Shown here piece by piece: positions 1-46,063 of a DNA stretch of 46,063 nt. The notes under the pieces were generated by a model. That model was not told the origin of the DNA and ran no database searches. It saw only the letters and a list, made by a program, of their open reading frames with translations. This stretch comes from a virus. How positions within the stretch are numbered: position 1 is the first letter of the stretch; every line of letters begins with the position of its first letter. The position numbers were made by a program, and so were the translations under genes. The stretch spans positions 1 through 46,063 of the IMG/VR virus record IMGVR_UViG_3300049893_000711; one strand, given 5' to 3'.

Positions 1-515
1 GTGATCACGCCGTCGCACATCTCGTCGAGGTCAGAGCGGACGAGAGTGCGCGTGGCATCGAGTACGATACCGTCCTGTGTCTTGTAGACCGTGCGCTTGC
101 ACTCCTGCGCTTTGGCTATATGGCGGGCTAAACTGGAAGCCGCAGGGGATCGGGGTGAAGCTGGAGCGTCGTTTTGGTTCGAGGCTGCCCGCAGCAGCCA
201 CTCCCCCGGCTGCTTCCGCGTGATGCGAGCGAACGGCGGATCACAGGCACCATCCTCGCCCTTGCGCCACTTGCGATCCCAGCACGAGCCACAGACCGGA
301 GCGCCGAAGTACGTGTAGGCCATGACCGCGTAACGACGGTCGCAGTAGAGGCAGCGATCATCAGGCTCAGCCTCCCGCGCTGAGTGCCCGTAGTTGATGT
401 GAACCGCCGTAGCCGAGGTAATGCTCTTGAGCGCCCTCTTCCGCGCCCAGACCCGCTTCTGCGACTCGCTCATCTTGCGGCGCGTCTCCTCGCTGACGGT
501 GCTGCCCTTCTTCAC
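1..515 (-). CDS. Zinc-ribbon protein, C-terminus outside window
   Basis: The open frame starts with GTG at 515, in a GTGA overlap with the stop of the upstream gene, and runs off the left edge after 171 codons without a stop. The N-terminus (residues 8-27, SEETRRKMSESQKRVW and following) is basic and resembles NUMOD3-type DNA-binding helices. It is followed by two Cys pairs, C55-x2-C58 and C75-x2-C78, which form a typical zinc ribbon. Around residue 108 it carries the AASNQNDAPA peptide, encoded by a DNA repeat also found in two neighbouring genes. A nucleic-acid-binding role is inferred; no catalytic motif is visible. The gene is the most downstream visible member of the leftward operon. Confidence 0.6.
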   Translation of the reverse strand, partial: MKKGSTVSEETRRKMSESQKRVWARKRALKSITSATAVHINYGHSAREAEPDDRCLYCDRRYAVMAYTYFGAPVCGSCWDRKWRKGEDGACDPPFARITRKQPGEWLLRAASNQNDAPASPRSPAASSLARHIAKAQECKRTVYKTQDGIVLDATRTLVRSDLDEMCDGVI

Positions 516-759
516 GTCGGCCTCTTTGCTGGAGCGTCGTCTTGGTTAGAGGTTGCGGCCGGCGAATCGCGACGAGCGATGAACACCTGGGAGCGAGCGG
601 TGACCGGAAGGCCGAACACCGTGTCGGCGTCCACGACCCTCTGCATGACCTCATCAGCCTCATTCGCGTCCGCAGCCTCGAACTCGATCTCGTAGGAGAA
701 GCGGGCAAACCACGTCGTCATGTCGCCTCCTGTCTCGAAGTTGGAGCGTCGTTTTGGTT
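161..759 (-). repeat. Three-copy interspersed coding repeat, 19 nt
   Basis: Copies lie at 161-179, 529-547 and 741-759. On the minus strand they read close to AACCAAAACGACGCTCCAA, with one or two differences. All three are read in the same frame, giving S-N-Q-[N/D]-D-A-P. Two of them sit at the extreme 3' end of a gene, just before the next gene's start. Confidence 0.75.
512..721 (-). CDS. Small acidic protein of unknown function
   Basis: A 69-residue protein. The start is ATG at 721, with the Shine-Dalgarno AGGAGG ending 4 nt upstream, and it shares an ATGA overlap with the preceding gene. The body is acidic (EIEFEAADANEADEVMQRVV) and looks like a small alpha/beta domain, with an aromatic N-terminal strand followed by a helix. 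The C-terminus ends in SNQDDAPAKRPT, a tail shared in part with both neighbours. The end overlaps the next gene's GTG start by four bases, so translational coupling is expected. No family is recognised. Confidence 0.65.
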   Translation of the reverse strand: MTTWFARFSYEIEFEAADANEADEVMQRVVDADTVFGLPVTARSQVFIARRDSPAATSNQDDAPAKRPT

Positions 760-977
760 AGAGGCGACTCTCGCCTCGCGCACATCAGCCGCGAGACGGT
801 TCCAGCATGGGCCGCAGATCGTTACATGACCGCGTGGCTCGTTCTTGCCATCCCAATGCCAGAAGCTACGAAACTTGCCCCGGTAGATGGACATGCCGCC
901 ACGAACAAACGTCAGGTCGCGATCGCAGAGGTCGCAGTATTCGCGTGTCTCGACGCTCACGACGGCCTCTTTGCTGG
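518..977 (-). repeat. Duplicated gene-junction sequence
   Basis: Fifteen identical bases occur at 518-532 and 963-977 (minus strand CCAGCAAAGAGGCCG). Both copies are followed within two bases by a GTGA stop/start overlap. The AAAGAGG core is probably the ribosome binding site of the next gene, so the whole junction including its RBS is duplicated. Confidence 0.7.
718..960 (-). CDS. Zinc-ribbon microprotein
   Basis: An 80-residue protein with Cys pairs C9-x2-C12 and C49-x2-C52 flanking a basic, aromatic middle (RGKFRSFWHW). This is the usual layout of a single zinc ribbon. GTG start at 960 overlaps the stop of the upstream gene (GTGA), and the stop overlaps the next start (ATGA). The C-terminal segment VASNQNDAPTSRQEAT carries the DNA repeat shared with neighbouring genes. 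Function is unknown; binding of nucleic acid or protein is inferred from the fold type only. Confidence 0.65.
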   Translation of the reverse strand: MSVETREYCDLCDRDLTFVRGGMSIYRGKFRSFWHWDGKNEPRGHVTICGPCWNRLAADVREARVASNQNDAPTSRQEAT

Positions 978-1349
978 ATTCAAGTCCACGCCGAGAACCT
1001 TCCGTGGCGCGGCTTGTAGGTCGGGGGTCACGTCTAGGGCGGCGAGGGCGTCCGCGAGCGGCATGAAGTCGGGCAGCACTCCGGTTCGCTCAATCTCCGA
1101 CACGACCCGCGCCGCCTCCACCACCCACTCCAAGTCAGCGATGCGGGCCTCGGCGCGTTCGGCGCGGTCTGCGAGATCGCGCCCCGGCAGCATTCGCCAG
1201 TAGTCCCGCTCCCGCTCCAACTCAGCGATGCGCTGTTCGATGAGGGCGAGAGCATCGCGTTCCTCGCCGAGATCAAGTTCTTCGACGTAGCCCCTGAGCG
1301 CCTCCAACGCGGCTTGTAGGTCGGGGGTTAGTTGTGAAGTGCTGTCCAT
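957..1349 (-). CDS. Coiled-coil protein of unknown function
   Basis: 130 residues from ATG 1349. An in-frame ATG at 1460 would overlap the upstream gene by over 130 nt, so the shorter form (22 nt overlap) is preferred. Residues about 20-90 are highly charged and heptad-like (DALALIEQRIAELERERDYW), typical of a coiled coil. The segment TPDLQAA occurs near both ends and is encoded by a perfect 20-nt repeat spaced exactly 300 nt apart (1009-1028 and 1309-1328). The C-terminal PAKRPS matches the PAKRPT end of the gene at 512. No enzymatic motif is seen. Confidence 0.6.
   Translation of the reverse strand: MDSTSQLTPDLQAALEALRGYVEELDLGEERDALALIEQRIAELERERDYWRMLPGRDLADRAERAEARIADLEWVVEAARVVSEIERTGVLPDFMPLADALAALDVTPDLQAAPRKVLGVDLNPAKRPS
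1009..1328 (-). repeat. Intragenic 20-nt direct repeat, 300 nt apart
   Basis: The two copies at 1009-1028 and 1309-1328 are identical. Both are read in the same frame of the coiled-coil gene and encode TPDLQAA, so recombination between them would remove exactly 100 codons without changing the frame. Confidence 0.75.
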
Positions 1350-2296
1350 ACTGCTTTCACGTGAGCCGACGTTGACGTGTCTCCCAGATACAGACTCGCT
1401 CCCTTGAGATTCGATATCTTGTCTAGTTGGGTAGTAATCTCGGCAGGCGTAGTCGGGCATGAGTCATACGCTCCTACAGTCGGTACGATTTTCTCTCGGA
1501 CTTGGAAACCAAGTAGTCTCCCTGTCTCAGTGACTCCTGTTTTGTAGTCATACAGCTTGCGATCAGGAAGGTTAACCATATACTTGTATGATCCCTGTGA
1601 CTTGACCTGCACACGCAGGCGATGCATCTTAGCTGAGGCATAGTCTTTCACTATGCACTCTGTTCCTCCATCCCACTGTACCACACGCCCCCAACTCTTT
1701 GTTGAGCGCCCGAATATCTGCAGTCTGTAGTCTCTATTGACATGCACCTGACCCGGTAGGTACGTGGATTGATACAATGTCTTTGGAGTAGCGTCACCTA
1801 TGATAGTTGGATCATTCCAATAGGCTTGCGGTGCGAACCAAAAGCCTGACCGTTCAAACGCCCTGTAGTCCATATCATAGCGCTCTGCGGGGGTGGAGGG
1901 AAACGAAAGGATTTTGGGTTTTCCGGCAAGAGTCACATCGCTCATTACCTCCTGCACAAGTGCATACCCCCGCCACTTACCTACGTCCTCGTATGCCTTC
2001 TCACAGTTGAATACAAGACCGTCAGACTTGTAGTTTGCAACGAGCCAGTTAGCTGTCTCTGCATTCTGCACAGGATCACCATGATTGATATTATCACACG
2101 CTAGCCAGGGAAGCATCTTGACTCCATGAGGGGAGAGCTTGGCTCGCCACGCTGACCACTCTTTCCTGTTCAACTGCACGGAGTCTTGATCGGGTGCCAT
2201 GAGGGGAGCGATCCAGTCAATCTTACCCTCTGTAGCAAGAGTCTCAAATCTGGACAGATCGATTAGCTGATTGAAGAATACACCCGTACCCTGCAC
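1328..2296 (-). CDS. TIM-barrel glycoside hydrolase-like protein
   Basis: 322 residues; GTG start at 2296 with GAAGGGGG about 6 nt upstream. The first 250 residues alternate hydrophobic strands and amphipathic helices like a TIM barrel: DWIAPLMAPD near 27-36, VKMLPWLACDN near 59-69, and DGLVFNCEKAYE near 92-103. Glu99 sits where glycoside hydrolase barrels place a catalytic acid. A tyrosine-rich segment (ERYDMDYRAF, APQAYWND) follows, and the last about 70 residues form a separate domain ending GASLYLGDTST. No signal peptide is seen. A cell-wall or polysaccharide hydrolase is plausible but not proven; the exact family was not identified. It overlaps the next gene by 22 nt. Confidence 0.55.
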   Translation of the reverse strand: MQGTGVFFNQLIDLSRFETLATEGKIDWIAPLMAPDQDSVQLNRKEWSAWRAKLSPHGVKMLPWLACDNINHGDPVQNAETANWLVANYKSDGLVFNCEKAYEDVGKWRGYALVQEVMSDVTLAGKPKILSFPSTPAERYDMDYRAFERSGFWFAPQAYWNDPTIIGDATPKTLYQSTYLPGQVHVNRDYRLQIFGRSTKSWGRVVQWDGGTECIVKDYASAKMHRLRVQVKSQGSYKYMVNLPDRKLYDYKTGVTETGRLLGFQVREKIVPTVGAYDSCPTTPAEITTQLDKISNLKGASLYLGDTSTSAHVKAVWTALHN

Positions 2297-2380
2297 CTAA
2301 TCCCCCTTCTCTACATCCTTCATTAGTTGGCGTACAAACTCGATAGCCTTGTATACAGAGCCTATTAGTGCTGCCACCAT
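2297..2380 (-). CDS. Possible 27-residue microprotein
   Basis: Short frame from ATG 2380 (MVAALIGSVYKAIEFVRQLM and seven more residues) whose TAG stop directly abuts the GTG start of the hydrolase-like gene. Its last codons contain that gene's ribosome binding site. An amphipathic helix with a hydrophobic face is apparent. It lacks a strong RBS of its own and overlaps the preceding small gene by 16 nt, so it may act only as a coupling leader. Confidence 0.35.
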   Translation of the reverse strand: MVAALIGSVYKAIEFVRQLMKDVEKGD

Positions 2381-2466
2381 ACCATCACCGAATGTATTGT
2401 GAGGTCGATGAAGAACGCAGTAGGATACCACTGATACACCAGCGTCAGTATCTCTGTGGCGTTCAT
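2365..2466 (-). CDS. Possible 33-residue hydrophobic microprotein
   Basis: ATG 2466 overlaps the stop of the upstream membrane microprotein as ATGA. The product is aromatic and hydrophobic (ILTLVYQWYPTAFFIDLTI) and ends VMVWWQH, compatible with membrane association. It is one of a run of three tiny frames between the helicase and hydrolase-like genes. Support is coupling and composition only. Confidence 0.4.
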   Translation of the reverse strand: MNATEILTLVYQWYPTAFFIDLTIHSVMVWWQH

Positions 2467-2570
2467 AACAACAGTGCGCCTATGACAAAGCCAAGCAGGA
2501 ACATGATCACTAGTATGATCACACTGATCACGATACCCGCTGTCAATGCCTCAGTCTCCGAAGATTTCAT
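2463..2570 (-). CDS. 35-residue single-span membrane protein
   Basis: ATG 2570, overlapping the helicase 3' end by 20 nt. The polar N-terminus MKSSETEALTAG is followed by an almost uninterrupted hydrophobic stretch of about 24 residues (IVISVIILVIMFLLGFVIGA), a clear transmembrane helix. An AAGG motif lies about 10 nt upstream. It could be a small membrane effector or an auxiliary lysis protein. It is much shorter than ordinary holins, and a normal holin is present at 41637. Confidence 0.5.
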   Translation of the reverse strand: MKSSETEALTAGIVISVIILVIMFLLGFVIGALLL

Positions 2571-4056
2571 GGAACCAACCTTCTTTGGTGTCGAGCTTCT
2601 TCTTTACGTAGGAGTCTACCGTGTTCCGCGCATTGATATAGATAACCTCACAGGCGTGCTGCTGTCCTGGCCGATAGACACGACCCACTGCCTGCATCAT
2701 ATCCTTGGGCGACCATGAACGATCCAAGAAGATGAGGTACTGGGCACAGGAAAGGTTAATGGACTCCCCACCAAGCGCCAGAGTAGATAGAAAGACTTGG
2801 TATTCGGGCTGTCTGAATATATCATGCCATAGTCGATATCTCTCATGTTCACTGTGGCGTTCCTCCATATGAACGTAGCCGATGTTAGCTTTGTCCAGTC
2901 GTACCTTCAGTAGCTTGAGTGGATCTTTGAAGTTACTGAATACAACTACCTTCTGCTCGGGATCATCCAGTTCACCGAGGATCGACATTACTTCATCTAG
3001 CTTGGACGATGGCTCGACTAGTTCGATACTCGTAACCATACGATTCTGCTTCACGTCGAACTCTCGGGACAGAACCTCCGGAGTAGCAACGCTAATCTGT
3101 CGGAGTCTGTTCAACTGACTGAGAACATTAGGCGATTGCAATGTAGCGCCCTGTTGATCCATCGTTGCCAGCACAGTCTTGATCTCGTTGTACATCTTAC
3201 GCTGTGTGGTATTCAGGTCTACCTCATGGACAGACTCGATAGGCTTCGCAATCCCACGATGCACCTTAGCCATCGTATGACGGGGGCCAAGACGCATACG
3301 CAGACTGCGAAACTCGTCTACCCTGTAGGGTAGCAATCCTTTGATAACACGGAAACCGCGAGCGTCCATGTACTGATCGCAGAAGTAGTTACGGAAGGCC
3401 CAGTAGCTCGGCCATTCCTTCGGATGCAGAAAGTTCAAGAGACTCCACATTTCTGCCGGGTTATTGACGAAGCCAGTACCCGTCATAAGATGCCTATTCT
3501 TTGCCTTCAGCCTCTTGATATTCCTCGTCCACTGTGCCTTGGGGTTCTTTAACCTATGACCCTCATCGCACAGGATCATATCCCACTCAATAGTCTTCAG
3601 CTTATCGAGGATACCGATACCATCCTTCGACTTCTTACGCGACGAGTTGTTGGCCGACGTAGTGAACACGTCGTAGTGTGCCAGCACGACCATAGGATTC
3701 TTGTGGAATCCACCCTTGATAGTAGCCAAGAGATTATTGATCGTAATGGGTTCCTCGTAATCCTCGATACGCTTGACAGCATCGTGGATATTGAGGTTGT
3801 ACAGTTCCCACGAATGGGGCAGGCATCTATAGAAGTCAGAGAAGTATGCGCCCTTACCCACCTTGGAGGTAATGATCAGGGCATTCCTTACTCGTTTCTT
3901 TTCAAGGAGCCACAATCCTGTACTCGTTTTGAAACACCCCATCTGTGACCAGTTGGCCGAGTAGGGCATAGGAGACAGGTACCGCAGATCCTTGTCCTGC
4001 CAAGCTGTGCGACTGTATGTTTCCTCTGAGAGCAGAGGCTCAAAGAGTGCAGTCAC
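2551..4056 (-). CDS. SNF2-family DNA helicase/translocase
   Basis: Superfamily 2 ATPase of the SWI2/SNF2 type, about 501 residues. Motif I is unusual (QMGCFKTST in place of GxGKT). Motif II is ILCDEGHRLKN, followed by HLMTGTGFVNNP (motif III), VVVFSNFKDP (IV), LSTLALGGESINL (V) and VGRVYRPGQQ (VI). The C-terminal helicase half spans roughly residues 300-480. I chose GTG 4056 rather than GTG 4083 because the conserved leader AACTACCAAGGGAGGTACG lies at 4062-4080, directly before it. Starting at 4083 would translate that leader as NYQGRY. It probably remodels protein-DNA complexes during replication or recombination; phages with their own polymerase often carry such a protein. Confidence 0.88.
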   Translation of the reverse strand: MTALFEPLLSEETYSRTAWQDKDLRYLSPMPYSANWSQMGCFKTSTGLWLLEKKRVRNALIITSKVGKGAYFSDFYRCLPHSWELYNLNIHDAVKRIEDYEEPITINNLLATIKGGFHKNPMVVLAHYDVFTTSANNSSRKKSKDGIGILDKLKTIEWDMILCDEGHRLKNPKAQWTRNIKRLKAKNRHLMTGTGFVNNPAEMWSLLNFLHPKEWPSYWAFRNYFCDQYMDARGFRVIKGLLPYRVDEFRSLRMRLGPRHTMAKVHRGIAKPIESVHEVDLNTTQRKMYNEIKTVLATMDQQGATLQSPNVLSQLNRLRQISVATPEVLSREFDVKQNRMVTSIELVEPSSKLDEVMSILGELDDPEQKVVVFSNFKDPLKLLKVRLDKANIGYVHMEERHSEHERYRLWHDIFRQPEYQVFLSTLALGGESINLSCAQYLIFLDRSWSPKDMMQAVGRVYRPGQQHACEVIYINARNTVDSYVKKKLDTKEGWFHEIFGD

Positions 4057-4061
4057 GGGCG

Positions 4062-4080
4062 CGTACCTCCCTTGGTAGTT
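4062..4080 (-). promoter_or_regulatory. Start-associated leader with RBS (helicase)
   Basis: The minus strand reads AACTACCAAGGGAGGTACG, identical over 19 nt to the leader at 12293-12311. GGGAGG is the Shine-Dalgarno for GTG 4056. Related leaders precede the genes starting at 7984, 8707, 8998, 10089 and 10877. Confidence 0.7.
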
Positions 4081-4544
4081 CACCCACGAATGATAGCAAG
4101 AGCTTCGATGATTGTCAAGCCCTTCTTCTGTAGTTGTTTGAACTTAACGTAAGCCAGATGGCATGACTTATTATCATTTCTTTTGTGAAACAGAGCGCCC
4201 TCTGTCGCACCTTTTATGGGCTTTCGGCACGACTGGCAAATCGGACGAGCCATCTTGATTACCACGTTTCTCGCTTGACTGAAACTGTATCCCTTTACAA
4301 GCATAAGAAACTCTATCTCGTCCATATATTTTACTAGCCAAAGCTCTTGCCGACAGATACGGCACGTAGTGCGATAGGTGTCGCTTCCTTCTAGCACACC
4401 ACCACAGTGAATACATTTGGGTCGGTGGTCTATCGAACCTGAACATGCTATGCACCAGCCTGATTGATAGTCGAAGTTTAGATAGCTGTGCCAATCCCCG
4501 CAGTTGGGGCAGTATTCTTCCAGCCTATCGGCTAGCTCTACCAG
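4080..4544 (-). CDS. Multi-zinc-ribbon protein with probable CTG start
   Basis: The frame encodes a run of Cys pairs: YCPNC, WCIAC, KCIHC, TCRIC and ICQSC. These are at least two zinc ribbons, followed by a basic C-terminus (LAYVKFKQLQKKGLTIIEAL). The first three pairs lie upstream of the first conventional start (GTG 4397), and the frame is closed by TAG at 4554-4556. No ATG, GTG or TTG exists between. CTG 4544, preceded by AGGCGG at good spacing, is the best start (154 residues). A frameshift from the upstream gene is the alternative. The stop overlaps GTG 4083 as GTGA. Likely nucleic-acid binding. Confidence 0.55.
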   Translation of the reverse strand: MVELADRLEEYCPNCGDWHSYLNFDYQSGWCIACSGSIDHRPKCIHCGGVLEGSDTYRTTCRICRQELWLVKYMDEIEFLMLVKGYSFSQARNVVIKMARPICQSCRKPIKGATEGALFHKRNDNKSCHLAYVKFKQLQKKGLTIIEALAIIRG

Positions 4545-4720
4545 GGCTTCCGCCTATCTATGTTGACCAGCGACCATCGACGGTAGGAACACCTGGGGTT
4601 CCTGCATCTAGCATAGTCATGCACAGTGGATAGGTATATCTCTGTTCGCCACTCCCACCTATGCCATCCGATAAAGCATAGAAACCTACGCGTCTCTGCA
4701 ACCCCAACCCGAAAGACCAT
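4538..4720 (-). CDS. Small basic Cys/Trp-rich protein
   Basis: 60 residues from ATG 4720, overlapping the transglycosylase gene by 35 nt. The sequence is rich in Trp, Arg and Cys, with FLCFIGWHRWEWRTE early and a C-x4-C pair in RCRNPRCSY. This resembles the tiny phage proteins that look like half zinc fingers. Its end overlaps the presumed CTG start of the next gene. No RBS is obvious at ATG 4720, and the frame stays open upstream, so the start is uncertain. Confidence 0.5.
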   Translation of the reverse strand: MVFRVGVAETRRFLCFIGWHRWEWRTEIYLSTVHDYARCRNPRCSYRRWSLVNIDRRKPW

Positions 4721-5276
4721 AACGGTTGTAAATATTGAGCGCCGCTTGGTACTGCTGTCTAGGAGTTGCAAGGTAGGCTTCGGATGGTGCGCCTGCTGGT
4801 TTGAAGGCATCCCATGATCCGTGGTAGAAACCGAATGCCCCTTGATACGTACCACTGTTCCACGTCCATTGTCCGGGGCGTTTTCCATAGCCAGTTTCAC
4901 AGGCTCCTATTCTCTGCCATTTGTCGGGAAGCCAGATCCACCATGCATAGTGATAGAGATAGTGGTTATATTGCTTGTGCCAATGAACAGCACGGGCCTT
5001 CCATTTCTGTGCGCTCCACCTTTTGAAACCACAGGCATTCTTGAGACGCTCAGGGTAGTAGGTTCCACTGCGCGGCTTGTTGAGTTTCTTCTGAAACTTC
5101 CAGACTTTTCCACGGTAGTATACTATCGCTTTCTCTGCGGACTTACACGTTTCTTTCTTGACAATAACGGTGCGATCTAGCAGCGGTGCATCTTCCGTTT
5201 GTCGTGTGGCGTTAGATTGTTGGGCACCTATTGAAACGAGTACGGCCACACTTAGTACCGTGATTGCACGAAGCAA
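4686..5276 (-). CDS. Secreted Rpf-like lytic transglycosylase
   Basis: 196 residues. TTG start at 5276 is supported by AACAGGAGGT five nt upstream. Residues 1-23 form a signal peptide or anchor (LRAITVLSVAVLVSIGA). A basic linker follows to about residue 115. Residues 118-193 match the transglycosylase-like (resuscitation-promoting factor) domain: WQRIGACETGYGKRPGQW, a G-x3-GFYHGSW segment, and a closing WGC. Glu127 is the expected catalytic acid, and Cys126 and Cys193 the expected disulfide. It should cleave peptidoglycan glycan strands outside the membrane. It lies far from the holin/endolysin pair and on the opposite strand, so a role in entry, late lysis or host wall remodelling is open. 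Confidence 0.82.
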   Translation of the reverse strand: MLRAITVLSVAVLVSIGAQQSNATRQTEDAPLLDRTVIVKKETCKSAEKAIVYYRGKVWKFQKKLNKPRSGTYYPERLKNACGFKRWSAQKWKARAVHWHKQYNHYLYHYAWWIWLPDKWQRIGACETGYGKRPGQWTWNSGTYQGAFGFYHGSWDAFKPAGAPSEAYLATPRQQYQAALNIYNRYGLSGWGCRDA

Positions 5277-5484
5277 CTAAGACCTCCTGTTAGATTACAC
5301 GACCTCCGCTGTATGCGGGAATGGGGCTGTGGCGAGCCGCCTGACCAGGGGCTTCCCGACCGTCAGGGGGGAGGGGAAGTAGGGGAGGGTAGGTAGCTCG
5401 CCACTCATTATTGTGCCCCATACACAAGAGAGAGGCTGCATCCTTTCGCCTGTGAGCTACTAGGGTACGCCTCTCTCCTGAGTA

Positions 5485-5502
5485 AGTACCAAGGGAGGTA
5501 CT
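5485..5502 (+). repeat. Inverted copy of leader motif inside a hairpin
   Basis: The sequence AGTACC-AAGGGA-GGTACT is a perfect 6-bp stem with the purine-rich core in its loop. Its central 15 nt match the start-associated leader, but on the opposite strand. No start codon follows at a usable distance on the plus strand. Confidence 0.45.
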
Positions 5503-5509
5503 GAGCGTC

Positions 5510-5538
5510 ACGCTAGCACCGAAATCCCCAGGTGTCAA
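5510..5538 (-). promoter_or_regulatory. Candidate leftward promoter before the transglycosylase
   Basis: Minus strand TTGACA at 5538-5533, a 17-nt spacer, then TAGCGT at 5515-5510. The -35 is perfect but the -10 is weak. The position fits transcription of the 4686-5276 gene and the operon beyond it. Confidence 0.3.
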
Positions 5539-5816
5539 GTGCAAACTTGTACCCCTTGGTTTTATCGAGCTACGTAGGTGTGCGCTGACACCGGAACTGT
5601 TTGACCTCCCACGTAGCTCGCGGAGCGGGAGATAGTAGATTGCCCCAACCCTTTGCCTCGGTGACGATGGTTGTAGGGAGTAGACAAGGATTGTCCAACC
5701 GAGAAGTTGTCCCGTCTTCCTTCCTCTACTATCTTGATCCCGCTCCGTGAACCACGTAGCTTATTGCAGGGCTAGGGGTGGTAGGCAACCGAACAGAGGG
5801 AACGGAGCTTTTTCCC

Positions 5817-5966
5817 CTAGCCATGCAACTTGTCGGGATTCAGTAGAACCCCGAAGTTTGTGAAGATGATGATAATGAACATGGCGTCCACGTAGTCTTG
5901 CTCGCTATCGAAAGATGCGAGGAACTCGGGACGGTTACGATACTTCGTTATCCATGCTGTGTTCAT
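5817..5966 (-). CDS. Small protein of unknown function
   Basis: 49 residues from ATG 5966. An in-frame ATG at 6011 has no RBS, while GGTGAT precedes 5966. The sequence has a polar, aromatic N-terminal half (NTAWITKYRNRPEFLASFDS) and a hydrophobic C-terminal half with four isoleucines in a row (AMFIIIIFTNFGVLL), perhaps a buried strand or membrane-associated helix. It is flanked by strong hairpins on both sides. No homology is recognised. Confidence 0.45.
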   Translation of the reverse strand: MNTAWITKYRNRPEFLASFDSEQDYVDAMFIIIIFTNFGVLLNPDKLHG

Positions 5967-6010
5967 CGTGATCACCGTAGAAGGTAGGGAGCCGAAGCCC
6001 CCTACCCTCA

Positions 6011-6049
6011 TTGCTGATCGAACGAATCAGCAAAGTTGCAATGCAACTT
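6011..6049. other. Two adjacent hairpins
   Basis: TTGCTGAT (6011-6018) pairs with ATCAGCAA (6026-6033) over a 7-nt loop, and AAGTTGC (6033-6039) pairs with GCAACTT (6043-6049) over 3 nt. The second overlaps the stop codon of the 6048-6455 gene. They may attenuate or process the leftward transcript; no U-run follows. Confidence 0.5.
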
Positions 6050-6455
6050 AGGCAGCAACCGCCGTGTTCTCAAGGAACACCATGCCGGTAATGCCCTTCT
6101 CCTTGTTCTCACCACGCGAGCTGATCTTGATAGTCTCAAGACCGTCCGGCGCGTTCTTGCTGTCCTTGCTGTTCTTCAGTGCCGTAGCAACCGAAGACGC
6201 CTTCTTACCTGCGAACAGTCCACGATCCATCGGGATCTTCGCATAGCGCTCGCCGGAAGTCTGGAACGAGACGAGAACCCGCGTGTACAGGCCGCGCTCG
6301 GCAGAACCGCCCCCGCCAAGCTCAACCCACTCGTCAGCCGAAACAGTCTCGAAAAGCTGCTCGGTGTCAACTGTGGACATACTAGGTACCTCTCCTTCTG
6401 TTTGATTACTCTCTGTCACGTCAGGAGACGCGACTGGATTACGTGTACGAGGCAA
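6048..6455 (-). CDS. Conserved-type small protein, function unknown
   Basis: 135 residues from TTG 6455, chosen because GGGAGGT lies 8 nt upstream. An internal ATG at 6380, with GGAGAGGT before it, is a possible second start (110 residues). The C-terminal 90 residues look like a compact beta-rich domain (GLYTRVLVSFQTSGERYAK, then IKISSRGENKEKGITGMVFL). The N-terminus is polar and probably disordered. A binding rather than enzymatic role is suggested by the absence of catalytic motifs. No family is recognised. Confidence 0.6.
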   Translation of the reverse strand: MPRTRNPVASPDVTESNQTEGEVPSMSTVDTEQLFETVSADEWVELGGGGSAERGLYTRVLVSFQTSGERYAKIPMDRGLFAGKKASSVATALKNSKDSKNAPDGLETIKISSRGENKEKGITGMVFLENTAVAA

Positions 6456-6461
6456 AGCTGT

Positions 6462-6914
6462 TTACCTCCCTTGCTCTAGACGCGCAAGCCTGCCCTCAAT
6501 GTCGGTCAGTCTCGCGTCAAGACTTATAACGAAAGACTTTACGTCGATCTCTGGCAACCTCCTTCGTAGGTCTTCCATCTCTTGCCTAAGTGTATCAAGC
6601 GGTTTGGGCTTTGTCAAGGCCACGTGATAAATCTCTGCGAACTCATCCGAATCGGGTGGATGATGCAGGAGTATCACGCTAGGCAAATGCGAAGCCCCAC
6701 GCTGCACCTGCTCGATACAGCCTAGCTCTGTCAGAGCGTCGAAGATCGGAGAGTAATAGGACTGTGATATCCCTATTGCTCGGAACGCTTGCACCTTCGA
6801 TCCCTCAAACCTCAGTGTAGCACCCTTGGCAAGTGGTTCTGCCTGACGCTCAAGCTCACGATACATGGCAAGTGCATGATCATACAGCTTTGGGGTAGGA
6901 GGTTCGACGCTCAT
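6462..6914 (-). CDS. Winged-helix DNA-binding protein with coiled coil
   Basis: 150 residues; ATG 6914 overlaps the preceding stop as ATGA. Residues about 8-85 read as a winged helix-turn-helix: LYDHALAMYREL, then FRAIGISQSYYSPIFDALTELG as helices 2-3, then a wing with IEQVQRG and SVILLHH. Residues 105-150 form a charged heptad coiled coil (LRQEMEDLRRRLPEID, LTDIEGRLARLEQ), suggesting a dimer. Probably a transcription regulator of the leftward genes, or a replication accessory factor. The target is unknown. Confidence 0.65.
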   Translation of the reverse strand: MSVEPPTPKLYDHALAMYRELERQAEPLAKGATLRFEGSKVQAFRAIGISQSYYSPIFDALTELGCIEQVQRGASHLPSVILLHHPPDSDEFAEIYHVALTKPKPLDTLRQEMEDLRRRLPEIDVKSFVISLDARLTDIEGRLARLEQGR

Positions 6915-7198
6915 TCTTTGTCCGCCTCAGCCATGAAGCAATCTCTGCAGACTTTCAGACCCTCACGTATCTCAAACACGTAGCGTGAGGGGTACCGTTG
7001 TCGGTACTCTTTTTGTTCTGGCTTCAACATACGCTGCACTTCCTCATGGTCGGGCACAGTACAGAATCCTAGTGTAGTTGGCAAGTCTATCCACGTTGAC
7101 AGCAACCGTGGTTCTGTCTTGACTACCTTCGATGAACCACGTGGAGCCTGCGCCTTGTGATATTCCTCAGCGGTAATAGGCTCAAACAGTGGTTCCAT
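6911..7198 (-). CDS. Small protein with C-terminal Cys pair
   Basis: 95 residues from ATG 7198, preceded by AAGGGTGAG at normal spacing. An upstream TTG at 7219 is less likely. Features are a proline- and basic-rich N-terminus, a middle segment with a lone Cys (LGFCTVPDHEEVQRML), and the pair C-x2-C in VCRDCFMAE near the end. Three cysteines and a histidine could bind one zinc. It is coupled to the winged-helix gene downstream by an ATGA overlap. Function unknown. Confidence 0.6.
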   Translation of the reverse strand: MEPLFEPITAEEYHKAQAPRGSSKVVKTEPRLLSTWIDLPTTLGFCTVPDHEEVQRMLKPEQKEYRQRYPSRYVFEIREGLKVCRDCFMAEADKE

Positions 7199-7202
7199 AG
7201 GT

Positions 7203-7574
7203 CTACTCACCCTTCTCAAAGTCGAAGTTGAGGATACGCTTCATGGAAATGTATCCGAATGATCCGAACTTACCATCGGCTTGCTTGAGCTTGATACACT
7301 CATAGTCGGGAATCAGCTTAGACTTCCACATAATCCCATACGTGATATCGTACAGGATTCCATTCAGTTGCACCTGTGGCTTCTTCTTCTCGACTGCTGC
7401 CTTCAGCGTACCCATTGAGATTGGGTTGAGCCAGTCATTATCAGGCCGTCTATCGAATATCTCTGCATCCTTGGCGGATGCCGGTCGCACGGGCGACCAG
7501 TTTCTTAGATTGTCACCACGTCCAATCTGTCCAGGGTTGGTTGTACCCGGACGCTTAGGGCCACCGTCACTCAT
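7203..7574 (-). CDS. Protein of unknown function
   Basis: 123 residues; ATG 7574 overlaps the upstream stop as TAATG. The first 45 residues are Gly/Pro-rich and probably disordered. The rest has a globular look with a strand-rich section (VQLNGILYDITYGIMWKSKLI, KFGSFGYISMKRIL). The 3' end provides the ribosome binding site of the next gene. No motif allows a functional call. Confidence 0.6.
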   Translation of the reverse strand: MSDGGPKRPGTTNPGQIGRGDNLRNWSPVRPASAKDAEIFDRRPDNDWLNPISMGTLKAAVEKKKPQVQLNGILYDITYGIMWKSKLIPDYECIKLKQADGKFGSFGYISMKRILNFDFEKGE

Positions 7575-7984
7575 TACGCAGCATCCTCTCGCAAGATTGG
7601 ATCATTACACACCCACTCCACGATTTCCTCTGTGCGAGCAGGGACTACACGCTCGGGAACTTCCTTCGTTCCCACGACCACACGCTCACAAATCTTGTCC
7701 CTCGACACAGTGAACTCCAACTGGATAGGGCCGAACTTCCTACGAAGATCGAAGTAGTCACCCTGGTAGTGCTTCTCAGCCTTGTCGAGAGCCTTCGCCA
7801 ACACCCGCATCTTCTCCTGTGCCGTCATCTTGTGCTGTCGGTTGGAATACACCGAGTCATCGAAGATGTAATCATGCACATTGATAGAGAGATAGTCCAC
7901 GGGCAGCAAGTGTCCACGTTCCTCAAGGAAATCCGCAAGCTCACGCAAACCTGCGACCATCTCTTTGACCTTACTGTACTTCAT
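7574..7984 (-). CDS. Protein of unknown function, helical
   Basis: 136 residues from ATG 7984, directly after the leader CCAAGGGAGG, so a start at 8017 is rejected. The N-terminal half is helical (MKYSKVKEMVAGLRELADFL, then TAQEKMRVLAKALDKAEKHY) around a short DYLSINVHDY strand segment. The C-terminal half is strand-rich (FGPIQLEFTVSRDKICERVVV, then EVPERVVPART). Similar small helical proteins are common in phage early operons. The role is unknown. Confidence 0.65.
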   Translation of the reverse strand: MKYSKVKEMVAGLRELADFLEERGHLLPVDYLSINVHDYIFDDSVYSNRQHKMTAQEKMRVLAKALDKAEKHYQGDYFDLRRKFGPIQLEFTVSRDKICERVVVGTKEVPERVVPARTEEIVEWVCNDPILREDAA

Positions 7985-8117
7985 TGCCTTCCTCCCTTGG
8001 TTCTGGAAACCAACCACTCTCTAGGATACGGTTGGTATCCTCTTTTAGATTGAGTACATCATTGTGTAACACAATCACGTAAACTAGTAGGATTACGATA
8101 GTGATATCCTGTATCAT
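7971..8117 (-). CDS. 48-residue membrane-anchored microprotein
   Basis: ATG 8117 opens a frame with a hydrophobic N-terminal helix (ITIVILLVYVIVL) and a polar acidic tail (KEDTNRILESGWFPEPREEG). This is the layout of a small membrane protein. It overlaps the next gene's start region by 14 nt, and its 3' part includes the conserved leader of that gene. No clear RBS is visible, so expression may depend on coupling from the upstream gene that ends at 8134. Confidence 0.4.
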   Translation of the reverse strand: MIQDITIVILLVYVIVLHNDVLNLKEDTNRILESGWFPEPREEGNEVQ

Positions 8118-8133
8118 ATCGATAAACTGTCCA

Positions 8134-8487
8134 CTAACGGTAGGCATCCAAACTCCACTTGATTTGCTTATCGTTATGGCGGGGCAATCTCACGGCTTCG
8201 ATACACTCACGGATATGCTTACGTGTATCGGGATCGTGTCTGTCAAACCACTCAAAGGCACAGCGAGCTACAAACTCACGTGCATCATGGGGCGCGAAGT
8301 CATACAGAGCTTCTATCTGCGCCACTGTGGGGTCTTCCGGTTCAAGACCGTCACCCTTGCACCACCCACACGTGTGCTTACCATCCTCGTTCTCGTCGTC
8401 GTAACCGTAGCCACCACACACGCGACAAGGCCATTCGCCTGTGATCTGTGGTTCATTTCCCGTAACACCGGGGGGATAGTTACTCAT
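8134..8487 (-). CDS. DnaJ-type zinc-finger protein
   Basis: 117 residues, ATG 8487, with an 8-nt overlap with the upstream gene. Residues about 21-46 carry two C-x2-C-x-G units (CRVCGGYGYD and CGWCKGDGLE), the signature of a DnaJ/RNA-polymerase-type zinc finger that would hold one zinc ion. The remainder is helical and acidic (VAQIEALYDFAPHDAREFV, TRKHIRECIEAVRLP). Probably a protein- or nucleic-acid-binding adaptor. There is no J-domain. Confidence 0.65.
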   Translation of the reverse strand: MSNYPPGVTGNEPQITGEWPCRVCGGYGYDDENEDGKHTCGWCKGDGLEPEDPTVAQIEALYDFAPHDAREFVARCAFEWFDRHDPDTRKHIRECIEAVRLPRHNDKQIKWSLDAYR

Positions 8488-8707
8488 TCTCTATAACCTC
8501 CACGTGTGTGATCGTAAGATCACCACTATCAGCGATACCCTCAGCCCATCTGTCAGCGATCTGACGTGCGTGAGCGAGACTTACGGCATGAATCGTTTGA
8601 GTTACCTCAAAGAACATACCGATATTGAACGGGCGGGTTGGGTTACAGATAGTACAGATATCACTTCCACCGCATTCACACGGGTTACACTTGAATGCTT
8701 CAGTCAT
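8480..8707 (-). CDS. Cys-rich small protein
   Basis: 75 residues from ATG 8707, preceded by ACTAACCAAGGGAG. The N-terminus holds five cysteines within about 15 residues (CNPCECGG, ICTICNP), likely a compact zinc-binding knuckle. The rest looks like a small alpha/beta domain with FEVTQTIHAVSLAHARQIAD and LTITHVEVIENE, reminiscent of the small phage proteins whose strand-helix-strand modules begin FEV. Function unknown. Confidence 0.6.
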   Translation of the reverse strand: MTEAFKCNPCECGGSDICTICNPTRPFNIGMFFEVTQTIHAVSLAHARQIADRWAEGIADSGDLTITHVEVIENE

Positions 8708-8722
8708 TGCGTACTCCCTTGG

Positions 8723-8998
8723 TTAGTTCATATGGATACCGAGACGCTTTGCAACCTGCCTCAAGATATCCTCGCCATGCTCAGTCTTCGCAATGATGGA
8801 CACGCTAGGATCGGTGCGATGTAGCACACGTGCATCCTTGTATTCCTCCACCGTTCCGCCAGCCCACCACTCCTTGATTTCACAGTCCTTGAAGAATCCT
8901 GGCTCAATCGTATTAGCCTCCCAAATAACCTTGAGCCATTCAGGAGGATTGTCCCTGTATTCGATTGGCCCTACAGCACAGCGAATGCTTACCATCAT
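8723..8998 (-). CDS. Protein of unknown function
   Basis: 91 residues from ATG 8998 (a second ATG follows immediately), preceded by the leader AACTAACCAAGGGAG. The sequence is mixed alpha/beta, with aromatic segments (PPEWLKVIWEAN, IKEWWAGG) and a C-terminal helix (HGEDILRQVAKRLGI). No motif is recognised. It is separated from the DUF932 gene by two strong hairpins, suggesting independent control. Confidence 0.6.
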   Translation of the reverse strand: MMVSIRCAVGPIEYRDNPPEWLKVIWEANTIEPGFFKDCEIKEWWAGGTVEEYKDARVLHRTDPSVSIIAKTEHGEDILRQVAKRLGIHMN

Positions 8999-9017
8999 AT
9001 CTCCCTTGGTTAGTTGG

Positions 9018-9092
9018 GGATGGTGGCAAGCCCCGAAGCGATTTGCCTACCACCATCCCGTGTGACCGTAGCGAGGGGGTGCTATGCGGTCA
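9018..9092. other. Tandem hairpins between DUF932 gene and next gene
   Basis: GGGATGGTGG (9018-9027) pairs with CCACCATCCC (9050-9059), a 10-bp stem. GTGACCG (9061-9067) pairs with CGGTCAC (9086-9092) and overlaps the DUF932 stop codon. Both would form in the leftward mRNA just before a leader/RBS. No U-run is present, so processing or attenuation is as likely as termination. Confidence 0.5.
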
Positions 9093-10089
9093 CATCTGCG
9101 AGAACGTGGAGAACCTGCATGTCCTCGTTCCCAGTCTTGCCATTGATCAGGTTCTCCATGTTGCGAACCTGGCGGGGCACACCCTTGCGGACAGTACCGA
9201 AGTGCTGCCTCCACGTGTTGTATGCCGCCGAGACTCCGAACGCAGTACCCTTCCAGGGAGCAACACGCGGGTCGTTATTGTACAGTTGCACAATCTCGCC
9301 ACGCTTGTTCTCACCCTTCGTAATGGCGACCTTGGAAAACTCGTCATTGATAGGCACCATGATCCGCAGGTGCCGAAGGAACTGCTCGTCCGAAACCTTC
9401 CATGCACACAGATTCGCAACTTCCTCCGAGAACTCTGCGCTCATCTGATGCACGATCTGCAAAGCCTCACGCGCATCGTGGATTCTGTATCCACTATACT
9501 TCGTGTGCTTCACCTTGAACTGCTGTCCCTGCTCACCGAGAGCCATCTCTCTAGTATTATCACAGACCACATCCGTGCGAACACGCTTGAACGTGGTTGC
9601 GATAGTACCGTCGAATGACGTAGTGGCGAGAAGGTTGGGCCGGAACTCCACACCCTCGGGCGTGACGATATTCTCAGGAACCTCGACAGACACCCACGCC
9701 TGTCCACCCTGCCTGAGAAGACCAGCCGACCCGATACCAAGCTCATCATCGAGAATGTCTGCGACGTTCTCAAGCAGCCATTCCTGATACTGATGACCCT
9801 GGTAGCCAGCCTTGAAGACTCCGAGAACGATATGATTATCGTCCCTGACTACAGCCTTGCGACCGGGAATCTCCACGTACTCTCCGCTAGACTTGCGAAG
9901 ATAGATCGGAGAATCCACGACCTCAAAGTTGAACAGGCGACGAAGCACGTCGTCCACCGGAACCGGGCCGACATAATGGTTGGACTCGATCCCCTGCAAC
10001 TCCCGGCGATAGTGCCAAGCGTTGCCACGCTTGTCCGTAAAGCCGATAAGCGTATGGAGATTGAGCCACTCCATCGTCTCCTGGCTCAT
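9082..10089 (-). CDS. DUF932 phage/plasmid-like protein
   Basis: 335 residues from ATG 10089, preceded by AAAGGGAGGT. The sequence matches the DUF932 (TIGR03299) phage/plasmid family in length and pattern: WHYRRELQGIESNHYVGPV at the start, then YQEWLLENVADIL, WVSVEVPENIVTPEGVEFRP, LATTSFDGTIATTF, then VCDNTREMAL and a helical C-terminus ending in a GK-rich segment. The biochemical role of the family is not established; members are common beside phage replication genes. It is preceded by its own promoter region and a structured element, so high expression is likely. Confidence 0.85.
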   Translation of the reverse strand: MSQETMEWLNLHTLIGFTDKRGNAWHYRRELQGIESNHYVGPVPVDDVLRRLFNFEVVDSPIYLRKSSGEYVEIPGRKAVVRDDNHIVLGVFKAGYQGHQYQEWLLENVADILDDELGIGSAGLLRQGGQAWVSVEVPENIVTPEGVEFRPNLLATTSFDGTIATTFKRVRTDVVCDNTREMALGEQGQQFKVKHTKYSGYRIHDAREALQIVHQMSAEFSEEVANLCAWKVSDEQFLRHLRIMVPINDEFSKVAITKGENKRGEIVQLYNNDPRVAPWKGTAFGVSAAYNTWRQHFGTVRKGVPRQVRNMENLINGKTGNEDMQVLHVLADVTA

Positions 10090-10125
10090 GCTACCTCCCT
10101 TTGGTAGTTTGACCGCTGTGATTTC

Positions 10126-10144
10126 ATTATAGCACAGTTGTCAA
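10126..10144 (-). promoter_or_regulatory. Extended -10 promoter before DUF932 gene
   Basis: Minus strand TGC-TATAAT, a perfect -10 with extended TGn, at 10131-10126. A TTGACA lies only 7 nt upstream, too close to act as a normal -35. Compare the 17-nt-spaced promoter at 12314-12342, which shares the flanking bases. Confidence 0.55.
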
Positions 10145-10166
10145 GAGTCGCCTTCCTGAACGACCC

Positions 10167-10247
10167 CACAGAGGGTGCCGGCTCAACGTCGCGGGGATTA
10201 CGCCGTAGCCGCCCGATATCGTATCCGCATGTCCGATACCCTCTGTG
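10167..10247 (-). ncRNA. Candidate structured RNA A, closed by 10-bp stem
   Basis: CACAGAGGGT (10167-10176) pairs perfectly with ACCCTCTGTG (10238-10247). The 61 nt inside can form a GATA/TATC hairpin and a CGGCT/AGCCG stem, so a branched fold is possible. It lies just downstream of a good leftward promoter and upstream of the DUF932 promoter. Its closing stem shares the CAGAGGGT/ACCCTCTG core with element B. Confidence 0.4.
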
Positions 10248-10293
10248 CAGTCGTCAAGAAACTGCACTCTCCCTGCGTGAAGCCACGGGAGCA

Positions 10294-10322
10294 ATCTTAC
10301 CATAGTTTACCAGTGCTGTCAA
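10294..10322 (-). promoter_or_regulatory. Leftward sigma-70-type promoter
   Basis: TTGACA at 10322-10317, a 17-nt spacer, then TAAGAT at 10299-10294. The -35 is perfect and the -10 close to consensus. The predicted transcript start is near 10287, so the first RNA made would be structured element A. Confidence 0.6.
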
Positions 10323-10555
10323 GAGTACCGTTCGTTCAGTGTTTCGATGAACTCCACCCTCGGGCCATCTGGCAGTTCCTCCACGATCCAACCGAGTAGC
10401 TGAGTCACACTGCGAAAGGCTTTGTCCATATCAAGACTGTTCACTGCATGGATATGCAGTTTGCGGTTACTTGTGCTTCCGACAGTCAGACCCACACCAA
10501 CGGGAACACCTACCTCGATATCGACTTCATGTCTTGACTTCGTTCGTGCTGCCAT
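10319..10555 (-). CDS. Small protein of unknown function
   Basis: 78 residues from ATG 10555, with AGGAGA just upstream; a longer frame from 10657 lacks an RBS. The N-terminal strands (HEVDIEVGVPVGVGLTVG, RKLHIHAVN) and a C-terminal helix (MDKAFRSVTQLLGWIVEELP) suggest a compact alpha/beta domain. The 3' end overlaps the promoter of the next transcription unit. No family is recognised. Confidence 0.6.
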   Translation of the reverse strand: MAARTKSRHEVDIEVGVPVGVGLTVGSTSNRKLHIHAVNSLDMDKAFRSVTQLLGWIVEELPDGPRVEFIETLNERYS

Positions 10556-10563
10556 TATCTCTC

Positions 10564-10635
10564 CTAGTCGATCCGATTGAAGGCTACGATGATTCCTATA
10601 ATCACGACGATGGCAACCGCGATTAGTAGCTCCAA
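10564..10635 (-). CDS. 23-residue membrane microprotein
   Basis: TTG start at 10635, with GGGAG 7 nt upstream. The product is almost entirely one hydrophobic helix (LLIAVAIVVIIGIIVAF) flanked by Glu at the start and Arg-Ile-Asp at the end. It fits exactly between two genes, 9 nt after one stop-to-start junction and 8 nt before the next gene. Size makes coding statistics useless; the RBS and perfect transmembrane composition are the evidence. Confidence 0.42.
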   Translation of the reverse strand: MELLIAVAIVVIIGIIVAFNRID

Positions 10636-10637
10636 CT

Positions 10638-10877
10638 TTAGACTCCCACGTGTTCAAGTTCGTCGGTTAGCTCCGTGACTTCCATGAAGCTAGTCACGAA
10701 TGGATGCTTATACACACCCGCTGCCTCACCGAAGTCAAGACCCTCATACAGAAACTTGGCAACCCCTGTATTGTCATTAGTACACGTGACTGTGAACTTA
10801 CCACCCTTCACAGACATACGCATAACGATACCGGGCCACCCAAGTAGGGGTCGCTCTGCGAAGTATCCCTGCATCAT
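10638..10877 (-). CDS. Small protein of unknown function
   Basis: 79 residues; double ATG at 10877/10874 after the leader CCAAAGGGAGG. Strand-rich (GIVMRMSVKGGKFTVTCTN) followed by VAKFLYEGLDFGEAAGVYKH and an acidic helix (MEVTELTDELEHV). No motif is recognised. It is expressed behind the structured element B. Confidence 0.6.
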   Translation of the reverse strand: MMQGYFAERPLLGWPGIVMRMSVKGGKFTVTCTNDNTGVAKFLYEGLDFGEAAGVYKHPFVTSFMEVTELTDELEHVGV

Positions 10878-10908
10878 GCCTCCCTTTGGTTTGCCAACGT
10901 AGATTCTA

Positions 10909-11049
10909 CAGAGGGTAGCGGGGCGTTTCCGGCCCTACGCCGATGCCGTCGCATCGAAGGTTTCGCCTGCCCAATCGGTTCGGCCCTTGAGGTGCCTACT
11001 TGAGAGGGGTACGCTAATCCCTATACCGGGCGTATGCCGCTACCCTCTG
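10909..11049 (-). ncRNA. Candidate structured RNA B, closed by 13-bp stem
   Basis: CAGAGGGTAGCGG (10909-10921) pairs perfectly with CCGCTACCCTCTG (11037-11049). The 115-nt interior contains CGATGC/GCATCG and other short stems, implying a multibranched fold. There is no open frame of note inside. It lies immediately before the leader of the 10638-10877 gene. It may be an mRNA leader element, an independent RNA, or a DNA site. Confidence 0.4.
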
Positions 11050-11104
11050 CTCAACCTACCTTGATACCTTCGGGGAAGTTCGGTGCGGCTAGCTCAGACT
11101 CTTT

Positions 11105-11341
11105 TTAGATAGAAAGACTCATTTCGATCCGAACACGATCCCCAGGCTCAGTAAGAGGAGAAACAATGTATTTATCCTTATCCAAGCCTATCCAACGATG
11201 CGCCTGATTTTTAGCATCCTCGCGATCGTTGGCATAACACAAGAAATGGATATTACCTATCTCGACTAGAAACAAAATATCATATCGTGTCATCATATTC
11301 CTTTTACAAATCGGGTATTCTATGTCAGCCTTGCTTCTCAC
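11105..11341 (-). CDS. Small protein of unknown function
   Basis: 78 residues from GTG 11341, which has AGGAGAG five nt upstream and overlaps the preceding stop as GTGA. An ATG at 11296 with AAAGGA would give 63 residues. The sequence is a strand-helix module (YDILFLVEIGNIHFLCYAND, then REDAKNQAHRWIGLD, then VRIEMSLSI), like many small phage proteins. Its codons are visibly richer in A+T than its neighbours, which may mean recent acquisition. Confidence 0.6.
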   Translation of the reverse strand: MRSKADIEYPICKRNMMTRYDILFLVEIGNIHFLCYANDREDAKNQAHRWIGLDKDKYIVSPLTEPGDRVRIEMSLSI

Positions 11342-11521
11342 TCTAACTCTCCTGTCCTGGCGATCACGTTCACGGACATGCAGCCGAGTCCTGTTTCCTC
11401 GTCCAACTCTCCACCCATCTGATCCCCGATCAGCCTCGCAAGATCATTGTCCTCGGGTACCTCACCGTTATCAGTGGGTGAAGATCATTTCAACTGTGAC
11501 TTTCACGGTTTCCTGTATCAC
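11338..11521 (-). pseudogene. Small gene interrupted by a +1 frameshift
   Basis: GTG 11521, after AGGGAGG, starts IQETVKVTVEMIFTH, then stops at TGA 11471-11473. Immediately downstream the other frame continues with TDNGEVPEDNDLARLIGDQM and ends at 11338 in a GTGA overlap with the next gene. Removing one C from the CCC run at about 11475-11477 restores one continuous protein of about 60 residues. It could be an inactivating indel, a sequencing error, or a recoding site. Confidence 0.55.
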
Positions 11522-11727
11522 GATGCCTCCCTGTATTCAGTGGACACGGTACTACCTTCGGGACTATAGAAGTCCACGTAGAATCCTGCGGGTGTAACCT
11601 GTGTCACGATCTTGAGTAGATTGTTCTCAGTCTGACCGATGATGCCTGCGGGATACTCCACGCTCACGATGACAGCATCGTAGTTCTCACAATCACTAAT
11701 CAGTTCTTCCCGCTGCTCTCTCGTCAC
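11518..11727 (-). CDS. Small protein of unknown function
   Basis: 69 residues; GTG 11727 with GAGGAA upstream; its stop overlaps the next start as GTGA. The N-terminus is acidic and helical (REQREELISDCENYDAV), then alternating strands IVSVEYPAG and FYVDFYSPEGS. No family is recognised. It belongs to the coupled run 11105-12289. Confidence 0.6.
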   Translation of the reverse strand: MTREQREELISDCENYDAVIVSVEYPAGIIGQTENNLLKIVTQVTPAGFYVDFYSPEGSTVSTEYREAS

Positions 11728-11806
11728 GATTCCTCACTCTCTTGAGCCTGTCAGCCCGAAGTTCTGCGAGCTTATGCTCTGCCTGATCCCTTCTGGAGTT
11801 TCCCAC
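11696..11806 (-). CDS. Possible 36-residue charged microprotein
   Basis: GTG 11806 opens MGNSRRDQAEHKLAELRADR, a strongly basic and acidic helix with an Arg-rich end, stopping at 11696. It overlaps the 3' half of the small frame above and 32 nt of the gene below. The composition is typical of real phage microproteins, but it may instead be the continuation of the frame starting at 11858 after a frameshift. Confidence 0.35.
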   Translation of the reverse strand: MGNSRRDQAEHKLAELRADRLKRVRNRDERAAGRTD

Positions 11807-11858
11807 TCCAGTACGCTTGCATGATTTCCCACGCTTTACGCTCGTTCTCTGTCACCAT
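11772..11858 (-). CDS. Possible 28-residue microprotein
   Basis: ATG 11858 (or GTG 11855) follows GGAGAGGGGG and overlaps the stop of the 145-residue gene. It gives MVTENERKAWEIMQAYWSGK and then an eight-residue tail. The RBS is good. The change of apparent coding frame near 11800 suggests either two overlapping genes or one broken gene. Confidence 0.4.
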   Translation of the reverse strand: MVTENERKAWEIMQAYWSGKLQKGSGRA

Positions 11859-12289
11859 GCCCCCTCTCCACATTTACAAACCTCACAGGCGGACACGGGG
11901 AAGATAGGTACACCTACCTGGCGGTATCCCGTGTCAGGGTAGGTATCCTCAAAGTTCTCCGCACCCTTGTAGTCCGCCATCATAGTCTTGATCCTAGCAT
12001 CGGGATCACGCCGGAAGATTTCGCGCATGAAGTCACGATGCCCATGCCAGCACACGGCGTACACTCGGCGTCCCTCTTGGAAGCAACTGCTACTCACACG
12101 CTGGTACAGATAGTCACCCTCGGCATTGCGGGTGGACTTATCGGGACGCAACCCGAAAGAGTACGCTCGTCCGACTCGCGTGAGAGGATTACGGTTAGCA
12201 TTCACGCTACCCCTATCGGCTAGACTCACGCCGATTTCCTGCGCGATATCGTAGAGGTCGCTCTCGGAAAGCGTTGTCCACACTTTCAT
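11852..12289 (-). CDS. Protein of unknown function with C-terminal Cys cluster
   Basis: 145 residues from ATG 12289, preceded by the 19-nt conserved leader and a strong promoter. The N-terminus is helical (TLSESDLYDIAQEIGVSLAD), followed by GRAYSFGLRPDKSTR, then YAVCWHGHRDFMREIFRRDP, in which a Cys-x-His-x-His cluster is visible. The C-terminus has C-x2-C-x-C (ACEVCKCGEG). A metal-binding or small-domain role is possible. The promoter suggests early, strong expression. Confidence 0.65.
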   Translation of the reverse strand: MKVWTTLSESDLYDIAQEIGVSLADRGSVNANRNPLTRVGRAYSFGLRPDKSTRNAEGDYLYQRVSSSCFQEGRRVYAVCWHGHRDFMREIFRRDPDARIKTMMADYKGAENFEDTYPDTGYRQVGVPIFPVSACEVCKCGEGAW

Positions 12290-12292
12290 TGT

Positions 12293-12311
12293 CGTACCTC
12301 CCTTGGTAGTT
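12293..12311 (-). promoter_or_regulatory. Start-associated leader with RBS
   Basis: The minus strand AACTACCAAGGGAGGTACG is identical to the helicase leader at 4062-4080. It ends 3 nt before ATG 12289. Confidence 0.7.
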
Positions 12312-12313
12312 TC

Positions 12314-12342
12314 ATTCTAGCACACGTTTCATCGTTTGTCAA
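12314..12342 (-). promoter_or_regulatory. Strong leftward promoter
   Basis: TTGACA at 12342-12337, a 17-nt spacer ending in TGC (extended -10), then TAGAAT at 12319-12314. It drives the 11852-12289 gene and the coupled genes beyond it. Confidence 0.75.
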
Positions 12343-12344
12343 AA

Positions 12345-12420
12345 TGACCCGATGCGAAAGCTACGTTACCATAGCTTCAGACCCTCCACGTAGGTAGGGA
12401 ATCTTCGGCGCATCGGGTCA
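12345..12420 (-). other. Three-way-junction element C, 12-bp closing stem
   Basis: TGACCCGATGCG (12345-12356) pairs perfectly with CGCATCGGGTCA (12409-12420). Inside are two nested hairpins, AAGCTA/TAGCTT (12358-12363 with 12372-12377) and CCCT/AGGG (12382-12385 with 12396-12399), giving a three-way junction. On the minus strand the stem is followed by TTTT, overlapping the -35 of the next promoter, so it could end the upstream transcript as well as act as an RNA or operator. Confidence 0.5.
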
Positions 12421-12443
12421 CTGACTGTTGACTTCCGGCGGGG

Positions 12444-12662
12444 TCAAATCTCTTTGGTCATGTACTCGCAGACCCCATCCTTGAAGTCTGAATCACGGAG
12501 ATACCCGTAGGCATACAATCCATGCTTCAGAGGGACGCGGATTCTCGTGGGTATTCTAACCCACGTTCGCACTCTGCCATTCACGCGCCATCTTGCACCA
12601 TCACGGGAGTCAATCAGTACCTCACGATACTGAAGTTCCTTGGCATCTTCAAACGTGAGCAT
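12444..12662 (-). CDS. Small basic protein of unknown function
   Basis: 72 residues from ATG 12662, with GAGGAAGTGAAG upstream and a 14-nt overlap with the previous gene. Strand-rich and Arg-rich (QYREVLIDSRDGARWRVNGR, then VRTWVRIPTRIRVPLKHGLY), suggesting a small beta barrel able to bind nucleic acid. No known family is recognised. Its stop is followed by element C. Confidence 0.6.
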   Translation of the reverse strand: MLTFEDAKELQYREVLIDSRDGARWRVNGRVRTWVRIPTRIRVPLKHGLYAYGYLRDSDFKDGVCEYMTKEI

Positions 12663-12900
12663 GTCGCTTCACTTCCTCGTCGATTCGCAGGATATCACGA
12701 CTATACGTAGGATTGTGAATCGCTGCTGTCTTACGGTAGTGCGCTCCGGGTGTCACGAACAGAGTCACGGGAAGCGTGGCAAACAGGATATCGTTAGGGT
12801 CTTTATTCGACGTATGCACGTTGACACTAATATCCTCACGCTTAGCCTGTGCCATGATCCTACGATACTCTGCACTAGTGACTTTAAGGTGCAGATTCAC
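12649..12900 (-). CDS. Small protein of unknown function
   Basis: 83 residues; GTG 12900 with AGGAGG 11 nt upstream. Begins with a strand-helix unit (NLHLKVTSAEYRRIMAQAKR) and a second strand (ISVNVHTSN), then a hydrophobic strand LFATLPVTLFVTPG and a basic C-terminal helix (YSRDILRIDEEVKRH). No homology is recognised. Confidence 0.6.
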   Translation of the reverse strand: MNLHLKVTSAEYRRIMAQAKREDISVNVHTSNKDPNDILFATLPVTLFVTPGAHYRKTAAIHNPTYSRDILRIDEEVKRHAHV

Positions 12901-13023
12901 GCTATGACCACCCTCCTGACATTACGTTAGCACGATAAAGACACGCTGCGTCCGAATACGCTCACGCTACCTGCGAAACGTACTTACTATCTTTACCAAG
13001 TGCCCGCCTTTCAAAATCACAAT

Positions 13024-13284
13024 TTATTGACACTCGATATGGAGATAACCTCCCGTATAGGTTACGTATGAGATAGTTACCAGAGAGAAAGCCCCTGGAA
13101 ACAGTGGTAAGTACACGCTGGAATGCTTACCATTTACCAGCGTACACGTGGGGGGGATTCGTATACGGTCATACATAAAACGTATGACACGTTTACCACT
13201 GGGAAGCTTAGGGAATGGTAAACACTCCGCACACGCTCGGAAGGTTCCACTTGTGGGGGTCGCACGCGGGTTTGTCACCCTCAC
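13024..13284 (-). CDS. Possible small Cys-containing protein
   Basis: GTG 13284 opens 86 codons with a C-x2-C pair (FRACAECLPFP) and a strand-rich C-terminal half (SVYLPLFPGAFSLVTISYVT). The RBS is weak, and the DNA contains several inverted repeats (for example ACGCTGG/CCAGCGT across 13118-13144), so a non-coding structured region is the alternative. Confidence 0.4.
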   Translation of the reverse strand: MRVTNPRATPTSGTFRACAECLPFPKLPSGKRVIRFMYDRIRIPPTCTLVNGKHSSVYLPLFPGAFSLVTISYVTYTGGYLHIECQ

Positions 13285-13360
13285 AAACTGTCCACCCTAG
13301 GTGGTAGTACCAGTGAACGTGTGTCACGTATCTGTTGACTCGCATTTCCTACCTTCCTTC

Positions 13361-13618
13361 CTAGAACTTGAGTCGCTTTCCCTTCCTGGCAGGAAGCCCC
13401 GCCACGTGATCCGCACACCGTCTGTGGCGGGTGTTCATGTCAGGGTGGCGGGTGACTAGCACGGGATTCTGGCATCCCCTCGCTTCGCACCTTTCGTGTA
13501 GCACGTGAATCCTGAGAGTCTCATGGGCAGACTCTCCCGTGACCCGCTTCGCTTTCATTACCGCGTTGCCACGCGGTGATCCATACGGGCCGTTATGGGG
13601 CTTGACCCATCCCTTCAC
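13361..13618 (-). CDS. Small basic Cys/His-rich protein
   Basis: 85 residues; GTG 13618 with GGGAGGG immediately upstream. Basic throughout (KRVTGESAHETLRIHVLHER), with cysteines in RCEARGCQNP and RRCADHV and several histidines, compatible with a small treble-clef-like zinc site. Ends in a Lys/Arg tail (LPARKGKRLKF). Nucleic acid binding is plausible. Confidence 0.6.
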   Translation of the reverse strand: MKGWVKPHNGPYGSPRGNAVMKAKRVTGESAHETLRIHVLHERCEARGCQNPVLVTRHPDMNTRHRRCADHVAGLPARKGKRLKF

Positions 13619-13700
13619 GTTCCCTCCCTTCGTGGGAAAATCCTGAGTAACTTCAACCGGCTTGTAAGTGCCGATTCAAGTAAGCCCAGGGTGGTAGGTA

Positions 13701-13725
13701 GGTAGGGGTGCGTGGCACCCCTACC
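13701..13725 (-). terminator. Strong hairpin after the 13741-14244 gene
   Basis: GGTAGGGGTGC (13701-13711) pairs perfectly with GCACCCCTACC (13715-13725), an 11-bp stem with a 3-nt loop, 15 nt beyond the stop codon. There is no U-run, so it may be an attenuator or RNA-stability element rather than a classical terminator. Confidence 0.45.
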
Positions 13726-13740
13726 TTTGAGCCTGCCCGA

Positions 13741-14244
13741 TCAGTCGTAGTCGGCCTGCGTGCCGTAGCTACCCGAGCCTGCCAGGATCAGCCGCACCGC
13801 TTCCTCGTGCGGGTCGATAGGTGCGGGCTTCGGTGCGGGCTTGCGTTCCTCAGCTTCCCGCACTGGAGGATCGTAGGCTTCCCGCGTGCCATCGGGCAGT
13901 AGCCGATAGCAGCGCCAGGGGTCGCGGTCGATTGTCCCGTCAGTGTTCGTCCATTCGGTCGGCTGGTACATGACCCACCGTTCCTCAGCCCGTACCTCTT
14001 TCCCGTTCACACCTTCGACCCGATAGGTGCCATCGCGGTCGCTGGAGTCGGCCTGCACCGTCGGCCTGCCATCGTGCGGCGCGTGTGACATTGCCCATTC
14101 CAGCTTCCGCCATTCAAGCCGGATGGCGTAGTGCAGGGCTTCGAAGGCAGTGCAGTAGCGTTCTGCCTTCCTGCGCCTCGTGAAGCCTGCTCCGAGCGTG
14201 CCATCGGCTAGCAGGGCTTCGTGGCGTAGCAGGGGTGTTCTCAT
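13741..14244 (-). CDS. Protein of unknown function at head of leftward operon
   Basis: 167 residues from ATG 14244, with GGAGGAAAGAG directly upstream; the in-frame start at 14325 is rejected. The N-terminal third is basic and helical (GFTRRRKAERYCTAFEALHY, then RLEWRKLEWAMSH). The middle is strand-rich (GTYRVEGVNGKEVRAEERW, PWRCYRLLPDGTREAYDPP). The C-terminus has a Pro/Lys-rich linker and a short helix (HEEAVRLILAG). It is the first leftward gene after the divergent control region, so immediate-early expression is likely. No family is recognised. Confidence 0.65.
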   Translation of the reverse strand: MRTPLLRHEALLADGTLGAGFTRRRKAERYCTAFEALHYAIRLEWRKLEWAMSHAPHDGRPTVQADSSDRDGTYRVEGVNGKEVRAEERWVMYQPTEWTNTDGTIDRDPWRCYRLLPDGTREAYDPPVREAEERKPAPKPAPIDPHEEAVRLILAGSGSYGTQADYD

Positions 14245-14599
14245 TCTCTTTCCTCCGTTCGCTTGCCTGTACGAATCATTGCATACCGCATGATTATGCG
14301 AAACTTTCAAACTAATAGTGGCCATATGCAGGCACTTTGTATGTTTGCCTAGTCAGGCAACAGGCACCCTGGCAAGTCCGTACAGACTACGTATTCGCAA
14401 GAGGTACTTTATAGGCGCAGAGCCAAAAAACGCACTACCGTTCTCTAAAAACTACATCGGCTGTTTTATCGCTTGCCTGTTTTGACAACACCAAAGTTGT
14501 AAATATGCGACGACGTAGAATCCTCATGTGACAATCCGCACAAGCCCTGGGCCTCGTCTATCCTTCCCCTGTTCCCCCTGTAAAAGAAACGAGGTTCCT
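14245..14599. promoter_or_regulatory. Divergent control region
   Basis: These 355 nt separate the two main operons and contain no gene. On the plus strand TTGACA (14482-14487) is followed 16 nt later by TATGCG (14504-14509), a possible late promoter with a weak -10. The spacer contains ACAAC/GTTGT symmetry. TTGCCT-agtc-AGGCAA (14345-14360) is a perfect 6-bp palindrome that could be an operator. A leftward TTGAAA lies near 14308, but its -10 partner is unclear. The region is AT-richer than its surroundings. Confidence 0.5.
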
Positions 14600-14929
14600 A
14601 TGAGCGATTCCCTCGGACTCAATCCAGAGGAATCCGAGAGGCTAAAGGAATTGAAGGATGCCCTTGAGGGCGAGTTTCTCAAGTCGGAGAAGGAAACACG
14701 ACAGGAAACCGCAACTAAGGATATTGAAGACCTGAAGCCTGATTTCCTTGAAGCCCTCAAGCATGTTGTTAGGCATTCCACTAGTGACAACCTGCGAGCT
14801 AAGGTTGCCATGTGGGGTTACGACAAGTTGCTCGACCAGGGCAAGGCTAACACCGATCCTCTCTATGACCTGATTCATGGCATGGAGAAGGTTCGCACAC
14901 TTGCTCACGATAACCAGAACGAGGACTAG
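14600..14929 (+). CDS. Helical protein, possible small terminase-like role
   Basis: 109 residues from ATG 14600, with GAGG upstream; the longer frame from 14528 lacks an RBS. Entirely helical and charged (NPEESERLKELKDALEGEFL, then DIEDLKPDFLEALKHVVRHS, then LRAKVAMWGYDKLLDQGK). It is the first gene of the late operon, where a small terminase subunit often lies, but the large subunit is 9 kb away and no HTH is clear. The functional call is only a suggestion. Confidence 0.6.
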   Translation: MSDSLGLNPEESERLKELKDALEGEFLKSEKETRQETATKDIEDLKPDFLEALKHVVRHSTSDNLRAKVAMWGYDKLLDQGKANTDPLYDLIHGMEKVRTLAHDNQNED

Positions 14930-15363
14930 TGCCGCTAGTTCTTGATCATACGATTGTTGGTCAGGAACTAACTACGCTCTCGATTCGCAAGGATCGTGAG
15001 TTTGCCGCATGCCGTATCTGTGGTGCCATCTTTCAATCGCGGCTAAATACGGATGCAGTGTCCGATGAGGACTACGCTGCCGATCCTGACCTAAAGCTAG
15101 CCGCGCACCTTGAAACTCTGGAATGGCGCAGATACCACAATACGAAGCACAGCGAGAAAGCTCATAGAACCTTCAGAGCTACAGGTAGGACAATGACACC
15201 GGAGGCGGCTAACAAGCTAGCTCCGTTTGGTCTTGTGCCTATCGAGGACGCATTGACCTCCGAGGAACACGCCTGTGCGCTTTTCGATGCGCCACGCGCC
15301 CCCGTCGATGATGTTCAATCCACTCTCAAACAGTACGTAAGTTTCAGCCCGAAAGGGGTTTAA
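14929..15363 (+). CDS. C2H2-type zinc-finger protein
   Basis: 144 residues; GTG 14929 shares one base with the preceding TAG. Residues about 28-75 contain C-x2-C (ACRICGAIFQSR), then histidines in HLETLEWRRYHNTKHSEKAH, the elements of a zinc finger. The C-terminal part (PEAANKLAPFGLVPIEDALT) looks helical. It is coupled to both neighbours. DNA or protein binding is inferred. Confidence 0.6.
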   Translation: MPLVLDHTIVGQELTTLSIRKDREFAACRICGAIFQSRLNTDAVSDEDYAADPDLKLAAHLETLEWRRYHNTKHSEKAHRTFRATGRTMTPEAANKLAPFGLVPIEDALTSEEHACALFDAPRAPVDDVQSTLKQYVSFSPKGV

Positions 15364-15779
15364 TGCCTTTCTACGAGATCGCATACGAGACTGGCAGAAT
15401 GTCAGTTGCGGAGTATGCAAACGACGACGAGGCGAAGATGGCGCTCAAGGCTCATAATGATCGCGCTGTCTCGGGCCTCGCTGGTGGGCCTATCGGACAG
15501 CCTGCTGAAAGAATCGCTGCGGTGTATGTCTATGCGAATCACCCCGATTCCTTCAACGAGATGCAGGCAATGAGTGCCGATGTTCTGCAGAAAGAGGTAG
15601 CTGCACTTATCAAGTCACTCGCGGATGAGAATGGTGTGGTGGCAATCGATCAGCTTGCAGTTGAGGTACGCGGCCTCTCGCATCCGATGAAGGAGCGAAA
15701 AGAGCCATTCGGCTCCATGTTCAAGCTCAAGGAATCCAAGAGCCTCAAGCTAGCCTTTCTTGCGGGAGAGGATGCGTAA
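15363..15779 (+). CDS. Protein of unknown function
   Basis: 138 residues; ATG 15363 overlaps the stop as TAATG. N-terminal strand-helix (FYEIAYETGRMSVAEYANDD, EAKMALKAHNDRAV), and a central strand AAVYVYANHPDS. The C-terminal helix VLQKEVAALIKSLADE is followed by VVAIDQLAVEVRGL. It ends in a basic tail. It could be a head-associated or regulatory protein; no family is recognised. Confidence 0.6.
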   Translation: MPFYEIAYETGRMSVAEYANDDEAKMALKAHNDRAVSGLAGGPIGQPAERIAAVYVYANHPDSFNEMQAMSADVLQKEVAALIKSLADENGVVAIDQLAVEVRGLSHPMKERKEPFGSMFKLKESKSLKLAFLAGEDA

Positions 15780-16276
15780 TGGCAACTATCGTCTTCCAGA
15801 GAATGAGTCAGCTAGTCACGGACTACATTCTCGGTAACTCGGGTTCCATTACTCCCCCGGCATCGTGGACGATGGGCCTCTCTACTACGATTGTTGGCTC
15901 AGGCTCCAACATGATGCGTAACTCTGTGTGGTCTGTGACCGTCTCGGGATCGAACGTGAACGAGATCGGTTCCACTACGGCAAATGGTTATGCGCGGCAG
16001 ACCATCGCCCGGACAATCGCACAGGGTGGTATCGACTGGGGCACGTCCTCCCTCGATAACACCTTCTCTACGGGTGGGCAGTCCTCGACGGCTGATCAGG
16101 TTACGTTCGGTGCCTTCTCGGGAGCGCCCTCGCCTAACGGTGCAAACTCCTGGGCTATGACAGATGGAGCAACACTCAATGCTGGACAACTCTACTTTGC
16201 TGCTGATACTGCGGCTACAAGGACTTTCGCCAACGGCGATACGGAAAAAGTAACTGCGACCCTAAAGGCAGGTTAA
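15779..16276 (+). CDS. Virion-associated beta-rich protein
   Basis: 165 residues, TAATG overlap at the start. Begins LVTDYILGNSGSITPPASWT and carries TTANGYARQTIA, the NGYAR motif seen in many phage virion proteins of this size, then STADQVTFGAFSG and a beta-rich end (TLNAGQLYFAADTAATRTF). Composition is Ser/Thr/Gly/Asn-rich, typical of surface-exposed virion proteins. Likely a capsid or tail decoration or fibre component. Confidence 0.65.
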   Translation: MATIVFQRMSQLVTDYILGNSGSITPPASWTMGLSTTIVGSGSNMMRNSVWSVTVSGSNVNEIGSTTANGYARQTIARTIAQGGIDWGTSSLDNTFSTGGQSSTADQVTFGAFSGAPSPNGANSWAMTDGATLNAGQLYFAADTAATRTFANGDTEKVTATLKAG

Positions 16277-16277
16277 T

Positions 16278-16934
16278 ATGGCTTCAGTCTCTATCTCCCC
16301 CAGTCCGGCAACTACAGGTGATGCGCTTTCGATCACGGGTTCTGGCTTTCTGCCATCGACGGTCGTAACGGTTGCCCTCCCCGAACTTGGTATCCAGTCG
16401 GAGATTACCTCGGATGCTGCAGGCTTCTTTGGCAGTGACGATATTGCAGATCATGCTGCTACTACTCTGACAGCAAGCGGCGCTATCAGTGCGGATGAGA
16501 CAGTGACACTCGGCGCTGTTACCTATACGTTTAAGGCAACAGTTGGTGCTACTGCTAATGAAGTTGACCTCGGTGCTAGCACTGCGGAGGCGCTTGCCAA
16601 TCTCAAGGCCGCGATTAACCTTGAAGCTGGTGCAGGTACCCTTTACGGGTCTGCTACGGTTGTTCATCCCACTGTGGGGTGTCGAGCGGTGGACGCGACC
16701 CATGCCTATGTTTATGCAAAGACAGGTGGCACAGGCGGTAACTCACTTGCATCGACAAAGGTGGCAACCAACCTTGCCTTCCCCGGTGCGACATTTAACT
16801 CGGGAACGCCGGGAACTGCCGCTACGGGTGTGAGCGCGATTATCATTTCGATTGAGGAAGCTGGAACCTTCGCAGTTACAGCAAGCGATGGCACCAACTC
16901 GGCCACCGGCAGCATTCAGGTCTTCACCAGCTAA
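16278..16934 (+). CDS. Ig-like virion decoration protein
   Basis: 218 residues. The first 60 residues read like an IPT/TIG immunoglobulin-like domain (SVSISPSPATTGDALSITGS, GFLPSTVVTVALP). A second domain from about 68 starts AISADETVTLGAVTYTFKAT and contains AEALANLKAAINLEAGAGTL, a pattern known from phage structural proteins. The last 50 residues finish with another beta strand set (AIIISIEEAGTFAVTASDGT). No enzymatic motif. A carbohydrate-adhesion or capsid-decoration role is inferred. Confidence 0.65.
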   Translation: MASVSISPSPATTGDALSITGSGFLPSTVVTVALPELGIQSEITSDAAGFFGSDDIADHAATTLTASGAISADETVTLGAVTYTFKATVGATANEVDLGASTAEALANLKAAINLEAGAGTLYGSATVVHPTVGCRAVDATHAYVYAKTGGTGGNSLASTKVATNLAFPGATFNSGTPGTAATGVSAIIISIEEAGTFAVTASDGTNSATGSIQVFTS

Positions 16935-16939
16935 ACGCG

Positions 16940-17392
16940 ATGGCCTGTCTAGGTGCAGTAGCATATGATCCAGGCTCGGCAGTAACCAAGACGACTACTG
17001 CCGCAGCCGCAATGACGGCATTCGATACAACGAATGCCAGGATCACCTTTAATGCCCCACAGAGCGGTAGGGTGCTTATTCGCATCCGTTGCGTGATTCA
17101 CGGAGCGACGACGTTTCCACAGATTCTTCTAGGGGTTCTCGATGGTGCCACTGTGAAGGGTCGTGTGGCACCTATCGGTGGCCTACCGGGAACAGCACTC
17201 GCTACTACTCTGATGGCCGTTGAAGCTCTATTCACAGTGGGTGGGCTAACGCCTTCAAGCTCCTATACTTATGACGCAGCATTTGGAGTCGAGACTGGCG
17301 TAGCTTCCACAGGAATCAAATATGGTGGGCCTGACAACGGTTCTGCCAACGATGCTTTCGGCGCACTAGTGTACGAGGTTTGGGATGCATAG
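16940..17392 (+). CDS. Beta-rich virion-associated protein
   Basis: 150 residues, starting MACLGAVAYDPGSAVTKTTT. It is Ala/Thr/Gly-rich with alternating strands (ARITFNAPQSGRVLIRIRCV, LLGVLDGATVKGRVAPIGG), and ends GALVYEVWD. The pattern resembles small jelly-roll virion proteins. Its 3' end overlaps the next gene by 8 nt. Confidence 0.6.
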   Translation: MACLGAVAYDPGSAVTKTTTAAAAMTAFDTTNARITFNAPQSGRVLIRIRCVIHGATTFPQILLGVLDGATVKGRVAPIGGLPGTALATTLMAVEALFTVGGLTPSSSYTYDAAFGVETGVASTGIKYGGPDNGSANDAFGALVYEVWDA

Positions 17393-17732
17393 CGCCCTTA
17401 TGCTTACGAGTGAGCAATCGCTCTTTGCAAATATCGAGGAAGCGCTCGTTCCTCTTAATCTACAAGCAGACGTGGGAGAGGAATTCCCCTGGGTTCCTCT
17501 CCTTATGTCGGTTTCACAGCTTGAGGAACATACTACATATGACTCGGAAACTGTCTATCTCGATCTCATCACTCTAGGTGGAGAATGCTTCTCCACCTAC
17601 TCAGGAACCTTTCTCGGTGAGGGAGAAGCTGATATCCGTTGGCTAACTTCTCTCGATGAGACTCGATGGTTGGGTGACGACGAAACTCGTTGGTCGGTTG
17701 GGGATGTTGTTGTTGAAGGGATACACTGCTAA
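17385..17732 (+). CDS. Protein of unknown function in virion block
   Basis: 115 residues from ATG 17385. Acidic, with a C-terminal repeat of the DETRW type (SLDETRWLGDDETRWSVGD). The N-terminal half has hydrophobic strands (VSQLEEHTTYDSETVYLDLI). Similar DETRW repeats are found in small adaptor-like phage virion proteins. It ends in a TAATG overlap. Confidence 0.6.
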   Translation: MHSALMLTSEQSLFANIEEALVPLNLQADVGEEFPWVPLLMSVSQLEEHTTYDSETVYLDLITLGGECFSTYSGTFLGEGEADIRWLTSLDETRWLGDDETRWSVGDVVVEGIHC

Positions 17733-18031
17733 TGGCTATCGGCTACATCTCCAAAGGTACGAAGGAGAACGTCCGTATCACCTTTGTTGACCGTTCAGGG
17801 CTTGTCACTGATCTTTCGGGTTCAGGACCAACCTTCGACGTAATCGACTCAGCAGAGGTTTTCAAGGTTACGGCTGGCTCTGCGACTGCGAGTGGTCTTA
17901 CGATCACCGTTCTCCTTGACACCACTGTGGGCGGTGTGTGGGCAGAGGGGGATTTCCGCCTCTTTGTCAAGTTCACCGTTGGTGCCGAGGTTATCCGAAA
18001 AGGCCCATACTACTTCACTATTGTCGAATGA
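17732..18031 (+). CDS. Small beta-sandwich virion protein
   Basis: 99 residues, beta-rich (ENVRITFVDRSGLVTDLSGS, GLTITVLLDTTVGGVWAEGD, EVIRKGPYYFTIVE). The C-terminal FRLFVKFTVGAE.IRKGPYYF pattern parallels KLYVKYTTGTESPILGPIFF in the gene at 23682, so the two are probably related. This fold is used by phage baseplate and fibre proteins. ATGA overlap with the next gene. Confidence 0.6.
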   Translation: MAIGYISKGTKENVRITFVDRSGLVTDLSGSGPTFDVIDSAEVFKVTAGSATASGLTITVLLDTTVGGVWAEGDFRLFVKFTVGAEVIRKGPYYFTIVE

Positions 18032-18480
18032 CCAAGAACAGTAAAATAGCAGCGGCTACCGTTAGTAGCCTACTAGTCCTAGCGGGTGGGGCTGCTACGG
18101 CTTATCGAGTAAGTGGAGATTCCACTACTGCAACCACTACTACCTCTCCACTGGCGGCTCCCCTGCTCAATATCGTGTCTGTTGGTGAAACAGAAATCCA
18201 CGTCGATTGGGGGCCGTCACAGCCTGGGCCATTCACGATCAGTAACGTAACTGCTCGCTCTGCAAAGATCAGTTGGCCTCCTGCTATCGATACCCTTCAC
18301 CCTGTGGGCCTTACCTATACAGCTAAGAAGGGTTCCTCAGTTAGTTGGCGGGATATCAGTCGCACCTATGTCACAGTCGGGTTTGCCACCACTGTGCGCT
18401 CTTTTAGATTTTGTGTAAAGGCAAAGAACAGCGCGGGAAAGGAATCACCCTATAAGTGCACAACCTTTACCGGACAATGA
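18028..18480 (+). CDS. Membrane-anchored fibronectin type III protein
   Basis: 150 residues from ATG 18028 (ATGA overlap). The N-terminus MTKNSKIAAATVSSLLVLAG has a basic start and a hydrophobic span, so it is a signal-anchor. A Thr/Ser-rich linker follows. Residues about 70-150 form a FN3 domain (TISNVTARSAKISWPP, then TVGFATTVRSFRFCVKAKNS). It would expose an Ig-like domain outside the cell membrane, or be a misplaced virion part. Surface exclusion or adhesion are speculative roles. Confidence 0.65.
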   Translation: MTKNSKIAAATVSSLLVLAGGAATAYRVSGDSTTATTTTSPLAAPLLNIVSVGETEIHVDWGPSQPGPFTISNVTARSAKISWPPAIDTLHPVGLTYTAKKGSSVSWRDISRTYVTVGFATTVRSFRFCVKAKNSAGKESPYKCTTFTGQ

Positions 18481-18770
18481 TTCCAAACCTCGGACGGGAG
18501 AACGTGGTAGGTATAAGTCCGTCCCGGCGCGAACTAGAGATATTAGAGCTGGTCGCCTTGGGTTTGACGAACGCAGAGATTGGTTCGATCCTCTACGTTG
18601 GCCAGGAAACCGTAAAGTCTCACGTCCGCCACCTATTGTGGAAGTTGGACGCACGGAACAGGACATACTTGGTCACACGGGGGTACGAGGAAGGCTGGCT
18701 TACAATCCAGTCTATAAAAGATACGAGAGGCCGTTTCCTAACCTCAGTGCGAAACAGAGGACTCAGATAA
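18477..18770 (+). CDS. LuxR/GerE-type HTH protein
   Basis: 97 residues from ATG 18477 (ATGA overlap). Residues about 18-75 are a clear LuxR C-terminal DNA-binding domain: ISPSRRELEILELVALGLTN, then AEIGSILYVGQETVKSHVRH, then LLWKLDARNRTYLV. No receiver or ligand-binding domain is present. Being embedded in the structural block, it may regulate late genes or host genes. Its stop overlaps a 22-codon frame. Confidence 0.85.
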   Translation: MIPNLGRENVVGISPSRRELEILELVALGLTNAEIGSILYVGQETVKSHVRHLLWKLDARNRTYLVTRGYEEGWLTIQSIKDTRGRFLTSVRNRGLR

Positions 18771-18838
18771 TGGCTCGGATTGGTACGACCCCTGAAAAGA
18801 GTTATGAAGATTTCCTATTTTTTCTCTACTACGGATGA
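18770..18838 (+). CDS. Possible 22-residue microprotein
   Basis: ATG 18770 overlaps the LuxR gene stop as TAATG. The frame encodes MARIGTTPEKSYEDFLFFLY, then two more residues and a stop. Only position and coupling support it. Confidence 0.35.
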   Translation: MARIGTTPEKSYEDFLFFLYYG

Positions 18839-18847
18839 GGCTGAAGA

Positions 18848-19378
18848 ATGGCTGATGGCGTAAATCTACCACTTACCGGGGCAGGTGATGCAACTAGCAA
18901 GGTTGCTACTGACGATGCTGGCGCCTCAGGCCATATTCAGCTTGTCAAACTTGCTGTTGCTGCGGATGGGTCAGCGGTTCTTATTCCCGCTGATCTTGAC
19001 GGCATCGTTATCCAGCCCAAGCTAGAAGATCCACAAGATGAAATCCTAGTTGCAACCGCACTTGGCGCAGGATCGAATGTCGATTTGAATGCTACAGACA
19101 TTCCCCTGGGCAAGAATGGTAGGCTGCTCGGAGCCGACGTAGGTGGTTCGGTTCCGTTCAGATTCGACCTACAGGTAGTGAATGGTTCAAGAGTCACACG
19201 AACTACTATCTATACAGTACCGGGACAGAGCGAACCCTGGCGTCCTCCCTTTGGACAGAAGTTCATCGAAGTGGCGGGAGGTACAGGAATCCATTTTGGA
19301 GTCTCTGTAACTAATCTCGATGCTAGTCAAACTGCAGATGCCCGTATTACTCTCTACTGGGATGAGGTAACTCCGTAA
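18848..19378 (+). CDS. Virion-associated beta-rich protein
   Basis: 176 residues from ATG 18848. Strand-rich, with a C-terminal domain that includes FRFDLQVVNGSRVTRTTIY, PWRPPFGQKFIEVAGG, and ends VTNLDASQTADARITLYWDE. The final block matches TNLDASEAADVYSVILYED at the end of the repeat protein at 20024, so both share a terminal domain, perhaps the part that docks to the same virion site. Confidence 0.62.
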   Translation: MADGVNLPLTGAGDATSKVATDDAGASGHIQLVKLAVAADGSAVLIPADLDGIVIQPKLEDPQDEILVATALGAGSNVDLNATDIPLGKNGRLLGADVGGSVPFRFDLQVVNGSRVTRTTIYTVPGQSEPWRPPFGQKFIEVAGGTGIHFGVSVTNLDASQTADARITLYWDEVTP

Positions 19379-19635
19379 TGGCGCTAAAGAAGAAGCCTGC
19401 ACCGAAGATCAAGCCGCTCTATACGCTGCATGAGGAAGAACGCCTTGAGTATGTTAGGCGTCAGTCGCTCATGCAGAATAAGTACATGGAGTTTCAGGCT
19501 GCACAGTTGTATCTGAATGCGTTTCAGGATTTTCTGGTCGAGGCCCACCAATTGCCAACTAAGTTCAACCTCGATCTGAAGTCAGGCGATATCACAGAGA
19601 GGGAGGCTGAAGATGCCGAAGATGGTAGTGTATGA
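19378..19635 (+). CDS. Small helical protein
   Basis: 85 residues, TAATG overlap. A basic N-terminus (ALKKKPAPKIKPLY) is followed by helices (EERLEYVRRQSLMQNKYMEF, QLYLNAFQDFLVEAH). It ends acidic. Possibly an assembly adaptor. It overlaps the next gene by 23 nt. Confidence 0.55.
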   Translation: MALKKKPAPKIKPLYTLHEEERLEYVRRQSLMQNKYMEFQAAQLYLNAFQDFLVEAHQLPTKFNLDLKSGDITEREAEDAEDGSV

Positions 19636-19807
19636 ACTTTTCACGGTGACGGCAGCCTCTCCCGAAGCTGCAATCGCAAAGGTAAAGGAGGAATCATCGA
19701 GAAGAAAGTCAGTCGTGGTTGCAGCGGAATCGCTCGACCAACTTGCTCACCCCGTACATCTAGCTGATGCCCAGGCCGCGTTCGGCAAAGTCGAAAACGA
19801 TGGCTGA
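19613..19807 (+). CDS. Small alpha/beta protein
   Basis: 64 residues; ATG 19613 with GGGAGG 6 nt upstream, inside the preceding gene. MVVYELFTVTAASPEAAIAK and KSVVVAAESLDQL give a strand-helix-strand module. Unknown function. ATG of the next gene lies within its 3' end. Confidence 0.55.
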   Translation: MPKMVVYELFTVTAASPEAAIAKVKEESSRRKSVVVAAESLDQLAHPVHLADAQAAFGKVENDG

Positions 19808-20024
19808 TAAAGGGCCAGGGCCACAGGAACTAATCCGCAAGCGTATTACTGCGGAAATCAAGCGTCTTGAGTTTATGATTGAATCTCAGGAGCTTGAAAT
19901 GATGGAGATAGGCGAGAGGATCGAAAGACTGAAGGAAAATATACAGGCATCCAAGGATGACATTGTAAAACAGGAGAGCAACTTGGAAGCACTCGATAAC
20001 CCTGAAGGGGGTGAGGAAGCCTAA
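19800..20024 (+). CDS. Coiled-coil protein
   Basis: 74 residues from ATG 19800 (overlap of 8 nt). Nearly the whole protein is a charged coiled coil (KRITAEIKRLEFMIESQELE, IGERIERLKENIQASKDDIV). It lies next to the repeat fibre-like gene, so an oligomerisation or assembly role is possible. Confidence 0.6.
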   Translation: MADKGPGPQELIRKRITAEIKRLEFMIESQELEMMEIGERIERLKENIQASKDDIVKQESNLEALDNPEGGEEA

Positions 20025-21682
20025 TGGCTGATGTTCGCGTCGTACCGAACTTTGCACTTTCGGATGGTACTACCCCATCGCAGATTGCTGCGGTGGATGC
20101 GTCCGGTCGTGTGTCGGTCAACCTAACTGCATCTTCTGCAACGGTCACAGTTGACTCTGAGCTTTCTACTGCGGCGGCACTTGCCGACAACATGGCTAAC
20201 CCCACTGCTGGTGGTGTTGGTGCATTTAGCATGGTATGGGACAGTGCTACGTGGGATCGACTTCCCGGTAACTCTACGGACGGCGCACTTGTCAATCTTG
20301 GTGCTAATAACGACGTTACCGTTACATCGGGTTCAATCACGGCAGATACGGAGCTTTCCGTTGCCGCCGCTCTAACCGACAACTTCGCCAACCCGACTGC
20401 AGGTGGAGTCGGTGCATTCGGTATGTTGTTCGATGGTACAAACTGGGATCGCGCGCCTGGTACCAGCTTGGGTGGTTCGTATGTCGCTGGTGGTATTGCA
20501 AGCGACTCACCCATTACGGGTTCCGGTGTCAACCCGGTTCTCATCGGTGGACGTGCATCTACTGCGGTTCCTACTGCGGTTTCCACGGATGGCGATGCAG
20601 TTAATGCATGGCTTGACCTCCGTGGCGCACAGAAGATCGTCATGGTGGACGATGCCGGTGACTCGGCAATGGACGGAACTAACAATGCACTTCGTGTCAA
20701 CATTGTTGCGGGTGCTGCTGGTGGTGTGACTCACACGGACGATGCGGCGTTTGCTCCGACCACCGATGATGGTGTTCCTGCATTCTTCTTCGCAGACGAA
20801 GCTGCTACCGATCCGGTCGATGAAGGCGATGCTGGTATCGCCCGGATGGATGTTAACCGTCGTCAGCTTGTTCGTATCGTTGGTGCCACTGATGCTAACC
20901 GTATGGATATCGATGCTTCCGGTCGGCCTACGGTTAACGTCAACGGTACGGTCACTGTCGATACTGAGCTTCCTACCGCTGCTGCAATCTCTGCAGAGAA
21001 TACGGCTGCTCCTACGGCACCTAGTGTCTACGGCTTCGGTCTTGTGTTCGACGGAACCAACTGGGATCGTATGCCGGGTACGTCTGTTGACGGTACGCTG
21101 GTCAACCTTGGTACCAACAATGATGTAACGGTCACGTCCGGCTCGATCACTGCTGATACGGAATTCCCGGCGGCAGCGGCATTGGCCGATGCTGAATCGG
21201 CTGCTACTGCCGTTCCTACGGGTGGCGCACGTCTCATGGGTTACAACGGTACGACATGGGATCGTGTCCGCACGGCTAACACGGGTCGTCTGCAGGTCGA
21301 TGTTATTACGGGTGGCGGTTCTGATACTCCGACTAACCCGATTAACAACTACGATACGACGGCGACTGTCGCGGCTGGCTCTACCGACAACCATGATACG
21401 GTAGACTTCGGTGCGGCAACCAAGAAGGTGTCCCAGATCATCATGGGTGCTTCGGTCCCACTCAAGGGCGAACTGCAGTATGTCGATAACGCCGTGGGCA
21501 CTACGTTTGGGGTATTCTTCACTCCTGCAGGTACCTCGCAGTCCTTCAAGCCTCCGCATCGTAACTTCTGGGCGCACACGTTTACAGCTAATGCGGGCTT
21601 CGATGGTTTCCGTTTGATTCGGACTAACCTCGATGCTTCGGAAGCTGCCGACGTTTACAGCGTGATCCTGTACGAGGACTGA
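20024..21682 (+). CDS. Repeat-containing virion fibre/decoration protein
   Basis: 552 residues. At least four imperfect repeats of about 53-60 residues follow the plan TELxxAAALADNxANPTA, then VGAFxMxFDGTNWDRxPG, then a LVNLGxNNDVTVTSGSI strand set. A block with NPVLIGGRASTAVPTAVS near 165-190 is shared with the next gene. The C-terminal about 110 residues are a different domain (TVDFGAATKKVSQIIMGAS, ending in TNLDASEAAD). The DNA copies differ at many wobble positions while the protein is conserved, so the repeats are old. Probably an elongated virion surface protein. Confidence 0.7.
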   Translation: MADVRVVPNFALSDGTTPSQIAAVDASGRVSVNLTASSATVTVDSELSTAAALADNMANPTAGGVGAFSMVWDSATWDRLPGNSTDGALVNLGANNDVTVTSGSITADTELSVAAALTDNFANPTAGGVGAFGMLFDGTNWDRAPGTSLGGSYVAGGIASDSPITGSGVNPVLIGGRASTAVPTAVSTDGDAVNAWLDLRGAQKIVMVDDAGDSAMDGTNNALRVNIVAGAAGGVTHTDDAAFAPTTDDGVPAFFFADEAATDPVDEGDAGIARMDVNRRQLVRIVGATDANRMDIDASGRPTVNVNGTVTVDTELPTAAAISAENTAAPTAPSVYGFGLVFDGTNWDRMPGTSVDGTLVNLGTNNDVTVTSGSITADTEFPAAAALADAESAATAVPTGGARLMGYNGTTWDRVRTANTGRLQVDVITGGGSDTPTNPINNYDTTATVAAGSTDNHDTVDFGAATKKVSQIIMGASVPLKGELQYVDNAVGTTFGVFFTPAGTSQSFKPPHRNFWAHTFTANAGFDGFRLIRTNLDASEAADVYSVILYED

Positions 21683-21689
21683 TAGATAA

Positions 21690-22241
21690 ATGGCGGATAT
21701 TCGCTCAACAGTAAAAGTTGAGGGCACCCAAGCAACTGATGCACCTGTAAGCGATAATCCGGTTCTGATCGGCGGTAGGGCATCCTCTGCGATCCCTACC
21801 GCCGTATCAGGGGATGCTGATGCAGCCCCTCTGTGGTTGAATCGGAGTGGGGCGCAGGTCATTTTGAATGCGCCCCACGTTGGATTGAATGGTGATCCGT
21901 GGTCGCTAGTTCACGAGACTGCCCAGTATACAACTACACAGACAAGCACCGTTCTTGTTACTGGGGGTGCCTCCGAAAAGATAGTTGTTACCAAAGTTCA
22001 GATTCAGGCTGGTGGTACTACTGGTGGCACCGTACAACTTTACTTTGGTACTGGTGCTTATTCCCGTGGTACAAGCCGAGCTATTTTCGATGGTGAATTT
22101 GCTCCTTCCAATACTCTGAAACCCGGTGTAGTTATGGATGGACCATTTATTGCCGGAACCAATGGCGATGATCTGATGGTCACTGACTCGGCAGCAATCA
22201 ATCCTCTTACTATTACTGTCTGGTACTACGTGGTGACATAA
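21690..22241 (+). CDS. Virion protein related to repeat protein
   Basis: 183 residues. The N-terminal SDNPVLIGGRASSAIPTAVS matches a block of the preceding gene. The second half is a separate beta-rich domain (STVLVTGGASEKIVVTKVQI, GTVQLYFGTGAYSRGTSRAI, ending ITVWYYVVT). No catalytic motif. It probably sits in the same structure as the repeat protein. Confidence 0.62.
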   Translation: MADIRSTVKVEGTQATDAPVSDNPVLIGGRASSAIPTAVSGDADAAPLWLNRSGAQVILNAPHVGLNGDPWSLVHETAQYTTTQTSTVLVTGGASEKIVVTKVQIQAGGTTGGTVQLYFGTGAYSRGTSRAIFDGEFAPSNTLKPGVVMDGPFIAGTNGDDLMVTDSAAINPLTITVWYYVVT

Positions 22242-22639
22242 TGAAGAAATTGTTTCTTAGTCTGATTATCCCCATGATCGTAGCCCTCACAGCCGCTCTG
22301 CTCGCTCTTATCGCAGGGGGCATTTTTGCGCTCCCGGCCAAGAGTGCGCCCCGCCCTGATCCCTCGTGCTCCTGGAACCCCTCCGCACTCGCGAGTCCAG
22401 GAGAATCCGTGGTGACTGCAATAAACCTGCCGACGAACCGCTCAGTCTCGTTCTCGTTCGACCTCTATCCGGGCGGCGGTATCAAGTATCCGAGTGGCAG
22501 CGTCTCCTTCGCTCTTACTGTTGAGCAGACAACCACGCTCCACGTGTGGGCGCGTGGCGGTAGTGGAAGCCTTGGCAATGGAGGCCCGCAACTCGGTGAC
22601 TATCACCTGATCGCCATCTGCACCGTGACGGTGGCCTGA
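22241..22639 (+). CDS. Membrane-anchored Ig-like protein
   Basis: 132 residues, TAATG overlap. Residues about 4-31 are a hydrophobic signal-anchor (LFLSLIIPMIVALTAALLAL). The rest is a small beta sandwich (SVVTAINLPTNRSVSFSFDL, VSFALTVEQTTTLHVWARG) with Cys at both ends (C43 and near the C-terminus). This is the second protein in the block with an N-terminal membrane anchor and a beta-sandwich domain. Confidence 0.6.
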   Translation: MKKLFLSLIIPMIVALTAALLALIAGGIFALPAKSAPRPDPSCSWNPSALASPGESVVTAINLPTNRSVSFSFDLYPGGGIKYPSGSVSFALTVEQTTTLHVWARGGSGSLGNGGPQLGDYHLIAICTVTVA

Positions 22640-23403
22640 TGGCTGCCCCCTCCTACGTCGATGCAGGCACCGGCGCAACCGATGCGGGTGGTGCCTGGTC
22701 GTACACCTGCCAGGCGTCTACTGCGGCAGGCAGGGTGTTCATCGTCCACATTCTTCAGGACGGGACGACCTTCTCGGCTGTTGCTGTTACAGGCGCGACA
22801 AACATCGAGGCACTAGACGGGACGGATAATACTTGGACTGCAATCGCCGACTGGTCGAGCGTGGGCGGACTCGGATTGCATAGGGTCTACATTGGCCGCT
22901 CGCTCTCCACAAGCGCGCCCACCATCTCGGGCACCAACTCAACCTCCGAAGACCTATACATCCGCTCGTACCAGTTCACGGATGTTAGTACTGGAACGAC
23001 AGCCGAGACTGTTTTTGAGAACAGCAGCGCAGGTGTTGTTCTAACCGCTTCCAACACGGTCGATCCTATTTCGGACGTGTCCGTAACCACTCTCGGCCCC
23101 GACCGCCTTGCGCTCAACTTTGTCGCGATCACCGATGATAACGCCATCTCTGCCTTTACCGGGATGACGGGTGGGACTTGGACGGAGGCCGTCTCCGAAT
23201 ATGCGGATGCTGCCGGGACGGACGGCTGTATTCAGTTGCAGCAGGCGGCGATGGCGAGTGCAGGCACCATCAATAACGGCACCACAACCCATGTTGATAC
23301 GGCCGACGGCTGGGGCGTCATCGGGTTCGCGCTCATCGGGACTACTGTCGAAGGATCAACTGAAGATCCTTTCCCTTATATCGGTGGGCAATACTACGGA
23401 TAA
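22639..23403 (+). CDS. Virion-associated beta-rich protein
   Basis: 254 residues, TGATG overlap. Beta-rich throughout: SYTCQASTAAGRVFIVHILQ, FSAVAVTGATNIEALDGTDN, then LYIRSYQFTDVSTGTTAETV and DRLALNFVAITDDNAISAFT. The layout resembles the jelly-roll/lectin-like proteins found in actinophage structural regions. It ends in an acidic, Tyr-rich tail. Receptor binding is possible but not shown. Confidence 0.62.
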   Translation: MAAPSYVDAGTGATDAGGAWSYTCQASTAAGRVFIVHILQDGTTFSAVAVTGATNIEALDGTDNTWTAIADWSSVGGLGLHRVYIGRSLSTSAPTISGTNSTSEDLYIRSYQFTDVSTGTTAETVFENSSAGVVLTASNTVDPISDVSVTTLGPDRLALNFVAITDDNAISAFTGMTGGTWTEAVSEYADAAGTDGCIQLQQAAMASAGTINNGTTTHVDTADGWGVIGFALIGTTVEGSTEDPFPYIGGQYYG

Positions 23404-23694
23404 ATGGCCTACCTACTTCTATGGCATCCACGTGTACGAACTGATGTTGACACTGCAACAGTTTACTTCGATCTGCAGCCGTCAACGGTCGAAGTCTTCG
23501 ATGCGTCGGATGCTGCTACTGTCTACCTCGATCTGCAGCCTGGATACATCTATCTGCAGGTTGACTTCCTACTTGAGATCACGGGTGTCACGAAGCGTTG
23601 GACAGTCGGTAAGGTGCAGATGCGCTGGCAGACTTTTGAAGCAATCACCCGTTGGGCAATTCTGAAAACTAGGAGGATGATGTGGAGGTTCTAA
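23404..23694 (+). CDS. Small repeat-containing virion-block protein
   Basis: 96 residues; ATG directly after the preceding stop. Contains two tandem units, ATVYFDLQPS and ATVYLDLQPG, followed by a diverged YIYLQV, encoded by similar DNA. The C-terminus is basic and aromatic (VQMRWQTFEAITRWAILKTR). Function unknown. Confidence 0.55.
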   Translation: MAYLLLWHPRVRTDVDTATVYFDLQPSTVEVFDASDAATVYLDLQPGYIYLQVDFLLEITGVTKRWTVGKVQMRWQTFEAITRWAILKTRRMMWRF

Positions 23695-23993
23695 AGAAAG
23701 GCAGCGTAGAGTCTCTATTGATTCCTCTTAGGGATCGGTTGAACAACATTCTCTCACTCAACTCTGTCAGCAACCTCAAGTTCGATACCAAGAAGAAGTC
23801 GGACGGCACTGCCGTGCAAACGGACAAACTGATCGCGGTGGACAACGACTATCCGATGACCGCTATTTGCGAGATTGATACCACTCTCGCAGGCTATACT
23901 GGTGGAGCAGAATACAAGCTGTATGTAAAGTACACGACTGGTACCGAGTCGCCCATTCTTGGCCCTATCTTCTTTAGAGTGGAGGATGATTGA
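23682..23993 (+). CDS. Small beta-sandwich virion protein
   Basis: 103 residues from GTG 23682, with AGGAGG 5 nt upstream. Strands include SVESLLIPLRDRLNNILSLN, KLIAVDNDYPMTAICEIDT, and EYKLYVKYTTGTESPILGPI. It appears to be a relative of the gene at 17732. It is the last member of the accessory virion block before the packaging genes. Confidence 0.6.
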   Translation: MEVLKKGSVESLLIPLRDRLNNILSLNSVSNLKFDTKKKSDGTAVQTDKLIAVDNDYPMTAICEIDTTLAGYTGGAEYKLYVKYTTGTESPILGPIFFRVEDD

Positions 23994-23995
23994 TA

Positions 23996-24199
23996 ATGCG
24001 GGTTGCTATCGGTACACAAGAAGAAGTTGTACAAGTCCGTGAATGGCGCGTCCAGTGGCTACGTGCTGGTGGTTACACAAAGAAGAATGCTGAACTGATT
24101 GCCAAGAGTCAGGTTGACTGGCGCTATGCAAATAGTCTCCTAGAGTCCTGCAAAGCCAAAGGCTATAGCGAAGACTTCGTGATCAAGTTGCTCCTATGA
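23996..24199 (+). CDS. Small helical protein before terminase
   Basis: 67 residues from ATG 23996; a TTG at 23990 with GGAGG nearby would add two residues. Helical (VREWRVQWLRAGGYTKKNAE, then VDWRYANSLLESCKAKGY). Overlaps the terminase gene as ATGA. The position suggests a packaging accessory or a very short small-terminase-like protein. Unproven. Confidence 0.58.
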   Translation: MRVAIGTQEEVVQVREWRVQWLRAGGYTKKNAELIAKSQVDWRYANSLLESCKAKGYSEDFVIKLLL

Positions 24200-25596
24200 T
24201 CGATCCAGAACGCAAGGCGTATATCTTCGACAAGTTGGAGTACACGGCGCATTCTGCGAAGCAGAAGGCCATCCATGAATCGGACGCCCGATTCAAGGTT
24301 CTCTCCTGTGGCCGTCGTTACGGCAAGACCACCTTTGGCGGTAATGAATTAACTGTGGCTCTCATGGACTACAGCGATCCCGGCTACTACTGGATCGTTG
24401 GTCCGAAGTACACACTAGGCGAAAAAGAGTTTCGTATCGTCTATGAGAACATTGTCAAGAAACTACGCCTTGGCACAAAGATCAAGAAATCATACAACGT
24501 TCAGCAGGGCAACATGCATATCGAGATGCCGTGGGGATCGGTGCTAGAAGTCAAGTCAGCCGAACGTCAGGACACCCTACTAGGAGAAGCTCTGAGCGGC
24601 GTCGTAATGGCCGAGGCTGCACGGCATACCTCCGATACCTGGGAGCAGTACATTCGCCCTGCGCTGTCTGACAAGCGCGGATGGGCCATCTTCGCGTCCA
24701 CCCCTCGCGGATACAATTGGTATCAGGGACTCTGGATGTTGGGTCAATATCGTGACAAGTTCCCCCAGTATGAATCATGGCGCTTGCCCTCATGGGAGAA
24801 CCCCATTGTTTATCCCGATGGTCGGGATGATCCTGAGATCAAGGAGATTGAAGCTCGCGTCTCTCCACAGTTCTTTGCACAGGAGATTGGCGCTGAGTTC
24901 ACTGCGTTTGCTGGTAAGGTCTACGATGAGTTCGATATGGCGATTCACATTAAGCATGTCGAATATAATCCTCTCTGGACTAACGTATGGGCACTCGACT
25001 ATGGGTGGGCTAACCCCTTCTGCTGCTATGACGTAATGATCGACCCCGAAGATAACTTCTATGTGTGGCGTGAGTATCAAGTTTCGGAGAAGACCACATT
25101 TGAGCATGCGAACCTTCTTCTCAATCGATCTGACAATCCTGAGTATTATCATGTCGATTGGGGAGCCGGTGATCCACGTGGCCCCGATCAAGCCAATACA
25201 GTTTCGATCCTCACAGGTGTCCAAATCTACAGTCAGGATATCGGTGAAGGCAACGCCCATGAATCATGGACTCTCGGTGTCGAGCATGTAAAGCGTCTGC
25301 TGAAGGTTCGCCCTGATGGTCGCCCAAAACTGATTATCGATCCCTCCTGTGAGCATCTAATCAGGCAGATGGAGCAGCTTCGCCGCGATGATCCCAAAGA
25401 AGGTAAGAATGCTCCTGAAGGTCAACATAAGCATGATGACCACGGGCCGGATGCCATTCGTTATTTGATTGGTCAGTATTTTGAATCCGGTGCCGGATCG
25501 TCCCTGGGCGATATCTACGGTACGGGTGCCAAACAGTCGGAGGCAGCTACGTTCTTTCAGAACAATTCCCCTCTAGCTAGGTATGGTCGCTTTTGA
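24196..25596 (+). CDS. terL: Terminase large subunit
   Basis: 466 residues, the packaging motor. The ATPase domain has Walker A CGRRYGKTT (residues 38-46), Walker B GVVMAEAA with Glu140, and the coupling motif FASTP (167-170). The nuclease domain from about 265 begins VWALDYGWANPFCCYDVMID and has further acidic clusters (VDWGAGDPRG, then HDDHGPDAIRYL), as in RNase H-like terminase nucleases. Length is normal. It should cut concatemers and pump DNA through the portal. ATGA overlap with the upstream gene and TTGA overlap with the portal gene. Confidence 0.92.
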   Translation: MIDPERKAYIFDKLEYTAHSAKQKAIHESDARFKVLSCGRRYGKTTFGGNELTVALMDYSDPGYYWIVGPKYTLGEKEFRIVYENIVKKLRLGTKIKKSYNVQQGNMHIEMPWGSVLEVKSAERQDTLLGEALSGVVMAEAARHTSDTWEQYIRPALSDKRGWAIFASTPRGYNWYQGLWMLGQYRDKFPQYESWRLPSWENPIVYPDGRDDPEIKEIEARVSPQFFAQEIGAEFTAFAGKVYDEFDMAIHIKHVEYNPLWTNVWALDYGWANPFCCYDVMIDPEDNFYVWREYQVSEKTTFEHANLLLNRSDNPEYYHVDWGAGDPRGPDQANTVSILTGVQIYSQDIGEGNAHESWTLGVEHVKRLLKVRPDGRPKLIIDPSCEHLIRQMEQLRRDDPKEGKNAPEGQHKHDDHGPDAIRYLIGQYFESGAGSSLGDIYGTGAKQSEAATFFQNNSPLARYGRF

Positions 25597-27068
25597 ATGA
25601 CGCACAACTTATCGAGTACGCACTAGAGAACCCGCAGCTAGCGGGTTTCGTTCTAACCCCAGAACGCAAGCCCTCTGTGTGGGATAGGATTGTCGGTCGT
25701 CAGGCCGTTACAACTGATCCGCGTCGTCGCACCACAGGTACCTCCTACAATGCTTCGGGATCACTCGATCCTGGCAAAGCTGTGGGAGTCGAGCTTGGTA
25801 GCTCCCGTGGTGGTTTGATTCGTGATGTTGTTCCCTCACTAGGAACCCGGTCACAGGCGGTTTCTATCTACGAGGAAATGACCAACAGCGATTCGGCTGT
25901 TGACGTTTCCCTACGTGCCGCAAAGATGCCGGTCATGGGCGCTCAGTATTTCGTAGAGCCTTTCGATGATTCTCCGGAAGCTACGGAGATTGCTGAGTTC
26001 GTCCAGTTCAATCTACTGGAAGGTTCCAACTCACCATTCTTGAATGTCCTTGAGGATATCCTAAGAATGTACGAGTATGGCTTCTCGGTGATTGAGAAGG
26101 TGTATGAGGAACGTGAATGGGCACCACGGCGTTCAGGAGCCAATCGTCGTAAGTACACGATGCTTCGTAAGCTCGCGCCCCGTCCTACGCCGACGATCAA
26201 AGAGATTGAGTACGACAACAATGGTGGCCCTGTGTCGGTTGTCCAGTCGGCGGTACAGGCCGACGGCAAGCCCAAGGATGTAAAGATTGAGATTGAGAAG
26301 CTCATCATCTTTACGCACAATCGTAAGGGTGGAAACCTTGAAGGTAAGAGTCTTCTGAGGACTGCCTATCGTCCCTGGTACTTCAAGACCAATCTCTACA
26401 ACATCGACGGTATCCAGAAGGAACGTCACGGCATGGGCTTCCCGGTTGTCGAGCTTCCTCCGGGCTATAAGGATGCCGACGTTACAGCGGCTAGCGAGCT
26501 TGTCAGGAACATCCGGACGAACGAGAACGGTGGTGCCGTTCTCCCGCCCAAGTGGGTACTGAGATTCCTTGAGCTACCGGGTCAGCCGGTAAACGTGATG
26601 CAGTCCATTGAGCATCATAATGGTGCAATTATGCTCAACACGATGACTCAGTTCCTTCTCCTGGGTCTTGAGGGTTCTGGTGGTGGCCGTGCAACATCTG
26701 GTAGCCAACAGGATATGTTTAACAAGTCTCTGCGCTATAGTGCTAATCAGATTTGCGATGCGATCAATCTGTACTGTGTACCCTATCTCGTTGGGTACAA
26801 CTACCAGACTGACAAGTTCCCGAAGCTCCGCGCAAGGAACCTCGGTGAAACTAAGGACATTCAGCAGTGGGCCTCGGCAATGGCGAATCTCAAGGCTCAG
26901 GGTCTTATCAATTACACACCTGAGACTGAGGGTTGGGTCAGAGCAATTATCGATGCTCCGCTCAAGCCAGGTATGCCAGAGGACAATAATGCTGATGATA
27001 GGAAAGGTGACGTGACTTCTCAGAATAATGGTAACTCCGGTGCTGCAACGGATAACGCCGAAGGGTAG
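25593..27068 (+). CDS. Portal protein (DUF935/Mu gp29-like)
   Basis: 491 residues from TTG 25593. Portal features include YEEMTNSDSAVDVSLRAAKM, FNLLEGSNSPFLNVLEDILRM, then EYGFSVIEKVYEEREWAPR, LIIFTHNRKGGNLEGKSLLR, and a C-terminal SGSQQDMFNKSLRYSANQIC followed by YNYQTDKFPKLRARN. This pattern and its place directly after TerL match the DUF935 portal family. It should form the dodecameric head vertex ring through which DNA passes. Confidence 0.88.
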   Translation: MNDAQLIEYALENPQLAGFVLTPERKPSVWDRIVGRQAVTTDPRRRTTGTSYNASGSLDPGKAVGVELGSSRGGLIRDVVPSLGTRSQAVSIYEEMTNSDSAVDVSLRAAKMPVMGAQYFVEPFDDSPEATEIAEFVQFNLLEGSNSPFLNVLEDILRMYEYGFSVIEKVYEEREWAPRRSGANRRKYTMLRKLAPRPTPTIKEIEYDNNGGPVSVVQSAVQADGKPKDVKIEIEKLIIFTHNRKGGNLEGKSLLRTAYRPWYFKTNLYNIDGIQKERHGMGFPVVELPPGYKDADVTAASELVRNIRTNENGGAVLPPKWVLRFLELPGQPVNVMQSIEHHNGAIMLNTMTQFLLLGLEGSGGGRATSGSQQDMFNKSLRYSANQICDAINLYCVPYLVGYNYQTDKFPKLRARNLGETKDIQQWASAMANLKAQGLINYTPETEGWVRAIIDAPLKPGMPEDNNADDRKGDVTSQNNGNSGAATDNAEG

Positions 27069-28823
27069 GTGCAAGTGATTAACTATACACAGATTGTCAC
27101 CAAGGTTACATCTACTCCGTGGATGATTACTCCTGATGCGCTCCGGATGATCCTTGAGATTCTTGACGCGCATATGGAGGGCAAGATCACCACAGAGGAT
27201 GCCGCCAATCGTGTCAAGGCTGCACGTCAGGGATTCGCGCTTGATCTGGATAGCCTCGGATCAGACGAGCCTATTTCCCGTCGTGTCGGCTCTGTGGGGG
27301 TTTTGCGAATGGCGGGGCCGATCTTCCCCAAGGCCAATCTTATGACGAATCTTTCAGGCGCTACCTCTCTTGAGCAGTTTCAGAGCGAGTTCCGCGCACT
27401 GATGGCCGATGACAATATTCGCACGATTCTACTGGATATTGATTCACCCGGTGGACTCAGCGATCTTGTTGACGAGACTGCCACAGAGATTCGTCAGGGC
27501 CGCGATATCAAGCCGATCTACTCGGTTGCCAATACGACTGCAAATTCGGCAGCCTACTATCTGGCTTCGCAGGCGACGAAGATGTATGCAACGCCTTCGG
27601 GTCAGGTTGGTTCTATTGGAACCTTCATGGTCCACAGTGACGATTCCAAGCAGAAGGAAATGATGGGCGTTAAGGATACTGTCGTCAAGTCAGGCCGCTT
27701 CAAGGCTGTTGGCATGGAGCCGCTGACGGATGACTCTTACGCACACCTTCAGGATTTCGTCAATCAGACCAATGATAGTTTCGTCGCCTCCGTTGCACTT
27801 GGTCGTGGAGTCGATGAGTCGTATGTCCGTGAGAACTTCGGAGAAGGGGGTGTTGTCTCACCTAAGCGTGCTTTGGAAGTTGGTATGATCGATGGCATTG
27901 CTACTTTCGATGAGGTTCTCGGTAGCCTTAATACAGGGGGTGGCGCATCGTATAGTTCCACGGGTTATGCAACTTCGTCTACAGGTGATTTCGCTCCGCT
28001 CATTATCACCACGGGTAGCGGCACTAATTTCCCGCCTGTGCTGACCTTCCCTGGTGTTCTGCAATCCTATGACGCGGACAAGGAACACTCAGAGCCGGGT
28101 ACGGGGCTAGGTGGCGAACCCACTCCCCGTGAAGCTCCTGAAACGGGCGACCCGGCTATCGAGAAAGGATGGAGGCGCGATCCGCCACCCATAGCGTATA
28201 AACAGGAGGAATTCACAGTGAATAGAACGTGGTTGGAGGCAAGGGCTTCCGCACTCGGTATTGAGTTTTCCACCGAGACTGAGGATGCCGCGCTTGCCGA
28301 GCTTATTGAGGGACGCATCGATGAAATCGTTGTGCCTCTCAATAACGCTACCGCTGATGCACAGCGGCAGCGTGAGTTTGAGGCTGAGTTCCCTGAGCAG
28401 GCTCGTATGCTTGCCGAGCTTTCTGCACGTGATAGAGATTCTGCGGCTCATATGTTCGCGGAGGGCTATGCCAAGTTTGAGGGATCGAACAAGGGCTATG
28501 CAACCGCGATGCGCGAGAGGATTGAGGACGCTCACAGGAAGGTTGCTCTGCGACAGTTCACGCAGACTGACCTGCAGGAGCTTCTCGATGCAGCTTCCTC
28601 CAAGGAAGCTATCGTTGAGTGGGGTGAGTCCGGTTCTGCACGAACCCGTGAGGATTCGACTGTTGCACCGTCCACCGATTTCACTGAGGCTCGTAAGCAG
28701 TTTGCAGACCTCGTTAAGTCGGCTATGACGGAAGACAATCTGTCCCGCGATGCTGCTATCGCCCACGTTTCCAAGCAGAACCCGGAGCTTGCTCAGGCGT
28801 ACCTGCATGGTCACGCTAAGTAG
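27069..28823 (+). CDS. S49-family head maturation protease with scaffold domain
   Basis: 584 residues from GTG 27069. Residues about 70-290 are an SppA/protease C-type serine protease: IRTILLDIDSPGG, then NTTANSAAYYLAS with nucleophile Ser160, GQVGSIG, and KSGRFKAVGMEP with general base Lys212. A Gly/Pro-rich linker (about 300-380) leads to a helical, acidic scaffold-like C-terminal region (residues 384-584). An internal RBS and GTG at 28218 can produce that region alone, as in the lambda C/Nu3 pair. It should remove scaffold and mature the procapsid. Confidence 0.88.
   Translation: MQVINYTQIVTKVTSTPWMITPDALRMILEILDAHMEGKITTEDAANRVKAARQGFALDLDSLGSDEPISRRVGSVGVLRMAGPIFPKANLMTNLSGATSLEQFQSEFRALMADDNIRTILLDIDSPGGLSDLVDETATEIRQGRDIKPIYSVANTTANSAAYYLASQATKMYATPSGQVGSIGTFMVHSDDSKQKEMMGVKDTVVKSGRFKAVGMEPLTDDSYAHLQDFVNQTNDSFVASVALGRGVDESYVRENFGEGGVVSPKRALEVGMIDGIATFDEVLGSLNTGGGASYSSTGYATSSTGDFAPLIITTGSGTNFPPVLTFPGVLQSYDADKEHSEPGTGLGGEPTPREAPETGDPAIEKGWRRDPPPIAYKQEEFTVNRTWLEARASALGIEFSTETEDAALAELIEGRIDEIVVPLNNATADAQRQREFEAEFPEQARMLAELSARDRDSAAHMFAEGYAKFEGSNKGYATAMRERIEDAHRKVALRQFTQTDLQELLDAASSKEAIVEWGESGSARTREDSTVAPSTDFTEARKQFADLVKSAMTEDNLSRDAAIAHVSKQNPELAQAYLHGHAK
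28218..28823 (+). CDS. Nested scaffold protein from internal start
   Basis: GTG 28218 is in frame with the protease and has AGGAGG at 28204-28209, 8 nt upstream, the best RBS in the area. The product (201 residues) starts NRTWLEARASALGIEFSTET and is helical and acidic, as expected of a capsid scaffold. The internal start makes extra scaffold relative to protease. Confidence 0.65.
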   Translation: MNRTWLEARASALGIEFSTETEDAALAELIEGRIDEIVVPLNNATADAQRQREFEAEFPEQARMLAELSARDRDSAAHMFAEGYAKFEGSNKGYATAMRERIEDAHRKVALRQFTQTDLQELLDAASSKEAIVEWGESGSARTREDSTVAPSTDFTEARKQFADLVKSAMTEDNLSRDAAIAHVSKQNPELAQAYLHGHAK

Positions 28824-28837
28824 AAAGGAAGGAGAAT

Positions 28838-29233
28838 ATGCCTGCTAGCGCAACTCGCAATTACATTCAGGACAAGGGTTACAACGCTGCTGCTGCACTC
28901 ACGAAGTTTCGTGCAGTGAAGTTTTCGGCTGCTGAAACCGTTACCCCTGTTACCGCTGCAACTGATGCTGTCGCTGGAATCGTGCAGCACGACGTTACTG
29001 CCGGTGAAATTCTGAAGGGTAAGGGCGCTTCGATTGCCGTTATGGGCGCTACGCTCATGGAGGCTGGCGAGGCTCTCGCAACTGTCGGTACTCTTATCTC
29101 TGTCGGTGCTGATGGACGTGCAATGGCTGCTAGTGCTGGTGAGAGGCAGATCGGTCATCTGATTGAGCCTGCCGCTGGTGCTGGTGAATATTGCCGTGTT
29201 CAGCTTGATCTACCCGGCACTCTCGTCGCGTAG
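28838..29233 (+). CDS. Head decoration protein
   Basis: 131 residues, with GGAAGGAG before ATG 28838. Ala/Gly/Val-rich beta protein (LTKFRAVKFSAAETVTPVTA, then AVAGIVQHDVTAGEILKGKG, then GRAMAASAGERQIGHLIEPA), matching the DUF2190-like capsid decoration proteins that lie between scaffold and major capsid genes. It probably stabilises the mature shell at capsomer contacts. Confidence 0.78.
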   Translation: MPASATRNYIQDKGYNAAAALTKFRAVKFSAAETVTPVTAATDAVAGIVQHDVTAGEILKGKGASIAVMGATLMEAGEALATVGTLISVGADGRAMAASAGERQIGHLIEPAAGAGEYCRVQLDLPGTLVA

Positions 29234-29252
29234 GGAAGGGGTGATTTAAGGT

Positions 29253-30257
29253 ATGATGTACGATCCTGGTACTCTGTACTCCGACCCGATCCTTACGGAT
29301 TTCTCGGTCGGGTACGCTCCGCCTACCTTTGTGGGTTTGCGGATGATGCCGCAGGTTACGGTTAATACCCAGTCTGCTCGGTATCGCGTTTTCGATAGAA
29401 GCAGCCGTGTGAGGTTCTATTCTCGGCGTGAGCCGGGTACGGTTGCCAACGAAGTGCGTGGTGGGCGTTGGAGTGAGGATACGTTCAAGACGCAGGAGCA
29501 TTCACTTCAGGCTGCAGTTGCAGACGAGGAAAGGCAGCAGCTTACTTCTCAGGGTGGGCTTGCCAACGATGCATTCGGTGGCGCTCTACAGCTTAACCCG
29601 GAGGAGGATGCTGTCTCGCTGATCAATAACTCTCTGCTTCTTGAGCATGAGCTGGCTGTTGCCTCACTTCTTAGGAACACTGGCACGTACCCCGGTGGTC
29701 ACACCGTTACGCTTCTCACGGCTGATCAGTGGGATAACTACTTGGGTGCAACTTCCAATCCGATCGAGGTTTTCCGGGCCGCGCTTCTCAAGGTTCAGGG
29801 AAAGATCGGCGTTCCGCCTAACCGCTGTCTGATTCATGCAATGGGCATTCCGTGGATCGAGAACCATCCTGACGTTGTTGCTCGTTTCTCCAACTTCAAT
29901 CTGACTGACCCCGGTGCATTCCGCGAGCTTACGGGATTCGATGGTGAGTTTGTCATCGTTGGTGACGATCAGTATAACGACAACGATATTCAGGAGGCTT
30001 CGGAGTCTCTTGCTTCGGCATGGGGCAAGGATGTTATCCTCGCTTACGTGAACGACGGTCTCAGCCTCAACGATCTTTCCTTCGGTAAGACCTTCGCACA
30101 GGTTTACCCGGATGGATCGCCTAAGCCCACGGATCGTTGGCGCGAGGAAGGTCGCAAGTCTGACCTCGTTCGTGTTTCGTGGAAGTGGGATCTGAAGGTC
30201 ACGTCGTCCATCGCTGGCTATCTGATCAAGGATGCCTTCGGTTCATCCGCTTGGTAA
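29253..30257 (+). CDS. Major capsid protein
   Basis: 334 residues; GGAAGGGGTG before ATG 29253. Recognisable pattern: LYSDPILTDFSVGYAPPTFV at the start, RRTEPG-like SRREPGTVANEVRG, then a helical spine (INNSLLLEHELAVASLLRNT), then PPNRCLIHAMGIPWIENHPD, and a C-terminal WKWDLKVTSSIAGYLIKDAF. Length and place fit an HK97-fold major capsid protein of the Mu/E-like group. It makes the icosahedral shell. Confidence 0.88.
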   Translation: MMYDPGTLYSDPILTDFSVGYAPPTFVGLRMMPQVTVNTQSARYRVFDRSSRVRFYSRREPGTVANEVRGGRWSEDTFKTQEHSLQAAVADEERQQLTSQGGLANDAFGGALQLNPEEDAVSLINNSLLLEHELAVASLLRNTGTYPGGHTVTLLTADQWDNYLGATSNPIEVFRAALLKVQGKIGVPPNRCLIHAMGIPWIENHPDVVARFSNFNLTDPGAFRELTGFDGEFVIVGDDQYNDNDIQEASESLASAWGKDVILAYVNDGLSLNDLSFGKTFAQVYPDGSPKPTDRWREEGRKSDLVRVSWKWDLKVTSSIAGYLIKDAFGSSAW

Positions 30258-30277
30258 TCACTAGGAGAGTGATTTAG

Positions 30278-30646
30278 ATGGCAAAGTTCTATGCATGGAG
30301 CGATCTGTACAACGGTGGGTCGGTTGAAAAAGTCACCCTTCCCAACGGCGGTGTACGTGAAGTCGTCGTGGAACGAAACATTGTTCCTCGTGGTGCACAG
30401 GTTTCCAAGGGGAAGCTGAAGCTCTCGGATGCTGACTGGGATGCACTTGTCGCAGGTGGATCGGTTCGTACATATCCACTTCCCGAGGAAGCTGACGAGA
30501 ATACTTCTCCTAACCAGGCTGTCCTTCGCAGGCTGTCGAAGGGTTCGGGCGAGATTGATCAGGACATGCTTCTTGAGCTTGCTCTGTCTCAGCCCGTTGT
30601 GAATCCTTCTGCTGAGGATGCTGCTGAACTGCCGATTGGGGCATAA
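30278..30646 (+). CDS. Head-associated protein of unknown function
   Basis: 122 residues; AGGAGAG before ATG. An N-terminal strand set (FYAWSDLYNGGSVEKVTLPN, REVVVERNIVPRGAQVSKG) is followed by a helix (LSDADWDALVAGGSVRTYPL) and an acidic tail. Its place between capsid and connector genes suggests a minor head or connector protein. Confidence 0.62.
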   Translation: MAKFYAWSDLYNGGSVEKVTLPNGGVREVVVERNIVPRGAQVSKGKLKLSDADWDALVAGGSVRTYPLPEEADENTSPNQAVLRRLSKGSGEIDQDMLLELALSQPVVNPSAEDAAELPIGA

Positions 30647-31078
30647 ATGCCCTTCGTCGATGATGCGGATGTGCAGATTCATCTGCCCGTCGATAAACTG
30701 AAGGTCGAGGAAATCCCTGATGATCTTCTCAAAGCTAAGGAAGATGCTGAGAGGATCATCAGGGGCTACCTCGCCGGTGTAGTTCCTTCGGCAACGCTAG
30801 CTTCGTGGACTACACCAGCCGCTACGCCCGAGCAAATACGGGCTATCGCCGGACGCCTCTGTGCCGCCCTTATCTACCGAACGCGCTACTCTGAGCAATC
30901 ACTCAACGATCCTCAGTTTGCACAGTTCAAGTACAACGAGGCTATGGAGATGTTGAAGGGTATCATCGATGGTAGTATTGTTATCACAGGTGTTGTAACT
31001 ACACAGTTTGATAGCACGTACTTCTATCCCAACGATGATGCTGATGATCCCAAGTTCACAATGAGCGCACAGTTTTGA
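30647..31078 (+). CDS. Head-tail connector (DUF1320/gp6-like)
   Basis: 143 residues, starting directly after the previous stop. Begins VDDADVQIHLPVDKL, with helices DDLLKAKEDAERIIRGYLAG and EQIRAIAGRLCAALIYRTRY, then NEAMEMLKGIIDGS. This is the arrangement of adaptor proteins of the gp6/DUF1320 type, which dock below the portal. TTGA overlap with the next gene. Confidence 0.75.
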   Translation: MPFVDDADVQIHLPVDKLKVEEIPDDLLKAKEDAERIIRGYLAGVVPSATLASWTTPAATPEQIRAIAGRLCAALIYRTRYSEQSLNDPQFAQFKYNEAMEMLKGIIDGSIVITGVVTTQFDSTYFYPNDDADDPKFTMSAQF

Positions 31079-31644
31079 CAGCAGCAGTTACTTTTCATTG
31101 GGTTCCTGATCCGAAGGTTCATGCTGATACCTTCTATCATCAGGCTTCCATGTTTGAGAATACCGCTGTACCTATCGCAGCAGCGGGTGGGGCTATACGA
31201 TCTGATATTCGTGAACGATTTGATACTGAGACTGATCCTTGGGGTCAACGATGGGAAGACTGGTCTAAGTCATATACCCCGGTTGCGATGGCTTATCCAA
31301 ATGAAGGAATCCTGAAACAATCCGGTGATCTCTACCGTGCTGCTATCTCTACGAATGCCACGATAGTCACCGATGATACAGTTTTCTATGAGACAGGACG
31401 ACTCCCTCACTATGGGCTTGCCCATGAGGAAGGACTCCCTGATAGAGAGCGCCCTCTGCCCCAACGCGCTTTTCTCGGTTTGTCACCGGAGTCCACAACT
31501 ATGATCTACGGTATCTTTGAGGAATGGTTCAATGATATCGTTCGTATGTATCCTACACCGGGCGGTGTAAAGACTCGACATTCTTTTAGAGCCGTTGGAC
31601 CTGGTGGGGGTTTCTTTCTTTCTAGATCAGCAGCAGGTTTGTAG
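31075..31644 (+). CDS. Virion morphogenesis protein (Mu gpG/Phage_tail_S-like)
   Basis: 189 residues; TTG start at 31075. Contains the typical AIRSDIRERFDTETDPWGQR, then WEDWSKSYTPVAM, then ILKQSGDLYRAAI and a RPLPQRAFLGLSP end motif, the layout of the tail completion/virion morphogenesis family. It should complete the head-tail junction. The C-terminal 35 residues are Gly-rich and variable. Confidence 0.8.
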   Translation: MTAAVTFHWVPDPKVHADTFYHQASMFENTAVPIAAAGGAIRSDIRERFDTETDPWGQRWEDWSKSYTPVAMAYPNEGILKQSGDLYRAAISTNATIVTDDTVFYETGRLPHYGLAHEEGLPDRERPLPQRAFLGLSPESTTMIYGIFEEWFNDIVRMYPTPGGVKTRHSFRAVGPGGGFFLSRSAAGL

Positions 31645-31647
31645 ATT

Positions 31648-32103
31648 GTGGCCCAAGACTACTACGATATCCTTCAACCGTTCGATCATCTATTTGACCT
31701 ACTGGATGACAACCGTGCGACCCTGGGCCTTCGGTATATTGCCCAACATGAGGAAGACCTCATCCCTCAATACCCCGCTCTGTTGCTGCAGACGGATCGG
31801 ACTGTCACGGCACAGCATTCCACAGGGATGTTTCTCAAACAGTTCCACCTTGACCTCTGGATTTTCCATGCTGATATGTCAGTCGGGCAAGCATCACGGT
31901 CACGCAAGGATATCGAGCTAGCAACAGAGATTAGGAGATTGGTACACGCTGATTATACCCTCGGTGGTCATATCATCTTTGGTTTCATCGATGGAGAATT
32001 TCCTGGCATTACAAACAGACTTGTCTCTGGTGCTATCTCTACAGTAGTGACAACTCGTTTGACATGGCAAGGTCAGAATCGCGTCCCGTTTGAAGCAGGG
32101 TAG
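31648..32103 (+). CDS. Tail terminator-like protein
   Basis: 151 residues from GTG 31648. Pattern: FDHLFDLLDDNRATLGLRYI, PALLLQTDRTVTAQHSTGMF, then LKQFHLDLWIFHADMSVGQA and a C-terminal SAISTVVTTRLTWQGQNRVP. The strand-rich fold, size and place just before the tail tube gene fit the tail terminator, which caps the growing tube at the head-proximal end. Confidence 0.7.
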   Translation: MAQDYYDILQPFDHLFDLLDDNRATLGLRYIAQHEEDLIPQYPALLLQTDRTVTAQHSTGMFLKQFHLDLWIFHADMSVGQASRSRKDIELATEIRRLVHADYTLGGHIIFGFIDGEFPGITNRLVSGAISTVVTTRLTWQGQNRVPFEAG

Positions 32104-32111
32104 GAGGAAAG

Positions 32112-32357
32112 ATGGCATACAAACTTGAAGCGAACCATCCGGACTTTCCGAAGGGATGGGAGTTTGATTGTGACGGTATCCCCCTTAAGAATGGGGGTAG
32201 CGTTGCTATCACGGCAGAAATGGAAGCAGCGTTCATCGGTAAGAACTTCAACACTATTGAGAATATCTACGGGCATAGTGAGATTTTCAAGCTGAGTGGA
32301 ACGAGTGAGCTTGCTTCTAAATCCAAGAAGGATGATTCTGAAGGGGGTGACAGCTAA
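32112..32357 (+). CDS. Small tail-region protein
   Basis: 81 residues; AGGAGG before ATG 32112. MAYKLEANHPDFPKGWEFDC, then strand IPLKNGGSVAITAEMEAAF and a Lys/Asp/Ser-rich tail. Unknown function; it is translationally coupled (TAATG) to the tail tube gene. Confidence 0.6.
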   Translation: MAYKLEANHPDFPKGWEFDCDGIPLKNGGSVAITAEMEAAFIGKNFNTIENIYGHSEIFKLSGTSELASKSKKDDSEGGDS

Positions 32358-33346
32358 TGCCTGCGGGTCTTGGTGGTGGCGGTAAGGTTGGTATCGCTTT
32401 TGAAACCACGATGGGAACGTATGTCGCTCCCACGATCTTCGTGCCAATTCTCAGCGAGAGTCTGGTCTACCGCGAGGAAAAGTATTACTCTGAGCAGATT
32501 CGTCAGCAGACGATTACCTCGGATGTTAAGCCGGGTTACTACCATGTCGAAGGTGATATCGAGATGGAAGTTGATCCGACCAACCATCCGTACTGGCTCT
32601 ACGGTTCTCGTCATACTCCGTCAAAGACGGGAGCAGGGCCGTATGAGTACACGTTCGTTCCGTCTAGTGCGGGTTCTGCTTCAACGGCGGCTGGTCCGAC
32701 TACGGCGAAGACGCTTTCCATTACCATCGTGCGTAACGGAGTCGTGTTCGGTTATACGGGTTGTACGGTCGGTAGCTTTGAGTACACGATTGAGGATGGT
32801 GTTCTCAAGTGCACGATGACGGTTCTCGGACTTGCCGAGGCTGTGCAGTCGGCTCCGTCGCCTTCGTGGTCTGCCGCCGATCTATTCGGTGCAGATGCTC
32901 ATAACGTCTACCTTGCTGCGGCTGCCGCTTCTCCGACCTTCGGTGCTGTGGATACGGGCTTTAATGGCTTCACGTTCCGTGCCAACTACAACGCCGAAGC
33001 ACAGAATCGCATCGTTGCAGCTAGGTCTGCAAGCTACATCAGCTATGGAATCACTGAGGCTGAGATCGAGTCCGAGCTTGACTTCCTGAATAGGACGGAC
33101 TACGACAACTTCGTGAACAACACTCAGCGAGCAATCAAGCTGGAAAGCTGCAATGGTGGTGCTACGTTCGCGGCTGCGACTAGCGCTATTATCCTGCAGG
33201 GCAACCGAGTTAGCTATGACGCCTATGATATCGGACTTGAGGGCATGGGCGATCTGATCATGGCAGGCTTCACCGGACGTATCATTGGTATTGCCTCTGG
33301 TAATGCTTATGAGATCAAGGTCAAGTCTCCTGCCAACATTTCGTAA
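32357..33346 (+). CDS. Major tail tube protein
   Basis: 329 residues. Typical tail tube start (GKVGIAFETTMGTYVAPTIF, VPILSESLVYREEKYYSEQI) and strands YYHVEGDIEMEVDPTNHPYW and SITIVRNGVVFGYTGCTVGS, continuing FEYTIEDGVLKCTMTVLGL. The C-terminal half adds a further beta domain (GFTFRANYNAEAQNRIVAAR). The order, directly before the tail chaperones and tape measure, supports it. It polymerises as stacked rings to make the tail tube. Confidence 0.83.
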   Translation: MPAGLGGGGKVGIAFETTMGTYVAPTIFVPILSESLVYREEKYYSEQIRQQTITSDVKPGYYHVEGDIEMEVDPTNHPYWLYGSRHTPSKTGAGPYEYTFVPSSAGSASTAAGPTTAKTLSITIVRNGVVFGYTGCTVGSFEYTIEDGVLKCTMTVLGLAEAVQSAPSPSWSAADLFGADAHNVYLAAAAASPTFGAVDTGFNGFTFRANYNAEAQNRIVAARSASYISYGITEAEIESELDFLNRTDYDNFVNNTQRAIKLESCNGGATFAAATSAIILQGNRVSYDAYDIGLEGMGDLIMAGFTGRIIGIASGNAYEIKVKSPANIS

Positions 33347-33368
33347 GTAAGGGATAAAGGAGAGAACG

Positions 33369-33860
33369 ATGCCCAAGGCAACAGTTGATCCCGGAACGCA
33401 CCATTACGAGTTGAAGACGTGCCCTGGCGGGTATGTTGAACTTCGCACTCTTTCGTTTCACGAAATGGAAATGCGGAAGGATATCGCGGGACGCATGTAT
33501 CAGGAGGAAAAGGTGTCCCGCGCCCGTCAGGGCAAGCGCGGCGATGATGAAGAAGTCATGCGCGCCTACTTTGAGTCGATGAACGTGAAGGTCACAGAGT
33601 TTGAGTTCCGCGCCTGCGTCATCGACCACAACCTTTTTGTCGATGAGGCTGAGACTCAGAAGATCGATTTTACGAAGCCGATGCACACTTGGAAGCTCGA
33701 TCCTAAGATCGGTGAGGAAATCAGTAAGTACATTACCGAGCTTACTCAGATGGATGAGGATGATGTTGGCCCTTTGCCGATTGCGCTCTCCTCGTCCTCA
33801 CAGACGACGGAAACGGATACAGAATCGGCACAGCCGAACGTCTCTATGGTCGAGAGTTAG
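33369..33860 (+). CDS. Tail assembly chaperone, unshifted product
   Basis: 163 residues from ATG 33369. Features are YELKTCPGGYVELRTLSFHE, a charged helix, then YFESMNVKVTEFEFRACVID and an acidic end. It corresponds to the lambda gpG-like product that coats the tape measure during tail assembly. The slippery heptamer C-CCT-TTG (33770-33776) lies in its last 30 codons and allows a -1 shift into the frame ending at 34084. Confidence 0.8.
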   Translation: MPKATVDPGTHHYELKTCPGGYVELRTLSFHEMEMRKDIAGRMYQEEKVSRARQGKRGDDEEVMRAYFESMNVKVTEFEFRACVIDHNLFVDEAETQKIDFTKPMHTWKLDPKIGEEISKYITELTQMDEDDVGPLPIALSSSSQTTETDTESAQPNVSMVES

Positions 33861-34084
33861 TCCGAGAGGCGTTCAAATGGTTGCGCTACGGTGCAATCTG
33901 CAAGACTCTCCATGTTCTCCCACGTGCAGGAGGGGTGTTGGAGCAGGATGCCGGTGAGATGTTGCGGCTAGAGCAGATTCTCAATGCGTATAACCGTTAC
34001 GACAGCTATCAAGAGCGTAAGTCGGAAACGCGCAATAGGAATCGCAAACGCCATGAACCTACCGTTGTAAATACGGGGGTCTAA
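33369..34084 (+). CDS. Tail assembly chaperone, -1 frameshift product
   Basis: Slippage at 33770-33776 (CCCTTTG) moves ribosomes to the -1 frame, which is closed by a stop at 33761-33763 just upstream and open until 34084. The extension reads ADCALLVLTDDGNGYRIGTA, then ERLYGRELVREAFKWLRYGA, then CKTLHVLPRAGG and a basic tail. This is the usual second domain of the gpGT-type fusion. Total about 238 residues, with base 33776 read twice. The tape measure gene starts 3 nt later. Confidence 0.75.
33770..33776 (+). other. Slippery heptamer for -1 frameshift
   Basis: C CCT TTG fits X-XXY-YYZ in the frame of the tail chaperone and lies after the last upstream stop in the -1 frame (33761-33763). Confidence 0.75.
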
Positions 34085-34086
34085 GC

Positions 34087-37000
34087 ATGCCGCTACAAGT
34101 TGGCACAATGATGGTAGTCGTCCGGGCGCAGGACTTTGCGTCCCGGACGATCCGTCGTGTCGGTGGTGAACTTGAAGGACTGTCTCGCGCACAGGCTATG
34201 GCTATGCGCGGAGATATGGTCGCACAGCAGAAGCGAATGGCCGAGTCCTATGTACGCACAGCCGAAGCCAACATGCAGGCTTTGCGAACGGTCGATAGAT
34301 ACCGACAAGCGACAGTTCGTCAGGCTACGGCACTAACAGAACTATCTGCGGCTGAAGCTGCCCTCAATAAACAGCGAGCGATAGGCGTAGGCGCACAGAC
34401 TAGTATTGGTCAGGCGCACGGTGTAACCAATCTGCAAAGGCAGAAGGGTCTACGGCTAGCTCAACAGGAAATTGCCGTAGCTACACAGGAATGGGGATTC
34501 TTCCGTAAGATGGCAGATTGGGCAAATCGCAATCCCCTTAAGCTATCCCTACGCCCACAGATTGCCAGTCCTGAGAAGGGTATGTTAGCTGCACAAACTC
34601 GCATGCAGGCGGGGTATGATCAATTAGCAAAACAATCTAGAAGCCTCGCTGCAGGCCAAGATATCGCTAATCTCGAACGACGAGTAGGGCAGCTTCGCGC
34701 TAGGTATAACCAGGCTTCAAGTGCCGTAACCAAACTAGGCGGCGAGATATCCCGTATGCCCGGATGGTTGCGTAATGCTGCAACAAGCCAGTTTGGATAT
34801 AATCAAGCGCTTGAGAAGGCGAACCGAGAACTAGGCACAGCCTATTACAACCTCGATAAGGCAACGAAGGCGCAGATTGCTTTCAACAATGCAATGCGAG
34901 CAATGCCCGCACAGCGCCTCGCTGATATTGGACATGCTCTCTCTGGTATTGGTAGAACTTTCCAGCTTATCGGTCTAATCGGTACGAGTGTATTTGCGGC
35001 TGCTTCCAACTCATTCGCTAACTTCAATAGAGAGCTTACCGTTGCGGCTACGCAGACTGTACCTGTCGGCGCTGGCATTGAGCGGGTAACAAAGAACACC
35101 ACGAAGCTCAACGAAGCTATCCTTGGGCTGATGACCAAGTTCCCGGCAACCGCCGTGGAAATGTCTCAGGCTGCTTACGATATCTATTCATCGATGGACG
35201 TATCTTTCGGTGGTGGTATTGATCTACTCAAGAGATTCAATCAGGTAGCGGTCGCTACCCTTACCGACCTTGAGACGGCAACAAGCGCTGGTATTACCGT
35301 TCTCAACAACTTTGGTGGTAGTGCAGGGACTATTGATAAGACGCTGAACCTCATGGTTGCCACTGTGCGCTTCGGTCGTATGCGGCTAGAAGATTTCAAC
35401 ACAATGCTCAACAAGGTTGCTCCTGCAGCCGCGAGCGCAGGAAACTCTCTTGAGGATGTAGCTGGCGCGATGGCACTTATCACTACGCGACAGCCTTCTC
35501 AGCGTCAGGCAGCCACGGGTATTGCACGACTGTTCCAAGTGTTCCAAGACCCTGACTTTCAGCAGGGTATCCGGAATGCCTCAGATGGTATAGTCGATAT
35601 TGTCAAAGAGGGCGGCGGACTAAAATCTCTGCCGGTAATCGTGAATGATATAGCTAACGCCTTTGAGGAAGTCTCCACTAAGAAGGGCGCCGCACAGCTT
35701 TTCCGGCAGTTGACCGCTGTGGGACGTGGATCAGGCAGAGGGCTTCGCAGCACGATTGAGGCACAGCGAGCCTGGACATTCCTGTTCAAGAATCTCCAAG
35801 ACTACAACATGCTGCAGGGCAAAGTTATCGCGGATACCAAAGAACTTGCACGATCCTACAAAGTTATGGCCGCTTCTCCCGGCGTCCGATGGCAGGTCTT
35901 GATCAATCAGATGCGAATGCTTGTCCTCGTCATCGGTGAGAAGGCCATCCCCGTATTCCTACGGATCGGGGATATCGTAAGCGATATGGTTAACAGGTTC
36001 CGCAGGCTCGACGGTGGTACAAGAGATTTGATCGTTCGACTGGCTACCTGGGGTTTCGTGGCTACCTTGATCGGTGGTGTGCTTCTCGGTATCGCTGGTC
36101 CTATTATTGCCCTGATCGCTCATTTCAAACGATGGAAGATGGGCTTGGGTCAAGTCGAAGCTAGGATCATTACTCTTGGTGCTGTAATGCGCGCCTTGCC
36201 ATTGGGCATACTCACAGGTGTACTCGCGCAATTCATCGGATGGAAACGTGCAATTCAAGCTATGATCATCGCATGGCTTGCCTGGAAAGCCATTGGTATC
36301 GGAGCAGCCGTTGCTGTTGCCATCGCCCACAGAGGGGCAGCAGCATCCGTTGCGCTCGCTTGGAGGGCCGCACTACGCGCTATCCCTGGTGGTTTGATCA
36401 TAGTCGGACTAGCACTGGCGGCTGACTACGTGATCACTCACTGGGAGAAAGTCAGGATGTGGTTCATCCGCTTTTACGAGTGGTTGCAGATTCAGAGCTA
36501 TGAGGTTGCCTACAATATTGGTAAGGCATTCGACTTCCTTCCCGGCAAGGTTGGTCAGCATTTTACTGATATGCGACAGAATGCCGAGGAAGGTATCCGC
36601 AAGATCGAGCTTGCTCAGTATATGCGGAAGGAAACCGCTCAGACTGAGAAGGTCATGGACGCCTTCCTCAATAACCAGCCTAAGAAATTTCGTGCCTATC
36701 GCAAGAAGCTGATGGATCAACTCAAGACCGGGGAGTTTTCTCCTGGTACCAATCGTGCCTCCATACGAGAAGAACTCAAGATTTACAACGATGCTCTTAA
36801 GCGCATGCGACAGGCCAAGAAGAAGTTTGAGGAAGAAGGATTCTCCGAGGATTTCTGGAAGATACTCGGAGCGAAGAATCTTGAAGACTTCTCCAAGAAA
36901 CTACAGAAGATGTATGACACGCAGGTGGATGGAGCAAGTGAAGCCGCCGACTATCAAAAGCAGCTAACCGAAACTCAGGCACAAGCTGCAGATCAGGCCG

Positions 37001-37755
37001 TATCCACACTGCGTAATATGTACATGCAGATGGAGCAGGAGAATCGCGGGTTCTTTGGCGCTCTATTCCAGGGGCCGTGGCTTACCTCCGAGACTTTCGA
37101 TCTTGCAAAAGAGTGGGGTATCACTCCACGCATTCAGGACATGATCAAGGACTTGCATCAGCAGAACGCACAGTTTGCTACATGGCGCAGTTCGCTCGAC
37201 AAGTTGCTGAAGAAGGGTCTACCTGCCGGTTTCATCGACGAGCTTCGCCAGATGGGGCCAGAGGAAGGTCAGCCCATACTCAATGAAATCATGTCCGCAA
37301 AGCCTAGTCAGGTCAACAAGCTGATCAGCGAGTGGAAAGCGCGTGAGCAACAGATCAAGAAAGCTACCAAGATGGACTTCTCGCGTGAGATCAATGCCTT
37401 TAAGAAAGCTGGCGGTGACATGGGCCGCGCTATGATCGAAGGCTTTGAGACTGCAGAGGTAGGCAAGTGGTTTGATAGTTGGGTAAAGGTTACATTCCCC
37501 AACGTGATCAATGCCGCTGTGACTGCCGCCGTTGCAGATTGGAAGAAAGCAAATCCCAAACCAACAACGGCCAAACCTGAGCAGCGGCCAAAAGCTCCCA
37601 ACACTACAGCGGGATCGACCAACAACAATGACAACTCCAAGAAGATCACTGTCAATGTCTATCCTGAGCATGCGATGCAGAACGAGCGGAATCAGCAGGC
37701 GGCTATGCGACAGGCAGCATTCGTGGCAAAGAACGTCCTGGCAGGTTGGCTCTAG
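34087..37755 (+). CDS. Tape measure protein
   Basis: 1222 residues, the longest gene here. The region about residues 305-500 matches the phage tail tape measure core (FNRELTVAATQTVPVGAGIE, then ATAVEMSQAAYDIYSSMDVS, then NFGGSAGTIDKTLNLMVATV, and TMLNKVAPAAASAGNSLEDV). The helical N-terminus, hydrophobic segments at about 645-690 and 735-785 (ATLIGGVLLGIAGPIIALIA; IGAAVAVAIA), and an Ala/Lys-rich helical C-terminus complete it. The length would set a tail near 180 nm by the usual 0.15 nm per residue. The hydrophobic part may enter the membrane during DNA ejection. Confidence 0.92.
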   Translation: MPLQVGTMMVVVRAQDFASRTIRRVGGELEGLSRAQAMAMRGDMVAQQKRMAESYVRTAEANMQALRTVDRYRQATVRQATALTELSAAEAALNKQRAIGVGAQTSIGQAHGVTNLQRQKGLRLAQQEIAVATQEWGFFRKMADWANRNPLKLSLRPQIASPEKGMLAAQTRMQAGYDQLAKQSRSLAAGQDIANLERRVGQLRARYNQASSAVTKLGGEISRMPGWLRNAATSQFGYNQALEKANRELGTAYYNLDKATKAQIAFNNAMRAMPAQRLADIGHALSGIGRTFQLIGLIGTSVFAAASNSFANFNRELTVAATQTVPVGAGIERVTKNTTKLNEAILGLMTKFPATAVEMSQAAYDIYSSMDVSFGGGIDLLKRFNQVAVATLTDLETATSAGITVLNNFGGSAGTIDKTLNLMVATVRFGRMRLEDFNTMLNKVAPAAASAGNSLEDVAGAMALITTRQPSQRQAATGIARLFQVFQDPDFQQGIRNASDGIVDIVKEGGGLKSLPVIVNDIANAFEEVSTKKGAAQLFRQLTAVGRGSGRGLRSTIEAQRAWTFLFKNLQDYNMLQGKVIADTKELARSYKVMAASPGVRWQVLINQMRMLVLVIGEKAIPVFLRIGDIVSDMVNRFRRLDGGTRDLIVRLATWGFVATLIGGVLLGIAGPIIALIAHFKRWKMGLGQVEARIITLGAVMRALPLGILTGVLAQFIGWKRAIQAMIIAWLAWKAIGIGAAVAVAIAHRGAAASVALAWRAALRAIPGGLIIVGLALAADYVITHWEKVRMWFIRFYEWLQIQSYEVAYNIGKAFDFLPGKVGQHFTDMRQNAEEGIRKIELAQYMRKETAQTEKVMDAFLNNQPKKFRAYRKKLMDQLKTGEFSPGTNRASIREELKIYNDALKRMRQAKKKFEEEGFSEDFWKILGAKNLEDFSKKLQKMYDTQVDGASEAADYQKQLTETQAQAADQAVSTLRNMYMQMEQENRGFFGALFQGPWLTSETFDLAKEWGITPRIQDMIKDLHQQNAQFATWRSSLDKLLKKGLPAGFIDELRQMGPEEGQPILNEIMSAKPSQVNKLISEWKAREQQIKKATKMDFSREINAFKKAGGDMGRAMIEGFETAEVGKWFDSWVKVTFPNVINAAVTAAVADWKKANPKPTTAKPEQRPKAPNTTAGSTNNNDNSKKITVNVYPEHAMQNERNQQAAMRQAAFVAKNVLAGWL

Positions 37756-38259
37756 ATGCTGACCAAAGTAGAGATACGCCCTGTGTCGGGTTCAAATGTA
37801 ACCCTGAATACCACAGACGGATCAGGTAATCATATTTACCCACTGCGCCGCTTTGAGATCATTACCAACATCGACACTCACGATGCTAAGAAGATGGCTG
37901 CGCCTGGTCAATGGCCCACGTTCCACTATCCGGATGCTATGACCATCATGGCAGAGGGTTCCATCCTCGGATTCGGGGCTAGCGATGCCACTCGCGCCAC
38001 GGACTACATTACGAAGCGCCTTGCCTTGCTCGATGCTGTCCTGCCCCCTGTGGCGCTCTTGACCTCACGGCACCACGCCGTACTCCGGGTTCGCTTCGAC
38101 GGGATGACAGAGGACGCAGATACCAATGTTGTATGCGTTCAGCAGTCTATGCCAATGGCCGCATTGTTCCCGGCTAACTCAGAGTACATGATTACGTGGA
38201 AAGCCTTTGAGCCATACTTTACAGGTGTCAGTTCCTCGACCAAGTATCAGCTTGGCTAA
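37756..38259 (+). CDS. Distal tail protein-like
   Basis: 167 residues; starts directly after the tape measure stop. Strand-rich (KVEIRPVSGSNVTLNTTDGS, YPLRRFEIITNIDTHDAKKM, AVLRVRFDGMTEDADTNVVC), with a conserved-looking WKAFEPYFTG end. First gene after the tape measure, hence probably the distal tail (Dit) or baseplate hub component. The assignment is by position and fold type. Confidence 0.68.
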   Translation: MLTKVEIRPVSGSNVTLNTTDGSGNHIYPLRRFEIITNIDTHDAKKMAAPGQWPTFHYPDAMTIMAEGSILGFGASDATRATDYITKRLALLDAVLPPVALLTSRHHAVLRVRFDGMTEDADTNVVCVQQSMPMAALFPANSEYMITWKAFEPYFTGVSSSTKYQLG

Positions 38260-39557
38260 TGGCCGATTGGTTCGTCAAGCTATGGACGATGAACGGCGAC
38301 TACATAGGGGAATACTCCCTTATGAATCCCGAAGCAGAAGTCCGCAACTCAGAGGTTGGGGGAATGTCCGGAGAGATTGCTCTTGGACAGAAACGCCGTG
38401 ACCAACCTCTCGTCGGTATAGCGCGGGACTCCATCGCGCCCTATAGAGTGGTCTTTGAACTGTGGCGACAGTCCACAGGAACCGGTGTCTGTATCACCGA
38501 TGGTATGCTCACGTCTATCAATCTGAACTTCAACCGCGATACGGTACTCATTGCCGGTAAGGACTGGAAGCATTATCTTCAGCGCCGCATCTATCCGTTC
38601 TCTCCCGAGGACTACATTACTTACAGTCTAGAGACGAAGCATCGTTACTGGGATAAGTGGCCTAAGAAATGGCATCGACCTGATCTAACTTTGCCAGCAC
38701 ACTCTATCACGAATCCTAATCCGGACTTGCGATTGATTGTGAGAGACTTGCTGTTCTCTATGAAGTACGATACTCCGGTGGATACCTCAACAACTCAATC
38801 GGAACGTACTACAATTGAGAATGGTGGCACGGCGCTTGGAGTTCCCGAGATAACGTGGAACCTGTCGGATACGGAGTCTAGGATACTCGGATACAAAATC
38901 TATCCGGGTGATCAGACGAGCATCTATGATCATATCCAAAAGCTGTCTGAAATGAAGGATGGCTTTGAGTGGGATATCCTACCTGTCACCAAAGAATTCA
39001 AGATGTGGGCACCCGCGAAGTATGAGAACAATGCCTGGTGGTCATATTGGTTTGCGCCCAGTGAGTTTGAGGTAGACGGGGCACTGACTGAATTCGACTG
39101 GACTAATGAAGGGCCGAATGGTACTTATCTTATCGGCCTCGGCTCTGGACGGCATAAGTCAGGAGCTACGTGGACTACCGTAAAGAACAGGACAGAGTTC
39201 GGTCGCTACGATAAAGTCTATGACTACGGAGAGATTTCCGGCTACGATCTGATTCTCAATAAGCTCAAAGATCAGAACGATCTATGGCCGCAGAAGAAGT
39301 TGCAAATCTCTCTACTCAACCCTGAGTTTCTGCCGACTAACTTCTACACAGGGGGGCGTCCTCGGAGTCTGATCGGTGATACCGTCCGAGTGACTCAGGA
39401 CTTCGCGCCGCTTCATGAAGTCAATGCCTACTTCCAGATCAATGCGATCAAGTGGAGCGTAGACAAGTCCACTAATGAAACTGTAGCTCTAGAGCTTATG
39501 CAAATCTACGAGCCTGAAGACGGATCATCGGGCGGAATACCTCTGAGGACAATGTAA
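38259..39557 (+). CDS. Tail baseplate protein, ReqiPepy6 Gp37-like
   Basis: 432 residues, TAATG overlap. Pattern of the Siphovirus ReqiPepy6 Gp37-like family: VKLWTMNGDYIGEYSLMNPE, then GMSGEIALGQKRRDQPLVGI, VFELWRQSTGTGVCITDGML, WDLSDTES-like NLSDTESRILGYKIYPGDQT, then DGFEWDILPVTKEFKMWAP and a C-terminal GDTVRVTQDFAPLHEVNAYF. It is likely the tail hub (Gp27/Tal-like) protein beneath the tail tube. Confidence 0.83.
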   Translation: MADWFVKLWTMNGDYIGEYSLMNPEAEVRNSEVGGMSGEIALGQKRRDQPLVGIARDSIAPYRVVFELWRQSTGTGVCITDGMLTSINLNFNRDTVLIAGKDWKHYLQRRIYPFSPEDYITYSLETKHRYWDKWPKKWHRPDLTLPAHSITNPNPDLRLIVRDLLFSMKYDTPVDTSTTQSERTTIENGGTALGVPEITWNLSDTESRILGYKIYPGDQTSIYDHIQKLSEMKDGFEWDILPVTKEFKMWAPAKYENNAWWSYWFAPSEFEVDGALTEFDWTNEGPNGTYLIGLGSGRHKSGATWTTVKNRTEFGRYDKVYDYGEISGYDLILNKLKDQNDLWPQKKLQISLLNPEFLPTNFYTGGRPRSLIGDTVRVTQDFAPLHEVNAYFQINAIKWSVDKSTNETVALELMQIYEPEDGSSGGIPLRTM

Positions 39558-40363
39558 TGGCCCTACGCAGACCAGCCGTCGCACCACAAGATCCTTATGC
39601 CGTTCTCAACGAGCGTATGAATCGACTTGAGAACCAGATCAAATCACTCAGACAGGCACAGGCTACAACGTTTCAAAGGACAGACACCGACAAGCACGTA
39701 TCTCCGGTAACTGGGGAAACTGTTGTCCACTCCAAAGGACAGTACGATCCTACCGGACTCGATATCGGACCGATTGATAACGGGACACGACCCAAATGGT
39801 ATGATCATGCCAATGGGGTATGGCGACTGTTTAGCAATATTCCAAAATGTGTAGTTATTTTCGAGGACGGCTCACTTACCGGGGGTACATTTACTTCACC
39901 TATTTCAAGTTTTTACACTGATGCCCCTGATCTATTCGGATATGGGGATGAAGGTGGAGTCCAAGTTTCTGCAGAAAACCAGTTCTGCTTATTTTGGGGT
40001 TCTGTCAACCTTGGGCAACCTGTCAGACAGGGAGTGCATAGACTCTATCTAAACTGGGCAGACATAAGCTCTCCCGTTATGGCCGGGGGCAATCCATTTC
40101 TTCGTCTAACAACTGATACTTCTCCTGGCGATCAATCAAACGCTCTAACACTCATGCAGTTTGGTAGAGGAAACTCGGATGATAGCACTGAACTTAATAT
40201 AGCTTATGACCTATCTGCTGGTTTGGGTAATATTCAGTATGTTAGAGACATGACACTTGTTATTCTGTGGCTCGGAGATTACAACCCCTATACTACTACA
40301 CCTTTTTCCTGGGATGCAGGACCACCAGCAGTTCCTATCATACCCCCCAACCCTGGCGAATGA
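39557..40363 (+). CDS. Minor tail protein
   Basis: 268 residues, TAATG overlap. A coiled coil near the start (LNERMNRLENQIKSLRQAQA) is followed by a beta-rich domain (CVVIFEDGSLTGGTFTSPIS, then FCLFWGSVNLGQPVRQGVHR, then RDMTLVILWLGDYNPYTTTP) and a Pro-rich end. A trimeric tail-tip or receptor-binding protein is plausible. AT content is higher than in its neighbours. Confidence 0.65.
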   Translation: MALRRPAVAPQDPYAVLNERMNRLENQIKSLRQAQATTFQRTDTDKHVSPVTGETVVHSKGQYDPTGLDIGPIDNGTRPKWYDHANGVWRLFSNIPKCVVIFEDGSLTGGTFTSPISSFYTDAPDLFGYGDEGGVQVSAENQFCLFWGSVNLGQPVRQGVHRLYLNWADISSPVMAGGNPFLRLTTDTSPGDQSNALTLMQFGRGNSDDSTELNIAYDLSAGLGNIQYVRDMTLVILWLGDYNPYTTTPFSWDAGPPAVPIIPPNPGE

Positions 40364-40803
40364 CACTAGCTTTCCAAGAATACTCTGAGTTAATTATCCT
40401 CACAGGTGCCCTGATACTAGGGGTCGTCTACGGCTTGCCTGCAGTAATGGAACGCCGTGGTTCTCTGTGGAAGGATCTATCCGAGGAACGGCAGGTTGCT
40501 CTTGAGAAGGCTATAGAACAACTAAAGCAGAGGGATGTGGAGCTTCTGGCTGCCAAATCGGAAATCCAGGCTTTGTCACTAAAGACGGATCTCTCCGCAT
40601 TGCAGGAGGGGATCACGAAGGAACGTGAGCAGGGTGTCCTCCTAATGAAGACAGAGCTAGCCAAGATACAGCAAGCAACGATCAATGCGGAGGAACGTAT
40701 CCTCGCTACATATGACGCCCATGAGCTACGTGCTACGGAACGCCATGAGAAGGTTCTAGTCGCCCTGGAAGCGCTGACCAAGAAGATACAGAACGGCCAC
40801 TAA
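40360..40803 (+). CDS. Membrane-anchored coiled-coil protein
   Basis: 147 residues from ATG 40360 (ATGA overlap). Residues about 9-29 form a transmembrane helix (LIILTGALILGVVYGLPAVM), then a long charged coiled coil (RQVALEKAIEQLKQRDVELL, then LQEGITKEREQGVLLMKTEL). Lying just before endolysin and holin, it could be a second holin, a spanin-like or lysis-timing protein. This is an inference from topology and neighbours. Confidence 0.6.
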   Translation: MTLAFQEYSELIILTGALILGVVYGLPAVMERRGSLWKDLSEERQVALEKAIEQLKQRDVELLAAKSEIQALSLKTDLSALQEGITKEREQGVLLMKTELAKIQQATINAEERILATYDAHELRATERHEKVLVALEALTKKIQNGH

Positions 40804-40815
40804 AGGAGAGAGCAT

Positions 40816-41640
40816 ATGCTTACTGAGCAACAGTTCCCTTGGACAGAGAAGTATGGCCCACCGCATACGGAGTGGCGATCTCTAGGGCCAACCGCTGAGG
40901 CTTGCAAAAGATTCTATGGTCGCCTGGGTCTATTGCCCTGGACAGACTACGATCAGTTTTGGGGGCCGAAGCTCAGTGAGGTACATGCAACTTGGAAAGC
41001 GAAGCATGGGCTAGACAAGGAACCCTCCTATGGCAAGCTCGCGTGGGCGAAGATGCGAGCTACCCGTGTACCAAAGGGCAGACCACACGCGGGAGAGTAC
41101 GCCTTCGATAAGTATGCGAGAAAACTGGTTCAGGATGAAGCCAAAGCAACTGCAGATTCAGATGAACAGGCTCTAGTACAGAAGTACATCAGAGAGTTCT
41201 GGCTTCTCGCAATCCAGAACGAACCAGCATGGCACTACTCACAGGCTAGACCCTTCAAGATCGACGTAGACCCGAAAGCCCGGAGTGTCTATTCCGACTG
41301 TTCTGCTACCCCTGTTATGGCCGTGCGCTATGCAGGTAAGAAGGCAGGAGTCGAGGTTATCGATCCTGCAAAGCAGGGCTTCTCAGGCTATGGAAACACA
41401 GATTGGTACGAGGATGATTGGTCCAAGATTGGGGCACCATATCGCATCGGTGATCTTTGTCACTTCCATTCACCACGCCACGTTATCCAATGTATCAAGG
41501 AGGGCAATGTAGACACAGCACAGTGGGGATCGCATGGTAATGAATCCGCTCCAGAACTTGTCGTGCTGACACGCTATCATAGATTCCCTAGCGATTTCAT
41601 GTTCGTGGTTCGTCCTGATCTTACGAAGGAGGAAGAATGA
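40816..41640 (+). CDS. Endolysin, NlpC/P60-like peptidase
   Basis: 274 residues; AAGGAGAG before ATG 40816. The N-terminal about 145 residues include the motif TAEACKRFYGRLGLLPWTDY, perhaps a wall-binding or peptidoglycan-binding segment. Residues 155-250 read like an NlpC/P60 peptidase: SDCSATPVMAV with Cys162, GDLCHFHSPRHVIQC with His222, and QWGSHGNESAP with His240. There is no signal peptide, so export would depend on the holin encoded just downstream (ATGA overlap). It should cut the stem peptide of peptidoglycan. Confidence 0.78.
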   Translation: MLTEQQFPWTEKYGPPHTEWRSLGPTAEACKRFYGRLGLLPWTDYDQFWGPKLSEVHATWKAKHGLDKEPSYGKLAWAKMRATRVPKGRPHAGEYAFDKYARKLVQDEAKATADSDEQALVQKYIREFWLLAIQNEPAWHYSQARPFKIDVDPKARSVYSDCSATPVMAVRYAGKKAGVEVIDPAKQGFSGYGNTDWYEDDWSKIGAPYRIGDLCHFHSPRHVIQCIKEGNVDTAQWGSHGNESAPELVVLTRYHRFPSDFMFVVRPDLTKEEE

Positions 41641-41870
41641 GTAGATTCGCTTGGCTCGATGTTGTTGAGCGCACTGTGAGAACTGCTATTCAGGTCACGG
41701 CAGCGGCAGTCCTGGCGTTTTGGGTCGAAGCCGGATCGTTTGGCGATATCGACTGGAACCTGCTATGGCAGGTTGCCGCCTATGCTGCGGGTCTGTCGCT
41801 CCTGATGGCTCTTGCAGGAACCCGTGTTGCTAGCCCCGACGATGGATCGGTACTTCCGCCACCGGAATAA
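41637..41870 (+). CDS. Holin, r1t-like
   Basis: 77 residues from ATG 41637. Two hydrophobic segments, AIQVTAAAVLAFWVEAG and LLWQVAAYAAGLSLLMALAG, are separated by FGDIDWN, and the C-terminus is polar. This matches the class II r1t-type holin common in actinobacteriophages. It would permeabilise the membrane and release the endolysin. Confidence 0.82.
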   Translation: MSRFAWLDVVERTVRTAIQVTAAAVLAFWVEAGSFGDIDWNLLWQVAAYAAGLSLLMALAGTRVASPDDGSVLPPPE

Positions 41871-41881
41871 GTTTGCAAGTT

Positions 41882-41958
41882 CGGGGCCATAGAGGACAAA
41901 CGACCATGTAGCGGTCGGCTCGGTGCTGCAACCCCGATACCAGGGAACGTGCTGTCCT
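41882..41958 (+). other. Pseudoknot-like structured element after the holin
   Basis: AGGACA (41893-41898) pairs with TGTCCT (41953-41958), GACC (41902-41905) with GGTC (41913-41916), and CGGGG (41882-41886) with CCCCG (41932-41936). The last pairing crosses the first, giving a pseudoknot topology. The gap holds no gene. It may be a 3' UTR element of the late transcript. Confidence 0.4.
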
Positions 41959-41976
41959 AGCGTTTCCAACGGGCGA

Positions 41977-42009
41977 GGGGGCATCCGTTACTCTCCTGCG
42001 GGTGCCCCC
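41977..42009 (+). terminator. Intrinsic terminator between convergent operons
   Basis: GGGGGCATCC (41977-41986) pairs with GGGTGCCCCC (42000-42009) with one G-U pair, followed by TTATTCTTT. It ends the late operon and overlaps the stop of the RuvC-like gene on the other strand. Confidence 0.75.
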
Positions 42010-42516
42010 TTATTCTTTGATCAGTGTCTCCCATAGAGGGTCGATATCCTGCATTTCCATCTGTACCGTATTGATATCCATGTATTGCCCACCGGCTCCG
42101 AAGTTGGCCCATTGCAACAGGTGACGAGTAGCATCCCTACCATGTTGCTTCCCAACTGCGTAGACGCCTAGTTCCTTCAGTCTCTCATCATTGTAGAACG
42201 CCTTACCCGTGGCGGCTGACTGCTTCGTGAAACTCACGAATGGCTCATGCCACTCTCTAAACAGTTCTATTATGCCAATCACCTTCACGGGAGAGAGATT
42301 CAATCCCATACGTGCATTGTTACGATACTCGAAATCTTCGTAGATCACGTGAGAGTTGTTGGCCCTCGCGTCACAGAACCAACGAAGCAAGTTGTACACT
42401 GCTCCTAGCGTCAATGCATCCTGATGCGGAGCTACATACAGCTTGTCTGACAAAGTTGCAAGACATATGCCAGTCGTCTTGCCGGGGTCGAGCGCTAATA
42501 TCATATGACCTGCCAT
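42010..42516 (-). CDS. RuvC-like Holliday junction resolvase
   Basis: 168 residues; ATG 42516 (TAATG overlap). N-terminal MILALDPGKTTGICLATL is the RNase H-fold first strand with the catalytic Asp. VIYEDFEYRNN supplies the second acid on strand 4, and KQHGRDATRHLLQWANFG near residues 122-140 the C-terminal helix with a His/Asp pair. Typical of phage RuvC-like nucleases. It should resolve branched DNA before packaging. Confidence 0.83.
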   Translation of the reverse strand: MAGHMILALDPGKTTGICLATLSDKLYVAPHQDALTLGAVYNLLRWFCDARANNSHVIYEDFEYRNNARMGLNLSPVKVIGIIELFREWHEPFVSFTKQSAATGKAFYNDERLKELGVYAVGKQHGRDATRHLLQWANFGAGGQYMDINTVQMEMQDIDPLWETLIKE

Positions 42517-43106
42517 TAGTCCATGTACTCAGCGAACCGCGCCTGTGCGCCGTTCTCGGACGGAGGCACGGGGGCAAGCTCAGGGGTCGGGGTCGCGCTC
42601 GGAGGGGCTGAGGGCTGCGTAGACTCTGTGGCCTCAACGCCTCTCTCGGTCAGGACGAGAACATCCGTCCAAGGCTCGACTAGCCCTAGACCGGCGAGCG
42701 TCCTCCTTGCATTTCCAAGACTCCGAGGAAATATGAGTGACTTGATTCTCTTCGTATCAATCCTACCTCCATCCGTATCCGCGATTAGATTCAGTAATTC
42801 ACTCGGGGAAATCTGTCTCTTTGCCCAGGCATCTGTGAGTGGTGTGGCTGCTCCACCTTCAGTCGCATCTATCGTCGCTATGGCTTCTTGAACTGAACAA
42901 TTAAACCATTCACCATGTTTGTGATATTTTTGCAAAGCTCTATGTATAGCCCACTCCAACTGCAGTTCCTCGGAATACGTACCACGCTCAACTGTATACT
43001 CTAGTTGTGCGTCAGGTACTAATCGTCGGATCACACGGAGACGACGTTCGGGGTCTTGGCTCGATCCTACCTTTACGCCATAGCTAGCGCTCACTATGTA
43101 TATCAC
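42516..43106 (-). CDS. GIY-YIG-like (T5orf172/Mug113) protein with C-terminal helices
   Basis: 196 residues from GTG 43106, with AGGAG 7 nt upstream. Residues 1-80 match the GIY-YIG/T5orf172 type: MIYIVSASYGVKVGSSQDPE, RRLRVIRRLVPDAQLEYTVE, then EELQLEWAIHRALQKYHKHG and EWFNCSVQEAI. The middle (SPSELLNLIADTDGGRIDTK and RTLAGLGLVEPW) resembles a small winged helix. The tail is Pro-rich. Nuclease or DNA-binding activity is likely; whether it is catalytic was not established. Confidence 0.72.
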   Translation of the reverse strand: MIYIVSASYGVKVGSSQDPERRLRVIRRLVPDAQLEYTVERGTYSEELQLEWAIHRALQKYHKHGEWFNCSVQEAIATIDATEGGAATPLTDAWAKRQISPSELLNLIADTDGGRIDTKRIKSLIFPRSLGNARRTLAGLGLVEPWTDVLVLTERGVEATESTQPSAPPSATPTPELAPVPPSENGAQARFAEYMD

Positions 43107-43257
43107 CGTTATTCTCCTGTATATTCTGAATCTTCTTTGTATAGTCTGGACGGACTACTCCGGTCGCCACGTCCGCCGCCTGAAGGACAGGAACCCCACA
43201 GGAGCGAAGCTCCATGATTGTATTCCCTAGATCCTGTGGATCAGTGTTATCTTTCAT
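43084..43257 (-). CDS. Small protein of unknown function
   Basis: 57 residues from ATG 43257, in an ATGA overlap with the previous gene; it ends 23 nt inside the next gene and carries its RBS (AGGAG). The sequence DLGNTIMELRSCGVPVLQAA, then DVATGVVRPDYTKKIQN, looks like a short helical domain. Support is the precise coupling at both ends. Confidence 0.55.
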   Translation of the reverse strand: MKDNTDPQDLGNTIMELRSCGVPVLQAADVATGVVRPDYTKKIQNIQENNGDIHSER

Positions 43258-43469
43258 AGTCCACCCTCTACTTTCAGACTTCCATCTTTATGGTAGGCAT
43301 ATTTCTGTTCAAACCGACGACACCTAGTGCAATACCACTGTGCCCATCCCATACCCCCATCCTCGGGTGCATAAATTTCGTGTAGTCGCCAGTCATGTAC
43401 GAAAGTAAAGCCATGCTGAATCACTGCGCCCTCGACTGTCTTGTAGTACGGTTGTTGGCAAGGATGCAT
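43254..43469 (-). CDS. Small zinc-finger-like protein
   Basis: 71 residues; ATG 43469 shares TAATG with the polymerase stop. A lone Cys at position 4 and the pair C-x2-C in WYCTRCRRFEQK, with several His, suggest one zinc site. It contains aromatic strands FTFVHDWRLHEIYAPEDGG. Function unknown, but coupled to the polymerase gene. Confidence 0.62.
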   Translation of the reverse strand: MHPCQQPYYKTVEGAVIQHGFTFVHDWRLHEIYAPEDGGMGWAQWYCTRCRRFEQKYAYHKDGSLKVEGGL

Positions 43470-45937
43470 TACTTCGCTTCTCCCCACGTTGGGCCGACAC
43501 CTATCTCGGCTTTGAAAGGTAGTGTCCAGTTGAGTTCGTCCTTGGCTACATCGGCCATGACTTGTAGGCAGATCGTGCTGTACTCGTCTATGTAGGATTC
43601 CTCTACGTCGGCAACTATGGAGTCGTGAACCAGAATTCCAATGCTACTACGTCGTCTATCGGTAGCACCATGAAGGGTGATTGCCGCGCACAGGGTAAGG
43701 TCGCTTGCAGTAGACTGCGGATAAAAGTTGATTCCTTCTCGGAAAGCGGCTTGGAGATTCTCCCGCGTAAGTAGATGGAATCTTCGCTTTCTACCAAACG
43801 GAGATACGAGGATGTGTTTCTGCTGGACTTCTCTCCTGACTTCATTCTCCCAGTCCTCCACACCTTTGAAGGTTTCCCATACCCACTTGATATAGGGTTC
43901 AGCTAGGTCTTTGGGTATACCGTGCTTCTCTTGGAATGTCTCTGCCGTCTGTCCATAGAACACACCGAAGTTTACATTCTTGCAGGTGGAGTATTGCTCA
44001 GGTGTGAAATCTGCTCCAAAAAATCTGGTTGCAGTCTCCCGGTGAAGCGAGAGGTCGTTATGATAAATGCGTGTAAGTTCTCTATCCCCCGAAAATTGAG
44101 CGATACAGCGTAGTTCCGCCTGAGAGAAGTCGGCTTGTACAATCTGTCGTCCGGGGCTGGCTCTGAATAGTTTGCGAATATCAGGGAGGTCACTCTTTGA
44201 CCGCGTGATATTTTGAAGGTTCGGCTTCGATGATGATAGTCGTCCAGAGTTAGTACCGTGGAGGTTGAGCTGAGTGTAAATCCTAGAATCTTCATCTAGC
44301 TCCGCTCGTTTGATTAGTCCGACGAGGTATGTTCCATCTTGCTTCTTGAGCTTTTGAAATCTGTCGAAAGTCTGCGTGAACTTTTGGTAAAACTCTTTCC
44401 GTTCCTCCGCATCTTCGGCAGGATGACTTCCCACCAAGTTACCTGATCGATGGAAGACTGTATCTCCACGGAAACGGAATCGTCCTTCAAGGATTTCTTT
44501 CCGGGCTGAGTCATCGACCGACCTTTCAGGCTTCGGCATGTTCTGCGTAGGCTTACGCTTTTGCATGGTATGCTGGATACCCCACTGATCGTAGAGTAGG
44601 TGCGCCATCTGCTGATTCGACGCGGGATTGAGAAGCTGGTTGTCCGCGTGTCGGCGCATTTCTCCGGTCAGTTCCTCTAGCTCAGGCTGTACCTCAAACT
44701 CATGGAGGTCTGCGGCCCGGTCGATATCGTACACCATACCATTTAGTTCAACGTCTGTAAGAAAGGCATTTCCGCGTACCAAGAGATGTAGATACATGTC
44801 TCGTACCTTGTCTTCAACAGCTCTTGGGTACTGATGCTCAAATAGCTGATACGTCCCTCCAACGTCCATACCTGCATAATGGTAGAACTCATCATAGTCT
44901 TCAACTACTCCTGTCTTCTTTGCTCGTTCAACAGCGGGACTAGAATAGTAAGGCCACCCAAAAGTATCCATAAGAAGGTAATCAAGGCCATGTATACCCA
45001 CACGCTCGTCTGTCCCTGATCGCTCGTCCAGGGCGTAACTAAGTAGCATAGTGTCATGGTCTACTCGGGCAGGTAATCCATATGTAAATCGGAGAATCTT
45101 TGTATCAAACTTTCCTCCGTGCCAAACGAAAGCATGATCGGTGGATTCAAAGAGGGATCGTAGGAGAGGACGTATGATTCTTGTATCGTCCCATATACCT
45201 CCCCGTTCTCCGAGTACAGTGGCAGTCTTACCGTCCGTAGAAAACTGCAAACTGATGAGGGACGCTTTGTGCGTGAGTCCTCCACGAGATTCAATGTCTG
45301 CTGCAACGACTGTTCCAGTCTGTTGTAGTAGACTTCTAAGATACTCTGTTGCCCTATCAACATCTTCGATAACCTCCATGGTTGGGAAGGTTGGCGGGGG
45401 GAGCGGGTTGAACGCCCGTTGGAAATCGCGCTTGAGGTCGGGAAACTTGGAGTCGTCATGGAGAACGATTGCAGGGTTGTTAGTTGCCACGATCGTCCGT
45501 CCATTAACTCTATGACGATATCCCCTATGTCGTCCGAGAGCGCCTCGTCCAATAAGCAAGCCAACTGCCTCTGATCCTGCCGCGATGACGGTATCGATAC
45601 CGCTGAGTTCGGCGTCCAAACGAGGAGCGCAGGCTTTGATTGCTTCGGGAGGAATCTTTCCATCAGGAGCGACACAGAGGACAACATTCGTGAGTAGAAC
45701 CTGCTCACGTTGGACTCCATTCATCTTGAACAGAAAATCTATAATCTTGCCTGACCCATACTGCGATGCCATAGGCTCACCGGCCATAACCTCTGCCTTC
45801 CCTGGTGAGCGGGAAACGATTGCACCGCGCACAGGGAGCTTGGTCGGTTTCTTAGAACGCACACAGGGAGCATTTGCAAGAGGACACTGCCCACAGAGCG
45901 CGCCTGGTGCTTTAGGTGTTACTGTTGCCACAGCCAT
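43469..45937 (-). CDS. Family A DNA polymerase fused to UDG-like domain
   Basis: 822 residues from ATG 45937. Residues 10-175 form a family 4 uracil-DNA glycosylase-like domain with Cys15, 18, 88 and 103 (C-x2-C and C-x14-C) suited to a 4Fe-4S cluster. Its first catalytic motif is altered to SRSPGKAEV. Residues 205-370 are a DEDDy 3'-5' exonuclease (Asp214, Glu216, Asp278, Tyr354, Asp358). Residues 560-820 are the polymerase: NLHGTNSGRLSSSKPNLQNI, motif A ADFSQAELR (Asp603), motif B CKNVNFGVFYG (Lys653, Phe657), motif C LVHDS (Asp772), with HDS in place of HDE. It should replicate the phage genome. Confidence 0.92.
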   Translation of the reverse strand: MAVATVTPKAPGALCGQCPLANAPCVRSKKPTKLPVRGAIVSRSPGKAEVMAGEPMASQYGSGKIIDFLFKMNGVQREQVLLTNVVLCVAPDGKIPPEAIKACAPRLDAELSGIDTVIAAGSEAVGLLIGRGALGRHRGYRHRVNGRTIVATNNPAIVLHDDSKFPDLKRDFQRAFNPLPPPTFPTMEVIEDVDRATEYLRSLLQQTGTVVAADIESRGGLTHKASLISLQFSTDGKTATVLGERGGIWDDTRIIRPLLRSLFESTDHAFVWHGGKFDTKILRFTYGLPARVDHDTMLLSYALDERSGTDERVGIHGLDYLLMDTFGWPYYSSPAVERAKKTGVVEDYDEFYHYAGMDVGGTYQLFEHQYPRAVEDKVRDMYLHLLVRGNAFLTDVELNGMVYDIDRAADLHEFEVQPELEELTGEMRRHADNQLLNPASNQQMAHLLYDQWGIQHTMQKRKPTQNMPKPERSVDDSARKEILEGRFRFRGDTVFHRSGNLVGSHPAEDAEERKEFYQKFTQTFDRFQKLKKQDGTYLVGLIKRAELDEDSRIYTQLNLHGTNSGRLSSSKPNLQNITRSKSDLPDIRKLFRASPGRQIVQADFSQAELRCIAQFSGDRELTRIYHNDLSLHRETATRFFGADFTPEQYSTCKNVNFGVFYGQTAETFQEKHGIPKDLAEPYIKWVWETFKGVEDWENEVRREVQQKHILVSPFGRKRRFHLLTRENLQAAFREGINFYPQSTASDLTLCAAITLHGATDRRRSSIGILVHDSIVADVEESYIDEYSTICLQVMADVAKDELNWTLPFKAEIGVGPTWGEAK

Positions 45938-46063
45938 GTCTTACCTGTCGCATCCTTACCACAATGGGTATATTCATAACCGTCAAGACTCTGCAAATGT
46001 AGCGCTCCTGAAGCCTTGTTGAAAATCCATCCATGTTCAAACTCATGCTTGCGCCAGCTACCC
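45919..46063 (-). CDS. C-terminal end of a further gene
   Basis: A frame enters from the right edge and stops at 45919, overlapping the polymerase start by 19 nt. The visible 47 residues include SWRKHEFEHGWIFNKASGAL and YEYTHCGKDATGKTWLWQQ. No start is in the window. It is typical of a small coupled gene upstream of the polymerase; function unknown. Confidence 0.55.
   Translation of the reverse strand, partial: GSWRKHEFEHGWIFNKASGALHLQSLDGYEYTHCGKDATGKTWLWQQ

Follow-up and report, generated by a model that had tools for sequence, protein, structure and literature searches.

A block of exchangeable genes between a TerS-like gene and TerL probably encodes accessory adsorption appendages in uncultured phages

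An extra virion module, gp34-gp36, was found by mass spectrometry in the Alishewanella siphophage LSH1; in it, the genes for a beta-helix payload whose C-terminal part was modelled poorly, for a protein that matches the GP4 fibril chain 8JOU_g by HHpred, and for an Ig-fold protein always occur together (PMC13243795). In Arthrobacter cluster AQ actinophages, tail genes are located ahead of the terminase large subunit gene, TerL (PMC5513430). In phage 80alpha, FibU and BppU carry an N-terminal Ig domain of ~100 residues involved in fibre attachment, and FibU is dispensable for infectivity (PMC7048315).

The window examined here is the whole 46,063-nt stretch of IMG/VR virus record IMGVR_UViG_3300049893_000711, in which genes are named below by their first position. 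An earlier note on this DNA had placed some 15 small, coupled genes at 14929-23993, ahead of TerL and portal. These coordinates proved correct, with a measured length of 9.07 kb. The coupling was borne out as well, neighbouring ORFs being joined by start-stop overlaps or separated by a few bases, with a single larger intergenic gap of 77 nt just 5' of 18848, but the gene count is nearer 19, all on the plus strand. The location ahead of TerL and portal also held, although the block is better placed between a TerS-like gene and TerL:

14600..14929, plus strand: TerS-like gene that opens the late operon and marks the left edge of the block; the ORF possibly starts at 14528
23996-24199: small ORF between the block and TerL
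24196..25596, plus strand: TerL, forming the right edge of the block (PHROG terminase large subunit, E 2.7e-36)

After the block, the order is canonical (TerL, portal, protease, scaffold, capsid, tape measure, endolysin, and holin). The block had been said to stand here instead of following the tail genes; its position agrees, yet the phage's own tail-tip genes (37756-40803) also follow the tape measure. The 14600 protein by itself gave no match to a PHROG terminase small subunit, whereas its relatives did (E to 1.4e-5), and the family profile aligned with those relatives at an hhalign probability of 96.6% (E 6e-10); the family behind the assignment, phrog_2538, is not very specific. Predicted sigma-70 promoters and terminators were fewer in the region than in shuffles and are uninformative, and a tandem-repeat finder run on the window DNA detected no repeats at the DNA level.

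The block resembles the arrangement in actinophages (cluster AQ, Curtobacterium phage Shrew gp43-44, and Arthrobacter phage Wollypog gp89), in which genes annotated as tail or minor tail lie directly 5' of the terminase. In the window and its relatives the block likewise immediately precedes TerL, on the same strand, and the TerL proteins of Shrew and Wollypog are ~36% identical to that of the window. Unlike the block, the actinophage genes encode one or two large proteins. Actinophages already provide a precedent for tail-type genes ahead of TerL; the protein families of the block appear new. A tblastn search of 50,697 phage records returned no homologue of 17732, 18848, or the repeat protein of relative G002, and only one partial match to 15779 (E=5). 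Scanning the window proteins against PHROG and Pfam gave almost nothing above noise besides fn3 and GerE, and no block protein matched a characterised virion family above its curated cut-off.

Dozens of related contigs from uncultured viruses have the same block with exchanged contents. In every relative whose contig includes TerL and sufficient flanking sequence the block occupies this site, but the genes in it vary: relatives share 5 to 10 of the 19 block genes, compared with 11 or 12 of the 12 genes from TerL to the tail. Homologues in at least one independent contig were found for 17 of the 19 genes, the exceptions being 16940 and 22241. One portal relative lies on a Pyrinomonadaceae MAG contig, which is too little for a host assignment. 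We consider it likely that the block, at the start of the late operon, encodes exchangeable accessory virion appendages for adsorption. This reading is based on gene order, family relations, conservation, the Ig-fold model, repeat period, and the lectin domains of relatives; from these we infer incorporation into the virion, docking, receptor binding, and placement on head or tail. Compared by description, the block may be an optional module outside the canonical gene set like that of LSH1, and its payload and Ig genes are coupled. It differs in that the LSH1 module comprises three genes in one copy that follow the lysis genes and close the rightward unit, whereas the block here takes up 9 kb between the TerS-like gene and TerL, often with two pairs and a further cassette, cassette B.

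The first of two modules, module A, consists of pairs in which a payload gene, often long, with 20-residue repeats and an RW-rich C-terminus, is followed by a gene for a sandwich protein of ~100 residues:

16940..17392, plus strand: 150-aa protein, probably beta-rich, possible pair 1 payload by position only; no homologue among related loci
17385..17732, plus strand: pair 1 short payload/stalk with RW-rich C-terminus
17732..18031, plus strand: pair 1 Ig-like sandwich; seven-strand sandwich model, 57-member family
22639..23403, plus strand: payload with C-terminal EDPFPYIGGxYY motif
23404..23694, plus strand: pair 2 stalk remnant, two 20-aa repeats and RW-rich C-terminus
23682..23993, plus strand: pair 2 Ig-like sandwich, paralogue of 17732; ahead of TerL in nearly all relatives

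The sandwich gene starts 30 nt or less from its upstream gene in 52 of 57 distinct cases, and 38 of those 52 upstream proteins have at least three Trp in the last 80 residues, against 19% of all genes. In five proteins tested the repeats have a period of exactly 20 aa, with a signal well above that of shuffled sequences, and in L137 the period is 14 aa; in 23404 the two repeat units are exactly 60 nt apart. The 17385 protein matches the C-terminal end of larger proteins (300-1089 aa) whose genes occupy its position in relatives, and the 23404 C-terminus is common to their 400-1041-aa repeat proteins. The EDPFPYIGGxYY motif is common to 22639 and payloads of G001, G004, and L072, and the payload carrying it sits just 5' of a stalk/sandwich pair in the window and G001. 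Payload genes of relatives contain lectin-type Laminin_G_3 domains (E 3e-14 and 3e-17). In the mechanism we propose, a module A payload (lectin-like, beta-helix-like, or plain repeats) would end in a stalk of 20-residue repeats and an RW-rich tail, and the Ig-like sandwich encoded directly behind it would dock the stalk to the virion, probably to the tail. Both stalk genes of the window are short forms, their payloads apparently carried by the separate genes 16940 and 22639.

The AlphaFold model of 17732 (pLDDT 79) is an Ig-like seven-strand sandwich; its matches include 6v8i_AN/AM, baseplate chains of 80alpha, and, in BFVD, predicted tail-fibre and minor-tail proteins of phages. The match to 6v8i_AN, which judging from its modelled length (PMC7048315) is probably FibU, had Z 8.2 and an rmsd of 2.7 over 95 aligned residues at 19% identity, tied with antibody domains; the fold alone is therefore uninformative on function, and the BppU/FibU-type sandwich of the model does not discriminate against other Ig domains. 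As in FibU and BppU, an Ig-like domain of ~100 residues would serve fibre attachment, but domain and stalk are encoded here by separate adjacent genes rather than as one polypeptide. The BppU family model was not among the Pfam hits of the 57 sandwich proteins at E<=0.5, and a PDB profile search with the sandwich family gave nothing meaningful.

The most conserved late protein of the phage is encoded near the left edge of the block:

14929..15363, plus strand: Cys-X2-Cys protein, conserved partner of 15363 and 15779; same-position homologues in most set-A relatives
15363..15779, plus strand: 138-aa protein directly 5' of g15779; 31-63% identity, same position, in all set-A relatives
15779..16276, plus strand: g15779, candidate structural hub or fibril
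16278..16934, plus strand: beta protein of set B phages, TIG-like by a weak match (E 0.026); 41-45% identity in G001, G004, and L094

Identity of g15779 was 70-91% among relatives whose TerL proteins are 43-73% identical, with saturated synonymous sites. It is under strong purifying selection, and its conservation equals or exceeds that of the major capsid and tail-tube proteins. Recent horizontal transfer was rejected as the cause, since four-fold sites agree at only 0.19-0.41, saturated as in TerL and portal. The LSH1 counterpart would be the GP4-fibril-like protein; the match of g15779 itself to podophage GP4 fibre I (PF23140 Gp80; residues 65-160, E 0.012) reached 16.4 bits, below the curated cut-off of 27 bits. 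Weak Gp80 matches occurred in 3 of 30 family members (best relative, E 9e-4), and membership in Gp80 was rejected, as none of 20 records tested exceeded the cut-off. The AlphaFold model (pLDDT 48) offers no usable fold for comparison with the GP4 fibril protein, a PDB profile search with the family returned nothing meaningful, and the gene was not found in genome contigs. Relatives G001 and G004 lack g15779 and pair 1, which are therefore not essential to the whole group. g15779 may act as a common structural hub or fibril.

The second module, the five-gene cassette B (18848-22241), is also seen in unrelated phages:

18848..19378, plus strand: gene 1, TNLDAS-type C-terminal domain (alignment of 15 sequences)
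19378..19635, plus strand: gene 2, small helical protein; homologue or same-size gene in the same slot elsewhere
19613..19807, plus strand: small protein between genes 2 and 3, in nearer relatives (62-66% identity in G001/G004) and L072 (43%)
19800..20024, plus strand: gene 3, coiled coil; 51-82% identity, including L072 and L074
20024..21682, plus strand: gene 4, 552-aa repeat fibre-like protein with TNLDAS-type end; three copies of a 71-nt repeat
21690..22241, plus strand: gene 5, NPVLIGGRAS N-terminus; same slot in L071, L072, L143, L144, and L148

Homologues of 20024 were found in at least 10 unrelated contigs, and the cassette keeps its gene order in unrelated contigs, where it follows the capsid gene (L071, L073), portal (L149), portal and tail spike (L074), or TerL (L076), or precedes TerL (L072). 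Its repeated association with head and packaging genes makes a place on the head probable. The products of the cassette would form a second appendage made up of a repeat fibre (20024), proteins of which two share a TNLDAS-type end domain, and two small helical or coiled-coil helpers. PDB searches with the TNLDAS family profile and with the 20024 sequence gave nothing meaningful, and a search for the capsid family phrog_1005 matched neither ten cassette B records nor the controls and is therefore uninformative.

The domain sharing claimed earlier is real: 17732 and 23682 are paralogues (BLAST E 9e-7), the C-termini of 18848 and 20024 match (TNLDAS..AD, E 5e-5), and the NPVLIGGRAS region is internal in 20024 and N-terminal in 21690 (E 4e-10), with no matches at E<=1e-3 in 100 rounds of shuffled controls. 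One common domain behind all shared ends was rejected by profile comparison, in which the TNLDAS family was unrelated to the 21690 C-terminus or the sandwich. The shared domains fall in unlinked profile families, and the single interlocking system once proposed is not supported, two separable modules being seen instead.

Adhesion or decoration, as suggested in the earlier note, remains the best reading, strengthened by the Laminin_G_3 payloads of relatives, the tail-fibre-like Ig fold, and the presence of cassette B beside capsid, portal, and terminase genes. A location of everything on the head surface is not supported, as the distant relative L065 has one sandwich gene after the tail-tip genes and another ahead of TerL. 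The corresponding alternative, that all beta-rich products coat the capsid and g15779 is a high-copy decoration protein, would explain conservation of g15779 at or above the level of the major capsid and tail-tube proteins, and in L071 and L073, unlike in the window, cassette B homologues adjoin the gene for the major capsid protein, while elsewhere they lie near portal or TerL. It is unlikely, however, given the tail-end sandwich gene of L065, the tail-fibre and minor-tail names of the BFVD matches, and swappable lectin payloads, which are more in keeping with adsorption than with stabilising the capsid.

About 12 of the 19 block proteins look beta-rich or repeat-bearing, in agreement with the claim that most are, as judged from sequence and, for 17732, a structure model; 14929, 15363, 18456, 19378, 19613, and 19800 do not. 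Three genes do not fit the idea that all products are virion parts:

18028..18480, plus strand: FN3 protein (Pfam fn3, E 1e-5) with hydrophobic signal-like N-terminus
18456..18770, plus strand: LuxR/GerE-type HTH protein (Pfam GerE, E 2.7e-14)
22241..22639, plus strand: protein whose N-terminus is strongly hydrophobic (hydropathy 2.82 at residue 8)

Homologues of 18028 in G002 and G004 likewise begin with a hydrophobic stretch, and its product is probably exported rather than built into the virion. By its predicted domain, 18456 is a regulator rather than a virion part; such a gene recurs in the block of G004, L057, L060, L094, and L095. Gene 22241 has atypical codon usage, was omitted by the codon model, and has no homologue among relatives. 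Together with similar N-termini in G004_8828 and G005_12195, 18028 and 22241 could point to late products that are sent to the surface of the infected cell, where they would exclude superinfecting phages or alter adhesion. We regard this as improbable for the block, since the conserved families (g15779, sandwich, 18848, and 20024) lack such an N-terminus and have homologues in head or tail gene neighbourhoods. The mixture of regulator and exported proteins, the high turnover, and two module types that can each occur alone would also suit a loose cargo zone, in which unrelated late accessory genes share a tolerant site without joint function. Such a zone is very improbable in view of the fixed stalk-sandwich coupling, the fixed order of cassette B across unrelated phages, and the purifying selection on g15779.

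Exchangeable adsorption appendages thus remain our preferred explanation, and the block probably sets what these viruses stick to. More tentatively, and with considerable doubt, g15779 could be a near-invariant hub for interchangeable stalk-sandwich adhesin pairs, accompanied by an independently mobile, head-associated fibre cassette. If true, the most variable gene block would contain the most conserved part of a plug-in adhesion platform. The analysis describes two protein systems across dozens of uncultured phage contigs, and those of their proteins that were fully tested have no relatives in ~50,000 phage records. The stalk-sandwich coupling and the hub candidate provide testable rules by which adhesins could be recognised in phages that lack isolates, and cassette B provides a portable marker to seek in virions of unrelated phages.

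The window, 46,063 bases long, is a siphophage contig in IMG/VR, with minus-strand genes in its left part and a late operon on the plus strand starting near 14,600. In order, the operon carries genes for TerL, portal, protease, scaffold, major capsid and connectors. A phrog_290 tail protein, read here as the tube protein, comes next, and then the tape measure, tail tip, endolysin and holin. The earlier note had placed a block of accessory genes ahead of TerL, and this was confirmed, with 19 coupled ORFs at 14,929-23,993. In profile comparison, the first late gene matched the first late genes of relatives (probability, 96.6%; E, 6e-10), which in turn match the PHROG terminase small subunit. Because that PHROG also matches in 13 of 14 control genomes, the profile-based TerS label has moderate confidence; if the gene is read as TerS, the two terminase genes are separated by the block. 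ORFs are named by their starts.

14600-14929, plus strand: first late gene, TerS-like
14929, 15363, 15779 (15779-16276) and the pair 17385/17732, plus strand: set A, common to the window and the long related contigs G002, G003 and G005
16278 and 18848-22241, plus strand: set B, common to the window and the long related contigs G001 and G004

The block is more than a chance assembly. Nearly all of its genes have homologues in independent contigs, and it is kept ahead of TerL in G001-G005 and in many shorter contigs. The domains that the earlier note saw in several of the proteins were recovered as three within-window relations (E values, 9e-7, 5e-5, and 4e-10; no matches in 100 shuffles). G001-G005 have 11 to 12 of the window's 12 core genes (TerL through 33860) and only 5 to 10 of its 19 block genes. 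Sets A and B, mostly found apart elsewhere, are both present in the window; 15779 and 16278 also co-occur in locus L094. One end of G003 (L045, L043) lies just past the tail-tube gene and the other at the tape-measure region, and it may therefore be a circularly permuted, near-complete genome.

The first module pairs a payload or stalk gene with a gene for an Ig-like sandwich of about 100 residues. We aligned 57 distinct sandwich members, often two to a genome, and in 52 of the 57 cases the gene starts no more than 30 nt from its upstream neighbor. That neighbor often encodes 300 to 1,377 residues, usually with spaced RW motifs at the C-terminus, and the repeat period was exactly 20 residues in the five stalk proteins tested. 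In L137, a Pyrinomonadaceae MAG contig, a stalk protein (4015-6408) has a 14-residue repeat, not 20, and matches the usual stalk C-terminus; the portal ORF there (8348-10735) is interrupted by some 300 extra residues that, by eye alone, look like an intein. Window ORF 23404 retains two units spaced 60 nt, so the window has short stalk forms, which are also found in G001, L001, L005, L007, L010, and L061. Payload genes of relatives include Laminin_G_3 lectin-type domains. Dissimilar payloads (window 22639-23403, L056 8025-9800, L052 7605-8819, and L072 6072-6785) have in common an EDxFPYxGGxYY motif close to the C-terminus, which may serve as a docking tag. The sandwich was modeled as Ig-like (pLDDT, 79); Foldseek and VIA-align listed 80alpha baseplate chains, with antibody domains scoring equally well, and among the named BFVD matches are tail-fibre and minor-tail proteins from Microbacterium phages. 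In L065, one sandwich gene ends the tail module and another stands ahead of TerL.

The protein encoded by 15779 is 70 to 91% identical to its relatives, the TerL proteins of which are 43 to 73% identical, and it is the most conserved of all late proteins in G002, G003, and G005; G001 and G004 do not carry it. Agreement at four-fold degenerate sites is only 0.19-0.41; recent transfer was therefore ruled out as the source of this identity, and the conservation is, judging from the sequences, purifying selection. Its likeness to the GP4 fibre I family fell under the family cut-off and structure prediction gave no usable model; for these reasons, a role as hub or fibril is only inferred.

The second module is a cassette that opens with an 18848-like gene, continues with a small helical and then a coiled-coil product, and closes with a 20024-like gene, often with a 21690-like gene behind it. 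This order recurs in L071, L072, L073, L074, L076, L143, L144, L147, L148, and L149, the small genes being matched in some contigs by size and slot, not sequence. Because the neighbors that could be named, in L071, L072, L073, L074, L076, and L149, are genes for capsid, portal, terminase or tail spike, we infer that the cassette encodes part of the virion, with the head as its likelier site. For the repeat fibre-like 20024, a single partial relative was found, encoded 3' of the portal gene of a podovirus.

The proposal that the block is a surface-decoration or adhesion system was supported in part; 18456, 18028, and 22241 do not fit. The first, a LuxR-type HTH protein, is better read from its sequence as a regulator, and 18028 (FN3) and 22241, with hydrophobic N-termini, as probable exported proteins. 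LuxR/GerE-type HTH genes recur in the late block (window 18456-18770, G004 9265-9657, L057 3976-4239, L060 5380-5694, L094 10036-10305, and L095 13379-13702), in some relatives directly or soon 3' of a sandwich gene. Also conserved in the block are FN3 proteins that begin with a hydrophobic, signal-like stretch (window 18028-18480, G002 9500-9943, and G004 8828-9265), which suggests that they are exported late in infection.

Arthrobacter cluster AQ is reported to have tail-type genes before TerL (PMC5513430), and such genes are annotated in Shrew and Wollypog. The accessory module of LSH1, found in virions by mass spectrometry (PMC13243795), is by analogy the nearest functional precedent. Given these precedents, the position of the block and the general idea are already known. 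Among 50,697 phage records, 15779, 17732, 18848, and the repeat protein had no homologue, bar one partial match at E=5. What appears to be new lies in the protein families, the scale, and the strict pairing of stalk and sandwich.
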